Shown in pieces: positions 1 to 49,265 of a stretch of 49,265 bases of DNA. The notes under the pieces were generated by a model, which was not told the origin of the DNA, did not search any database, and saw nothing but the letters and a program-made list of their open reading frames with translations. Each line of letters opens with the position of its first letter. Position 1 is the stretch's first letter. This stretch comes from Bradyrhizobium sp. NAS96.2 (lineage in GTDB: Bacteria > Pseudomonadota > Alphaproteobacteria > Rhizobiales > Xanthobacteraceae). The translations under genes were made by a program, and so were the position numbers. Location: positions 1 to 49,265 of the forward strand of contig NZ_LGHK01000008.1 of assembly GCF_001908235.1 (NCBI RefSeq), written 5' to 3'.

Positions 1-84
1 GTTCGCTTTCCCCGTTGCGATACATGCTTCGAAAGGCATCGGGGTTACGACGACTCACTCGACCCTTTGTTCGGCAGAGCGGGA

Positions 85-717
85 ATGCCGAAATCCCAAC
101 GGAGGGTTGTTGTGCCTTTATCTCCATCAAATGAAATCGAGCTTGCGTCGACACATGTCGCCGCCAGCGAGCTCCTGCGCGAAGTCAAGATTCGTGCCCG
201 AATTCGCCTGAATGACCTGTCCAACCAGGTGCCAGATGCGATCTTCTACGCACGCTGGATCTCAAGGAAACGACGTTGGGCTTTGCCAGCATCCTGGAAG
301 CTTGCGCAGGCCCTCAATATCGTTTCCACAGAACTTGGATTTCAGGATTGGGAGCACCTTCGCCGCGTCTTGGAGGGGCGAGCCCAACCGTCCGATGATT
401 TGGGCGGCCTTTGGTACGATCTTCGTTGTCAATTCCTGCTCAACAGTTGGTTCGCAACCTATGCTGACGCCCGCTCGTTCTGTCGCCAAGGTGGTGAGCG
501 GTTTCTGTTTCCGTTCGCAAAGCAGATCGTCGTCGGCGATGCTAATTTCGTTCGAATGCTAGGGATGGATCCCGCGTCACCGCTCTGGAAGGAGACGGGG
601 AACGATCTTTTCGCAAGCTATGGCACCCCCGCGTGGCGGAGCCTTTGCTCGGCTCGCCTGGCGGCGACCCGTGGTCGCTTGCCGATTGGCCGCACGCCAA
701 CAGCACGCAATCTTTGA
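85..717 (+). CDS. Uncharacterised protein with helical N-terminal domain
   Basis: I do not recognise a named family. The ATG at 85 gives about 210 residues; a TTG at 67 is also in frame. The N-terminal third (about residues 40-95) is helical and basic, and its end, with a G-F-Q-D-W-E-H-L pattern, loosely resembles the small helical domain found in 'glyoxalase superfamily' proteins that ends in a G-x-x-x-W-x-x-L motif. The rest is rich in aromatic residues and has no motif I can name. There is no signal peptide or membrane segment. It lies 87 bases before the alpha/beta hydrolase on the same strand, so co-transcription is possible. The gene starts close to the window edge and may have lost upstream context. 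Confidence 0.55.
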   Translation: MPKSQRRVVVPLSPSNEIELASTHVAASELLREVKIRARIRLNDLSNQVPDAIFYARWISRKRRWALPASWKLAQALNIVSTELGFQDWEHLRRVLEGRAQPSDDLGGLWYDLRCQFLLNSWFATYADARSFCRQGGERFLFPFAKQIVVGDANFVRMLGMDPASPLWKETGNDLFASYGTPAWRSLCSARLAATRGRLPIGRTPTARNL

Positions 718-804
718 CCAGAGCGATACGTCTGCAGGGCGATGCGCCTTGAGACGCCTACGCACTCCCCCAGTTTCGACCACATCTCAAAGAAACAAGA
801 AAAC

Positions 805-1587
805 ATGTTCGCAGATTTCGCTACGTCAAACGACGGAACTCGCATTGCCTATGAAATCACTGGCTCAGGTCCAGCTATCGTGCTTCTGCACGGTGGGGCT
901 CAGTCACGCCAAACGTGGCGAGCTGCTGGCTATCTGGACAGGTTGAGCTCGAACTTCACCGTCCTGACCATGGACCTTCGCGGTCACGGTGACAGCGACA
1001 AGCCCACAAGCGTGGAGGCATACGGCATTGAGCGCCACTGCCAAGACATCTTGTCCGTTGTCGATCACGCGGGCATCGGACGATTCTCGCTTTGGGGGTA
1101 TTCTTTTGGAGCAAATACTGGCCGCTATCTTGCTGCCGAATCCGAGCGTGTAGCTCGGTTCGTCATGGTCGGTGTGCCGTTCGGTCCTGGCGCCTCCGGC
1201 GACTTCCGCCGCATGGTGATGGGTGTTCGGGATCGCTGGATACCGATCCTGCGCGCGCAAAGTGAGGCGACACTCGATTTGGAGTCGCTTACGGATCCTG
1301 AGCGCGCTTATCTTCAGAGCTCCCGTGCGCAGCACGAAGTTCCTTGGCTTACCGCCATACTCGACTGGCGCGAAATCGTCCCAGCGCAACTGCTCTGTCC
1401 AACGCTTTGGATCTTGGGCGGGAAAAATTCAGTTGCGCTGGAAAATGCCCGGAGCATCGGATCCGCTTTGCCGAATTCCAAGGTGTTACTGTGCACGATC
1501 GATGGACTGACGCACGAAATGGAAATGAGCGACATCGACAATGTTTTGCCGCGCGTCCAGGAATTCATCAGAAACACCCCCGAGTAA
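805..1587 (+). CDS. Alpha/beta-fold hydrolase
   Basis: Single-domain alpha/beta hydrolase of about 260 residues, usual for the family. The ATG at 805 is chosen because it sits just before the first beta strand and follows a purine-rich stretch; an upstream in-frame start at 742 only adds unstructured sequence. The oxyanion motif HGG is at residues 29-31, the nucleophile elbow GYSFG has Ser100, and His237 lies in a T-H-E-M context near the C-terminus. The usual acid after beta strand 6 appears to be replaced: the local sequence reads G-G-K-N-S with Asn209 where Asp is expected, so the acid may be elsewhere or activity altered. No signal peptide is seen. The substrate cannot be inferred; esterases, lactonases and haloperoxidase-like enzymes all share this fold. 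Confidence 0.85.
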   Translation: MFADFATSNDGTRIAYEITGSGPAIVLLHGGAQSRQTWRAAGYLDRLSSNFTVLTMDLRGHGDSDKPTSVEAYGIERHCQDILSVVDHAGIGRFSLWGYSFGANTGRYLAAESERVARFVMVGVPFGPGASGDFRRMVMGVRDRWIPILRAQSEATLDLESLTDPERAYLQSSRAQHEVPWLTAILDWREIVPAQLLCPTLWILGGKNSVALENARSIGSALPNSKVLLCTIDGLTHEMEMSDIDNVLPRVQEFIRNTPE

Positions 1588-2328
1588 GGGCCGATAGAAT
1601 TTGCCTTAACGTGTGGACTGGCGGCGAATGCGACAAGAAGGATCGCTTTTGCTGCCAGGTCGCGTTTCCGCCCCCTGGGCTAGGATCCACCCATCGCAAT
1701 AAACCGGCTGTTTGACTGAGGGTTGCGAATCCGAACGAGCAAGCGGCCAAGGATTCGAATGCCGCACAAAATTCGAGGATCAAATGACCGTCGCGTGCCG
1801 ATGAAAGCCCGACCGATCCGCTACGGTTACATCCAAGCGCGCGCAGCGATGTCGGGAACCGACTGATTTATATATATTTTCTGGTAGCGGGGGACCGCTA
1901 CAGCGCAAGACCCATTATTTCCGAAGCCCTGTTTTCCTATCGGAGGGTAGCCTAACTCAGGACAGGGGTCCTTTGGAGTTTCGTCAACAGCCACCGTTTG
2001 CGTGCAATCATCGCCCGACTTGGATGGTTCCCGAGTAGGCTCAAATCCTGGAGGCGCAACTACCGATGCTGACATTTGGTTCGAGTTGCGGTCTGAGCGT
2101 GGGCATCCCCGCGTCCCGAAGGCGCCCAGTCAAGGCTCGCGAATAAGAGACGTATCATTCTCTTCATTCTCTCGAAAATCAGTGGTCATTCCGACAAATG
2201 GGTCGAAAGCCAACATTGACGCCACAATCGCTTCCTTCTCTGTCGGAATGCAGCCTGTCGGCGAGGACGACCACTCCCCCTAAGTTCGCAAGGGTGTGTC
2301 GCCGGCAACGATCTTTGCGAGGACAACG
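1588..2328. other. Non-coding interval with repeat and tRNA-like end
   Basis: No convincing gene lies between the hydrolase and the acetyltransferase. The only structure I can support is the 170-bp repeat at 1883-2052, which ends in a T-arm-like sequence. A reverse-strand ORF over it (1827-2075) is best read as a spurious translation of that repeat, since it has no domain and follows the repeat. No FixK-type box is visible here. Confidence 0.5.
1883..2052 (+). repeat. 170-bp repeat, copy 1
   Basis: A 170-bp segment that aligns without gaps to 33330-33499, in the same orientation, 31.4 kb away. By hand count the first 80 bases agree at about 67 positions and the last 20 at 18; the middle is strongly diverged. 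It opens with a perfect 7-bp hairpin (GTAGCGG/CCGCTAC, 1884-1901), continues with a second possible stem (CCCTGT ... ACAGGG), and ends in a T-arm-like GTAGGCTCAAATCC. It could be an att-proximal end of an integrated element, a small structured RNA or a dispersed repeat. It is not a complete tRNA. Confidence 0.6.
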
Positions 2329-2850
2329 ATGCCAAGTGCAGCTGATTATTCTGCGATCGAGCATTTGCGTGACGGCGGCAGGATCGAAGTTCGGGCGTTA
2401 CGGCCGGACGACCAGGTAGACATGCTCACTGCGGTCGACCGCACCAGCATCCAATCGCGACAGCGCCGCTTTTTCGCCCCGAAGCGCAGCTTCTCCGACA
2501 AGGAGATCTCGTTCTTCATGAATATCGATTTCGCCGATCATGTAGCGCTGGTTGCGCAAATCGACGAAGACGGCCGGCCGGTCATCGCAGGCGGCGGCCG
2601 CTACATCGTCGCGCAGTCTGGCCGGGCTGAGTTGGCCTTCGTCGTGATAGATGCCTATCAGGGCAAGGGCATCGGCACGGCGCTGATGCGCCATTTGCTG
2701 GTGATCGCGCGCGATGCAGGGCTGAAAGAACTAACCGCGGAAGTCCTGCCCGAGAACGTGGCAATGCTCAGCATATTCAATCGCTTCGGGTTCCGTTCGA
2801 GCGCCGGCGGCGACCCGCAAGTCAGACACTTGACCTTGAAGCTTTCCTGA
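2329..2850 (+). CDS. GNAT family N-acetyltransferase
   Basis: A single GNAT domain of 173 residues, transferring an acetyl group from acetyl-CoA to an amine. The acetyl-CoA pyrophosphate-binding motif is Q-G-K-G-I-G at residues 111-116, followed by the expected helix and the C-terminal N-x-x-x-L-x-x-F-x-x-x-G-F pattern. The ATG at 2329 is preferred over an upstream GTG at 2296 because GAGG lies about 8 bases before it. Proteins of this shape are often stand-alone or fused to acyl-CoA synthetase-like acetyltransferases that modify metabolic enzymes; here it is free-standing. It precedes the FixK-box block but has no box of its own. Confidence 0.85.
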   Translation: MPSAADYSAIEHLRDGGRIEVRALRPDDQVDMLTAVDRTSIQSRQRRFFAPKRSFSDKEISFFMNIDFADHVALVAQIDEDGRPVIAGGGRYIVAQSGRAELAFVVIDAYQGKGIGTALMRHLLVIARDAGLKELTAEVLPENVAMLSIFNRFGFRSSAGGDPQVRHLTLKLS

Positions 2851-2912
2851 ACGGGACAAAGCACGTGTCCCCGGCCTGCGGGGGCGCGCGGCAGGCGCTC
2901 CTGGCGTCGCGA

Positions 2913-2996
2913 TCAGCGAAGGGACCTGCGATAGCCGCCGCTGCGCGCCTCGTTCCGGCACACGAGCTTCGGTTGAACAGAGCCCATCCGTTCCAT
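2913..2996 (-). CDS. Small ORF, 27 aa, related to end of a later gene
   Basis: A 27-residue reading frame ending in C-R-N-E-A-R-S-G-G-Y-R-R-S-L-R. This closely matches the C-terminus of the gene at 31077-31346 (C-S-N-E-A-R-E-S-G-Y-R-R-S-L-F), so it is either a remnant of a second copy or a real micropeptide. The FixK-type box at 3042-3055 lies 46 bases upstream in this direction. No clear ribosome binding site is visible, so translation is uncertain. Confidence 0.3.
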   Translation of the reverse strand: MERMGSVQPKLVCRNEARSGGYRRSLR

Positions 2997-3041
2997 GCTG
3001 ACGAAGCGCCACTCGGGAGCCGGTCGGCGTTGCGGGCCGAC

Positions 3042-3055
3042 TTGAGATAGATCAA
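3042..3055. promoter_or_regulatory. FNR/FixK-type box (SulP gene)
   Basis: TTGAGATAGATCAA: one half-site mismatch to TTGAT-N4-ATCAA. Its centre is about 116 bases before the SulP start codon; it may also serve the 27-aa ORF on the other strand. Confidence 0.6.
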
Positions 3056-3164
3056 CGCCTCGCCCTCAGGGCTGGCAAACGCTGGTGCAGATTGGCTTTC
3101 CGGTCAATTCGCCGGCCGATCGCCTAACAGCGCGGCTACCCTGTCCGGCCTGGGAGTATTTGCC

Positions 3165-4907
3165 ATGCGCTCGACCGAGCCCGGGAGTGCTCGCCAAATG
3201 AGTGGTTGGATACGCTGGATGCCCGGCGTCGGCACCCTCCGCCGATACGAGGCGGCGTGGCTGCCGCACGACATCTTTGCCGGCCTGGTCCTTGCGACAA
3301 TGCTGGTCCCGGTCGGTATCGCCTATGCGGCGGCATCGGGCCTGCCGGGCATCCACGGTCTCTACGCGACCATCATCCCGCTCCTGGCCTACGCGGTGTT
3401 CGGCCCAAGCCGCATTATCGTGCTCGGACCGGACTCGGCCCTTGCAGCTGTCATTCTCGGTGTGGTCGCCCCACTGTCCGGTGGCGATCCCCTTCGCGCG
3501 GCAACGCTCGGCGCCATGATGGCCCTCGTTTCGGGAACGGTGCTCATGCTGACGGGCTTCGCGAGGCTCGGTTTCGTGACCGAGCTTCTTTCCAAGCCGA
3601 TCCGCTACGGCTACATGAACGGAATTGCGCTGACCGTATTGATCAGCCAACTGCCAAAGCTGCTCGGATTCTCGATCAAGAGCGAAGGACCATTGCGGGA
3701 CCTGTGGAGAATCGGCAACGCAGTCCTCGACGGTAAGACGAACTGGGTCGCTTTCGCGGTTGGGCTCGCAACGCTGATCGTCATCCTGCTGCTCAAGGAC
3801 AACAAGCGGCTGCCGGGTATTCTGATTGCCGTTGTCGGGGCAACCCTCGTCGTCGGCGCGCTTGATCTCGGGGCCGGCTACGGCGTGAAAGTCCTGGGTC
3901 CGCTTCCTCAAGGTCTGCCGGCTCTTGCCGTTCCCTGGATCAGCTATGCCGATCTGGTTCCGGTGCTGATCGGCGGAAGCGCCGTCGCGCTCGTCTCATT
4001 TGCCGACACCAGCGTGCTGTCACGAACCTACGCCGCGCGACTGGGTGACAAGGTTGATCCAAACCAGGAGATGGTTGGGCTCGGCGCCGCCAACCTGGCA
4101 ACCGGCTTTTTTCAGGGCTTCCCGATCAGCAGCAGCTCTTCGCGCACTCCGGTGGCGGAGGCTGCCGGTGCCCGCACCCAATTGACCAGCGTCGTCGGCG
4201 CGCTCGCCATCGCGTTCCTTCTCGTCGTGGCGCCAAACCTCCTGCAGCATCTGCCTAATGCCGCATTGGCCGCCGTCGTCATCGCCGCGGCGATCGGCTT
4301 GTTCGAGATCGCCGACCTCAAGCGGATTTATCGCATTCAGAGATGGGAGTTCTGGCTGATCGTGCTGTGCTTCGTCGGCGTGGCTGTGTTCGGCGCGATT
4401 CCCGGAATTGGTCTCGCGATCGCCGTGGCTATCGCGGAGTTCCTGTGGGACGGATGGCGACCGCACTCCGCGGTGCTGGGCCGTGCGCACGGCGTCAAGG
4501 GCTATCACGACATCACGCGATACCCCGATGCGCGCCGGATCCCGGGGCTGGTCCTATTCCGGTGGGACGCGCCGCTGTTCTTTGCCAATGCCGAGTTCTT
4601 CAAGGAACGCGCCCTGGACGCGGTGGCTACGTCACCCACGCCGGTTCGCTGGCTGGTCGTCGCGGCAGAGCCAGTCACCAGCGTCGACGTCACGGCCTGC
4701 GATACCGTTGCCGAACTGGACGAAGCGCTGCACGAGAGAGGGATCGAACTTTGCTTTGCTGAACTCAAGGACCCGGTAAAGGACAAGCTGAAGCGATTTG
4801 GACTGTTCGCGCAGCTCGGCGAAGCCTACTTCTTCCCGACGATCGGCTCGGCGGTTTCCGGCTATTTGGAAATCAACAAGGTAGAATGGGACGATTGCGA
4901 GGACTAG
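3165..4907 (+). CDS. SulP family anion transporter with STAS domain
   Basis: Inner-membrane permease of the SulP/SLC26 family, 580 residues, the usual length. The N-terminal part has 10-14 hydrophobic segments from about residue 35 to 430, with the conserved first repeat (A-G-L-V-L-A-T-M-L-V-P then Y-A-A-A-S-G-L-P) and the family's G-P-D-S-A-L-A motif. The last about 120 residues form a cytoplasmic STAS domain. Family members carry sulfate, bicarbonate, chloride or dicarboxylates; sequence alone does not tell which. ATG 3165 has GGAG 8 bases before it; an internal ATG at 3198 is possible. The FixK-type box upstream suggests induction under low oxygen, where bicarbonate or sulfate uptake linked to pH balance would fit the neighbours. 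Confidence 0.9.
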   Translation: MRSTEPGSARQMSGWIRWMPGVGTLRRYEAAWLPHDIFAGLVLATMLVPVGIAYAAASGLPGIHGLYATIIPLLAYAVFGPSRIIVLGPDSALAAVILGVVAPLSGGDPLRAATLGAMMALVSGTVLMLTGFARLGFVTELLSKPIRYGYMNGIALTVLISQLPKLLGFSIKSEGPLRDLWRIGNAVLDGKTNWVAFAVGLATLIVILLLKDNKRLPGILIAVVGATLVVGALDLGAGYGVKVLGPLPQGLPALAVPWISYADLVPVLIGGSAVALVSFADTSVLSRTYAARLGDKVDPNQEMVGLGAANLATGFFQGFPISSSSSRTPVAEAAGARTQLTSVVGALAIAFLLVVAPNLLQHLPNAALAAVVIAAAIGLFEIADLKRIYRIQRWEFWLIVLCFVGVAVFGAIPGIGLAIAVAIAEFLWDGWRPHSAVLGRAHGVKGYHDITRYPDARRIPGLVLFRWDAPLFFANAEFFKERALDAVATSPTPVRWLVVAAEPVTSVDVTACDTVAELDEALHERGIELCFAELKDPVKDKLKRFGLFAQLGEAYFFPTIGSAVSGYLEINKVEWDDCED

Positions 4908-5077
4908 GTGCGGAATCTCAAGAGGTCGTCGGTCGGGAGGCGGCTGGCCTGCAGAGTGCATGTGATCGGCGAACCGCAGGCGTGATGCAGCGTGTTCCTC
5001 ACCGATGGCTTGCGGGGCGGCCGCCTTCGCTGCGATTACAAGCAATGGCAAGGGTACCGCCGGTCATCCCCAGCGAT

Positions 5078-6772
5078 TCATCCAGCGAAGACGACGACCA
5101 TGACTGATCCCCAGGTCGTCAGCAGGATGTTCGAGACCGGGTAAGCGGGCGTATAGCCGAGCACCACGACGGAGCTGCCGGAGCGCTCCTGAATGGCGGC
5201 CATCGCTGCCGTTACCGTCTGTGCACCCGTCAACGCGCCGAGTAGCAGGATCGCGTTCATGCGCAATACGAAATGGCCGAAGCAGAAGCCGACGATCTGA
5301 GGCAGCAGGGTCACCACCATGCCGCCCAGCAGCAGGCCGATGCCCGACTCGCGTATAGCGGAAAGGAAGATCGGTCCGGCATGGATCCCGGTCAGGCCGA
5401 CGAAGGCAGCGAGCCCGAGCGCCGTCATCAGGCTGATGGCGCCGTCGGGGATCCGGCCGAAATACGGGAGGCGTGTGCGGAGATAGCCGACCAGCAATCC
5501 GGCGAGCAGCGTGCCGACGCTGGTGCTCAGCGAGATCGTCACACCACCAACCGAGAAGCTCACGAGAACGCCAACGAGGCCGCCGAAGAAAATCGCGAGC
5601 CCCAATACCACGAAATCGATGCTGGTGCTCGGTGCGACAATGACGCCGATGTTCTTGGCCGCATTCTGCACGACGGTTTCGGGTCCAACGATGCGAAGCA
5701 AGTCGCCGCGCTCAAGGACCACTCCGGCCGCGATGGGGAGAGCTTCACCGCCCCGGCTCACCGAGCGCAAATAAAGGCCACGCGTCCAGTCCTGTTCCGA
5801 CACCTGCTGGAGGCTGCTGCCTGCGAGCTTCGCGTTGATCAGGAAAACGTCGGTCGAGACCACGGGGATATCGAGCAGCTCCTGGTCCTCCACTTCCTCG
5901 CCTCGCTGTCCGATCAGTTCGACGATGGTCTGACGCGGCGCCGACAGCGCGATGACGTCGCCGGCCGCGAGCATCGTTCCGGGCTCCGCCTCGAGGATGC
6001 GCTCGCCGCGGCGAATGCGGTGGATGAACACGCGTTGCTCGAGCATCCGTGCTTCGGCAGCAGTAACCGTCTGTCCGGCGATCGCCGCGTCATGATCCAG
6101 CCGGTAGGCGCGCAGCTCGAATTTGCGCCACGCGGACGCGAGGCCGGGCTTGGCGCGCGTGATGCCCAAGGCCTGCTCCAGCTTGAGCGCTTCCGTCTTC
6201 AGGTCGATCTTCAGAAGTGCTGGAACGACAATCGTGCAGAATGTGATCACGCCGGCATAGCCGAAGATGTAGCAGACCGCATCCGCCACCGCGATATGCG
6301 AGACAAGCAACGCGCGCTGTGCTTCGGGCACGGCGAGGCCATTGACCGCATCGGTCGCCGTACCCATCGCGGCACTCTGGCTGAGCGCACCCGACAGGAG
6401 CCCGGCCGCAAAGCCGGCGTCAAGCCGCAGTACGCGTGCCACGACGATCGCCGCCGCAAGGCCGCTGACGCTGACGACGATGGCCATCAGCACCGGCTTC
6501 AGCCCGTCCCGCTTCATCGCCAGCACGAATTGCGGACCGACCGAATAGCCTACGCCGAACAGAAACAGCAGAAACAGAAAGGATTTGGTCATACTGGAAA
6601 CGGGGACCTGCGCGAAATCGCCGACCGCGAGCCCCGCGAACAGCGACCCCGTCACCGGGCCAAGGCTGAAAGCGCCGATCCTGAAGCTTCCGATCCAATA
6701 GCCCGCAGCGATCACCAGGAACAGCGCGAGCTCGGGATAACGGACGAGAAACTGCTGCAGCCAGGTCAACAT
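5078..6772 (-). CDS. AspT/YidE-type antiporter, first copy
   Basis: Aspartate:alanine exchanger (AAEx) family membrane protein of 564 residues. It has the family layout: about five N-terminal membrane segments with a GxxxGxQF-like loop (V-G-Y-S-V-G-P-Q-F), two cytoplasmic TrkA-C/RCK-C domains at about 205-375, then a second membrane block with the family motif G-A-L-T-G-A-Q-T-V-T. Such carriers swap aspartate for alanine; run with aspartate decarboxylase they export charge and consume protons. It lies 13 bases downstream of a second AspT-like gene on the same strand, so the two are probably one transcript. Because two homologues are present, they may form a heteromer or carry different amino acids. 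Confidence 0.88.
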   Translation of the reverse strand: MLTWLQQFLVRYPELALFLVIAAGYWIGSFRIGAFSLGPVTGSLFAGLAVGDFAQVPVSSMTKSFLFLLFLFGVGYSVGPQFVLAMKRDGLKPVLMAIVVSVSGLAAAIVVARVLRLDAGFAAGLLSGALSQSAAMGTATDAVNGLAVPEAQRALLVSHIAVADAVCYIFGYAGVITFCTIVVPALLKIDLKTEALKLEQALGITRAKPGLASAWRKFELRAYRLDHDAAIAGQTVTAAEARMLEQRVFIHRIRRGERILEAEPGTMLAAGDVIALSAPRQTIVELIGQRGEEVEDQELLDIPVVSTDVFLINAKLAGSSLQQVSEQDWTRGLYLRSVSRGGEALPIAAGVVLERGDLLRIVGPETVVQNAAKNIGVIVAPSTSIDFVVLGLAIFFGGLVGVLVSFSVGGVTISLSTSVGTLLAGLLVGYLRTRLPYFGRIPDGAISLMTALGLAAFVGLTGIHAGPIFLSAIRESGIGLLLGGMVVTLLPQIVGFCFGHFVLRMNAILLLGALTGAQTVTAAMAAIQERSGSSVVVLGYTPAYPVSNILLTTWGSVMVVVFAG

Positions 6773-6785
6773 CGTCGGGCTGCGG

Positions 6786-8478
6786 CTATGTCATCATCAT
6801 GACCAGCACCATACCCCAGATCGTGAGCAGCGTGTTCCCGACCGCGTAGGTGACGGTATAGCCGAGGCCCGGAATCTGGCTCTTCGCCCGGTCGTTGATC
6901 ATGCCGAGCGAAGCGGTCGTCGTCCGCGCGCCGGAGCAGCATCCGAGCAGGATCGCGTCGTGGAATCTGAATAGGTACTTGCCGACGAACATCGCCAGGA
7001 TCAACGGCACCGTGGTCACGACGACGCCCCAGAGGAACAGGCTGAAGCCGAGCTTCTGCAGGCCGGCGACAAATCCCGGACCCGAGGAGATGCCGACGAT
7101 GGCGATGAAGACGTTCAGGCCGACCGAGTTCATGAACCACACGGTGGGTGACGGGATGCGGCCGAAAGTCGGGTGCACGGACCGCAGCCAGCCGAAGAAC
7201 AGGCCGGAGATCAGCGCGCCGCCGGAGGTGGACAGCGTGAGCGGCACGCTTCCGATCTTGTAGACGAAGGCGCCGACAAGGGCACCAATCGCAATGGCGG
7301 CCCCGATGAAGGCAACGTCGGCAACGTCGGTCGCACGGTCCGGCCGGCCCAGCATTCTTGTCGCGGCGGCGACGTCGGGAGTGCGGCCGACCAGGGTGAC
7401 TATGTCGCCGCGATTGATCCTGGTGTTCGGCAGGATCGGAATCTCCACCGCGATCGCGCCGCGGGCGATCTTGCGCAGGAACACGCCGCGAGCGCCCGGT
7501 TCTTTCGCCAGCTCCTCCAGCGTCTTGCCATCGACGTCCTTGCTCGTCACGTAGACATCGACGCCCTCGATCGGCACCGCCAGCAGCTCGCGATCGTCGA
7601 CTTCCTCGGCCTGCTCGCCGATCAGCTGGACGAGCACATCGCGGCGGCCTGCAACGGCGACGATGTCGCCGGCATGAATCACGGTGTCCGAAGTTGCCTC
7701 AACGATCTTGCCGGCTTGCCGGAGCCGGAGGACGAAGATGCGATGATCGGGAAGCAGTGCCTCCGCCTGCCCGACTGTCTTGCCGGCGACGGGTCCGCGC
7801 TCATGAACGCGATAGGCGCGCACATCGAACTGGTGCCAGGCCGTTCCCGGGCCACCCAGCTGCTTCTTGCCGCCGTGCTCTTCCTCATATTTCTTGCATG
7901 CGGTCTCGAGATCGATCCCGAGCAGCGCGGGTCCGAGCAGGGCCAAGACGATCGCCGAGCCGACCGTGCCGAAAATATAGGTCACGGCATAGGCGACCGG
8001 CATGGCATCGAGCAGCTTCTTGGCTTCGTCCGCGGGCAGACCGAGGCGATTGATGGCGTCGGTTGCGAGCCCCATCGATGCGGAGATCGTCTGCGAACCG
8101 GCATAGAGCCCGACCGCCGATCCGACGTCGTAGCCGGCAACCTTTGCGCCGAGATAGGCAGACAGCAGGCAGAAGACGCACACGACGGCCGCGAAAATCG
8201 CCTGCGGAATGCCGTCCTGCGCGATGCCGCGCACGAATTGCGGCCCGACGCCATAGCCGATGGCGAACAGGAACATCAGAAAGAAGAAAGGCTTCAGCGG
8301 GCCCGAAATGGTGATCCCGATCTGGCCGATGATGACGGCGGCGATCAGCGTCGCTGTGACCGCGCCCAGACCGAGACCCTTGTAGGTGAAGGATCCGAAA
8401 TAGTAGCCCAGCGCCAGCGAGAGGAAGATCGCGATTTCGGGATAGGTGCGGAGCGTCTGGAAGAACCAATCGATCATG
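6786..8478 (-). CDS. aspT: AspT-type aspartate:alanine antiporter, second copy
   Basis: Second AAEx-family antiporter, 564 residues from the ATG at 8478, which is preceded by AGGTGA 5 bases away; the longer upstream frame has no ribosome site. Layout is N-terminal membrane block, paired TrkA-C domains near 210-380, C-terminal membrane block with [12 protein letters not shown]. It faces away from aspartate decarboxylase, with a 354-bp intergenic region holding two FixK-type boxes, one suited to each direction. This arrangement strongly supports an aspartate-in, alanine-out exchange paired with decarboxylation. The symbol is given from family and context; direct homology to the Tetragenococcus protein cannot be checked here. 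Confidence 0.88.
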
Positions 8479-8601
8479 ATGTCACCTGTTCGTGCTGTCC
8501 CGGAGCTTCGGCCTGCGCCACTTCGATCTTGCGCAGGTTGCGCCGAAGCAGGGCGAAACATCGTGTCGGTGCGCATCAGGCAATGGTGGGCGAGACGGAT
8601 G

Positions 8602-8615
8602 TTGATCTATGTCAA
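8602..8615. promoter_or_regulatory. FNR/FixK-type box (AspT operon)
   Basis: TTGATCTATGTCAA: one mismatch in the right half-site. Centre about 130 bases before the second AspT start, reading leftward. Confidence 0.6.
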
Positions 8616-8719
8616 TCGCAACCGCGATCGCCTTGCAGCTTCATCGTCTTGCCGCGTGCGGGTTCTCGCACGTTGCATCGCGACGCGACGATCTCTCAGG
8701 GGGCGCGTGTACGAGACCG

Positions 8720-8733
8720 TTGACATAGATCAA
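8720..8733. promoter_or_regulatory. FNR/FixK-type box (asdA)
   Basis: TTGACATAGATCAA: one mismatch in the left half-site. Centre about 106 bases before the asdA start codon. Confidence 0.6.
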
Positions 8734-8832
8734 GGGTCGTCACCGGCTGCCGATCATGCTGCGCGCGATCGCGCAGGCACAGAGCCTGTCGCTTCCATCC
8801 CAACAGCTTGCGTCGCCCCCGGGAGTGTAAAA

Positions 8833-10458
8833 ATGGCCGATCTTCTGACCTTAAAGAAATTCGAGGCGTTGAGCCCCTTCGAGATCAAGGACGAGCTGAT
8901 CAATCTCGCGAAGACCAATTCGAAGCGGAGTCAGATGCCCTTCCTGAACGCCGGGCGAGGCAATCCGAACTGGGTTGCCACGACGCCGCGCGAAGGCTTT
9001 TTCCTACTGGGACAGTTCGCCATCACCGAGAGCAAGCGGGTGATGGAACACCCGGCGGGCATCGGCGGCATGCCGCAGGCAAACGGTATTGCCGGACGGT
9101 TCGAGGCCTGGCTCAAACAGCACAAGGACATGCCCGGCGCTGGTTTCCTGACCGAGATGCTGCCCTTTACGGTGCAGAAATTCGGCTTCGAGCCCGACGC
9201 CTTCGTCCACGAACTGGTCGATTCGATCATCGGCGACAACTACCCGGTGCCGGACCGCATGCTGGTGCACAACGAGAAGATCGTGCACGAATATCTGATG
9301 TGGGCGGTTTGCGGCGAGCCGCGGCCGGCCGGGAAGTTCGACATCTATGCGGTCGAGGGCGGCACGGCGGCGATGTGCTACCTCTTCAAGTCGCTGAAGG
9401 CCAATCGGCTGCTGGTTCCCGGCGATACGATTGCGCTGGCGACGCCGATTTTCACGCCCTACATCGAGATGACACACCTTGAGGACTACGACCTGAAGGT
9501 CGTTCAGATCAGGGCTCCGCAGGAAAACAAATTCCAGTTCACCGACGAGGAAATCAGGAAGCTGGAGGACCCGAAAATCAAGGCGTTCTTCGTCGTCAAT
9601 CCGTCGAACCCGCCGGGGATGGCGCTAAGCAAGGAGACGGTTGGCAAGTTGGCCAATCTGGTCAAGACCAAGCGCCCCGACCTGATGATCCTCACCGACG
9701 ACGTCTACGGAACTTTCGTGCATGGCTTCCGTTCGCTATTGGGCGAGCTTCCGCACAACACCATCGGCGTCTACTCCTATTCGAAGTATTTCGGCTGCAC
9801 GGGATGGCGTCTCGGCGCCATCGCCATTCACGAAGACAACATCTTCGACAAGAAGATCGCCAATCTTCCGGACGAGGCCGTGAAGGCGCTCGACAAGCGC
9901 TACGGGCCGCTCACGCTCGAACCGCGCAAGCTCAAGCTGATCGACCGCATCGTCGCCGACAGCCGCGACGTGGCGCTCAATCACACCGCGGGATTGTCGT
10001 TGCCGCAGCAGGTCATGATGAGCCTGTTCTCGCTCGCCGAGATGATGGACGTGAAGAAGGCCTACCAGGCCGCCTGCATGGAAATCGTCAACAAGCGCCT
10101 CTGGTCGCTGCTCGACGGCCTCGGACTGGCCGACAAGCTGACCCCGAATCCGAACTATGATGCCTACTACGGCCTGATCGATTTCGAGTTCTGGGCCCGA
10201 AAGAACATCGGCGACGATGCCGTCGAACATCTGAAGAAGAATGTCCACCCGCTGGACCTCGCATTCAGGCTGGCCGAAGCCCACGGGATCGTTCTGTTGA
10301 ACGGAGGCGGCTTCGACGCGCCCGAATGGTCACTTCGCGTGTCGCTCGCGAACCTGCCTGACGATGTCTATGACGATATCGGGCGAGGTGTTCGGACGAT
10401 CGCCAGGGGCTATCGTGACGTTTACGAAGCAGCGAAGGGTGGAGCCGCGAAGCGCTGA
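8833..10458 (+). CDS. asdA: Aspartate 4-decarboxylase
   Basis: PLP enzyme of fold type I converting L-aspartate to L-alanine and CO2, with side aminotransferase activity (EC 4.1.1.12). The protein is 541 residues, matching AsdA enzymes, which are longer than ordinary aminotransferases. The PLP lysine is K318 in the motif S-Y-S-K-Y-F-G-C-T-G-W-R-L-G, and the PLP-ring contacts N-P-S-N-P-P-G and D-D-V-Y are present upstream. ATG 8833 has GGAG 8 bases before it; the open frame continues far upstream but only into the promoter region. Decarboxylation uses an intracellular proton, so with the AspT antiporters it gives acid tolerance and a proton-motive force. A FixK-type box sits at 8720-8733. Confidence 0.93.
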   Translation: MADLLTLKKFEALSPFEIKDELINLAKTNSKRSQMPFLNAGRGNPNWVATTPREGFFLLGQFAITESKRVMEHPAGIGGMPQANGIAGRFEAWLKQHKDMPGAGFLTEMLPFTVQKFGFEPDAFVHELVDSIIGDNYPVPDRMLVHNEKIVHEYLMWAVCGEPRPAGKFDIYAVEGGTAAMCYLFKSLKANRLLVPGDTIALATPIFTPYIEMTHLEDYDLKVVQIRAPQENKFQFTDEEIRKLEDPKIKAFFVVNPSNPPGMALSKETVGKLANLVKTKRPDLMILTDDVYGTFVHGFRSLLGELPHNTIGVYSYSKYFGCTGWRLGAIAIHEDNIFDKKIANLPDEAVKALDKRYGPLTLEPRKLKLIDRIVADSRDVALNHTAGLSLPQQVMMSLFSLAEMMDVKKAYQAACMEIVNKRLWSLLDGLGLADKLTPNPNYDAYYGLIDFEFWARKNIGDDAVEHLKKNVHPLDLAFRLAEAHGIVLLNGGGFDAPEWSLRVSLANLPDDVYDDIGRGVRTIARGYRDVYEAAKGGAAKR

Positions 10459-10512
10459 CGGTGCATGTCCGCCCTTTGCCGTCAGGCTGGCCCCGGTATG
10501 CCGCTTCGATGC

Positions 10513-10537
10513 CCGGGCGACGGTTTCCGCCGCCCGG
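10513..10537. terminator. Hairpin between convergent asdA and usp
   Basis: An 11-bp stem with one mismatch around a TTT loop (CCGGGCGACGG ... CCGCCGCCCGG). It lies between the two convergent genes and could slow transcription from either side. No run of T follows, so intrinsic termination is uncertain. Confidence 0.4.
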
Positions 10538-10633
10538 ATCTGGCGTACCTCCATACGCGCGCGAATGGCCTTGCCGGTCGGAGCGATGTCATGAATCGCG
10601 CCGGACGTGTTTGCTTCCGGGCAACCTGCACGC

Positions 10634-11062
10634 TCACTGACAGACAAGCACGGGGGTCTTTGCTTGCGTCAGCACCTTGTTGGTCACGCTGCCGACGAGA
10701 AGGGCGGAGAGCCCGCTACGTCCGTGCGACGACATGGCAATGAGGTCGCAGCCCTTGTCCTTGGCTGCTGCGATGATGGCTTGATCAGGTCGCCCGCTCT
10801 CCACCAGGCTCGTCTCGCAGGCAACGCCGGCCTCTTTGGCCGCTTGTGCGGCGCGATCCAGCGCGCCCGTGGCCTCTTCTTTGCGAATCTGGGTGTATCT
10901 CGCGAGCAATTCACGGTACTGCCCTCCTATCTCGGAGAGCGGTTCCACAACGAAGATGACCGATGCTTTGGCGCCGAGGGATTTTGCCAGCGCCAGCCCA
11001 TGCCTGAGCCCATGTTCCGCCAGCTCCGACCCGTCTGTCGGAATGAGAATGTGCCGGTACAT
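10634..11062 (-). CDS. Universal stress protein (UspA family)
   Basis: Small cytoplasmic Usp-fold protein of 142 residues, the usual single-domain length. It begins with the strand H-I-L-I-P-T-D-G-S-E and carries the ATP-binding signature G-R-S-G followed by nine residues and G-S (G-R-S-G-L-S-A-L-L-V-G-S), so it is probably an ATP-binding type. The ATG at 11062 follows GGGAGG; the longer open frame to 11107 is less likely. It converges on asdA. A FixK-type box lies about 84 bases upstream, consistent with Usp genes being induced under oxygen limitation in many bacteria. Confidence 0.9.
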   Translation of the reverse strand: MYRHILIPTDGSELAEHGLRHGLALAKSLGAKASVIFVVEPLSEIGGQYRELLARYTQIRKEEATGALDRAAQAAKEAGVACETSLVESGRPDQAIIAAAKDKGCDLIAMSSHGRSGLSALLVGSVTNKVLTQAKTPVLVCQ

Positions 11063-11139
11063 GCCTTGACCTCCCGATTGTCTGGATGACTTATCGCTGT
11101 CCACCAAATGTAGGCTGAGCTTCCGCTTCGGATCTGGTC

Positions 11140-11153
11140 TTGAGATAGATCAA
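11140..11153. promoter_or_regulatory. FNR/FixK-type box (usp)
   Basis: TTGAGATAGATCAA: one mismatch, identical to the box at 3042-3055. Centre about 84 bases before the usp start. Confidence 0.6.
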
Positions 11154-11246
11154 TCGATTGCCCGGCGCGCGGCCGCCGGATACCCCCCAATCGACGTGAA
11201 GCCAAAGCAACTCCGATCGCCAAATCATGCAGATCGGCTCGCACGC

Positions 11247-11260
11247 TTGATCTAGATCAT
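11247..11260. promoter_or_regulatory. FNR/FixK-type box (gene at 11340)
   Basis: TTGATCTAGATCAT: only the last base departs from the consensus. Centre about 86 bases before the start at 11340. Confidence 0.58.
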
Positions 11261-11339
11261 GGTCCACGCGGGAGTTTCGTAGCGAGATTTCGATGACGAA
11301 GGTTCGCGAGCCATTCCGGTCTCGCATCAGAGCGGGCGC

Positions 11340-11609
11340 ATGCAGATGTGGGTGCTGATGTATGTGTTCTCCTATTCGGTTAACCCGGCTGCCACGAGCG
11401 ACAAGGCCGAATGGAGGCTCCTGCCAACCGTGGTCTTTCAGGAGTTCACAAGTGAGGAGCGATGCCGCACCGCCAAGGCTACACTCGAGGGCAGTCTGAA
11501 GGAGGCTGGAGCCAGGCTAAGAAGCGGCATGGAAGACTTGAAAAGCATCGGCAAGGCCGATCCGGCGCAGATCATCATTGCCTACAATGTGGAATGTCTT
11601 CCGAAGTAG
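11340..11609 (+). CDS. Uncharacterised 89-aa protein
   Basis: Not recognised. The first about 20 residues are hydrophobic (M-W-V-L-M-Y-V-F-S-Y) but lack a basic start, so a signal peptide is doubtful. The remainder is soluble-looking, with two cysteines (one in E-E-R-C-R-T, one near the C-terminus in V-E-C-L-P-K) that could form a disulfide in the periplasm. It is divergent from the universal stress gene, each with its own FixK-type box, which argues that it is a real gene in the same regulon. Confidence 0.55.
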   Translation: MQMWVLMYVFSYSVNPAATSDKAEWRLLPTVVFQEFTSEERCRTAKATLEGSLKEAGARLRSGMEDLKSIGKADPAQIIIAYNVECLPK

Positions 11610-11640
11610 ATTCGGGAATTGAAGCAAGCGGAGCCCGAGT

Positions 11641-12072
11641 TCACCTCAGCGAAATCGTAAGTCCGCCCAGATTGGCGGCAAATTCCAATCCTGCTTTCGG
11701 TCCCTTGAGCACCAGCACCACGCCATGTTCATTTCGCAGGCTTACCCCGCCAGCGCCAGCGGCCCATGCACCGCCTGCTCCGACCAGCGCGTAGCTGCCC
11801 GCGAAATCGTTGACCTCCCGGATGCCCGAAGCGGTCCCTTCCAGCCAGCTCACCGAGGTGCCGGCGGATACGCCGAGACTGAAGCCTGACGCGATGAACG
11901 GATAGTGCCGACCGCGGTAGATCAGCGTGCCGGTCCCGCCGCCGCCACCCACGATGAGGGCCGCCTTCACGAACTTGACCTGGACGTGGCCCGTCGCCTG
12001 CGCGAAGCACGGTGCGATCAGCAGGACCATCGCGACAAGCGCCAGTATAACGGGACGAATGCCTCGCATCAT
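11641..12072 (-). CDS. Secreted glycine-rich protein, paralogue 1
   Basis: Exported protein of 143 residues with a clear signal peptide ending near A-P-C-F-A-Q-A. The mature part alternates short hydrophobic strands with glycine turns and contains R-G-R-H-Y-P-F followed by S-G-F-S-L-G-V-S-A-G. The same pattern (G-K-H-Y-P-F ... S-G-M-S-V-G) recurs in the gene at 19765-20199, so the two are paralogues. I cannot assign a Pfam family with confidence; it looks like a beta-rich envelope protein. The start at 12072 follows GAGAGGGG. It is 11 bases after DUF2950 and probably the last gene of the DUF3300-DUF2950 operon. Confidence 0.7.
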   Translation of the reverse strand: MMRGIRPVILALVAMVLLIAPCFAQATGHVQVKFVKAALIVGGGGGTGTLIYRGRHYPFIASGFSLGVSAGTSVSWLEGTASGIREVNDFAGSYALVGAGGAWAAGAGGVSLRNEHGVVLVLKGPKAGLEFAANLGGLTISLR

Positions 12073-12083
12073 TGCAGCCCCTC

Positions 12084-13016
12084 TCACGGATTCGTAGGAT
12101 CCACCTTCTTCCAGGTGTGATCCGGATCGAACACGATCATGCGCTTGGCGAGGAAATCGGTGCGTGAGCCGAGATCCTTCTGGTAGACAGTGCCTGCGTG
12201 GTTGACCAGGAAGGTCATGACGCCGGAATTGCCGTACTCCGCTGGATAGGCGACCAGCGCGAAGCCGCCGATCATCTTGCCCTTCACGACATAGTTCAGC
12301 GCGCCCCCGGGAGCGTCGGAGCCCTGCGCCTTCAGGATGCGATAGTAGTATCCGTGGTACGGCTCGGCCTGCTCGCCGACCTTGTAGCCTTCCGCCGCGG
12401 CCTGGGCCGCGAGTTCACCGAGCGGGCTCGGATCCTTGTCGTCACGCCAGAACAATCCGTCGGTCTTGCCCGGCCTGCTGACGATGCGCTGGGCATAGGT
12501 GCCGACGCCCTCGCCGCGATCCTTCTCGGCGTACTCGTTCTGGGCGTCGACATAGGCCAGACAGGTCTGGATAGCAGCCAGCTCGTTGCGGCCGATCCGG
12601 CGGTAGAGGATTTCGCGCCGGCCCGCGGATGCATCGAAGCTCCAGCCGTCGGCGTTGTTGACGAGCGGGATCGGGAACGGGAAATCGTCCGTCCCCAGAA
12701 TCAGGATGGCCTTCTTGTTGCCGTCGGCCTTGATCGAATGCCTGGCGTCGTAGGCTGAAAGAAAGCTCTGTCGCGCATTGGCGTCGGCGACATCGTCGCC
12801 GGACTCGATGATGTCGGTGGCATCGCGGCCCAACACCTTCAGCATGGCCCGGCTCGTGCCGGTCTTGACGGCAGTTGCCAGGGCCGACGCCGCGTCTTCA
12901 GGGTTGGGGAAGCCCTGCTGGGCACGAGCCGGAGACAGCAGCATGGCGAGCGCCGTTGCCGCAGCCATGCTGACGGAAGCAATACGATTCAACGGCGAGT
13001 ACGAAGAGCCTGTCAT
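12084..13016 (-). CDS. DUF2950 family secreted protein
   Basis: 310-residue exported protein of the DUF2950 family, function unknown. A signal peptide spans about residues 1-32 (ending A-R-A-Q). The mature part has the family features: an early F-P-x-P-E-x-A-A segment, aspartate-rich strands, and near the C-terminus G-x-x-L-N-Y-V-V-K-G-K-M-I-G-G-F-A and T-F-L-V-N-H-A-G-T-V-Y-Q-K-D-L-G. Its start overlaps the stop of the DUF3300 gene by 4 bases, indicating translational coupling. DUF2950 and DUF3300 genes occur side by side in many proteobacteria, so a shared envelope role is likely. Confidence 0.88.
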   Translation of the reverse strand: MTGSSYSPLNRIASVSMAAATALAMLLSPARAQQGFPNPEDAASALATAVKTGTSRAMLKVLGRDATDIIESGDDVADANARQSFLSAYDARHSIKADGNKKAILILGTDDFPFPIPLVNNADGWSFDASAGRREILYRRIGRNELAAIQTCLAYVDAQNEYAEKDRGEGVGTYAQRIVSRPGKTDGLFWRDDKDPSPLGELAAQAAAEGYKVGEQAEPYHGYYYRILKAQGSDAPGGALNYVVKGKMIGGFALVAYPAEYGNSGVMTFLVNHAGTVYQKDLGSRTDFLAKRMIVFDPDHTWKKVDPTNP

Positions 13017-14692
13017 CGTGATGCCTCCGACGGAAATGGAATCCTTGCGCCGGCGGCAAGCCAGTCGTGGTAGCTGCGGAACTTGATCCCGAGCTTGTCG
13101 TAATAGACCCTGAGATAGCCGTCGGTGCCGCGCGTCACCGCCGTTGGCATGACCTGCTCGACCTCCTGCGCCATCACGCCGACATAGGCCTTGCTGCTGC
13201 CGAGATAGCTGAAGCGGTAGTAGCCAAGGCCGTTGGCGACATACCCAAGCAGCTCGATATCGTGCTTGAGCGCAATGTCGGAACGTCGGCCACCGCCGCC
13301 GCCACGGAAGCCACCACCTCCGCCACCACCGCGGAAGCCGCCTCCGCCGCCACGGCCGGCGAAACTTGCGCCGCCGCCGCGCGGCATGCTGGCCATACTT
13401 GATCGCCCGCGCGCCGACGCCGCCGCAGCTGCCCGTCCAGAAGACACGTTCATGGCGCCGCCGCGATTGCCGCCGCCACGATTCGCCGCAGCTGCGCGGT
13501 TACCGGCACTGCCGCGGTTGGCGGCCTTGGCGCGATCGCCTCCGCCCTTGGCCCGGTTGCCGGCGCCTGCGCGATCGCCACCCTTGGCGCGATCGCCCGC
13601 ACCGGCACGGTCGCCACCTCTGCCACGATCGCCAGCGCGGTCGCCTCCACGATCTCCGGCGCGATCACCTGCACGATCGCCGCCCCGGTCCCCTGCGCGA
13701 TCTGCGCCCTGGCGATCGCCGCCGGGATTGAGGACCTGCTGACCGTCGCGGCCGCGATAATTCATCCGGTCGCTGACACCGGCTCGGTTGTTGTTGCCGC
13801 CGAAGCGCTGCTGGACGTTGCTGTTGTTGTAGCGAACGCCCTGGCGATGCGCCGAATTATGCTGCCAGCCGTTTGCGATGTTGGTGGTCCGGTGATTGAC
13901 ATAGACGTTGCGATTGCCCCAGTTGAAGCCGCCGCCCCAGTAATTGCCCCAGCGTCCGATTGCCCATCCCGCGCCGAAAGCAAGGCCTGCCGCGACGACA
14001 CCGGCACCGATATAGGAGGGATAGCCGAAATAGTACGGCGGGTAGGCAGCATAGGGCCACGCACCGTAGACCGTGGCCGGATCGTAATAGGGTACATAGA
14101 CCGTGTTCGGATCGGTCTGCTCGATGACGATGACCTGCTTGTTCTCCTGGGTCTGGACGCTGACCTTCTGCTGCTTGGTCGTCACCAGCTTGTTGTTGGC
14201 CTGCGCCTTGCTGCGCAGCCGCTGGATCGCATCCATGACATCGGGCTGCTGGGCCAGCACGGCATCGCCTAGATTCTTCGTCCAATCGATCTTGTCGCTC
14301 ATCATCGCGAGCACGTCAGCGGTGCTTGCGAGTGCCTTGACGCTGTCATCCCAGGCCTGCTTGTCGACCTCGGTCTTCAACGCGTCTCCTTTCAGGCTCT
14401 TGCGCTCCTTCAGCCATCGATCGGCCTGCACCACCTCAAGCGGATAGGTCGATGCCGCCAGCACGTTGGCCAGCAGCGAGTCCGGATAGAGCGCGATGGG
14501 TGCAACCAGCGCTTCCAGCTGTTCGGGCTTCAGCAGTTGATCGGCCGGTTGTGTCGCCGCCGCGGCCGGCTGACTGGCCTGAGCGGGCTGACTGGTTTGG
14601 GCTGGCGGCTTGTCAGCCGTCTGCGCGAATGCGGCGACCGACGTCATCGACACCAGCACGACCGCGAGCAGCGTCTTGCCCCAACGGACCAT
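13013..14692 (-). CDS. DUF3300 protein with C-terminal S74-like domain
   Basis: Exported 559-residue protein. After a signal peptide and an A/P/Q-rich linker comes DUF3300 (about residues 55-250: L-V-A-P-I-A-L-Y-P-D-S-L-L, then Y-V-P-Y-Y-D-P-A-T-V-Y-G-A-W). A low-complexity stretch of G-D-R/A-G-D-R repeats and polyglycine follows. The last about 85 residues resemble the S74 intramolecular-chaperone domain of phage tail spikes: S-D-I-A-L-K-H-D-I keeps the Ser and Lys of the autocleavage dyad, followed by G-V-M-A-Q-E-V and D-G-Y-L-R-V-Y-Y-D. The start at 14692 follows GGAGG; a longer frame to 14713 exists. A perfect FixK-type box lies 57 bases upstream. Self-cleavage is an inference. Confidence 0.85.
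   Translation of the reverse strand: MVRWGKTLLAVVLVSMTSVAAFAQTADKPPAQTSQPAQASQPAAAATQPADQLLKPEQLEALVAPIALYPDSLLANVLAASTYPLEVVQADRWLKERKSLKGDALKTEVDKQAWDDSVKALASTADVLAMMSDKIDWTKNLGDAVLAQQPDVMDAIQRLRSKAQANNKLVTTKQQKVSVQTQENKQVIVIEQTDPNTVYVPYYDPATVYGAWPYAAYPPYYFGYPSYIGAGVVAAGLAFGAGWAIGRWGNYWGGGFNWGNRNVYVNHRTTNIANGWQHNSAHRQGVRYNNSNVQQRFGGNNNRAGVSDRMNYRGRDGQQVLNPGGDRQGADRAGDRGGDRAGDRAGDRGGDRAGDRGRGGDRAGAGDRAKGGDRAGAGNRAKGGGDRAKAANRGSAGNRAAAANRGGGNRGGAMNVSSGRAAAAASARGRSSMASMPRGGGASFAGRGGGGGFRGGGGGGGFRGGGGGRRSDIALKHDIELLGYVANGLGYYRFSYLGSSKAYVGVMAQEVEQVMPTAVTRGTDGYLRVYYDKLGIKFRSYHDWLAAGARIPFPSEASR
13500..13725 (-). repeat. Low-complexity GDR/AGD coding repeats
   Basis: In-frame short repeats (G-D-R-A-G-D-R-G and variants) inside the DUF3300 gene, built from recurring GCGATCGCC-like units. 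They encode a flexible arginine/glycine/aspartate-rich linker and are not a CRISPR or DNA-level repeat system. Confidence 0.7.
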
Positions 14693-14748
14693 CGCGACCT
14701 CCATCGACACCAACGGCCGACAGCATCGGCTACGGCCATGCCCCCTCT

Positions 14749-14762
14749 TTGATCGAGATCAA
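14749..14762. promoter_or_regulatory. FNR/FixK-type box, perfect (DUF3300 operon)
   Basis: TTGATCGAGATCAA matches both half-sites exactly. Centre about 63 bases before the DUF3300 start. Confidence 0.7.
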
Positions 14763-14779
14763 GGAAAATGTCCGTCCAC

Positions 14780-16105
14780 TCAGCTTCCGATCTGGCCCGG
14801 CTGCTGCGACGCGAGATGGATGCGGCGATCATGGATCAGGTTCTCGAGCCGATGAGCGGCAACGTTGACTGCCGTCACCGCGCGCTCGGCCTTGTCGTCC
14901 GCGACCGGCTGCTCGCGCTGCGTACGCAGCAACTGGTCGATTTCGTGTTCGATCTCTTCCAGTTCCGCCTCATGCCCGGCCGCCCGAATGCGAGGCCCCA
15001 GCGCATAGAGCGTATCGAGCGCCTCCTTGCGGCTCGGTGCCTCAGCAGACCGGAGGAATTTCCACGCCGCCGCGAGCACAGACGCAAGGGCGCCTGCAAT
15101 CATCGGCGTCAGGAAGATCGCATTGCCCCATTGGTCGAGAAAACTCTCCCTGGTTCCCTCATAGACCGCCGCCGCGCCGGGATGCACGGGGATGTAGGCG
15201 CCCGCGTCGGTATCGGGCGTTGCGATCTGCGAGAGCGCCGGCAGTTCGGCAAGCAAATCCCGCCGCGCATTCATGATCGACTGCGTCAGGTCTCCGATCA
15301 GATCATTCCCGAGCTTCTTCTGCGCTACCAGATAGAACGACGTCTGCAACGTGGTCAGATCGTCAGAAGGAATCGGCGGCGAGCCACGCAAGGTTCCCTT
15401 CGGTACATCGAAGCTTTCATAGGCGCGCTCCTTTTCGGCGATCGCGCCGGCGGACTCGATGGCGATCATCACCGGGCCGGCCCGCGTAGTGTGCGGGAAG
15501 ACATTGCGCAGCAGCGCAAGATATTTCTCGGTCAGGGGCATCGCGAGCAGGATCGCCCGCACGTCCTTGGCCTCGAGCGCCCGGCGCGCGTCCGCGGGGG
15601 CAAGCGGCTTGAACGTCACCCCTGCGCGCGTCAGATCGTATTCGTCGGTCAGCACCTTGATCAGCTTCTGATTGGCCTCGGCGCCGATCACACCGATCGT
15701 GGTGCGCTTCAGCTCCGCAACATCGGATATCGACGTGCCGGGCGGCGCAACCATCAGCACGGTGGCGTGGGCCAATACGATGACGGCCTGGGCCTGCGAG
15801 AGATCACCGACATCGCCACGGACGACGGCAAGGTCGACCTTTCCGGACGCGAAGGCCGTCGCGGACTCGAGCGGTCCCGGGGTCTGGACCAGGCTGAGGC
15901 GGACCGGCGCTTTCGACTGTACGAACTTTGCGGCGATCGCCGACACCAGCCTGCCGGCTTCGCCATCCAGCGAACCCACTGCGATCGTCAAGGTGGTCGG
16001 CCGCTCATACCAGCGGTAGCCCAACAGGCTGGCGCCGCCTGCCAAAAGGACAAGCCCAACCACAAGGGCGATGCGCAATGACCTCGGCAACCTGCTCGGA
16101 TCCAC
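14780..16105 (-). CDS. TAXI-family TRAP-type solute-binding protein
   Basis: 441-residue member of the TAXI/NMT1-like periplasmic binding family. It is membrane-anchored: a hydrophobic segment at about residues 10-30 precedes the binding domain (T-L-T-I-A-V-G-S-L-D-G start, about 35-320), a second hydrophobic segment follows at about 325-350, and the last about 80 residues are charged and helical, presumably cytoplasmic. No TRAP membrane subunits are adjacent, so it may act as a sensor or scaffold rather than a transporter subunit. It follows the 137-aa gene by 73 bases on the same strand, and may belong to the transcript starting at 18264. Confidence 0.82.
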   Translation of the reverse strand: MDPSRLPRSLRIALVVGLVLLAGGASLLGYRWYERPTTLTIAVGSLDGEAGRLVSAIAAKFVQSKAPVRLSLVQTPGPLESATAFASGKVDLAVVRGDVGDLSQAQAVIVLAHATVLMVAPPGTSISDVAELKRTTIGVIGAEANQKLIKVLTDEYDLTRAGVTFKPLAPADARRALEAKDVRAILLAMPLTEKYLALLRNVFPHTTRAGPVMIAIESAGAIAEKERAYESFDVPKGTLRGSPPIPSDDLTTLQTSFYLVAQKKLGNDLIGDLTQSIMNARRDLLAELPALSQIATPDTDAGAYIPVHPGAAAVYEGTRESFLDQWGNAIFLTPMIAGALASVLAAAWKFLRSAEAPSRKEALDTLYALGPRIRAAGHEAELEEIEHEIDQLLRTQREQPVADDKAERAVTAVNVAAHRLENLIHDRRIHLASQQPGQIGS

Positions 16106-16178
16106 GTCGCGTCACCCAATCGGTTCGGCATCAGCCAACAACGGTCTTACAGGCCTGAGCCGGTGCGGGAGCCAGAGG

Positions 16179-16592
16179 CTAGATCTTGCACCGATGATAG
16201 TTGACCTCCATCCCCTCGATGCCCGGGAACTGGCGCGTAATCGTATCGTCGTCGACGGCCTTCAGGAAGAACTGCACATTCGACACCATGATTCCAGACG
16301 CACAACCGACGATGATGTTGATATTCAGGCCATCGTCCTTGCGCGATTTGATCTTGCAGTTCTCGAACTTGCCGCGGAGGCGATCGGGCTCGGCGATAAA
16401 TCCACCGCCATAGACGCCCGAGAAGTTCGAGAAGGTCAGCTGGTTCGCTCTGCCTTTGTGCACGAACACTTTTCGGCATTGCTCGGCACTTGTCGCCCAG
16501 GCGCCTGTGAGATCGAAGGCGAGCGCATGATCCGGTAGCGCGAAGATCATACCCGTCACCACGATTGCGCGAAACTTGCCATCCAGATTCAT
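16179..16592 (-). CDS. Uncharacterised secreted 137-aa protein
   Basis: Not recognised. A signal peptide is likely, ending near D-H-A-L-A-F. The mature part begins L-T-G-A-W-A-T and has four cysteines (in E-Q-C-R-K, F-E-N-C-K, V-G-C-A-S, Y-H-R-C-K), consistent with two disulfides in the periplasm. It lies 24 bases downstream of the HlyD-like gene on the same strand, so it is probably co-transcribed with it. Confidence 0.65.
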   Translation of the reverse strand: MNLDGKFRAIVVTGMIFALPDHALAFDLTGAWATSAEQCRKVFVHKGRANQLTFSNFSGVYGGGFIAEPDRLRGKFENCKIKSRKDDGLNINIIVGCASGIMVSNVQFFLKAVDDDTITRQFPGIEGMEVNYHRCKI

Positions 16593-16616
16593 CTGCTGCC
16601 TCCCTGTTCGCGCCCG

Positions 16617-17849
16617 TCAATGGCCACTGAGCACCAGCGTTTTGATCGGCAGTAGCAGAGCCTGGATCCGAAGCAGCAATGCATGAACGAGGGCAGTCGC
16701 ATCGACGGCGTGCAGGGCGAAGCCCTTCAACGCGCTGGTTTTCGGATCGGCAATCTCGTCATGGTTGCTCGTGTAGGCATTGACGATGCAAGTGCTGCCC
16801 GGCGTCACGCCGTCAAGGCCGTTTTTGTAGAGCGGCTCGAGGAACACGAGGATTGAACCTGGCTGTTGCAGGTTCTGCGGGTCGATCAACAGCTCGCTGG
16901 CCCGAAACTGGCCGGCGGCGATGAAATCCTGCACGCTGGTGACAACCAGCGGAATGATAACCCAGGGCTTCGACATGCAAGTGGCTTCCGCGACCATGCC
17001 GGGCTTCATCACCTGGGCCTCGATCTGCCCGAACCCCGCCTGCAGCCGGTTCCGGCCTGCTTCTTCGGGTATCATGACTCCGGCCGGCCGCATGATCTGG
17101 GCGACGAGATCTCCGGGGCGAACGAGGAATTGCTCGACGCGGCCGTTAACGCCTGCTCGGACGAAGGTCTTGTCAAGATCAACCTGCGCCTGTGCGCGCG
17201 CGGCCTCGGCGCTCGCCTTCTCGGCCGGCAGAAGCGTGGAGACGCGCAACGTCGCCGACTCCTTAGCGGCACTGGCTGCATCGACGCCGGACTGCCGCTG
17301 ATCAACCAGAACCTGCAGCTTCTCGATGTCACGTTGCGGCACAATGCCGGGATTGCGGCGCTGCAATTCGCTCTTCACCTCAAGCTCATCCTTGGCCTGC
17401 TGCAAGGAGGCTTTCGCCTCCCCAATCTGAGCGTCCGCCTTCACGACGTCGACCTGAGCCGCGGTTAACGACGCATCCACCTCGGCGATCTTTCGCTTGG
17501 CGGTCTCGAGTGCAGCCTCCTGCTTCGAACTATCAAGCCGGAACAGAACGTCCCCCTTCTTCACCGCCGCGGTGAAGTCGACATTGACCTCGACAACGCG
17601 GCCGGACCCTTCAGGCAGGATCGGCACGGTCCTGAAGTAAAGCGCCGCGGAGGTAGTCGAGGGATGGAAGTAGAAGATCATTGTGATCAGCGAAACCGTG
17701 AGCATCAGGCAGCCGGTGATACCCCACCTCAGCTCGTACCAGACGGAGAAGAACGTAATCTCTTTGCCGAACCGCTTGCCTTGCCGATAGCGGCGGTAGA
17801 GATAATCCGGCAGGATCGTCACCAACGAGCAGATCATGAGCTCAAGCAT
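16617..17849 (-). CDS. HlyD/YiaV-like membrane fusion protein
   Basis: Periplasmic adaptor of the HlyD/EmrA type, 410 residues from ATG 17849. A cytoplasmic N-terminus and one membrane segment (about 40-60) are followed by a biotinyl-lipoyl-like half motif (V-V-E-V-N-V-D-F-T-A-A-V-K-K-G-D-V-L-F), a long alpha hairpin (about 100-225) and the returning lipoyl and beta-barrel parts. The start codon overlaps the stop of the small membrane gene upstream by 8 bases. This pairing matches the E. coli yiaV-yiaW arrangement. No ABC or MFS partner and no outer-membrane channel is present, so the exported substrate is unknown. A hydrophobic C-terminal tail near residues 380-408 is unusual. Confidence 0.85.
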   Translation of the reverse strand: MLELMICSLVTILPDYLYRRYRQGKRFGKEITFFSVWYELRWGITGCLMLTVSLITMIFYFHPSTTSAALYFRTVPILPEGSGRVVEVNVDFTAAVKKGDVLFRLDSSKQEAALETAKRKIAEVDASLTAAQVDVVKADAQIGEAKASLQQAKDELEVKSELQRRNPGIVPQRDIEKLQVLVDQRQSGVDAASAAKESATLRVSTLLPAEKASAEAARAQAQVDLDKTFVRAGVNGRVEQFLVRPGDLVAQIMRPAGVMIPEEAGRNRLQAGFGQIEAQVMKPGMVAEATCMSKPWVIIPLVVTSVQDFIAAGQFRASELLIDPQNLQQPGSILVFLEPLYKNGLDGVTPGSTCIVNAYTSNHDEIADPKTSALKGFALHAVDATALVHALLLRIQALLLPIKTLVLSGH

Positions 17850-18264
17850 GGTTGTGCACCACTTGCTTCGCCGGTGCCCGAACGTCGGGACCGCCGCCGG
17901 GTACTTCGGACTCGTCAGCAGGCGTGCTCGGCGTGGCATCGGCGATACGCTCGACGGAATCGGCAATGCTGCGGATCGGCGTGCCGAAATCCGGCAAGTC
18001 GATGAGTGCCAGAAGCAGGCCAGCGATCCAGAAGATGTGCATGTGGGTGAAGAGCGAGATCAGGCCGAGGACGGCGACGATCTCGAACTGAAGCTTCTGA
18101 GACTTGTGCGCCATGCGCTCCGGCAGGCTGTGCAGCTTCCAGTAAAGGGTGCCAACCCATAAGACTGTAGCTACAAGAAAAATGCCCATCACAACCGTCA
18201 GGGTGTCCGACCCGTCGGCGCCGGGAATAAAAAACGGCAAATGATGCGGAGCCAGCGGATGCAT
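17842..18264 (-). CDS. DUF3302/YiaW-like inner-membrane protein
   Basis: Small inner-membrane protein of 140 residues. Two membrane segments (about residues 20-42 and 62-88) flank a short basic loop; the second reads I-S-L-F-T-H-M-H-I-F-W-I-A-G, matching the S-L-F-T-L-H-V-I-W pattern of E. coli YiaW. The C-terminal 50 residues are polar. ATG 18264 is preferred; a TTG at 18309 would add residues without a ribosome site. Coupled by overlap to the HlyD-like gene, it probably forms a two-part envelope module with it. A perfect FixK-type box lies about 105 bases upstream. Confidence 0.75.
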   Translation of the reverse strand: MHPLAPHHLPFFIPGADGSDTLTVVMGIFLVATVLWVGTLYWKLHSLPERMAHKSQKLQFEIVAVLGLISLFTHMHIFWIAGLLLALIDLPDFGTPIRSIADSVERIADATPSTPADESEVPGGGPDVRAPAKQVVHNHA

Positions 18265-18362
18265 CTGTTCGCTCAAGCCAAGTCTCCCAAGCCAAGTCTC
18301 CGGTCGCAATATAGCCGCAGGTGAATCTTGATCGACGATGCTGACGATCCTGTCGCGCTTGC

Positions 18363-18376
18363 TTGATCTGGATCAA
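18363..18376. promoter_or_regulatory. FNR/FixK-type box, perfect (bidirectional)
   Basis: TTGATCTGGATCAA matches both half-sites. It lies between divergent genes, about 105 bases before the 18264 start and 76 before the 18446 start, so it may serve both. Confidence 0.7.
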
Positions 18377-18445
18377 GGAAGCCGATCGGCTCGTCCCTAC
18401 CGTTTTCGGGGCAAGGTGGATGAGCGGGCTTAGGAGTCCCCAGCC

Positions 18446-18901
18446 ATGCGAGACAAAATCGATGACCTGATCCCGAACGCGCACGAGATCCAGAAGCAGG
18501 CCGCGTCCAAGGACGCCGAAAAGGCCGAGGAGCACGCAAAGCGCGCAGCCGCCATCGAAGCCGAAAAGCTCGCCTTGATCGAGCGGCTGAGCAAGCCCTC
18601 CGGGCTCACCGAGGACGAGAAGGTCAAGCTGGCATCGACGGTGATTCAGCGCGCGGTGCGCAACGGCCTGAGCGAAGTTCAGGTCTATCGTTTCCCGAAC
18701 TCGCTGTGCACCGACAAGGGGCGGGCCATCAATCAGATGGAGGCCGGCTGGGAGAAGACGCTGACAGGAATTCCCAAGGAGATCTACCAGCTCTGGGCGG
18801 ACTACCTCCAGCCGCGCGGCTACCGCATCCGCTACCAGGTCGTCGATTACCCCGGCGGCATGCCTGGCGACATCGGCATCGTCATTGCCTGGGGCGACTA
18901 G
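18446..18901 (+). CDS. Uncharacterised 151-aa protein upstream of ppk2
   Basis: Not recognised. The first about 60 residues form a charged, alanine-rich helix (likely coiled coil); the remainder is a compact alpha/beta-looking domain with aromatic residues (W-E-K-T-L-T-G-I-P, Y-Q-L-W-A-D-Y-L, R-Y-Q-V-V-D-Y-P-G-G) and no signal peptide. Its stop is 23 bases before the polyphosphate kinase start, so the two probably form an operon behind the FixK-type box at 18363. A regulator or partner of the kinase is possible, but nothing in the sequence proves this. Confidence 0.75.
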   Translation: MRDKIDDLIPNAHEIQKQAASKDAEKAEEHAKRAAAIEAEKLALIERLSKPSGLTEDEKVKLASTVIQRAVRNGLSEVQVYRFPNSLCTDKGRAINQMEAGWEKTLTGIPKEIYQLWADYLQPRGYRIRYQVVDYPGGMPGDIGIVIAWGD

Positions 18902-18924
18902 CTCAAACGATGGACGGGATATCC

Positions 18925-19725
18925 ATGGCGAAAGACAAGTCCGCTGAGAAGATGAAGCGCAAGGACTATGAAGAGGAACTGCAGAAGCTCCAGGTCCAGC
19001 TCTGCCGTCTGCAGGATTGGGTGCAGGCGAACAAGCTCAGGGTCATCATCCTGTTCGAGGGACGCGACGCCGCCGGCAAGGGCGGAACGATCAAGGCCCT
19101 CACCGAGAAGGTCAGCCCGCGCGTGTTTCGCGTCGTCGCCCTGCCCGCGCCGTCCGATCGCGAGAAGTCCCAGCTCTTCATCCAGCGTTATATGCAACAG
19201 TTTCCGGCGGCCGGGGAAATCGTCATCTTCGATCGCAGCTGGTACAACCGCGCGGGCGTGGAATATGTGATGGGGTTCTGCACGGCAGCGGAGCACAAAC
19301 GGTTTCTCTCGCTTTGCCCGCAGATGGAGCAATACATCATCGAGGGCGGCATCATCCTGATCAAGCTGTGGCTCGAGGTCGGGATGGATGAGCAGGAACG
19401 CCGCTTCAGGGCTCGGATCGACGATCCGCTGCGCCAGTGGAAGCTCAGCCCGATGGACACGGAGTCCTACCGGCGCTGGTACGACTACTCCCGCGCACGC
19501 GACCTGATGTTCAAGGCGACGAGTTCGAAGCACGCGCCATGGAACGTGATCCGGTCCGACGACAAGCGGCGGGCGCGGCTGAACTGCATCTCATTCCTGC
19601 TGAAGACAATTCCTCACGGCCGGATCAAGCGCGACAAGGTCAAGCTGCCCAGGCGCTCAACCAAAGGCCGCTACAACGATCAGGCCGGTCTGCGCGGAAT
19701 GAAGTTCGTCGAGGAACGTTACTGA
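18925..19725 (+). CDS. ppk2: Polyphosphate kinase 2
   Basis: PPK2-family kinase transferring phosphate between polyphosphate and nucleotides, cytoplasmic, 266 residues, the single-domain form. Walker A is G-R-D-A-A-G-K-G-G at residues 46-54, Walker B is I-F-D-R-S-W-Y-N-R-A-G with Asp103, and the lid and C-terminal motif W-K-L-S-P-M-D are present. An in-frame ATG at 18910 adds five residues; 18925 has a weak GGGA before it. Under energy stress such enzymes can regenerate nucleoside phosphates from stored polyphosphate, which fits a low-oxygen regulon. A strong hairpin follows the stop. Confidence 0.92.
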   Translation: MAKDKSAEKMKRKDYEEELQKLQVQLCRLQDWVQANKLRVIILFEGRDAAGKGGTIKALTEKVSPRVFRVVALPAPSDREKSQLFIQRYMQQFPAAGEIVIFDRSWYNRAGVEYVMGFCTAAEHKRFLSLCPQMEQYIIEGGIILIKLWLEVGMDEQERRFRARIDDPLRQWKLSPMDTESYRRWYDYSRARDLMFKATSSKHAPWNVIRSDDKRRARLNCISFLLKTIPHGRIKRDKVKLPRRSTKGRYNDQAGLRGMKFVEERY

Positions 19726-19731
19726 AGGTGG

Positions 19732-19752
19732 GGCCGCGCCTGCCGCGCGGCC
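19732..19752. terminator. Terminator-like hairpin after ppk2
   Basis: A perfect 8-bp GC stem (GGCCGCGC / GCGCGGCC) with a 5-base loop, followed by the T-rich TCGTTCTT. It sits between convergent ppk2 and the gene at 19765-20199 and probably ends ppk2 transcription. Confidence 0.6.
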
Positions 19753-19764
19753 TCGTTCTTCAGA

Positions 19765-20199
19765 CTATTTCAGGCGGATCGAAACGCCGCCCACGGCGGC
19801 CGAGACCTCGGCGCCGACCTTCGGACCACTGAGTTGCAGGATCACGCCATTGGCGTTCTGCAATTGCACGCCGCCGGCGCCCGCTGCAATCGCACCGCCG
19901 GCGCCTGCGACGCTGTAGGAGCCTTCGAGCGAGGCGGGCCCCCTGAGGTTGATGGCGCGCCCGACAAACTTGGTGGTCGAGGCCCCGATCGTGAAGCCGA
20001 CGCTCATGCCCGACACCGTGAACGGATAGTGCTTGCCGCGCAGCGTCAACACGCCCTCGCCGCCTCCGACACCAACGATGAAACCACCCTTGGTGAAGAT
20101 GACGGCGACTGAGCCGGTCTCGGCCAGCGATGGCGTGCTGAAACCAGCCAATCCCATCACCAGCGCAGCAACAGCTCCGATCAAACCCACTTTCCTCAT
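19765..20199 (-). CDS. Secreted glycine-rich protein, paralogue 2
   Basis: Exported 144-residue protein, paralogous to 11641-12072. The signal peptide ends near P-S-L-A-E-T. The mature part shows the shared pattern: an F-x-x-G-G-F-I-V-G-V-G-G-G-E-G strand, then G-K-H-Y-P-F and S-G-M-S-V-G-F-T-I-G, then A-G-A-G-G-A-I-A-A-G-A-G-G. Function unknown; the alternation of hydrophobic strands and glycines suggests an envelope beta structure. ATG 20199 follows GGAGGGAAG. It lies 92 bases downstream of the decarboxylase gene on the same strand and may be read from the same transcript. Confidence 0.72.
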   Translation of the reverse strand: MRKVGLIGAVAALVMGLAGFSTPSLAETGSVAVIFTKGGFIVGVGGGEGVLTLRGKHYPFTVSGMSVGFTIGASTTKFVGRAINLRGPASLEGSYSVAGAGGAIAAGAGGVQLQNANGVILQLSGPKVGAEVSAAVGGVSIRLK

Positions 20200-20291
20200 G
20201 TCTTCCCTCCAGAAACCGGTTGCGTTACGAACCTGTCGCGCAAGGATCACCGCCGCTGGAATGTGACGGTGCCTTGCGTGATCGCTTCTCC

Positions 20292-23045
20292 CTATGATGC
20301 AGCCTTGAGCTTCGGCGAGGCCGCCCGCGGCTTGCCCATCCTGGCCAGCGCCTCGGCCGTCACGAGCTTCAGGCCTTCGGCCGCGTCGTAGCCATGGATC
20401 TCCTTCACGTCCAATTTGCGCATGAAATCGATGGTCTCCTGCGTGATCACCTGGCCGGGGACCATGATCGGGAAGCCCGGCGGATAAGGGATCACGAAAT
20501 TCGCGGAGACGAGATCCGGTCCGCTCTTCAGACGCCGGTCGATCTCGGGATCGTTCAGGCGAATGTATTGGCACCCCGCGGCATCGTAGGCCGAGTAGAA
20601 CCCGCCGCGAATGTCGCCCTCGTTCGTCTTCGTACCGGCATCGCCGCGATAGGCGGCGTGGAAATGCGAGAAGTTCGGCAGGTCGGGAACATCCTTCATC
20701 AGGCTGTTGACCCGCATGTCGAAATCGACCCTGGCGGTCGCTCCGCCCTTGGCGAGCCCACGATCGATCTCACCGGCAATTTCAGCCAGCACCCGGACGA
20801 GATGCGCAACATCGCTCCGCGTGTTGTTGATGTTGGACTGGATCAGGACCGAGTTGCGCGAGGTCTTGTTGACCTGGATGTTGTAGCGGCTGGCGAGCAA
20901 ACCCTTGAACTGTGTTCCGTCGTACCCGGCCGTGCCGCAGACCAGCGTCATGCGGGTCGGATCGAGACAGAACTCGTCGTCGTTCAGGCTCTTCAGGGCA
21001 CTCGCCCAATTGGTACCGGCCGCCAGATAGTCGGTGAAGCCACTCTGGCGATATTCTTTCGGTACCATGGCATCCGCGCCCAGAACGCGGAAATACCTTG
21101 AGATTAGCGGATTGGTGTTGACCGCATGGCGGATGGCGAACGCGATCTCCATCGCATTGGCCACCAGTCCATAACCCTCGAGCTCCATCTGGCGGCGCGA
21201 GACGTCGAGGCTTGCGATCAGCTGCTGGTTCGGACTGGTCGAGGCGTGCGTGAATACCGCCTCCTTGAACTGCGCCTCGACGGTGTGAAATTCGATGTCC
21301 TTGACCGCCAGCATCGAGCCCTGCCGGATCGCCGACATCGACTTGTGGGTCGAGTTGGTCTGGTAAACGCGCAACCGGATCTGGCGCGGATCGGGAATCA
21401 GCCTGGTCTCGAGCAGCACCTCGTCCGAGGGGTTCTTGCCGAGCTCGGCCTGCTGCTTCTCGTAAGCGGCAACCGACTTGGGATCGCGCATCCAGGCTTC
21501 GATCTCGTTCGCCGCGCCCATCGCGGTTCGCCGTCGCAGGAACGGCGAGAAGCGCGCGAAGCCGAACCAGGCTTCGTCCCAGAGGAAGATCAAGTCGGGC
21601 TTGATCGCGAGGCATTCCTCCATCACCCGCCGCGTGTTGTAGATGTGGCCGTCGAAGGTGCAGTTGGTGAGGTCGATCATCTTGACCCGGTCAAGACGGC
21701 CATCCGCCTTCGCGTTCAGCAGCGCCTGCTTGATCGTCTTCAGCGGCACCGCGCCGTACATCGAATATTCGGTCATCGGGAATGCTTCGACGTAGAGCGG
21801 TTGCGCGCCGGCCAGCACCATCCCGTAGTGGTGCGACTTGTGGCAGTTGCGATCGACGATCGCGATGTCGCCGGGGCCGAGCAGCGCCTGCACCGCCATC
21901 TTGTTGGACGTGGAGGTGCCGTTGGTCACGAAGTAGACACGGTCGGCGCCCAGCGCACGCGCGGCTTTCTCTTGCGCCTTCTTGATGTTGCCGGTCGGCT
22001 CCAGCATGCTGTCGAGGCCGCCGGTGGTTGCGCTGCTCTCGGCAAGGAACAGGTTCAACCCGTAGAATTCGCCCATGTCGCGGATCCAGTCCGACTTGAA
22101 GACGGACTTGCCGCGCGCGATCGGCAGCGCGTGGAAGGTACCGATTGGCCGCTGCGCATATTTCTTCAGATTGTCGAAGAACGGCGTGTCGAAGCGATCC
22201 TGCACGCCCTCCAGAATTGAAAGGTGCAATTCGAGGATATCCTCGACCGAGTAGAACACCCGGCGGACCACGTCGGCCTCGGGGTTGCCGGCGATCGCTT
22301 CCACATCGCGGTTCGACATCAGGTAGATGTCGAGCTCCGGGCGAACCCGCTTCAGGATGTGGGCCAGCCCTAGCGCAGACGCGTCGGCTTCATTGTTGAT
22401 GCCTATTGCTGACATCATGGCTCGGAGCACGGGCGCATCGTGGCGCGAGTGCAGACCAAAGCCTTCATTGATCACCACCGCCGCGATGTTGGGGTTCAAC
22501 ATCGCCGCACAGAATGCGTCCTCGAGGCTGCCGACGATCACGGGTTCATAGATGAAGGCGTCAACCTGCCGCCGCAGCTTCCGCCACTCGGCGCAAAGGC
22601 CTGGCCAGCTCTGGGCCGCGACGCCTGTGACGATCAAGGTTTCGAAATACGGCCGGCGCGCCGCCAGACTGCCGAATGTCGGCGGCAGCAGATCGGGAAC
22701 GCCGTTGTCGCCTTCGCCCTCGGAGCTCCAGTCGCCGGCGTGCTGGCGGAACGAGCGGGTCTGCAGGGCCTGGGCAATCCGGGTCGACAGCGCCAGCGAC
22801 GTGGCAGCATCGCCAGACGAGGCGGCGGCTTCCTTCAATGCCGCCATCAGATGCAGGCCCGGATAGCCGTGAAATTCCTCCGTGACCGCGAGCGCCGACA
22901 GCGCCGCGTCATACGCCGTACGGTCGCCGCTCCTGCTCCACACCTTTGCCGCCTCGACCAGATCGCGCCAATTGTCGGCGCGTCCGCCGGGTCCAGAGAA
23001 GAACTGGTCGATGCGCTGCTGTGCCGGCTTCGCCTCGCTTGCCAT
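20292..23045 (-). CDS. Orn/Lys/Arg decarboxylase, extended form
   Basis: Fold type I PLP decarboxylase of basic amino acids, 917 residues against about 710-760 for the inducible E. coli enzymes. The N-terminal about 130 residues have no counterpart I recognise. A wing-like domain (about 130-290) precedes the PLP domain, in which K568 lies in S-T-H-K-S-M-S-A and W-D-E-A-W-F-G-F supplies the Asp contact to the PLP ring nitrogen. A C-terminal domain with P-Y-P-P-G-F-P follows. These enzymes consume a cytoplasmic proton per amine formed and give acid tolerance. Whether the substrate is arginine, lysine or ornithine cannot be told, and no amino-acid/amine antiporter is adjacent. A FixK-type box lies 69 bases upstream. 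Confidence 0.9.
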   Translation of the reverse strand: MASEAKPAQQRIDQFFSGPGGRADNWRDLVEAAKVWSRSGDRTAYDAALSALAVTEEFHGYPGLHLMAALKEAAASSGDAATSLALSTRIAQALQTRSFRQHAGDWSSEGEGDNGVPDLLPPTFGSLAARRPYFETLIVTGVAAQSWPGLCAEWRKLRRQVDAFIYEPVIVGSLEDAFCAAMLNPNIAAVVINEGFGLHSRHDAPVLRAMMSAIGINNEADASALGLAHILKRVRPELDIYLMSNRDVEAIAGNPEADVVRRVFYSVEDILELHLSILEGVQDRFDTPFFDNLKKYAQRPIGTFHALPIARGKSVFKSDWIRDMGEFYGLNLFLAESSATTGGLDSMLEPTGNIKKAQEKAARALGADRVYFVTNGTSTSNKMAVQALLGPGDIAIVDRNCHKSHHYGMVLAGAQPLYVEAFPMTEYSMYGAVPLKTIKQALLNAKADGRLDRVKMIDLTNCTFDGHIYNTRRVMEECLAIKPDLIFLWDEAWFGFARFSPFLRRRTAMGAANEIEAWMRDPKSVAAYEKQQAELGKNPSDEVLLETRLIPDPRQIRLRVYQTNSTHKSMSAIRQGSMLAVKDIEFHTVEAQFKEAVFTHASTSPNQQLIASLDVSRRQMELEGYGLVANAMEIAFAIRHAVNTNPLISRYFRVLGADAMVPKEYRQSGFTDYLAAGTNWASALKSLNDDEFCLDPTRMTLVCGTAGYDGTQFKGLLASRYNIQVNKTSRNSVLIQSNINNTRSDVAHLVRVLAEIAGEIDRGLAKGGATARVDFDMRVNSLMKDVPDLPNFSHFHAAYRGDAGTKTNEGDIRGGFYSAYDAAGCQYIRLNDPEIDRRLKSGPDLVSANFVIPYPPGFPIMVPGQVITQETIDFMRKLDVKEIHGYDAAEGLKLVTAEALARMGKPRAASPKLKAAS

Positions 23046-23107
23046 GAGAGTCTCCCGATCTTGGCGCTGGCTCTGTCCAATCGTAGAAAGCGCGCCCGGC
23101 GTTCCCT

Positions 23108-23121
23108 TTGATCCAAGTCAA
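23108..23121. promoter_or_regulatory. FNR/FixK-type box (decarboxylase)
   Basis: TTGATCCAAGTCAA: one mismatch in the right half-site. Centre about 69 bases before the decarboxylase start at 23045. Confidence 0.6.
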
Positions 23122-23264
23122 GCCGCAGCCGGATCGGGACGAGCCAGGATGCACGTTAGTCAGCGGGCCAGTTCGCCCCACTCACATTCCCGTGGATCGA
23201 CATCAAGCCCGCCGTATGAAGCCGCAGTGACTGCATGTGGTTGCGCCGACCAAGCGGATACACG

Positions 23265-23278
23265 TTGATTCAGGTCAA
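23265..23278. promoter_or_regulatory. FNR/FixK-type box (gene at 23342)
   Basis: TTGATTCAGGTCAA: one mismatch in the right half-site. Centre about 70 bases before the ATG at 23342. Confidence 0.6.
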
Positions 23279-23341
23279 GGCCTCGCGGTCGGCGAGGTGG
23301 CTCCTATCCTGCTCAGCTCGATGACCGTTGGAGGGCATGGC

Positions 23342-24228
23342 ATGCGTCAGCACCGCTTACGGACCCTCGCAACGGCAGCGCTTCTGTTGCTTGGGCTGAT
23401 CGCTGTGGCACGCGCCGGCGATCAAGGCTCATCCCGGCCCATCCAGGAAGAGATCTGGGTATTGCCGCTCCCGCTCCCCATGTTCGCCTATCTGGTCCGT
23501 CCGGTCGGCGACGGCGCGTTCCCGCTGGTCATCATGAACCATGGCGTCTCGCTGAATGCGAGGGATCGCAGCTTCTTCCCGCTGGTCGAATTTCGCGACG
23601 CCGCGATGTGGTTCGCGCGGCGCGGCTTTCTCGTCGTGGCGCCGGTCGGCACCGGCTATGGCGCAGCGGCCATCGATATTCCCGAACGCGGTCTTTATGG
23701 CCCGTTCTTCTCCAAGATCGGCAAATGCACCAATCCGAATTTCCTCGATGCGGGCCTCGCCGTTGCGCAGGTCGATCTCTGGATCATCGACTACATGGCC
23801 GCCGAGAAGCGCATCGTGCCGAACGACGCCATCGTGGTCGGACAATCGGCCGGCGGCTGGGCGGCGATCGCGCTGTCGAGCCTCAATCCACCGCAAGTCA
23901 AGGCCATCATCACCTTCGCGGCGGGCCGCGGCGGCCGTGTCGACGGCAAGCCCAACAACAATTGCGCTCCCGACAAACTGGTCGAAGCGACAGGCGCGTT
24001 TGGCCACACTTCACGGATACCGATGCTGTGGTTCTACATCGAGAACGACACGTTCTTCGGGCCGGCCCTGTCCAAGCGGATGTACGAAGCCTTCACGGCG
24101 CCGGCGGCCGTGCCGAGTATCATCTGCTGCCGCCATTCGGCGACGAGGGGCATTTCCTGATCGGCTCTCCCGATTCCATTCCCATCTGGTCGCCATTCGT
24201 CGAGCGCTTTCTGGTCGGGGTTCGCTAG
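23342..24228 (+). pseudogene. Secreted alpha/beta hydrolase with frameshift
   Basis: Exported dienelactone-hydrolase-like protein whose frame is broken near 24098. ATG 23342 follows GGAGGG and starts a signal peptide ending A-R-A-G. The nucleophile elbow is G-Q-S-A-G-G. The frame then ends early at 24160 in a cysteine-rich tail with no family sense, while the frame one base back continues with A-E-Y-H-L-L-P-P-F-G-D-E-G-H-F-L to a stop at 24228 and contains the expected catalytic His. A single-base loss in a GC-rich run (GGCGCCGGCGG) explains this. It may be a true mutation or a sequencing error. Followed 27 bases later by the IalB gene. Confidence 0.75.
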
Positions 24229-24255
24229 GCGGCCGACCGCGCTGGAGGAGCTTCC

Positions 24256-24834
24256 ATGGTCCGATACGGCATCTTGGCAAAGTTGTTGCTGCTCGCAGCC
24301 GGCATCAGTGCCGCCAACGGCCAGCAGACATCTTCACCGCCGGCCGCGACCAAGGAAGGTGGCGAAGTGGCCCCGCGGGGAGCGCGCGCGGCACGAGACA
24401 TCAAATATGGCGAGTGGCGAAAGCTCTGCTTCAACGCCGCCGGCGCCAAGACATTGTGCCGAACGACCATCACCGGCACCTTCGCAACCGGCCAGACCGC
24501 TGTTCGCGTCGACCTGATCGAGCGCGAGGACGGCAGCGAGCGCGTCCAGCTGTTCCTGCCGGTCGGCATGTATCTGCAGGCCGGTGTCAAGCTATCGGTC
24601 GACCAGAAGGGGGCCTATCGCCTGCCCTATACGTGGTGCGTGACTAACATGTGCATCGCGGCGGATGTTGCCGATCCCAAGCTTCTCGAGGAAATGGACG
24701 GCGGAACGGCGCTTTCGATTGACGTCGTCGACACCAGCATTCTGACGGTGACGACATCGGTGCCGCTTGACCGCTTTGCGACCGTCCGCAAAGGCGCACC
24801 CGCGCTGACTCTCGATCAGGCCATCGACGAATGA
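24256..24834 (+). CDS. Invasion-associated locus B (IalB) family protein
   Basis: Exported 192-residue protein of the IalB family, common in Rhizobiales. A signal peptide ends near A-N-G-Q-Q. The mature domain starts at G-E-W-R-K-L-C and has two cysteine pairs (C-F/L-C-R and W-C-V-T-N-M-C-I-A) expected to form disulfides. Despite the family name it occurs in many non-pathogens, and its role in the envelope is not settled. It follows the broken hydrolase and may share its FixK-type promoter; it converges on the receiver gene 16 bases away. Confidence 0.88.
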   Translation: MVRYGILAKLLLLAAGISAANGQQTSSPPAATKEGGEVAPRGARAARDIKYGEWRKLCFNAAGAKTLCRTTITGTFATGQTAVRVDLIEREDGSERVQLFLPVGMYLQAGVKLSVDQKGAYRLPYTWCVTNMCIAADVADPKLLEEMDGGTALSIDVVDTSILTVTTSVPLDRFATVRKGAPALTLDQAIDE

Positions 24835-24850
24835 TTGGCGCCTGCGATCG

Positions 24851-25225
24851 CTAGGCGACGCCGGCCAGGAGCTGCTCGATCGGTTGGATCAACGAATTGG
24901 CGGTAAACGGCTTGGTCAGATAGGCAACGCATCCCGATGCCATCGCTGCCATGCGTGTCGCCGGGTTGTCGTTTCCGGTGATGTAGATGACCGGGACCTC
25001 GATGCCCTGATCGGCCAGGCGGTGCCGCAGTTCGATCCCGGAGCCATCGCTGAGATTGATGTCCAAGATCAGACAAATGGCGCCTTCAAAGCTGCCATGC
25101 CTCAGCAACGCGCTTCCAGTCTCGAACAGCCTGGATGCAAATCCGTACTCCCGTAGCAGCCGTCCGATTCCACGGAGCATGGAGGGATTATCGTCCACAA
25201 CGAAAACGAATTTCGCGGTCGGCAA
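24851..25225 (-). CDS. Single-domain response regulator
   Basis: CheY-like receiver with no output domain, 124 residues. Phospho-acceptor Asp55 (L-I-L-D-I-N), acidic pair D11-D12, and Lys105 (L-T-K-P-F) are all present. The start is probably TTG at 25225, because GGAGG lies 8 bases before it and the receiver begins at once; no upstream ATG fits. It is downstream of the FixJ-type gene on the same strand (169-base gap). Stand-alone receivers next to FixL/FixJ-like pairs can act as phosphate sinks (compare FixT-type antagonism), but that role is only inferred here. Confidence 0.87.
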   Translation of the reverse strand: MPTAKFVFVVDDNPSMLRGIGRLLREYGFASRLFETGSALLRHGSFEGAICLILDINLSDGSGIELRHRLADQGIEVPVIYITGNDNPATRMAAMASGCVAYLTKPFTANSLIQPIEQLLAGVA

Positions 25226-25394
25226 ATCCGGAAGCCTCCACGTTGTTGCTGAACTACCTTCACCCGCCTTTGGATGAAGAACACGTCAAGCGGCTATCGG
25301 CACGCAACCTTGTCGCGGCCAATAGCCGAGATAAGCCCCGTCACACAGCTTTCATATTGTACCATGGGACAAGAACGGCAGCGCTGCCGGTGGA

Positions 25395-26027
25395 TCAAGC
25401 CTTGACTTCGCCACCGGACGCGCGCGCACCGAGCCGTTCGGCGATCGAAACCAGCTCGGCGAGGGACTGCACCTGCATCTTTTCCATGACCTGGTGCCGA
25501 TGCGCCTTGATCGTGCGCTCGGTCGTCCCAAGCTCGTGAGCAATCTGCTTGTTGATCCGACCGCACACGATCAGGTCGAATACCTGCCGCTCGCGGGGGG
25601 TCAACTTCGCGAGCAGCGCGCGGAGCGAGTCAAGCCGGGTTCTCTGGTCCCGGACCAGTTCGTGCCGCGCGACGGCGCGAGTGATTGCCTCGATCAGCTG
25701 CTCCGATGCGATCGGCTTGGTCAGGAAATCCTCGGCACCCGCCTTGATAGCCTGGACGGTGGTCGCTGTGTCGGCGTGCCCGGTCAGGAATACGATCGGA
25801 AGCGTCGACTCGAGCTCGTTGAGACGGCGTTGCAGCTCCGGACCACTCATTCCGGGAATGCGCACGTCGAGCAGGATACAGCCGGCCTCTCCGTCGTCAG
25901 GCAATTGATCGAGCAGCTCCCTGGCGGATGCGTACGTGCCAACACGATAGCCCGCGAGCTTGAGCCGGCGCTCGAGCGCTTTGCGAAACGAGGGATCGTC
26001 GTCGACTATGTGCACGTAAGCGTGCAT
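25395..26027 (-). CDS. FixJ-type response regulator
   Basis: Two-domain NarL/FixJ-family regulator, 210 residues. The receiver (1-120) has D9-D11 acids, phospho-acceptor Asp54 (L-L-D-V-R-I-P-G-M-S-G) and Lys104. The LuxR-type helix-turn-helix lies at about 142-195 (L-T-P-R-E-R-Q-V-F ... T-E-R-T-I-K-A-H-R). The G-M-S-G motif and spacing match FixJ-like rather than NarL-like members. It lies 114 bases downstream of the sensor kinase gene and is its likely partner. By analogy with FixLJ-FixK it may activate the FixK-type gene at 28236; no FixJ site could be recognised by eye. Confidence 0.9.
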   Translation of the reverse strand: MHAYVHIVDDDPSFRKALERRLKLAGYRVGTYASARELLDQLPDDGEAGCILLDVRIPGMSGPELQRRLNELESTLPIVFLTGHADTATTVQAIKAGAEDFLTKPIASEQLIEAITRAVARHELVRDQRTRLDSLRALLAKLTPRERQVFDLIVCGRINKQIAHELGTTERTIKAHRHQVMEKMQVQSLAELVSIAERLGARASGGEVKA

Positions 26028-26141
26028 TGCCGCTCACTCCAATCGCCGCCGCTCTTCATAGCATGATCATCTACGGCGATCTAACTATACCGCGTTGGTC
26101 TAAATCGAACCTTGCGCCTGCTCAAACAAGACCCATACGCA

Positions 26142-27986
26142 CTATGCCGCCAGCGGCAGCGAAAGGTGAAATACCGCCCCTCCGCCGGACTGGTTCTCAG
26201 CCCAGAGCTGGCCGCTATGCGCCAGAACGATCGTCCGTGCAATGGACAGGCCGACGCCCATGCCCTGCTCCTTCGTGGTGAAGAACGGATCGAAAATATC
26301 GTTCAGGCTGTCCTGGGGAATTCCAGGACCGGAATCGCAGATCGAAATCACCGCCGACGCATCTCCGTTGAGCTCGGTCCGGCCGATGATCGTGCGTCCG
26401 TAGGGCATTTTGGCCATCGCATCCATGCTATTGACCACAAGGTTGAGGATCACCTGCTGCAGCTGCACCGGGTCACCTTTCACCCGCAGGGTCTGCGGTG
26501 AGGTCTGCAGATAGATTGCGACGTTGCGCGCAGAGGCCTGCAGCTTGAGGAAGTCAAACGCTTCCCGCATGGTCTGGTTGAGATCGATGTCCTTTTTCTC
26601 GAACGGCGCACGCTTCAGCAAGCTGCGCATCCTGCGGATGACCTCGCTTGCACGCAAATCATCGCGCTTGATGTCGGAAATGATTTCCCGCACCTCCTGA
26701 AGATCAGGTCTCGGCGAGCCGAGGATCAGTTCCGCGGTCTCGGCATTGGTGAGGATCGAGCCCAGGGGCTGGTTGAGCTCATGGGCGATCGAGGACGAGA
26801 GTTCTCCGGCAGTCGCCTGCCGATTGATATGGGCGAGGTCAGACAGGCGATTGCCGGATTCGACCTCGGCCTTGCGCCGCATGAACCGCTCGTGCAGCAG
26901 GAATGCAATCAGCGTGGTTTGAACCAGGAGTGCCGTGACCAGGGCGACCGCCCGCCAGCGATATCTTTCCAGGATGGTCGGCTCACGGAAGCGGATTTCG
27001 CTGCCTTTTGGCAGGTTGGCTTCGCTGACGTTCCAATGCTGCATCTGCCGCCAGTTGAAGATCGGCTTTACGGCATCGATGACCGACGGTGGCAGGCTTT
27101 CCGGCGCCTCGCCGTCCAATATCCGCAGCGCCCTTCGTGCTGCGTCGGCGCCGATCAGGGACGGGACAATGGCGAATCCGCCGATGCCGCCGGCTTCGAG
27201 GAAAGTCTCTGCCGCGATGACAATCGGGCGACTGGCTCTTGCCGCGACAAATGCGAGGGCATCCGAGGGCGGATAGTAGTTGCCCTTGCCGTCGCTATAG
27301 AGGCCCGTGTAGATGATTGCGCTATGGTCGGGGAGCGCCGCGACCCGCTCAACGATCTCCGGCATCGGACGTCCAATGATCTCGATAATGTCGAGGCCCG
27401 GAATGCCGGCCGCTGCTTGATCTTTCCAATTGCGAAACAGAACTTGCCGCTCCCAGTCGGCGCCAACGAGAACGACAGTCTTGAGGTCCGGCACCACGGC
27501 GCGGGCGGCCGTGACGGCATCCGAGAGCTTCGAGCTCACGATGCCGCCGGTGACATAGGCCGGCGGTCGCATTCGCTTGAAATCAGCCTCTTCGACCAGC
27601 GAAAACACGATCGGCGTGTCAGGCCAAAGCTGCGGGCGCCAGCGCAGTGCCAGTTCAAGCGCGGCCGCGCCGACAGCAACGACCACGCCAATCGGCCGAT
27701 CGCGATATTTCGCCTGGAGAAACTGTCGGAAATCCTCCTGATAGGCCTCACCACCGAAGCGATTGAGATCCACGCTTTCCGTGTAGACGGTGGTCGGCGC
27801 GTGGCCGTGGGCGCTCACCGCGTCCCTCAGGCCAACGAACACCTGGTAATAGAAGGGCCCACGCCGGTCGGACTGGTCCAGCACCAGCATGGAATGTGGG
27901 CGCATCTGTTGCGCCCGGAGCCCAGCCGGTGCGAATAACATAGCCAGCAGGATGATCAGTCCAGAGAGCCGAATTGCACTGCCCAT
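26142..27986 (-). CDS. Sensor histidine kinase with ABC-type binding domain
   Basis: Membrane-bound kinase of 614 residues. A signal-anchor (1-25) is followed by a large periplasmic domain (about 30-330) resembling ABC substrate-binding proteins (V-V-A-V-G-A-A-A-L-E-L-A-L start, then G-A-D-W-E-R-Q, I-Y-T-G-L-Y-S-D-G). One membrane helix at about 345-368 leads to a short coiled segment and the kinase core: H402 in S-I-A-H-E-L-N-Q-P, N-box V-I-L-N-L-V-V-N-S-M-D-A, G1 D-S-G-P-G-I-P and G2 G-M-G-V-G-L-S. There is no PAS or haem domain, so unlike FixL it cannot sense oxygen that way; it presumably reads a periplasmic ligand. Divergent from the FixK-type gene. Confidence 0.9.
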   Translation of the reverse strand: MGSAIRLSGLIILLAMLFAPAGLRAQQMRPHSMLVLDQSDRRGPFYYQVFVGLRDAVSAHGHAPTTVYTESVDLNRFGGEAYQEDFRQFLQAKYRDRPIGVVVAVGAAALELALRWRPQLWPDTPIVFSLVEEADFKRMRPPAYVTGGIVSSKLSDAVTAARAVVPDLKTVVLVGADWERQVLFRNWKDQAAAGIPGLDIIEIIGRPMPEIVERVAALPDHSAIIYTGLYSDGKGNYYPPSDALAFVAARASRPIVIAAETFLEAGGIGGFAIVPSLIGADAARRALRILDGEAPESLPPSVIDAVKPIFNWRQMQHWNVSEANLPKGSEIRFREPTILERYRWRAVALVTALLVQTTLIAFLLHERFMRRKAEVESGNRLSDLAHINRQATAGELSSSIAHELNQPLGSILTNAETAELILGSPRPDLQEVREIISDIKRDDLRASEVIRRMRSLLKRAPFEKKDIDLNQTMREAFDFLKLQASARNVAIYLQTSPQTLRVKGDPVQLQQVILNLVVNSMDAMAKMPYGRTIIGRTELNGDASAVISICDSGPGIPQDSLNDIFDPFFTTKEQGMGVGLSIARTIVLAHSGQLWAENQSGGGAVFHLSLPLAA

Positions 27987-28235
27987 GGCGTTCGGAGCCG
28001 GAGATCAATGGGTTGAAAGCCTAGCACCCGGTTATCGTCGTGAAAATTGAAAAGTAATCTAAGACTGTGCACACCAATTGCGAACAAATTGCCGCATTTC
28101 GCGCACCCTGTCCTTTGGGACAATGACCTCAGGGCCAATAGAGACTGGCCGGGCCCTGTCGTAGACATTGCGCGCGGACAAGCATTTCGAGCCGCCGCCG
28201 ACGCTGCAACAGTCGTTACCCAAGAGAGTTGGTCC

Positions 28236-28904
28236 ATGTTCGCTCGCGTCAATGTCAGACCGGCCAATATACCGAGCATCCTCGGCGGGCTGACCGCCCA
28301 GCACGCCAACTGCATCACCAGCGAATTCCACTACAGGAAGGGCACCGAGATCTACGGGGAAAAGGAGCCGGCGGAGTACGTCTACCAGGTCGTTTCGGGA
28401 GCAGTCCGCAGCTACAAGCTCCTCTGCGACGGACGGCGCCAGATTGGCGCCTTTCATCTCGTCGGAGACATTTTCGGCCTGGAGAATGCCGACACCCACC
28501 GTTTCACCGCCGAAGCCATCGTCGACACCAATGTGCGCCTGATCAGGCGGACAAGCCTTGAACGGGTGGCTGATTCCGATTTCGCCTTGGCTCGCAACCT
28601 GCTGATCATGACCACCAGTAACCTGCGACACGCCGAAGATCACATGCTGCTGCTCGGTCGCAAGACCGCATTGGAGCGGGTCGCCGCGTTTCTGCTCGAA
28701 ATGGATCGCCGGCTGACCGGGGTCGGCGTCGTCGCTTTGCCGATGTGCCGGCGCGATATCGCCGACTATCTTGGGCTCACACTCGAGACCGTATCGCGTG
28801 CGCTGTCCAAGCTGCACGCCTACGGAGCACTTGATTTTCTTGCCTCAAATCAGCGCGAAATCATGCTGGTCGACCGCGACCAGCTGTCCAGGCTGGATAA
28901 CTAA
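28236..28904 (+). CDS. FixK-type Crp/Fnr transcription regulator
   Basis: Crp/Fnr-family activator, 222 residues from the ATG at 28236, which has AGAGAG before it; the frame stays open upstream but only into non-coding sequence. The cyclic-nucleotide-binding-like barrel is about 25-130, the dimer helix about 130-155. In the helix-turn-helix E-T-V-S-R (E184, S187, R188) is the signature that reads TTGAT. The FNR iron-sulfur cysteine cluster is absent, so it is FixK class. Cys171 (P-M-C-R-R-D-I), just before the recognition helices, matches the position of the redox-sensitive Cys183 that I recall in B. japonicum FixK2. It is the natural candidate to bind the twelve boxes in this window. Confidence 0.92.
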   Translation: MFARVNVRPANIPSILGGLTAQHANCITSEFHYRKGTEIYGEKEPAEYVYQVVSGAVRSYKLLCDGRRQIGAFHLVGDIFGLENADTHRFTAEAIVDTNVRLIRRTSLERVADSDFALARNLLIMTTSNLRHAEDHMLLLGRKTALERVAAFLLEMDRRLTGVGVVALPMCRRDIADYLGLTLETVSRALSKLHAYGALDFLASNQREIMLVDRDQLSRLDN

Positions 28905-28910
28905 CCGGCA

Positions 28911-29351
28911 TTATGGGGATTTGCCGAACGCCGCCTGGCGCTCAATGGTCTTTTGCAGCACCTCGAACAGGACCGCGGTCGACCAGCCGAACATGAGAAT
29001 GCCGTTCATGGCGGCCATCGGTCCGACCAGCTGCCACTGCTTGACCGGGATGACGTCGCCATAGCCGAGTGTGGTGTAGTTCACAAAGGCGAAATACAGC
29101 AGGTTGCTGCCATCGGGGGCTGCGCCGAGGACCCAATAGGCCACAGTCCACACCACGATCTCAAGCGTGTGAGCCAGCATCAGCGCAAGCGCAGTTGCGA
29201 CCATCACGCCGCTGAGCTGTAGCCACGCCCGGCCGGACGCGGTCAAGGCGACGTTGCGAAGCCACCCGATGGCTGCAACGGTCCACAGCGAATGGATCAC
29301 GATGTTGATCGCGCTGACCGCCGATCCCACGAGGAGCTGAAACAACATCAT
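28911..29351 (-). CDS. Two-helix potassium channel
   Basis: Small inner-membrane ion channel of 146 residues (Ion_trans_2 type). The selectivity filter T-T-L-G-Y-G-D is followed by a pore-lining helix; N-terminal hydrophobic segments suggest up to four helices in all. No cytoplasmic RCK or nucleotide-binding domain is attached. The start overlaps the stop of the AI-2E-like gene (ATGA overlap), so the two are co-translated, and GGGAGAG precedes it. K+ flux would help adjust membrane potential and internal pH, in keeping with the proton-consuming decarboxylases nearby. It converges on the FixK-type gene with a 6-base gap. Confidence 0.88.
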   Translation of the reverse strand: MMLFQLLVGSAVSAINIVIHSLWTVAAIGWLRNVALTASGRAWLQLSGVMVATALALMLAHTLEIVVWTVAYWVLGAAPDGSNLLYFAFVNYTTLGYGDVIPVKQWQLVGPMAAMNGILMFGWSTAVLFEVLQKTIERQAAFGKSP

Positions 29352-30427
29352 CGCTCTCCCGCCAGCCGGGCGCGGTCGTCCCGGATCCATGCCGTGATCA
29401 ACTCCCAGGCAACCGCCAGAATGATCGGGCCGATGAACAGGCCCACGATGCCGTGGGCAAGCGTCCCGCCGATCACGCCGATCAGGATGACGAGCGCCGG
29501 CGTGGTCAGGCCCCGCCCCATGACCAGCGGCTTCAGCACGTTGTCGAGGACGCCGACGACCAGGAAGAAGAACGTCAAAGCGAGCGCCGTCGTCAAGTCC
29601 TTGGCCGACCAGAGCCAGATGATAACCGGAATCAGCACGATCGCCGCCCCGATCTGCACGATCGCCAGCAGCATCACGACAAACGCCAGCAGCCCCGCAC
29701 TCGGAATTCCGGCCAGCTTGAAGCCAATGCCGGCCAGCAGTGACTGCAGGACGGCGACGCCAATGATCCCCCGGGAGACTGCCCGAATGGTCGCGCCCGC
29801 AAGGTCGAGGAAATGCTCGCTCTGCTCGGGCACGATGCGGGACAGGAAGCTCCGGCACGCCGCCGCAAGCTGCGCGCCATGCGGAAACAGAAACCCTGCG
29901 ATGACGACCGCCAGTAGAAACTTCAGCATCCCGACCCCGGCATTGCTCGCAAACGCAAACAAGGTCCCGGCCAACGGCTTCAGATGCGGCACGACCTCAC
30001 GAAGCACGACGCGTAGATTGGTCGACGCCCGATCCCAGAGATCATAGAGTGGACCGCCGATCAGTGGCCAATCCTTGACCTCGGGCATCGGCGACGGCAC
30101 GACAACGTGCCCGGCGCTCAATTGTCCGGCGAGCTCCCTCACCCCCTCCACCGCTCCAATCCCGAGCCAGGTCGCCGGCCCGATCACAACGCCCAGCGCG
30201 ATCAAGGTCAGCACGAGGGCCGCGATGCCGGTGTGGCCGCCGAGCATCTTTGCGAGCCAGGTGAAGACGGGATAGAGCGCGACCGCGAGCACCACGCTCC
30301 AGGCCAGGATCGGCACGAACGGCCGAATCAGGACGAACGACCAGGTGATCAGCAGCGCCAGTAATGCGAGGCGAATTGCGAGCTGGATGAACTCGTCTCC
30401 GGTCACGAGCTGGCGCAAGGTTTTCAA
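29348..30427 (-). CDS. AI-2E family transporter
   Basis: Inner-membrane permease of the AI-2E/PerM/YdiK family, 359 residues. About eight hydrophobic segments are spaced as in the family: two at the N-terminus (about 15-70), one long segment at about 75-95, a soluble middle and a C-terminal cluster with G-V-L-D-N-V-L-K-P and G-L-F-I-G-P-I-I. Family members have been linked to autoinducer-2 export or Na+(Li+)/H+ antiport; the second would fit the pH theme here but is not shown by sequence. It is first in a two-gene operon with the K+ channel, with a FixK-type box about 71 bases upstream. Confidence 0.87.
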   Translation of the reverse strand: MKTLRQLVTGDEFIQLAIRLALLALLITWSFVLIRPFVPILAWSVVLAVALYPVFTWLAKMLGGHTGIAALVLTLIALGVVIGPATWLGIGAVEGVRELAGQLSAGHVVVPSPMPEVKDWPLIGGPLYDLWDRASTNLRVVLREVVPHLKPLAGTLFAFASNAGVGMLKFLLAVVIAGFLFPHGAQLAAACRSFLSRIVPEQSEHFLDLAGATIRAVSRGIIGVAVLQSLLAGIGFKLAGIPSAGLLAFVVMLLAIVQIGAAIVLIPVIIWLWSAKDLTTALALTFFFLVVGVLDNVLKPLVMGRGLTTPALVILIGVIGGTLAHGIVGLFIGPIILAVAWELITAWIRDDRARLAGER

Positions 30428-30491
30428 GAATGTGCTTCCGATTGAGTGTCATCAGGCGAGTGGGAAGCGGTGCCGTCCACCTGCCAATCGT

Positions 30492-30505
30492 CTGATTCAG
30501 ATCAA
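30492..30505. promoter_or_regulatory. FNR/FixK-type box (AI-2E operon)
   Basis: CTGATTCAGATCAA: the first base departs from consensus. Centre about 71 bases before the 30427 start. Confidence 0.55.
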
Positions 30506-30523
30506 GCGTGACGCGTCCGCACT

Positions 30524-30537
30524 TTGATTCAAATCAA
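30524..30537. promoter_or_regulatory. FNR/FixK-type box, perfect (gene at 30648)
   Basis: TTGATTCAAATCAA matches both half-sites. Centre about 117 bases before the 30648 start. Only 18 bases separate it from the box at 30492, so two dimers could bind side by side. Confidence 0.65.
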
Positions 30538-30647
30538 GCTTCAGCCGGCTGCGGGTCGACAGGCTCGGCTGCGCACGATCCGGAAGCAGCCTCGATCCGG
30601 GTGCCGTTCGATGATCAGGCCTGTGTCAGACGACTGCAGAGGACGCT

Positions 30648-31049
30648 ATGAAGAACACCAAGACTTTGCTGGCGCTGATCCTGCTGGCGAGCGCGACCGG
30701 CTTCGGCGCGGGCCAGGCGGCCCCGCTGCCGACCAACCTCGCTGCCATGAAAGGCGCGGTCGACAATGCCGCCGTTCAGGTGCGCTGGGGCGGCTGGCGC
30801 GGCGGCGGTTGGGGTTATCGCGGCTGGAGAGGCTACGGCGGTTGGGGAGGCTATCGCGGATGGGGTTATCGCGGATGGGGTGCCGCCGCTCCCGGTGCGA
30901 TCGTCGGCGGAGCCATCGCGAGCTCGGCTTACTATGGCGGGTATCCCTATTACGGCGCCGGATATGGTTACGGCTATGGCGCCGGATACGGCTATTGCCC
31001 GCCCGGCGGAGGCTACGGCTACTACCAACCGCGCTATTACGGCTGGTAG
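30648..31049 (+). CDS. Secreted Gly/Tyr/Trp-rich protein
   Basis: Exported protein of 133 residues. The signal peptide ends near A-G-Q-A-A-P; a short linker is followed by repeats of R-G-W/G-Y (W-R-G-G-G-W-G-Y-R-G-W) and then by Y-G-A-G-Y-G-Y-G-Y repeats. One short helix with A-A-P-G-A-I-V-G-G-A-I-A resembles the glycine-zipper segment seen in many rhizobial surface proteins of this type. A single Cys lies near the C-terminus. Function is unknown; an envelope or matrix role is likely. The FixK-type box at 30524 lies upstream. Confidence 0.75.
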   Translation: MKNTKTLLALILLASATGFGAGQAAPLPTNLAAMKGAVDNAAVQVRWGGWRGGGWGYRGWRGYGGWGGYRGWGYRGWGAAAPGAIVGGAIASSAYYGGYPYYGAGYGYGYGAGYGYCPPGGGYGYYQPRYYGW

Positions 31050-31076
31050 GCCATCTCATACCGGCCTTCGGTGACG

Positions 31077-31346
31077 TCACCGCAGCCCGAACAACGAACG
31101 CCGATAGCCGCTCTCGCGCGCCTCATTGCTGCACGCGTAGCTGCCATCGAAGCCCCTGGCATAGCGGCTCTGGCCCTTGAGGTAGTAGCGTCCGCGGCGG
31201 AAATCGAGCCAGACCACGGTATCGCCGGGACAATGCCGCTGAGCCTGGGCTTCATACCGGAACGGCGTCAGCGGCTGTGCGACCGTCTGTTGCGCGCAGC
31301 CAATCAGGACGATCATGGCGAAGGCCCCGACACCTGGACTTGCCAT
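31077..31346 (-). CDS. Small secreted or lipid-anchored protein
   Basis: Small exported protein of about 89 residues from ATG 31346; an ATG at 31394 would give 105. The N-terminal hydrophobic segment ends in V-L-I-G-C-A-Q-Q, which looks like a lipobox with Cys, so a lipoprotein is possible. The mature part has H-C-P-G-D-T-V-V-W-L and C-S-N-E-A-R-E-S-G-Y-R-R-S-L-F. The last motif recurs in the 27-aa ORF at 2913-2996. Not recognised otherwise. It converges on the glycine-rich gene with 27 bases between stops. Confidence 0.6.
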   Translation of the reverse strand: MASPGVGAFAMIVLIGCAQQTVAQPLTPFRYEAQAQRHCPGDTVVWLDFRRGRYYLKGQSRYARGFDGSYACSNEARESGYRRSLFGLR

Positions 31347-31394
31347 CGGACGGTCTCGACGCCCGTTCGAATTTGCAGCTGATCTGAAACGCAT

Positions 31395-31998
31395 TCATTG
31401 CCGCCGGGAGTATCCGTGTCGTGTTGAAATGGTGCTCATATTGCCAGAGCTTCGCGGCCGAAGCACCTGAATACGACGGATTTCAGCATCACGCGGATTA
31501 CGCGCAGCTTGTGAGGCGAAGCACTACTGGTCTTTCGAAGGCCGCGCTCTCGCGCGTGCGCAATTCCTCCGACGCTAGAGGACCAAGATAGCTGCTTCAA
31601 CTTCAGACAGGAGGGTGATCAGGACGACAGCAATCCAAAGGCGATCGCCACACTCGACAGCATCCCTGCGGACATGACCACGATCCTGAAGCCGACATCG
31701 CCGTCGACCACTTCAAGCCAATGACGCAGCCAATTGCGAGCGCTGGCCTGCTGGCCTGCTCCACGCAACCGCCAAGACTTGTCGCTGCCGTGCCCCATGC
31801 TTGTCAGTATAGATTACGGTGGAACCGCGGGACCAGTGCAACTTGTGCCAAACAATCCGGTTCACATGCGGCACGCTGGCTGACCCAACTGGGCTATAAG
31901 AGCGGCCTCGCCGCAACCGCCCGAGCAGACAATCAACATATTCGTGGCGCGCACCCGCGTAGGCCGGGCTCCGCATCTTGCCTGGCGAAAATCCTGGT
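31395..31998. other. Intergenic interval, nothing recognised
   Basis: I see no supportable gene, RNA or repeat here. A reverse-strand ORF (31713-32459) overlaps the ClpP-like gene in another frame and lacks any recognisable motif. Confidence 0.4.
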
Positions 31999-32610
31999 CT
32001 AGCTTCCCTTCGAGCCTGCGGTATTCGGCGTCGGACGTTCCCCTTCCGACGCGCTCTTCGAGGGCTCCGTGCCGCAGATGGAGCTCTTTGATTCCGCAGT
32101 CGCCGTGCGGGTGATGCGATCGATGCCAATCGCCGCTGGAGGGATGCGGAGCTTGGCCGATAACCTCGCAAGCTTGATCGTGTCGCGAAGCGTTCCATTG
32201 TCTTCGTTCCCATGAATGTTGGAAACCGAATGGACACCGATCTTGGCATTTGGCGCCACGTAACGTTTCCTGCTCGCCAGAAATATAAAGGCGCACGCCG
32301 AGTCGCATTCCCCCGAAACGTAAGCGGCGATCCGCTTCTGGCGCGCAAGCACGGCGATCCGGAAACCCTCGTCGAGAGAACCACCTCCGGAATCGAGATC
32401 GAGGCCAACGATCCGGCGCTTTGCGGACAGATAACCGCGAAATCGGACAAAATCCCCATCCCGAATATCTCCGGTGAGCTTCAAGACATCTCCGAAACAG
32501 CCAGGGACACGGGAAAATTCCATCGCGAGACCGTTCGGCGCGAACAATGCGACCGCGATGTTCGAGACGAGTGCGGTAGCCGTCATCGAGCGATCACCGT
32601 GACGTCGCAT
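31999..32610 (-). CDS. Secreted ClpP/SppA-fold protein
   Basis: Exported protein of about 203 residues with a ClpP/crotonase-like fold as in COG3904-type periplasmic proteins. The core reads G-L-D-L-D-S-G-G-G-S-L-D-E-G (oxyanion loop), then S-G-E-C-D-S-A-C-A-F-I-F-L-A with the likely nucleophile Ser between the two Cys, and G-V-H-S-V-S with a His. ATG 32610 is preferred to the frame limit at 32763, because the FixK-type box at 32779 would otherwise leave no room for transcription start before the gene. The last about 35 residues are serine-rich and may be out of the ancestral frame. Whether it is an active protease is open. Confidence 0.72.
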   Translation of the reverse strand: MRRHGDRSMTATALVSNIAVALFAPNGLAMEFSRVPGCFGDVLKLTGDIRDGDFVRFRGYLSAKRRIVGLDLDSGGGSLDEGFRIAVLARQKRIAAYVSGECDSACAFIFLASRKRYVAPNAKIGVHSVSNIHGNEDNGTLRDTIKLARLSAKLRIPPAAIGIDRITRTATAESKSSICGTEPSKSASEGERPTPNTAGSKGS

Positions 32611-32778
32611 CGTCGATCCGAGCAGATCCAGACAGCAATGCGGGGCATTCCGGCTCTTTACGCGGGCACCAGAAAAAAGCGCGCTGAGGGCTCTCAAGGC
32701 GTGCGTCTTGGCTTCCACGGCGCTCCCCATTTGATCCGGGATCTCGCACGAAAGACAGAACATGGAAGCGCGTTGTGC

Positions 32779-32792
32779 TTGATCTGAATCAA
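32779..32792. promoter_or_regulatory. FNR/FixK-type box, perfect (ClpP-like gene)
   Basis: TTGATCTGAATCAA matches both half-sites. It lies upstream of the reverse-strand ClpP-like gene and is the last box of the series. Confidence 0.65.
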
Positions 32793-33046
32793 ATTCGAAC
32801 CAGCAACTGCGCAGGCAAGGTCCGCGACGATGTTATTGAGTCCTGAAGGTCGGCAGGTTTCGAAACCCGCGGCTTGTCTCTAGAGGTCACAGGTCATGGC
32901 CGGCGCGCTCGTGTTGTCGGCTGGATGAGAACTGCTGGCCAACTGTCGAATCTCTCGTGCAAGGGCGATCGTCGGGGGCGATGCTCCAGACACGCTACAC
33001 CCCGATGAGTGCCCCCGCACTCGAGCAAGTTCAGCAATTCGTCACC

Positions 33047-33070
33047 GGTTGCGGGGTGATTTAAACCTGC
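33047..33070 (-). other. Initiator-tRNA-like 3' fragment, degraded (1)
   Basis: On the forward strand GGTTGCGGGG is followed by TGATTTAAACCTGC, matching in order the reversed acceptor end and T-arm of rhizobial tRNA-fMet. Too short and diverged to function; read as an integration scar. The surrounding 32793-33329 interval holds no gene I can support. Confidence 0.4.
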
Positions 33071-33162
33071 AAGCCAAGTCATTGATACTATTGCGCCCAA
33101 CTTCCCGAAAAAAAGGAAGCCCAGCAAATCTTTGAGATTGCTGGGGCTTCTGACCGACTTGA

Positions 33163-33198
33163 TTACGGGGAGGCGATTTAAACCTACTTGCTGCAAGG
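33163..33198 (-). other. Initiator-tRNA-like 3' fragment, degraded (2)
   Basis: A second copy of the same pattern: TTACGGGGAGG then GATTTAAACCTAC. It lies 116 bases after the first and shares GATTTAAACCT with it. Confidence 0.4.
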
Positions 33199-33329
33199 TT
33201 GGCGAAGTCTGCCGAGCGAAAGGGAGATCGGCGACGGTGGAACGAACAGCCCACGAAGCTCGACTTCGCTATCATCGAGGGCACGGCATCGTAGAAAATC
33301 GCAGTTTAGGGTGGAAAATCGTGCCGCAT

Positions 33330-33499
33330 GGTAGCGGGGGTCCGCTACATCGCGATACCCACTATTTCGGAACCCCTGTTTTCATACCGGAGAGCAGCCT
33401 AACTCGGAACGTCGGATCTCTATAGTCCGCCAGAAACCAACATTCTTACACAATTCCTCGCCGGCGGGAAATGATCCGCGAGTAGGTTCAAATCGTGGA
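33330..33499 (+). repeat. 170-bp repeat, copy 2
   Basis: Gap-free counterpart of 1883-2052, same orientation and length. The opening hairpin GTAGCGG/CCGCTAC and the closing GAGTAGGTTCAAATC are kept; the middle is diverged. Its end runs straight into the initiator-tRNA-like fragment at 33497, so this copy lies exactly at a recombination joint. Confidence 0.6.
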
Positions 33500-33534
33500 T
33501 AGGATTTGAACCTATGACCTTCAGGTCATAAGCC
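33497..33534 (-). other. Initiator-tRNA 3'-half fragment (3)
   Basis: The best of three fragments. Read on the reverse strand it gives anticodon-loop-to-T-arm sequence (CTTATGACCTGAAGG then TCATAGGTTCAAATCC) very like rhizobial tRNA-fMet. The D-arm half and the acceptor stem are missing, so this is not a working tRNA. It touches the 170-bp repeat on one side and the IS256 remnant on the other. Confidence 0.55.
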
Positions 33535-33547
33535 TTCGAATTTCCCC

Positions 33548-33876
33548 GACCAGCTCCGTCCCAAATTGCCCAAGCTTGCCGTCTTCATATGGATGAGGCC
33601 GAGGCCGACGTGCTCGCCTATATGAGCTTCCCGGCTCAGCACCGCGCCAAGCTGCACTCAATCAATCCGATCGAGCGCCTCAACGGCGAGATCAAGCGGC
33701 GAACCGAGGTGGTCGGCCTCTTCCCCAATGAAGACGCCATCGTTCGCCTGGTTGGCGCGATCCTGCTCGAGCAGAATGACGAATGGGCTGTCCAACGGGC
33801 ACGCTACATGACGCTGGAAACCATCGCGCCGTTGAGCGATGATCCCATCGTCGGCTTGCCCGCCGTGGCAAGCTGA
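33548..33876 (+). pseudogene. IS256-family transposase, C-terminal remnant
   Basis: The last about 105 residues of a mutator/IS256-type transposase. The typical tail is clear: L-R-P-K-L-P-K-L-A, then D-E-A-E-A-D-V-L-A, N-P-I-E-R-L-N-G-E-I-K-R-R and the glutamate of the DDE triad in that last segment. A two-base insertion (AT at 33587-33588) breaks the frame between the first and second of these. The catalytic Asp residues and the N-terminal three quarters are absent, so the element is dead. It marks past transposon activity at this junction. Confidence 0.8.
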
Positions 33877-34394
33877 TGCTTTCCGACCCGCCGGAAAATC
33901 GGCGGATGCAAGCGCCTGTTTCTAATGAGGAAAGAGTTTTGGAGCGGGTGAAGAGGTCAAAGTGGAGCGCTTCACCCGCTCCCGGAACCTCGAATACACC
34001 AAATTTTTCATACACTTAAATACCGTCACGGAAATTGTGTTGGACGTTTTGTTGCACAAAATGTTGGACGTTTCGTTGGACGGATTTTCATCGCCTTTCG
34101 CGATGCTTTCTGATCTCCCGCACCGGTTGAACGGAACATGACGTCGTGATTCATCCTGACGGATTGCCGCCAACTCCATAGCTCAGTCTGGCCGCCCTCA
34201 CCGAACCGAACGCCGCGCGCGCCATCGCGGCGATGACCTGATCTGGTCTGCACCGTGGATGGTGCTCTCGGTCTTTCGTCGGTTATCCCCAGCCAAGGGC
34301 CTCAAAAGCGGCTTACGCACTGGCATCCGGCGGACCGCTCACTAGATTCCGCTGTCGGCGGCGAATGGGTCTGTCGCCCGCATGGAGCTGCACG
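33877..34394. other. Intergenic interval after IS remnant
   Basis: No gene is supportable. An AT-rich stretch at 34010-34085 carries TTGGACGTTT-like units three times, perhaps the decayed end of the insertion sequence. Reverse-strand ORFs here have no motif. Confidence 0.4.
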
Positions 34395-35168
34395 ATGCCG
34401 GAAGTGACGGAAGCGGTTCAAGCACTGGCCGATACACTGGAGCATCTTGGCGCGCCTTTCTCGTTGCCGGAAGACTGGGTCATCCTCTGCGACAACGACG
34501 ATCTGCGGCACATGTCGCGGTCAAAGGCAAAGCAGTTGCTGGGTAAGGCGAAAAAGGAAACCGCGCGCCGATGGTTGGCTGGGCGCTTCGATCCTAGCGA
34601 AATGGATCAGGAGCTGTCCGAAGAGTCCGGGTGCAGTGACGAGAGCCAGGTATTTGACGACGGGCAATTGAAGCAACGCGCGATCACGTCGATCGATGAT
34701 GCCGTATCCACCGTCATGTCCTCGCGAGACGCCTTCGCCAAGCTTGCGAGCGGCGTCACGCAACCGGCGGCTCACGAGAAGACGGTCGCGGCGCGCGTGG
34801 CTTATGGCTATCCACGGGAACGACCTGAGCGGACGGATTGCTTCGATCAAGATGTCCGCCGCCAATGCGTCCGTGTCATCAACGAGATCTACAGCCATCC
34901 GGTGAAATCATCAGCTGCGGTTGTCTACCTGATCAGTACGGACAATCCGGAATTTGTGAAGATCGGATTTACCAAGTGTCTGGAGCACCGCCTGAGGTCA
35001 CTCCGGACGGCATCGCATGTCGAGCCGACCATTCGGTTGACTATTGCCGGCACTCAATCCCTCGAGCGCGAGCTTCACACCCGCTTTGCGGCGTCTCGCG
35101 CCAATCGTGAATGGTTTCGGCTGACGGAGGACATCAAGGCATTCATTGCTTCGGCAAGCGCGGGCTGA
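34395..35168 (+). CDS. GIY-YIG (T5orf172/MUG113-like) protein
   Basis: Protein of 257 residues from ATG 34395, with GGAG 8 bases before; an ATG at 34365 is also in frame. The C-terminal about 80 residues (173-255) form a GIY-YIG nuclease domain of the T5orf172/MUG113 group: V-V-Y-L-I-S-T-D for the first motif, V-K-I-G-F-T-K-C for the second, R-L-R-S-L-R for the arginine helix and L-E-R-E-L-H-T-R-F for the glutamate helix. The N-terminal 170 residues are helical and charged and not recognised. Such proteins occur in phages and mobile regions; the target could be DNA, but activity is inferred. Confidence 0.82.
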   Translation: MPEVTEAVQALADTLEHLGAPFSLPEDWVILCDNDDLRHMSRSKAKQLLGKAKKETARRWLAGRFDPSEMDQELSEESGCSDESQVFDDGQLKQRAITSIDDAVSTVMSSRDAFAKLASGVTQPAAHEKTVAARVAYGYPRERPERTDCFDQDVRRQCVRVINEIYSHPVKSSAAVVYLISTDNPEFVKIGFTKCLEHRLRSLRTASHVEPTIRLTIAGTQSLERELHTRFAASRANREWFRLTEDIKAFIASASAG

Positions 35169-35337
35169 GGCCTAAAGGCCGCCCCCGCCTTGTTGCGAAG
35201 TGTGGGCCCACGACCTCTCATCGCGGGCAGGCGGCATTTTCCGTCTGATGAAGCGTCGTCTGCACTGGCCTCTGCCACAACATCTATTCGTTGGACGTAA
35301 CCGATGAACTCATCCCTCTCAATCCTACGAGACCGAC

Positions 35338-35553
35338 ATGTGGGGCTGTTTATTCAACTACCGACTCGGCGGACTCCGTCGCGCCCACCGGGCGGCGCGA
35401 GAGGCTTCGGACCCTGAGCTCAAGGAACTTGAGAAACAAATGGAAGGACTCGAGAACCGTGTCGATGCAGGAACCGCGCAACTGATAGAAGAAGACGAGG
35501 ACGGCAACCTGGTTATCGACTGGGGTGAGCGGGCCGGGGGAGGCTTTTCCTAA
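35338..35553 (+). CDS. Uncharacterised 71-aa protein
   Basis: Not recognised. The middle (about 25-55) is a charged helix suited to a coiled coil (E-L-K-E-L-E-K-Q-M-E-G-L-E-N-R-V), followed by an acidic D-E-D-G-N-L-V-I-D-W tail. Its stop ends one base before the next gene's ATG, so the two are co-translated. Confidence 0.5.
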   Translation: MWGCLFNYRLGGLRRAHRAAREASDPELKELEKQMEGLENRVDAGTAQLIEEDEDGNLVIDWGERAGGGFS

Positions 35554-35554
35554 G

Positions 35555-35827
35555 ATGGACGGTGTCCAACGCATTTACCGCCAAGCCTTCTTGATCTCGC
35601 TCTACCACCTCTGGGAGCGGGAGCTGCTCAATATGATGCCGAAGAAAGATTACAAGGACGAGGATGTTTTTGAGTTTCTCAAAAATAAGGGATTTTCGCC
35701 CGATGAAGCAAACCTCGCCGCGCTGCGTCTGGCGGCCAATGTGGCAAAGCATAGCGGTGGCACATCGGCAGATCAGCTCTATCAGCTACGCCCAGATCTA
35801 TTCGACACGCCGGAGATAACGAAGTGA
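35555..35827 (+). CDS. Small HEPN-like protein
   Basis: Protein of 90 residues. The pattern L-Y-H-L-W-E-R-E-L-L near the N-terminus and L-R-L-A-A-N-V-A-K-H-S-G-G-T-S-A with P-D-L-F resembles the helical core of HEPN-type proteins (the MAE_28990-like group), but it is short and the R-to-H spacing is a little long for the R-X4-6-H nuclease motif. It may be a toxin subunit, a truncated relic or an unrelated helical protein. ATG 35555 follows GGGGAGG about 10 bases upstream; an earlier start at 35525 would overlap the preceding gene. Confidence 0.5.
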   Translation: MDGVQRIYRQAFLISLYHLWERELLNMMPKKDYKDEDVFEFLKNKGFSPDEANLAALRLAANVAKHSGGTSADQLYQLRPDLFDTPEITK

Positions 35828-36143
35828 AACGACCAGCCAGGGCACGAGCAATCGCACCGAGCCGGAAGCTGAATATCCGATCGGCGTAACTTCCAGCGGT
35901 AGGATGTGCGCGATCTTTACTTCCGTGGGAGTGCGATACGAAGACCGTCGCCAGGACGTTGAGGAGATTGACGCTAGCTGTCGTCGTCATCGCGCCGGCG
36001 TTGGACCGCCCAGCTCTTGTGGGGTGCTCCAAGTCTCGAAAGCGGTCAAGTCGCTGGGCCTACCAGCCCGCTCGTGCCCCGTTGTACCTTCCAGCTGCCG
36101 CGCACCTGGTTTCGTCGCTTCAGCAGGCTCGCTGAGGCTGCCC
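35828..36143. other. Intergenic interval, nothing recognised
   Basis: About 316 bases between the small HEPN-like gene and the end of the CHAT operon on the opposite strand. No gene, repeat or clear terminator seen. Confidence 0.4.
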
Positions 36144-36554
36144 TCAATCAACGCTGACGACCAGGCTCAGGGGCAGATGTTGCGTGGCCAACGTCCAGCG
36201 ATGATGCCCGGCTTTCTTCCACTTCACCGCCGAGCAATGAACGCGCTCCTTGCCTGTGGAGCCCCCGTTCGCCTCGATGCCCTTTTCGCCCTGGTCGTTC
36301 TCACCCCCCGCCAGCGAATCAATCTCGGCCCGCCAATTGTCTGTCGAACCATCGAACGACAGTCGGCGCTGCCCCTGAGGCAAGATGACCTCGACCTCGA
36401 CGTCGTAGGGTACCGTGCTCCAGTTTTCCACCTCCACAACGTGGCGGGACGAACCTGAATTTGATCCGACGAGAATGTTAGAGATTTCGTTGCCGCTTGC
36501 ATCCGCAACGAACGATTTCACGAGGAGCTTTCCGTACTGTTCCTGGGCACTCAT
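36144..36554 (-). CDS. CHAT operon gene 4, beta-rich 136-aa protein
   Basis: Last gene of the CHAT operon; not recognised. The sequence is beta-rich with regular short strands (V-V-E-V-E-N-W, Y-D-V-E-V-E-V-I-L-P, R-W-T-L-A), a conserved-looking C-S-A-V-K-W and a hydrophobic end. No signal peptide. GAGGTTG lies just before the ATG at 36554, and only 10 bases separate it from the previous stop. An immunoglobulin-like or effector-binding fold is possible. As the last gene in a tight protease operon it is a candidate substrate or effector. Confidence 0.7.
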   Translation of the reverse strand: MSAQEQYGKLLVKSFVADASGNEISNILVGSNSGSSRHVVEVENWSTVPYDVEVEVILPQGQRRLSFDGSTDNWRAEIDSLAGGENDQGEKGIEANGGSTGKERVHCSAVKWKKAGHHRWTLATQHLPLSLVVSVD

Positions 36555-36564
36555 CTCAACCTCA

Positions 36565-37188
36565 CTATGCGGCCATGATTTTGGCTTGCGGTCGCGGCAA
36601 AAGATATTCGTGAAGCGAACGCAGAGCTGCCCGGATTGTGCCTACGTCAGTTTGATACCGGTGTGTTCGAGCAATAAGCGTCGACAGATCGGCCTCGAGC
36701 GGCAGTAGGCGGGACAAGGGCAAGTTGACGCCCACGTTCTCGTCTTCATCGGGTTTGTCTTCCGTGGTGGCCGGTAGCGGCAGCTGCTTCTGGTACGCGC
36801 CCCACACGATAACGCGCTCGGTTGCGCTCGGTGACGTCGGAAGGTTCGGCCGCTGTGTAGCGAAACACTCGAACCTCAGCAATTGCGCCTCCAACTTGGC
36901 ACCCGCATCGAGCCATGCGGGCCCCTCAAACTCGGTTTTGATCCCCTTGCTGAATTCACGTCCAACCAGGAGCATCGTCCCTTCCCCGTGAACGTCGAGC
37001 TGTTCGGCGACCTTCTCGCAGAAGGACGCAAGAGACTTTTGCTTCGGGTGGCCCGTCCACATGACCGTTATCTGACCATATTCCTCGACCCGATCGGACG
37101 ACGAGTGAGCAGCCATGAGGGCTTCGCCATCTTGATCGAGTTGAAGCCAAAGTCCTGATTTCCTGGAATCCGCTGAAATATCGACCAT
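36565..37188 (-). CDS. CHAT operon gene 3, 207-aa protein
   Basis: Not recognised. The N-terminal 100 residues look alpha/beta (G-L-W-L-Q-L-D, I-T-V-M-W-T-G, G-T-M-L-L-V-G-R-E); an acidic linker (T-E-D-K-P-D-E-D-E-N) follows at about 145, then a helical C-terminus ending L-R-S-L-H-E-Y-L-L. No signal peptide or membrane helix. GGAAG precedes the ATG at 37188, which is 17 bases after the CHAT stop. The exposed acidic linker could be a cleavage site for the neighbouring protease; this is a guess from layout. Confidence 0.7.
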   Translation of the reverse strand: MVDISADSRKSGLWLQLDQDGEALMAAHSSSDRVEEYGQITVMWTGHPKQKSLASFCEKVAEQLDVHGEGTMLLVGREFSKGIKTEFEGPAWLDAGAKLEAQLLRFECFATQRPNLPTSPSATERVIVWGAYQKQLPLPATTEDKPDEDENVGVNLPLSRLLPLEADLSTLIARTHRYQTDVGTIRAALRSLHEYLLPRPQAKIMAA

Positions 37189-37205
37189 CTTCTGGCTTCC
37201 TTGAT

Positions 37206-38315
37206 CTATGCCGAACGCGTATCGGGTGAGCTCGAGCCGTCGTCTTCCAGCTTGCGCTGCTCAGACGCGACAACCGGGCCCCGCTCCGCCTCTCTGCGCA
37301 AGCGAATCTGACGGCCGGCGAGATAGTCGAGCTGCCCGCGATCCTCGTTCCGCAGTTCAACGATTGCGGCCGCAACATCCGGAGGAACGCATTTGTCCGG
37401 CCCCCAAATATAGCGTGTCTCTATTGCCTCACACAGCGTCGACGCAACCGAAAAGGTACGACCATCAGTGGTTGCCCCAACCGCAAATATCCGGAAATCT
37501 CCTACGACCGACCACGCCTTGCTTTGGTCGGCCCACATGACGCCTCGAACAGGGGTCCTGCGTGCGACGATACACAGATCGCCTTCCAGGTTGGCCTTCT
37601 CGTCGACAAACCTCTCGTCATCGGTGAAAAAGATCACCTGCATTGTATTTGCAGGGCATCCCATCATGCCAAAGCTGATCGAAAATTCTCCTCGCTTCGA
37701 ACTGGGATCGCCCTCGAGGAAGTCCGCGATCAGGCGCGGCACACGATGCAACACCTCGTTGTCGGGATTAACGCCCGCACGCGCGTGAATTTCCGAGCTC
37801 GATTGCTGATCCTGCAACGTTTCGACCATGTATTTCACGACCCGAAACGCCTCCCCGACCGAAGAACCAGAGAGAAGCCGCTCATAGAACGCGACAGCAC
37901 CGCCGCGGGCCGCGCGGTTGGTGATGGGCGCGGTGGTGCCGATCGCCATCCCGACGCTGCGCGTCAGTTGCTGAGCAATCGTTTTGGAGTCGCAGGCATT
38001 CAAGTAGATCAATCTGGGTGGAGCTCCTGGCGGCAGGAAAGCAATGAGCGCGTCAGCACTCAATGCCACCTTCTTGCCGACCTCGTTGCTGAGCGATAGC
38101 TGCTCGGCCGACCCGTGAGCGGAAATATGCAGGATGTCCGGCCGGTGCTTCGCCAATTCCGCCGGCAAATCCTCAGCAGGCAGACCGGGGAGGAAAGTAA
38201 AAGACACAGGGTCCCCAGGCGCTTCCGCGAAGCGCCGCTGCAACTCTGTCACCTCTCGTTCAAGATTGAGCGTCACTCCGTCGGACGGGTTGGACGCCAC
38301 GAACAATACTTTCAA
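37206..38315 (-). CDS. CHAT-domain (caspase-like) protease
   Basis: Clan CD cysteine peptidase of the CHAT family, 369 residues. The N-terminal domain begins K-V-L-F-V-A-S-N-P and has the catalytic dyad His67 (H-I-S-A-H-G) and Cys108 (L-I-Y-L-N-A-C-D-S), followed by the usual G-T-T-A-P-I and A-F-Y-E-R-L-L-S-G elements. The C-terminal about 190 residues are not recognised. There is no TPR or NTPase fused, unlike Csx29 or the STAND-linked forms. The start is TTG at 38315, supported by GAGG six bases upstream. CHAT proteases in bacteria commonly act in immunity by cutting a partner toxin. Second in a four-gene operon. Confidence 0.88.
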   Translation of the reverse strand: MKVLFVASNPSDGVTLNLEREVTELQRRFAEAPGDPVSFTFLPGLPAEDLPAELAKHRPDILHISAHGSAEQLSLSNEVGKKVALSADALIAFLPPGAPPRLIYLNACDSKTIAQQLTRSVGMAIGTTAPITNRAARGGAVAFYERLLSGSSVGEAFRVVKYMVETLQDQQSSSEIHARAGVNPDNEVLHRVPRLIADFLEGDPSSKRGEFSISFGMMGCPANTMQVIFFTDDERFVDEKANLEGDLCIVARRTPVRGVMWADQSKAWSVVGDFRIFAVGATTDGRTFSVASTLCEAIETRYIWGPDKCVPPDVAAAIVELRNEDRGQLDYLAGRQIRLRREAERGPVVASEQRKLEDDGSSSPDTRSA

Positions 38316-38329
38316 CAGTAGCCTCGGAT

Positions 38330-38818
38330 TTAAGGTTTAGCCTTCAGTGCATTCCCCCAAGCGGAACACACTTCTGCAATCGTTGGTGCGACAATGATCT
38401 TGACCAGGAGGGCAGCGACCACAGCCGCGACCGCTGGTGACAGGCCAAACGCGGTCACCAGCGCGCCCGCCAACAGTGCGATGCCGCCGCCCTCCTTCGA
38501 GAAGATCGCGCTCAACATCTCATCTCTCAATTTGCGATCCTGGTCGCCGGGCGAGCAGCAGAAATCGTGTGCGGCCTGTGAGCATCGGAAGAAAATCCGC
38601 TTCCCGAGTTCGACGGCAGCTCCGCGCTCGAGATCGTCGGGGTCGGATTCGGTGCGAAATCGATCGTCGGGGTCGCCAATTCCGGCAGCCGGCGTCGACA
38701 CGCGAGATGCCAAGAGAGCGTACAGATCACTTTCAGATTTGGTGACCAAGGAGGCCACTTGATGCGCCTCGCCCTTATGCTGTTCGACAAAGGAACGCAG
38801 TAAGTCGTCGCTCGACAT
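38330..38818 (-). CDS. CHAT operon gene 1, small membrane protein
   Basis: Protein of 162 residues, first in the CHAT operon. The first 105 residues are soluble and charged with a Cys cluster (F-R-C-S and F-C-C-S). Residues 112-147 form a long hydrophobic stretch broken by a Gly-Leu-Ser-Pro turn (I-A-L-L-A-G-A-L-V-T-A-F, then A-A-V-V-A-A-L-L-V-K-I-I), suited to a helical hairpin in the membrane. GAGG lies six bases before ATG 38818. A soluble head followed by a membrane hairpin, next to a protease gene, suggests a pore or membrane effector released by cleavage. This is inference only; a simple membrane anchor is equally possible. Confidence 0.75.
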   Translation of the reverse strand: MSSDDLLRSFVEQHKGEAHQVASLVTKSESDLYALLASRVSTPAAGIGDPDDRFRTESDPDDLERGAAVELGKRIFFRCSQAAHDFCCSPGDQDRKLRDEMLSAIFSKEGGGIALLAGALVTAFGLSPAVAAVVAALLVKIIVAPTIAEVCSAWGNALKAKP

Positions 38819-39029
38819 GGTAGACCTCAAAATTGCTGTGCCAAACGGCTGGAATATACATTTTAAGGTTGCGTCAAGCTACTCGAACTATCTCGTCCAC
38901 GCAACTGCGGATCTGCGCCAAAAGCGGACCGGCGCGCGATAGTGATTGCTTGCTAGTTGAGCCCGGATTGTTCCAGGCCGCTTGAGCGCGCACCGGCCAA
39001 TCCTGCCAGCTGGCGACCGGCCTTCCGAT

Positions 39030-39980
39030 CTACTTGAGTGTGCCGTTAAGCAGGTTTGCGAGCCGCGCCGCCGCGAGTGCCGCCTGGCTCCTGGCAACAT
39101 TGCGCGCATTGGTCTCGTAGTCCCGCGTCAGCTGAACCGGCGTTTTATCGTTCCGGATCGGCGCTGCGTAGGCAGCCTGCTTTGCGAGCTCGAAGCTCTC
39201 CTGCGCCCATGTATCGGGATCGAGGTTTGACACCTTTGCGGCGTCGGGCGTGACGTTCTTTAACCCGTTAAACTTGTCGTCTGCATCGGTGATAGCGCCA
39301 GCCACTGACGCGTAGCCGCCGAATATGCCGTCCCAGTAGGCATGGAGCAACACCGTCTGGCCCGTCGCCGGAATGACCATCTCCAGATTGCCACCGCGGT
39401 CCCCGCCGTTGTCCGGAATCTGCGCGGTATAACGTGCGACCGCGTGTAACGGCTGATGCAGGTCGCCGACAAGATGCAGCGTCCAGCTCAGACAATACGA
39501 ACGCATGATCTCCGAGGCATTCGCGCTCGCTGGGAGCTTGGCGATCATCGTCTTGAGTTGAGTCACCGCATCCACCGGATCGGGTGCGGGAAGTGTCGTT
39601 CCGTCGGGTGAATACAGCGTGTCCTTGTAGTGCCAATAGCTGTGCTTGAGATGACCATACGGAGTGATCTGCTTAGCCGTGGTATCCGTCACCTGGTCGT
39701 CATAATAATCTTCCTTGGTCTTGATATCGTCCGCCCAGGTCGCCGCGTGAACGAACGCGTACTCCTTCTCTGCTCCCGCCGGCGCACCGGCCGTCCAGAC
39801 CGCATAATCGGGGTTCAGCTTGAGCAGTGCATCGGCCCGCTCCTTCACCACGGGATCGAGTTGCTTATAGGCCAGATAGGCGATTTGCATGTGCCCCTCG
39901 TCCCACCAAGCGAACGCCGGCGCGCAGGGGATCGCAACGAACATGGCAAACAAAACGGTCGCGCGCATCGAATATCTCAT
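39030..39980 (-). CDS. S1/P1-type zinc nuclease
   Basis: Exported phospholipase C/P1 nuclease-family enzyme of 316 residues, cutting single-stranded nucleic acid or 3'-nucleotides with three zinc ions. The signal peptide ends A-F-A before Trp25, whose free amino end serves as a zinc ligand in this family. The mature start W-W-D-E-G-H, A-A-T-W-A-D-D, H-Y-K-D-T and L-H-L-V-G-D-L-H-Q-P-L-H supply the expected His and Asp ligands. A second ATG at 39968 also gives a signal peptide. Stand-alone, 211 bases from the CHAT operon and on the same strand. Likely scavenges phosphate or nucleosides outside the cell. Confidence 0.92.
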   Translation of the reverse strand: MRYSMRATVLFAMFVAIPCAPAFAWWDEGHMQIAYLAYKQLDPVVKERADALLKLNPDYAVWTAGAPAGAEKEYAFVHAATWADDIKTKEDYYDDQVTDTTAKQITPYGHLKHSYWHYKDTLYSPDGTTLPAPDPVDAVTQLKTMIAKLPASANASEIMRSYCLSWTLHLVGDLHQPLHAVARYTAQIPDNGGDRGGNLEMVIPATGQTVLLHAYWDGIFGGYASVAGAITDADDKFNGLKNVTPDAAKVSNLDPDTWAQESFELAKQAAYAAPIRNDKTPVQLTRDYETNARNVARSQAALAAARLANLLNGTLK

Positions 39981-40134
39981 TGCCTGAAAATGCCCGCGGT
40001 TCGACCACGGCTATACAATGATGCTGAACCTACCGCATTCGACTTGGGATCGCAATCTGACCGCAACGCACCTTCCGCGGTGATCTCAATGATCCTCTCG
40101 GAGCCTGTTCTGCGCTGGGTTTAAGGCATCCCGT

Positions 40135-41415
40135 TTAACCGACCATGCTTGCGAGGGCTTCGGGCGCGTCGACAAATGCGTAGGGATTGAGGAATTGCCG
40201 GCGCCACAAAAAATGGCGGTCGACTTCGCTCAGCGTAGCCTCGTCGCACACCTGCTTCCATCGCTGCTTGATAGTCTTGATTTGCGCGGTCGCGATATGG
40301 ATCGCGTCCTCCTCGTTGAGCAAGAATACGGGGGCAGCTTTTAGGCAAAGCGCGATCTGACTAGAACGCTCCTGCCCAATGATCAGCATGGACTGTGATG
40401 CCTCGCCACCAGTCCGGTTCTGCGGACAGATGTCGTAGGCGGGTGTCAGCGTAAGCGCCGTCCCGTTCCAGAATGCAGCATGGTTCCTCGCGTGATCGTC
40501 GGTGTTGCCGGACAGGATGTTGAACACAAGTCTGCCGAACAGCTCCTTCAGGGTCTCCTTGGGCGAGGTGAAGCGGTGACGGATCACAGTGGCGAGCTGT
40601 TCGTAGCTCGCATAGCGCGCCATCATTTCGTCGAGCTCGAGCAGCGTGAGCGCGGAAACCATCGCCTTTCGGCGCCACCCGTCTGCGACTTTCTCGCGGT
40701 CGAAGCGCTCGATGAGCAGAACGTCTTTTCCGGCCGCGCGCTTCAAGGCAACTGGAGCTGCGGTGAGACCGATCATGGCAGCGAGGCGCATGGCGACGAA
40801 TTCCGCCTTCACCACACCGTACAGGTCATTCTGGGACGAAAACTTTGCCACGAATTTCTTGGTCCCGGAGGTAATCATGGCTTTCGGCCGCGCACCGCCG
40901 ATGGAGCTGCCATGAAGCAACGCGCGGTCGAGTTCGAGCGAAAGTGGCAAGCCCTTTTCGACAAACGCGGCGGCATTCAGGAGTTCATCAAGAGATGCTT
41001 CCGTACCCTCACGCGGCACGTAGCTTGACGCCGACGCCTGAAAATCAAGCGCTCCGATGCGGTCCGAGCCAGACTCCAGAAGATAGGTCAGTTCGTCGAG
41101 GCTGCCGGGATCGACGTCTTTCCCGCCTGCGCCGAACTTGCGATTGATGATGATGCGGCGGCCCCACGCGTCGGGCGCGGCATCACGGATGCAACTGGGC
41201 ATGTTGAGACCGTTCAAGAGCGGGAGGACACCGCTGCGCAGCGGGAGTTCGGGCTCGTAGAGCGGAATGGCGTTGTTGCGGCGCAGGTAGCTCTGTCCGT
41301 AGTTGTAGACGAGTTGATTGCCGCTGGCCTGCAGGAGCCCCGCAACGACGGGCTGCGTGCTGTCCGGCAGCCAGACCCACACATAGGCCTGGGTGGGCGT
41401 TTGCTCAGAAGTCAT
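40135..41415 (-). CDS. hipA: HipA-type toxin kinase
   Basis: Ser/Thr kinase toxin of the HipA family, 426 residues. The N-terminal beta domain (about 1-100) includes L-P-L-L-N-G-L-N-M-P and D-A-W-G-R-R. S-S-I-G-G-A-R-P-K is the loop whose Ser is autophosphorylated in E. coli HipA. The catalytic loop N-T-D-D-H-A-R-N-H and the metal motif Y-D-I-C-P are both intact. The E. coli protein phosphorylates glutamyl-tRNA synthetase and halts growth; the target here is unknown. The start codon (41415, or the adjacent ATG at 41418) lies inside the end of the antitoxin gene, so translation is coupled. Confidence 0.9.
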   Translation of the reverse strand: MTSEQTPTQAYVWVWLPDSTQPVVAGLLQASGNQLVYNYGQSYLRRNNAIPLYEPELPLRSGVLPLLNGLNMPSCIRDAAPDAWGRRIIINRKFGAGGKDVDPGSLDELTYLLESGSDRIGALDFQASASSYVPREGTEASLDELLNAAAFVEKGLPLSLELDRALLHGSSIGGARPKAMITSGTKKFVAKFSSQNDLYGVVKAEFVAMRLAAMIGLTAAPVALKRAAGKDVLLIERFDREKVADGWRRKAMVSALTLLELDEMMARYASYEQLATVIRHRFTSPKETLKELFGRLVFNILSGNTDDHARNHAAFWNGTALTLTPAYDICPQNRTGGEASQSMLIIGQERSSQIALCLKAAPVFLLNEEDAIHIATAQIKTIKQRWKQVCDEATLSEVDRHFLWRRQFLNPYAFVDAPEALASMVG

Positions 41416-41749
41416 CATTGGGCTCGGTCCGGTGGCTGCGGATCGCCTTGGGCAGCAAGGCCAATTTTTGGCGGTGGGTTTCAACCTCGCGGGACATCGT
41501 GGCCGGCCCGGCGTCGAACAGCTGCACACCGACGATCACCGCGGCCTCAAATACCGAACCGATTGCACATCCCGGGTCGCCGGCTTCGATCCTCTGCACC
41601 AGGCCGCGCGAGACCCCTGCCCGTTCCGCCAATGTGGCAACGGTCATGTGACGCTCGATGCGCCCTTCGCGGATCAGCTGACCGAGCCGGGTTGCCGCTT
41701 CGGTGGCGTAGGCGGAATGGGGATGCGTAACCTTGGGCATGCGGTCCAT
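41405..41749 (-). CDS. hipB: HipB-type antitoxin, XRE-family repressor
   Basis: Antitoxin and autorepressor of the HipA partner, 114 residues. The XRE-type helix-turn-helix lies at about 20-72 (L-G-Q-L-I-R-E-G-R, T-V-A-T-L-A-E-R-A-G-V-S-R-G-L-V-Q-R-I-E-A-G-D). A C-terminal tail of about 40 residues would contact HipA. The protein starts at ATG 41749; an ATG at 41740 is also possible. It overlaps hipA at its 3' end. The upstream 41750-41862 is AT-rich with a 10-bp palindrome ATTTATAAAT at 41778-41787, a possible operator. Confidence 0.88.
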   Translation of the reverse strand: MDRMPKVTHPHSAYATEAATRLGQLIREGRIERHMTVATLAERAGVSRGLVQRIEAGDPGCAIGSVFEAAVIVGVQLFDAGPATMSREVETHRQKLALLPKAIRSHRTEPNDDF

Positions 41750-41862
41750 AAACGGGTCAGGGGAAGCTTCGTGGTCTATTTATAAATCATCAATAAGCAA
41801 AAGTCAAGAGAATGATCCATAAATCGATCACATGATGCTTTATGCTCTGTATATAAGTCGCA
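41750..41862. promoter_or_regulatory. AT-rich divergent promoter region, hipBA
   Basis: Short AT-rich region between hipB and a divergent gene, far below the GC content of its surroundings. It holds the palindrome ATTTATAAAT at 41778 and several -10-like sequences. It probably contains the hipBA operator and promoter. Confidence 0.45.
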
Positions 41863-42546
41863 ATGCAATCAGAGCCAGCTGCATTGGGAGGCCGCCTCGA
41901 CGCTTCAAAGCTCCTCCTGGAAAGCCAACGAGCTGGGCAGATTTCTGGTGATAGCCAGTCCCGTTTCTTGATGAACGCCCGCAAATCACTTAGCGCAGAA
42001 TCTGCGCGTCGAGTTCTGCACCTGCCATGCACAGACTATCCACAGGTCTTTCCAATGGCTTCCGCTCGCGAAATCCATGCGGTCAGCAGCGATCCGGTCA
42101 AGGTCCGCAATCTTGCAGTTAGTTTGCTAGCCATGGCCAAGGTCGCTGAAAGCATCTTCAGCGAATGGGAATTGATATTTTTGCGTGACCTTGCCGACCA
42201 GTCGGCAAAAGTCATCGCACTCAAGCCCAAGGAACGCAAAGACCTGAAGTTCAGTGGTCGGCGGGCTGACGTGCTACTCGCCTTACGCGACTTTCGCCTG
42301 ACCACGCGACAGGCGGAGAAGCTATTTGAAATTCGCGATAGCGTTACGTCCCACAGTGACATCGGTGGTATCAGCGTTCGCAATCTGATCAACCGCTGTT
42401 ATGAGGCACGAAGCGAGCTGCTAGATGGTGACTACGAATTTGTTGAGAGGCTCTGGAAGAGCGGCGTGTCGGAGCTTCAGACCCCTGCTCTGATGCGGCT
42501 CAAGAGATGCAGCATCCAACTTGGCGAGCTCGAGTCGTATGTGTGA
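41863..42546 (+). CDS. Uncharacterised protein divergent from hipBA
   Basis: Protein of up to 227 residues, not recognised. Mostly helical; the middle (V-K-V-R-N-L-A-V-S-L-L-A-M-A-K-V-A) and the later L-T-T-R-Q-A-E-K-L-F-E-I-R segment could be a helix-turn-helix-like pair, but this is weak. No signal peptide or membrane helix. An internal ATG at 42057 would remove the first 65 residues, which are less well structured. It sits outside the inverted repeat that begins at 42741, and shares an AT-rich promoter region with hipB. A role in controlling the toxin locus is possible from position only. Confidence 0.6.
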   Translation: MQSEPAALGGRLDASKLLLESQRAGQISGDSQSRFLMNARKSLSAESARRVLHLPCTDYPQVFPMASAREIHAVSSDPVKVRNLAVSLLAMAKVAESIFSEWELIFLRDLADQSAKVIALKPKERKDLKFSGRRADVLLALRDFRLTTRQAEKLFEIRDSVTSHSDIGGISVRNLINRCYEARSELLDGDYEFVERLWKSGVSELQTPALMRLKRCSIQLGELESYV

Positions 42547-42740
42547 ATAGCGACGCGCGCATAAGCAGTCGCCAAAGGGAGTCTCGGCGTTCCGGAGACG
42601 CTACCCGCTCTCATCGTGCAGGTCCGATCCGCGGTCAATCGCTAATCGCGGCTGCCCCCCTCTACGCCCTTCCGCCAATCGCCGAGCTTTGCCCACTGGA
42701 GGAACCAAGCGCAAAACTGAGGGCTGAAAGTCATAAAAAA

Positions 42741-42864
42741 CCGTAAATCCTGGGTCGGTCGTGGTCTCCGCTCTTGCTTAGCGCAGTTGTCCAAGTACAA
42801 TCTGATGTAGAGCACTGATTTGATTTCGCCCCTTTGTCGAAATTATACGATAACACCTGTTTAT
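42741..42864 (+). repeat. 124-bp inverted repeat, left copy
   Basis: Identical base for base to the reverse complement of 49142-49265; identity stops at 42865. It may extend further left, since the other copy is cut by the window end. It ends 42 bases before the SIR2-STAND start codon. It also contains TTGT-N6-ACAA (42787-42800), a possible operator. Confidence 0.9.
42820..42848 (+). promoter_or_regulatory. Promoter in left inverted repeat
   Basis: A -35-like TTGATT (42820-42825) and -10-like TTATAC (42843-42848) are separated by 17 bases. Transcription would begin near 42855, about 50 bases before the SIR2-STAND ATG. Confidence 0.45.
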
Positions 42865-42906
42865 GTGCACGAGGCACGGCTGGATCAGCGAGCCAAATAG
42901 CTGGTC

Positions 42907-45900
42907 ATGACCCGCCAATCCGAAACTCCTGAAGCTCTCGCGCTGCTCGGGCGATTGATCGCCGACCGTGCAACAAACCCGGCGCGGCATCTCGCGCGGA
43001 TCTGCGTGTTCCTTGGTGCGGGGGCCGACCTGAGCTCCGGCGGACTTACGTTCTGGGAGCTGAAGCGACAAGCGCTGGTAGAGTTCGGCAAAAGGCGGCT
43101 ATTCGATGTCACCCCATCGACGGATATCGAAGCTGAGTTCGAGGCCCTGTTCGCCCAGCAAGCACCGGACGACAAGGCTCTTCTGATCGACTGGTTGTTC
43201 CATCGGATGCAGCCACTCCAACCGTCCGACGCCTACAAGCTGCTTGTCTTGTTGGCCGAAAGTGGCGGCATCGACGCCTTCGTCACGACGAACTTTGACG
43301 GGATGCTTGAGAAGGCTCAGCAAGAGCTCGGACGGGACCTGTTCCAGATCTACGCCCCGGGCATCGCTCGGCCATACCTGCTTGCCAACGAGCGCTTCCA
43401 GCCGCCTCGAAAGCCCTACCTCAAACTGCACGGCGACATTGCGTCGCGATCACTGATGTTTCTTACAACGGAGGAGATCCAGGCGCCGCCCTACGATCCG
43501 TCAGTGCTCGAGCTGCTTGGCGAGATCTTGCGCACGCACGACCTTGTCTTCGTCGGGTATGGCGGCAACGATCCGGCACTCGCCGAGATCATTGCCGACG
43601 CCGTCAGCGGCACCAGCAACCGGATATTCTGGTGCGGTCCAACTCGTCCGGCGCCGGAGTCGCCCTTGGTCAAGCTGCTCGGGTCGCGCATCCGTCAAGT
43701 GTGCGGAAAGTTCGACGATCTGATGATGGAGATTGCTCGTCCGGTTCTTGAGCGGCCATCCCTGCAAATGATCGAGCCCACCTATCTTCGCTGCCTTTTC
43801 GAGTGGCGCCTCGATTACTGCAATCGGGAATATCTTCAGGCCTACGGCGTGCGCGACGGCACCTCCCTTGTCGAAGCTTTTGCACGACGCCCGCGGGCTG
43901 AGGACCAGATTCGCTTGTTTCTGCGGTCAAATCGCGTCCTGACGCTAGTATCGGGACCGTCGGGATTCGGAAAGACGACGCTCGGGATACGGCTGCACTC
44001 CTCATGGGACGGCGATCCAGCGAGCCGATTGTTGCTCATCCGGGCGCGCGCACTCCAAGGCATCGGCGACATTGAGCAATATGTCGCCGAGCAGCTGGGA
44101 GGCCTTGGATCGCGCGGACCGTTCTCGTTGTTCCGCTTCGAAAGATGGCTCGCCGAAAGTCAGCAGCGGCTGGTTCTCTACATCGACGGCATCAACGAGT
44201 TCAGTCCTGATTTGACGAAATGCGTACAGCTGTTTCGCAACATATTGCGGTTTTGCTATTTTCTTCCGGAGACCGACAGCGCGATCCGTGTGATCGCGAC
44301 AATCCGGCAGGAGACGTGGAACGCGATGTTGTCGCACATCGACCTGCTGCAGCTGCAGAAAGCGCTCTGGACTGAAACAGCCGCGGATCAGGGCGTCGGC
44401 ACCATTGCCTGCGGTGAGTTCACTGATGATGAGCTCCGGGATGCCGTGGCTCGGTTGCACGATCGCGGCTACGCGACGGTCGATACCGAGCAGTTGTCGC
44501 CAACGGTTTTCAGTCAGCTTCATGATCCCTATCTGTTTGGGGCCGTCGCCGACGCTTCCCACCGCGGCATGTCGGCAATACCGGGCGCTCGCATCTATCA
44601 ACAGGCGCTCGACGAGAAGCTGGTCCGGCGCGGCTCGCTGATCGACACGGCAACGCTCAAGGACGTACTCGCCAGCCTCGCTCTCGGCACGTTGACGCGA
44701 CAGCAGGACAGGTTTCGTGAAATTGACATCGAGCCTCCGACCTTGCGGGGCGAGATCATTCGTTTGATGAAAGACCTCCACGTTCTCGTCGATGCCGGCG
44801 ACGGCTACCTGCAGTTCGACCACGATCGGACTCTGGAATTCTTCCTTGCGCTCGGTCTCGGATCGGGGCGTGGTCCGAGCCTTGAGACGGTGGACGACCT
44901 CCTGCGCTACCTGAAGTCGTTCCGGACCCAGGCAAAGCCGATCGCGGCGGCGCGGCTATATTTCGAGCTGCTGCCGCAGAAGCGGTTTGCAACGATCGAT
45001 AAGATCCTTCGCTCGCTTGATGAACGGGTTGGTCAGTACGGGCTTGCCGACCGCGAAATGCTGTTTGGCTTCGGTCGCGAAGTACTTTCAGATATGGCTG
45101 AGCAGGCGGATCCCGTCGCGCTTCAATATCTCTTGGATCTGTCCAGCGCCGCCGGCCAAGGCAGCATTGGACCTAGTCTGCTTCGAACGGCGGTGCAGTT
45201 TGGCGCGGGATTGGCCGTATCAGATGCGATCCAAGTTCTTACCAATATATCGGACGGTGTTTCCTCGCCAGTCGCCATAGAGGCCAACATCTACGCAACC
45301 GACCGGCTTGTCAAATTGTACCTTGAGGCCGGCTGTCCACCCGCACTACTGACTAAGGACGAACCCTACGCTGCATTCTTCGCAGACGAAAGGTGTCCAG
45401 GCTGGCAGCGGCTCGGACGGCTACTGGGCTTTGCTGCCCATCTTGGCCCCGACAACACTCATCCCAAAGAGTATGCTGGAACCTTGCGCTCGCTCGATGT
45501 GTCGCTTGATATGCTGCTCAAAGATCAAGCGTGGACCGGAGCCGACGCTGATGCCATTGCCGATCATATCCGGAAATACTGCGACCGGCTGATCTTTAAC
45601 GCTCCGCTCGAGGCGCTGGAGCAGTTCTTCGCTCGCCAGGATCGCACCGAGTTTACCGCTATCCTGGCGCGACTGGGTGCAGGCGAGGTCCTTACCGCAG
45701 AACAATTCGACGGACTTCAGCCATATACCCAGACCCTCAATACCGAGATTGAGTATCATCTCTGCCATTTGCTTCTCGCGATATCGAGCTTCAACGACTT
45801 CCGTCTCACGCTTGATTTGGTCAAATCTCGACTGTCCGCAATCTCGCGGGCTTCGTCGCCGATCGAGATTGATTTCCTGCATGCAGCGCTGGTGTATTTG

Positions 45901-46635
45901 CACGTTTTGCACAACACACCTTACGACATCGACGTGTTCGCCGAATACGAAGCGAGGATCCTGAAAGATTGGCCTGATGTGCTGCTCTTCAGGCCGGGAC
46001 TTGAACGTGGCGAGCGACGCGGCTTTCAGGATCTATTCGATCGAATCTTCGAAGATGGATTTGGTGTGATCTATCCCTACGGGGTGTTGTTACCTTCGTT
46101 GCGGCGGCAAAGGCATCTCTACGGTGACTATCTGCGCGAGATGCGCTCCGAAACCGAAAGTCCGCTGCCGCTTTACACGCAGTACTTGGAGACTTTTCTC
46201 GCCGCGGGGAGGATCGAGGAAGCTATCCAGTTGCTGCAGGCGCTCGCCGGAGTCATAGTGCCGTGGCCGACCGAGGGCCTGTTAGCGCTGCGCAGCGTCA
46301 TCGGGCACCCGGATCCCCGGATTCGACGGGCGGTGGTGCGGGTTCTCGCGGAATCCTTCAATCGGCATCCAGCTGAGACGCTTTCCTTTCTGCGGAGCAG
46401 TGGCGCGGCCGTCAGCGAGGAAGATCTGATCGAGATCAAGATCCGGCAGGATGCGCACATTGGACGTCGACAGATCAACGAAGAGGAATGGGCTCGCATT
46501 GGTCATTTCCTGCTCTCGCGTTCGGGAGGACTCAGCCTCCTGATTGAGTGCACGATGGAGTTGCTGCAGGCCAGATCGCTCGACGAGGGGGTGCGGGCGG
46601 TGCTTTACAGGCTCGGGCTGCTGGCGGCACGATAG
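42907..46635 (+). CDS. SIR2-STAND antiviral-type NTPase (Avs5-like)
   Basis: Large cytoplasmic protein of 1242 residues in three parts. A SIR2-type NADase domain occupies about 30-250: F-L-G-A-G-A-D at 35-41, T-T-N-F-D with Asn129, K-L-H-G-D with His175, and V-G-Y-G-G-N-D. A STAND/NACHT-like ATPase follows, with Walker A G-P-S-G-F-G-K-T-T at 350-358 and Walker B L-V-L-Y-I-D-G-I-N-E-F at about 422-432. From about 600 to the end are helical repeats of the type that recognise a trigger. This layout matches the SIR2-STAND class of AVAST (Avs5) and related systems, in which binding of a phage protein triggers oligomerisation and NAD+ loss. Specific trigger unknown. Confidence 0.88.
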   Translation: MTRQSETPEALALLGRLIADRATNPARHLARICVFLGAGADLSSGGLTFWELKRQALVEFGKRRLFDVTPSTDIEAEFEALFAQQAPDDKALLIDWLFHRMQPLQPSDAYKLLVLLAESGGIDAFVTTNFDGMLEKAQQELGRDLFQIYAPGIARPYLLANERFQPPRKPYLKLHGDIASRSLMFLTTEEIQAPPYDPSVLELLGEILRTHDLVFVGYGGNDPALAEIIADAVSGTSNRIFWCGPTRPAPESPLVKLLGSRIRQVCGKFDDLMMEIARPVLERPSLQMIEPTYLRCLFEWRLDYCNREYLQAYGVRDGTSLVEAFARRPRAEDQIRLFLRSNRVLTLVSGPSGFGKTTLGIRLHSSWDGDPASRLLLIRARALQGIGDIEQYVAEQLGGLGSRGPFSLFRFERWLAESQQRLVLYIDGINEFSPDLTKCVQLFRNILRFCYFLPETDSAIRVIATIRQETWNAMLSHIDLLQLQKALWTETAADQGVGTIACGEFTDDELRDAVARLHDRGYATVDTEQLSPTVFSQLHDPYLFGAVADASHRGMSAIPGARIYQQALDEKLVRRGSLIDTATLKDVLASLALGTLTRQQDRFREIDIEPPTLRGEIIRLMKDLHVLVDAGDGYLQFDHDRTLEFFLALGLGSGRGPSLETVDDLLRYLKSFRTQAKPIAAARLYFELLPQKRFATIDKILRSLDERVGQYGLADREMLFGFGREVLSDMAEQADPVALQYLLDLSSAAGQGSIGPSLLRTAVQFGAGLAVSDAIQVLTNISDGVSSPVAIEANIYATDRLVKLYLEAGCPPALLTKDEPYAAFFADERCPGWQRLGRLLGFAAHLGPDNTHPKEYAGTLRSLDVSLDMLLKDQAWTGADADAIADHIRKYCDRLIFNAPLEALEQFFARQDRTEFTAILARLGAGEVLTAEQFDGLQPYTQTLNTEIEYHLCHLLLAISSFNDFRLTLDLVKSRLSAISRASSPIEIDFLHAALVYLHVLHNTPYDIDVFAEYEARILKDWPDVLLFRPGLERGERRGFQDLFDRIFEDGFGVIYPYGVLLPSLRRQRHLYGDYLREMRSETESPLPLYTQYLETFLAAGRIEEAIQLLQALAGVIVPWPTEGLLALRSVIGHPDPRIRRAVVRVLAESFNRHPAETLSFLRSSGAAVSEEDLIEIKIRQDAHIGRRQINEEEWARIGHFLLSRSGGLSLLIECTMELLQARSLDEGVRAVLYRLGLLAAR

Positions 46636-48284
46636 AATTCACCGTCGAGATACAGACCGTCGAGACCCATGCCGAGAAACGCATCGATTGCGTCAAGGGG
46701 AGTCTCAACAATGGGTTCGCCGCGGCGGTTGAACGACGTGTTCAACAAGACCGCACGCCCGGTCAGCGCGTCGAATTCTCGGAGTAGATTGGCGAGCAGC
46801 GCATCGCTTTCGGGCCCGATTAGCTGAACCCTCGCTGTACGGTCAACGTGAACCACCGCCGGCGCTTCGTTGAGACAACGCTCGCGCACGCGTGCCACCC
46901 TAAGCATGTACGGGTCGGCGCATCGTCGGTCGAAGAAGTAGTCATCGTAGCGATCCTCGAGAATGATCGGAGCCAGGGGCCGAAACGGCTCCCGCTTCTT
47001 GATCATGCGATTGATCCGTTCTTTGGTCGAAATTCGCAGAGGATCCGCAATGATACTTCGACCACCCAGGGCCCGCGGTCCGATTTCGGAGCCTCCATTG
47101 AACAGGCCGATCACGTCGCCAGCGGCGAGGATTCGCGCAAGATCTTGAGCGGTTCGAACCGATGGATCGAGGCTCAGCCGGGGGTAGAACTGCTGAACTG
47201 CCGCCGCCCGTTCCGTTGCTGCATAGGTCCGTCCCGGCCGCGCGAGAAGAGGATCGACTTTTCTGCTGCGGAACGTCAACTGCGGCGGCCGTTTTCCTTT
47301 TTCGAATTCATGGAGCCAGAGGGCGCCGAAGCCCAATCCGGCATCTCCGCTGTGCGGCGCGATCGAGAACGGAACGTCCATCGTCGTGTTCTCGATCAGA
47401 TGTGAATTCGTCACGGTGTTGAGCGCACAGCCGCCCGCGATGCAGAGGTAATCGACGGCCCTATTGCTAAAAAACGTGAGTGAACGAAGCGCCGTCTCGT
47501 TGATGACCGCTTGAACGCTGGCCGCAAGATCTGCCTTCGCGCCGAACAGATTGGGCGACTGCAGGAGCAGAGTCTCAATTGCCCGCGGCAAATCAGGATT
47601 GTCGAGAGCGCAGCGAAAGAAATCGTCGGGATCGTCCCGATACCGAATGAACTGATTGAGGATCCCGGTATGACGCGGCTCGCCGTAGGACGCAAGCCCC
47701 ATGGTTTTGCCCGCCTCGAGCGAGTCATACCCCAATTCGGCGGTCACGAGTTCGTACAGCAGCCCGATGGAATCCGTGACGACGATCGGGAAATCGTCAC
47801 CTTCGACGGTCGCGCTCCCCGATGTCTGACCAAGAGTTTGGTGCCCCTCCGAACCAAAGAGAAAGAACGAGAAGGTTTCACGCTTAGCGCGGACCTGGTC
47901 TTCGATCGGACCAACGATCGATCCAAAACCGTCATAGACCAGTACTCCGGCCTTTGAACCGGGGGGTAGCATCATGTAGGCCGAAGCTGCATGACACAGA
48001 TGGTGGGGGAAAAGCCGAAGGTTCCTGCCCCGAAACTCCGTACGCACCTTGGTCGGCAAAGTATCGCTCGAAACGATCGCCGCCACGTCGGACAACGCGA
48101 TCCCCTCAGCGGCCAAACAATACTCGATTGCCAGCTGTACGGGACTTTCGAACCAATGCGTCATCCCGTACTTCCGTCGCGAAAGCCGCTCCTGTTCGAT
48201 GGCAACACGGATATCGCCGTCGCGCATTAATGCCGCAGAGAAGTCGTGGTCGGAACCACCGAGGCCAAGGACCCATTCGGACAT
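46605..48284 (-). CDS. NodU/CmcH/TobZ-family carbamoyltransferase
   Basis: O-carbamoyltransferase of 559 residues from ATG 48284. The N-terminal Kae1-like domain starts L-G-L-G-G-S-D-H-D-F-S-A-A-L; metal-binding His95 and His98 lie in H-H-L-C-H-A-A-S-A-Y, followed by L-V-Y-D-G-F-G, with A-G-G-C-A-L-N further on. The C-terminal YrdC-like domain has G-S-E-I-G-P-R-A-L-G-G-R-S-I. Together these use carbamoyl phosphate and ATP via a carbamoyl-adenylate to modify a hydroxyl group. Known substrates are Nod factors, cephems, tobramycin and, in phages, 5-hydroxymethylcytosine. No nod genes are near. It starts 13 bases after the oxygenase stop; its 3' end overlaps the SIR2-STAND gene by 31 bases. Confidence 0.9.
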   Translation of the reverse strand: MSEWVLGLGGSDHDFSAALMRDGDIRVAIEQERLSRRKYGMTHWFESPVQLAIEYCLAAEGIALSDVAAIVSSDTLPTKVRTEFRGRNLRLFPHHLCHAASAYMMLPPGSKAGVLVYDGFGSIVGPIEDQVRAKRETFSFFLFGSEGHQTLGQTSGSATVEGDDFPIVVTDSIGLLYELVTAELGYDSLEAGKTMGLASYGEPRHTGILNQFIRYRDDPDDFFRCALDNPDLPRAIETLLLQSPNLFGAKADLAASVQAVINETALRSLTFFSNRAVDYLCIAGGCALNTVTNSHLIENTTMDVPFSIAPHSGDAGLGFGALWLHEFEKGKRPPQLTFRSRKVDPLLARPGRTYAATERAAAVQQFYPRLSLDPSVRTAQDLARILAAGDVIGLFNGGSEIGPRALGGRSIIADPLRISTKERINRMIKKREPFRPLAPIILEDRYDDYFFDRRCADPYMLRVARVRERCLNEAPAVVHVDRTARVQLIGPESDALLANLLREFDALTGRAVLLNTSFNRRGEPIVETPLDAIDAFLGMGLDGLYLDGEFYRAASSPSL

Positions 48285-48297
48285 GATACTCGGGTCC

Positions 48298-49125
48298 TTA
48301 TCCTTCCAATCCGAACCGGACCGGATTTGCTCTGACATATCCTCCGATATCGACATGGCGATTGGTGTCACCGACAATCCACGCGCGGCAGAGATCAGGC
48401 GCGAGGTCGGCGAAAAACAGCACGCTAACCCGTTCTTGACAGTCTGTGGGTGGTCGGACCTGGTGGAACAGCGGCCGCAACCTGCCGTCTGTCATCAACG
48501 CGGCTGCGCTCCCCAGCATCGCTATTGCGCAGTCGCGCGCTGGCGCCACGGCGAGATAATCGCCGCTCGGCAACCGAACCTCCAAGCCGGACGCGGTCGC
48601 GTAGCCGAGCGTGAGGAAATGGCCGTCTTCATGCTCTTCATTGATGAATGAGGACCGGACCTCGCTTGGGCGGGAGTAGTTGATCTGCAGCGTCGACCAC
48701 CGGTGCAGGCCACCGGTCAGAACCTGCTCGAAGGACCGTTGGGTAACGTGGCGGGCGAGCGATACAATCAAGGTTTCTGCAACCCGCTCGAGCTGCGCAA
48801 ACGCCCCGGCACAGGCGCGATTGAGATCGTTGGCCATCGGATCATCGAAGATGTGCGTCGATGAGGCCGCAGTTACCGAGAAGGTCTCCATGTCATCGGG
48901 GCGATCGGACGCCCGGGAATATTCGATGCCATACGGGCGATACCCGAGGCTTGAAGCAATCTGGCAGCTGTCCTTTATGGCCTGTGGCGACCGAAAGAAC
49001 TTGATCGCGGCCGTTACGACATCCTCAATTGCTGCCGTTTCCGGACAGGTAAGTTGAACCTCGGCCCAGGCTTCGTTTGCGATGCGTTCAACGACGGCTT
49101 CTGAAGCCCAAATGGTCTTGGCCAT
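48298..49125 (-). CDS. IPNS-like 2-oxoglutarate/Fe(II) oxygenase
   Basis: Oxygenase of 275 residues with the jelly-roll core of the isopenicillin-N-synthase-like group. The iron ligands are His165 and Asp167 in H-E-D-G-H-F-L-T-L, and His221 (L-F-H-Q-V-R); Arg232 with Ser234 in R-V-S-V-L-F-F is the expected 2-oxoglutarate clamp. The N-terminal half is diverged and helical, and the protein is shorter than plant or fungal homologues (about 320-360). It would hydroxylate a substrate using O2 and 2-oxoglutarate. It is first on the right arm, 17 bases from the inverted repeat, and is followed by the carbamoyltransferase, so a hydroxylate-then-carbamoylate pathway is likely. Substrate unknown. Confidence 0.82.
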   Translation of the reverse strand: MAKTIWASEAVVERIANEAWAEVQLTCPETAAIEDVVTAAIKFFRSPQAIKDSCQIASSLGYRPYGIEYSRASDRPDDMETFSVTAASSTHIFDDPMANDLNRACAGAFAQLERVAETLIVSLARHVTQRSFEQVLTGGLHRWSTLQINYSRPSEVRSSFINEEHEDGHFLTLGYATASGLEVRLPSGDYLAVAPARDCAIAMLGSAAALMTDGRLRPLFHQVRPPTDCQERVSVLFFADLAPDLCRAWIVGDTNRHVDIGGYVRANPVRFGLEG

Positions 49126-49141
49126 TGACCGTTGGCTTCCT

Positions 49142-49265
49142 ATAAACAGGTGTTATCGTATAATTTCGACAAAGGGGCGAAATCAAATCAGTGCTCTACA
49201 TCAGATTGTACTTGGACAACTGCGCTAAGCAAGAGCGGAGACCACGACCGACCCAGGATTTACGG
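49142..49265 (-). repeat. 124-bp inverted repeat, right copy
   Basis: Perfect reverse complement of 42741-42864, ending with the last base of the window. Its true outer limit is therefore unknown. It lies 16 bases before the oxygenase start codon. Confidence 0.9.
49158..49186 (-). promoter_or_regulatory. Promoter in right inverted repeat
   Basis: The mirror image of 42820-42848: TTGATT and TTATAC with a 17-base spacer, facing left. Transcription would begin near 49151, about 26 bases before the oxygenase ATG. Confidence 0.45.

Follow-up and report, generated by a model that had tools for sequence, protein, structure and literature searches.

At one end of the 49,265-nt contig of Bradyrhizobium sp. 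NAS96.2 analysed here (NZ_LGHK01000008.1, hereafter the window), genes for a SIR2-STAND protein, an O-carbamoyltransferase (CT) and a 2OG-Fe(II) oxygenase (OX) form a cassette bounded by two mirrored arms. The same three genes recur together elsewhere in the genus, and OX is an allele that has been exchanged between cassettes. The parts are of known kinds; what is new to us is their combination, the mirrored arms and the swapped oxygenase. Literature searches found no system that combines SIR2-STAND, an oxygenase and a carbamoyltransferase, in agreement with the first-pass annotation, which knew of no described system of this composition.

Layout of the cassette and nature of its arms

The first-pass annotation reported three inward-reading genes enclosed by identical 124-bp repeats, and this was confirmed: positions 42741-42864 are the reverse complement of 49142-49265 at 124/124 bases, an interval of 6277 bp separates the two arms, and only the three genes lie between them, each oriented inward. 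An exact inverted repeat of 124 bp is far beyond chance. Because the window spans an entire contig (C390), which terminates in the right arm, 124 bp is the minimum arm length. The features are:

42741..42864, + strand: left arm of the inverted repeat, 124/124 identity with the other arm
42907..46635, + strand: SIR2-STAND, 1242 aa, with a SIR2_2 domain, a NACHT/AAA-like NTPase and C-terminal helical repeats
46605..48284, - strand: CT, O-carbamoyltransferase of the TobZ/NodU family, 559 aa (PF02543/PF16861)
48298..49125, - strand: OX, 2OG-Fe(II) oxygenase, 275 aa (PF03171), the exchanged allele
49142..49265, - strand: right repeat arm, running into the contig end

The open frame of CT reaches 48377; its start is most likely the ATG at 48284, 13 bp past the OX stop, since this gives the roughly 559 aa of its database copies. 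The 3' ends of the SIR2 and CT genes overlap by 31 bp in the window and in B. embrapense SEMIA 6208 (G384), and by 4 bp in a further genome of the genus, G273. The three genes enclosed by the arms include no transposase, nuclease, methylase, thymidylate synthase or dCMP hydroxymethylase gene, and no additional biosynthetic or export gene.

A fold-back artefact at the contig end was considered as an explanation of the repeat. The contig end coincides with that of the right arm; in addition, the left end of the window overlaps another contig (C37) over 103 bp, so terminal overlaps do occur elsewhere in this assembly. However, the independent assembly of B. embrapense is broken at the same arm on either side of the cassette. 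Its cassette forms a 6305-bp contig (C25, NZ_LFIP02000025.1) with the three genes and little else, and its two ends open with one shared 15-bp sequence that corresponds to the final 15 bp of the arm. A second contig (C20) stops precisely where the inner edge of the arm lies. The arm therefore occurs a single time in the B. embrapense assembly, which is what a collapse of identical arms would produce. The G273 cassette is a 6333-bp piece flanked on both sides by 10-N gaps. No arm-like sequence is common to its two ends, and a search of the G273 genome with the window arm gave no match, so this genome backs the breaks at the cassette ends and not the arm sequence.

Contigs of cassette size are also common among the sources of related genes. 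The longest contig measured 6280-6560 bp for 20 of the 88 SIR2 matches and for 23 of the 120 CT matches listed (of 1416), against 8 and 8 matches, respectively, at 5000-6279 bp and 2 and 6 at 6561-8000 bp, and this peak draws on sources with the labels lgn, jgi, ena and ncbi. Only 2 of 42 OX matches fell in this peak, with many OX matches on short contigs. The pile-up fits identical arms in other cassettes, where terminal repeats would cause the contig breaks at the cassette ends. With the same break in B. embrapense, the gaps in G273 and the pile-up across differently labelled sources all against it, a fold-back artefact is highly improbable and was rejected. Thus, the assembly artefact that the first-pass annotation had named as fatal to its reading fails on inspection, two other genomes of the genus having the trio and B. 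embrapense breaking at the arm.

The window arm differs from the B. embrapense arm at 11/96 bases (85/96 identical). That the two window arms are nonetheless identical suggests concerted evolution, in the one genome (the window's) where both arms are visible in full. Outward from the left arm, a weak resemblance to the flank in B. embrapense can be followed to about 42645 (3/1000 shuffles were equally good). No further arm copies besides the two were found in the 8.93-Mb assembly of the window (query 42600-43000, some small contigs masked).

The arms have a GC content of 0.46, compared with 0.59 around them, and carry a perfect palindrome, ATTTCG-N9-CGAAAT, at 42823, which occurs within the window only in the two arms and is also present in the B. 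embrapense arm. The shared arm sequence stops 42 bp short of the SIR2 start on one side and 16 bp short of the OX start on the other. Given this shared sequence before both starts, the AT-richness and the palindrome, the arms can be read as one promoter/operator used twice, and each is likely an inward-reading promoter/operator; in our reading, TTGATT-18-TATACG at 42820 provides candidate promoter elements. However, a consensus scan of 42560-42960 found no inward consensus promoter and one outward-facing site instead, which is a point against this reading of the arms.

Recurrence of the three genes and exchange of the oxygenase

The cassette is rare. SIR2 was found in 3/391 genomes of the family and 3/257 of the genus, and OX in 4/391 and 7/265, respectively; in a sample of 398 genomes of the phylum, which includes neither G273 nor B. 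embrapense, only the window's own genome matched. All three SIR2 genomes (window, B. embrapense and G273) carry adjoining OX and CT genes in the same convergent order, and the trio is retained at identities down to 49% for SIR2, 56% for CT and 37% for OX. A fourth carrier is likely Bradyrhizobium sp. USDA 4451, with OX 80%, SIR2 90% and CT 87% identical to those of the window and each assigned to a contig of 8206511 bp. Furthermore, 37 exact contig sizes are common to the SIR2 matches (86 distinct sizes) and the CT matches (117 distinct sizes among the 120 listed of 1416), while a jitter control of 2000 runs gave a mean of 1.7 and a maximum of 6. OX shares 5 exact contig sizes with SIR2 and 12 with CT (among the same 120 CT matches listed of 1416).

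These results support the view that the three genes are one unit. The functional unit postulated from the window alone is supported by the convergent trio of two further genomes in the genus, and the co-occurrence check proposed with it found the trio elsewhere, next to a different flank in the single case that can be read: the genes on B. embrapense contig C20 are not those beside the window cassette.

Four more genomes of the genus (G437, G438, G450 and G532) carry OX relatives at 32-36% identity, and the surrounding 19 kb contains neither a CT nor a SIR2 relative in any of them. The neighbourhood in G450 contains TIR, caspase and CAP12/Pycsar-TIR genes, and that in G438 an integrase and a DUF499/HEPN gene. 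HipA/HipB-like, S1/P1 nuclease and CHAT genes lie to the left of the window cassette. We regard these defence-like surroundings of the OX relatives and of the window cassette as supportive, not as proof.

Comparison of the window with B. embrapense revealed a sharp discontinuity within the cassette. In 150-bp steps, DNA identity is 83-98% through SIR2 and CT and 48-72% through OX, and the 7 terminal arm bases match at 100%; in 30-bp steps, the drop starts at the CT start and OX stop. The corresponding protein identities are 94.4% for SIR2, 93.7% for CT and 57.3% for OX, compared with 89.7, 86.6 and 80.4% between the window and USDA 4451, and the B. embrapense OX is closer to those of two assemblies labelled lgn (70.1 and 73.5%). 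In phylogenetic trees (LG+G4; 9 SIR2, 10 CT and 11 OX rows) the window groups with B. embrapense for SIR2 and CT and with USDA 4451 for OX. With the approximately unbiased (AU) test, a grouping of the window with USDA 4451 was rejected at p 0.0041 for SIR2 and at p 0.0044 for CT, and a grouping of the window with B. embrapense at p 1e-5 for OX; as the contrast between the trees was noticed before these tests were run, their p values serve as description. The alignments and trees are most simply read as replacement of an OX allele over a stretch from the CT start to the arm.

Predicted activities of the encoded proteins

The SIR2_2 domain (Pfam) is present in 40/40 relatives of the SIR2-STAND protein, where N129, D131 and the Walker lysine are conserved in 40/40 and H175 in 39/40. 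The conservation of NADase and NTPase residues supports the family assignment made at first pass, and from its families the protein would be expected to hydrolyse NAD+. Residues 641-1242 are all helical in the structure model (pLDDT 90.1), and this C-terminal sensor region is an unspecific helical repeat. Mean pairwise column identity is 0.538 over residues 1-290, 0.536 over 1001-1242 and 0.436 over 701-1000, so that the middle of the C-terminal region is the most variable part of the protein.

CT has both Carbam_trans_N and Carbam_trans_C domains (E 1.2e-30 and 1.4e-57), and its solved relatives are GdmN, decarbamoylnovobiocin carbamoyltransferase and TobZ. The HHxCH motif, which we take to hold the metal-site histidines, is kept in 41/41 CT sequences. 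In OX, the HxD...H...R pattern of the iron site and 2OG-binding arginine is likewise kept in 41/41, and structure matches include thymine 7-hydroxylase and AdaV, with a nucleotide halogenase among them; the fold fits a small-molecule or a nucleobase substrate alike and does not tell them apart. An oxygenase followed by a carbamoyltransferase is standard logic, in which a hydroxyl is made and then carbamoylated.

A phage carbamoyltransferase of the same family is described as modifying 5-hydroxymethylcytosine (PMC8670742), and CT was considered as an enzyme of this type. The DNA-modifying enzymes are reported there to differ at the positions of TobZ G421 and R423, the phage enzyme reading RALCNTT (PMC8670742). 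The R-x-L-G-x-R motif of CT is kept in 41/41 sequences, with G438 and R440, matched to the two TobZ residues by spacing, invariant, and there is no neighbouring thymidylate synthase or dCMP hydroxymethylase gene. CT looks like the natural-product carbamoyltransferases that act on small molecules, not like the phage cytosine enzyme.

Possible function and relation to known systems

We infer an antiphage role for the cassette, together with its chemistry and ligand. Tentatively, we propose that OX and CT together yield a small molecule, hydroxylated and carbamoylated, by which SIR2-STAND is gated as an NAD+-depleting abortive-infection protein, a possible explanation that falls short of probable. 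Going by their families, OX would place a hydroxyl on a C-H and CT would carbamoylate it using carbamoyl phosphate and ATP, while SIR2-STAND would hydrolyse NAD+ and stop the cell once phage infection disturbs the molecule. The layout suggests that the arms would serve as the same promoter/operator twice, so that the sensor and the enzyme pair are co-produced. OX and CT would be constantly active, their product holding the sensor off, and infection, for example through a phage protein acting on OX, would remove the product and release the NADase. The direction of control is the weakest link in this proposal. The full guard version, in which a carbamate restrains the STAND NADase, a phage hit on OX lifts the brake and arms kept alike by concerted evolution permit OX exchange, is rather unlikely to hold in every detail. 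Among the directions of control, a guard circuit fits best because OX could be exchanged while the sensor and CT stayed in place, as might happen to a phage-exposed enzyme. However, an OX swap with SIR2 unchanged also fits a product that SIR2 does not read, which is a point against gating.

Alternatively, OX and CT could act on a substrate born of or gated by infection, their carbamoylated product turning SIR2-STAND on as a second messenger. The conserved residues and co-occurrence apply here equally, enzyme-made activators operate in Thoeris and CBASS, and residues 1001-1242 (0.536) are conserved like the SIR2 domain at 1-290 (0.538), as a fixed ligand needs. On the other hand, residues 701-1000 are the most variable (0.436), and the product would need to have stayed the same when OX was swapped for one only 57% identical with SIR2 still 94% identical. 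We regard this as somewhat unlikely.

A non-autonomous transposable element that has the arms as its ends and carries a sensor and enzymes without a functional link is unlikely. The patchy distribution, the identical arms, the different genes flanking the B. embrapense copy and the isolation of the B. embrapense and G273 copies by assembly breaks would suit such mobile cargo, but the cassette has no transposase gene, the window genome yielded only two arm copies, and a trio staying together at 37-49% identity is unexpected if function is unlinked. An empty site lacking the cassette was looked for and none was found.

Modification of host DNA or RNA by OX and CT, with SIR2-STAND attacking cells whose nucleic acid is unmarked, is distinctly unlikely: the phage enzyme that modifies 5-hydroxymethylcytosine (as described in PMC8670742) and the thymine 7-hydroxylase and nucleotide halogenase among the OX structure matches favour it, but the cassette has no nuclease, methylase or thymidylate synthase, and the R-x-L-G-x-R motif of CT, kept in 41/41, differs from the DNA-modifying enzymes as that source presents them, with positions mapped by spacing. 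That the OX and CT product itself harms phages, with SIR2-STAND a separate second line, is quite improbable, for although the solved relatives of CT decorate antibiotics, the arms enclose no other biosynthetic or export gene and two tailoring enzymes require a scaffold from the cell.

If our preferred reading, a carbamoylated molecule gating the sensor, is true, the coupling of a STAND sensor to a two-step enzyme pair adds oxidation plus carbamoylation to immune chemistry, and the cassette offers a defined place to seek a new molecule with a signalling or guard role. Being so sharply delimited, the OX exchange would serve as a natural experiment on phage range. The arms would explain why the cassette is often alone on a contig, and hence hard to find via gene neighbourhood.

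Among known defence systems, Thoeris consists of the TIR-domain protein ThsB and the SIR2-SLOG protein ThsA, the latter matching the cassette protein at residues 32-230 only (E 1e-4). If the gating reading is right, the cassette shares with Thoeris and CBASS an effector controlled by an enzyme-made molecule; unlike them, it has no TIR or cyclase gene but an oxygenase and a carbamoyltransferase. SIR2 proteins with solved chains such as 8jkz, which we take to be DSR2-type, share the SIR2 domain, with the family profile matching at residues 57-289. Unlike in DSR2-type proteins, the cassette protein continues beyond this match as a STAND NTPase and helical repeats. In plan it resembles Avs5, a SIR2-STAND protein described as hydrolysing NAD+ upon infection and as sensing phage protein directly, for example JADA (PMC12931631); both unite an N-terminal SIR2 effector, a central STAND NTPase and a C-terminal repeat sensor in one protein. 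PADLOC gave weak Avs2 matches for 8/40 relatives and Avs5 model matches for 0/40, from a library that may or may not include Avs5. Unlike with Avs5, the gene here is accompanied by an oxygenase gene and a carbamoyltransferase gene within identical arms. CT belongs to the same family as the phage 5-hydroxymethylcytosine enzyme and, from the account of the latter in PMC8670742, has the same hydroxyl-carbamoylating logic; its viral relatives are 26-35% identical among the matches listed. With TobZ, GdmN and the decarbamoylnovobiocin enzyme it shares both family domains and the metal-site histidines but, unlike these, CT is not encoded in a cluster for an antibiotic, and its gene meets that of SIR2-STAND tail to tail.

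Carbamoyltransferase relatives and the G273 copy of the cassette

The carbamoyltransferase family is common in the genome of Bradyrhizobium sp. NAS96.2 (G000), as several further members lie on contigs C179, C71, C63 and C135, with 32–50% identity over the matched stretches. Among these genes, only the cassette copy has SIR2-STAND and 2OG-Fe(II) oxygenase partners in view. In G273, one of the two other genus genomes with the same trio, pieces of methyl-accepting chemotaxis receptor genes adjoin the cassette piece in the scaffold (locus L039, 8231–10120). Since that piece is placed between 10-N gaps beside these receptor gene pieces, its true chromosomal site is uncertain.

Genes left of the cassette

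37206–38830: 369-aa CHAT-domain protein adjoining a 166-aa protein without a Pfam match
40135–41749, adjoining the cassette: overlapping HipA-like and HTH genes, a toxin-antitoxin-like pair
41863–42546, immediately left of the left arm: 227-aa protein without a Pfam match

The CHAT protein and its neighbour may constitute a further protease-type conflict pair. DNA relatives of the gene for the 227-aa protein were found in genomes G351 (74%) and G314 (68%).

Settings of the oxygenase relatives

In L047 (G438:C1), the stretch 9042–16672 contains an oxygenase relative with 36% identity. Its companions there are a tyrosine integrase gene, two ORFs (one acetyltransferase-like, the other of 326 aa) and a DUF499/HEPN_Swt1 gene. 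The ORF set of L046 (G532) matches that of L047 in length and start, and L048 (G437) shares its integrase, acetyltransferase-like, 326-aa and oxygenase ORFs. A relative with 32% identity occurs in L049 (G450:C83; region 5642–10069 and 14663–15772), where its neighbours are ThsB-TIR-like, caspase, TIR_2 and CAP12/Pycsar-TIR genes. This locus is possibly a second defence setting for the oxygenase family.
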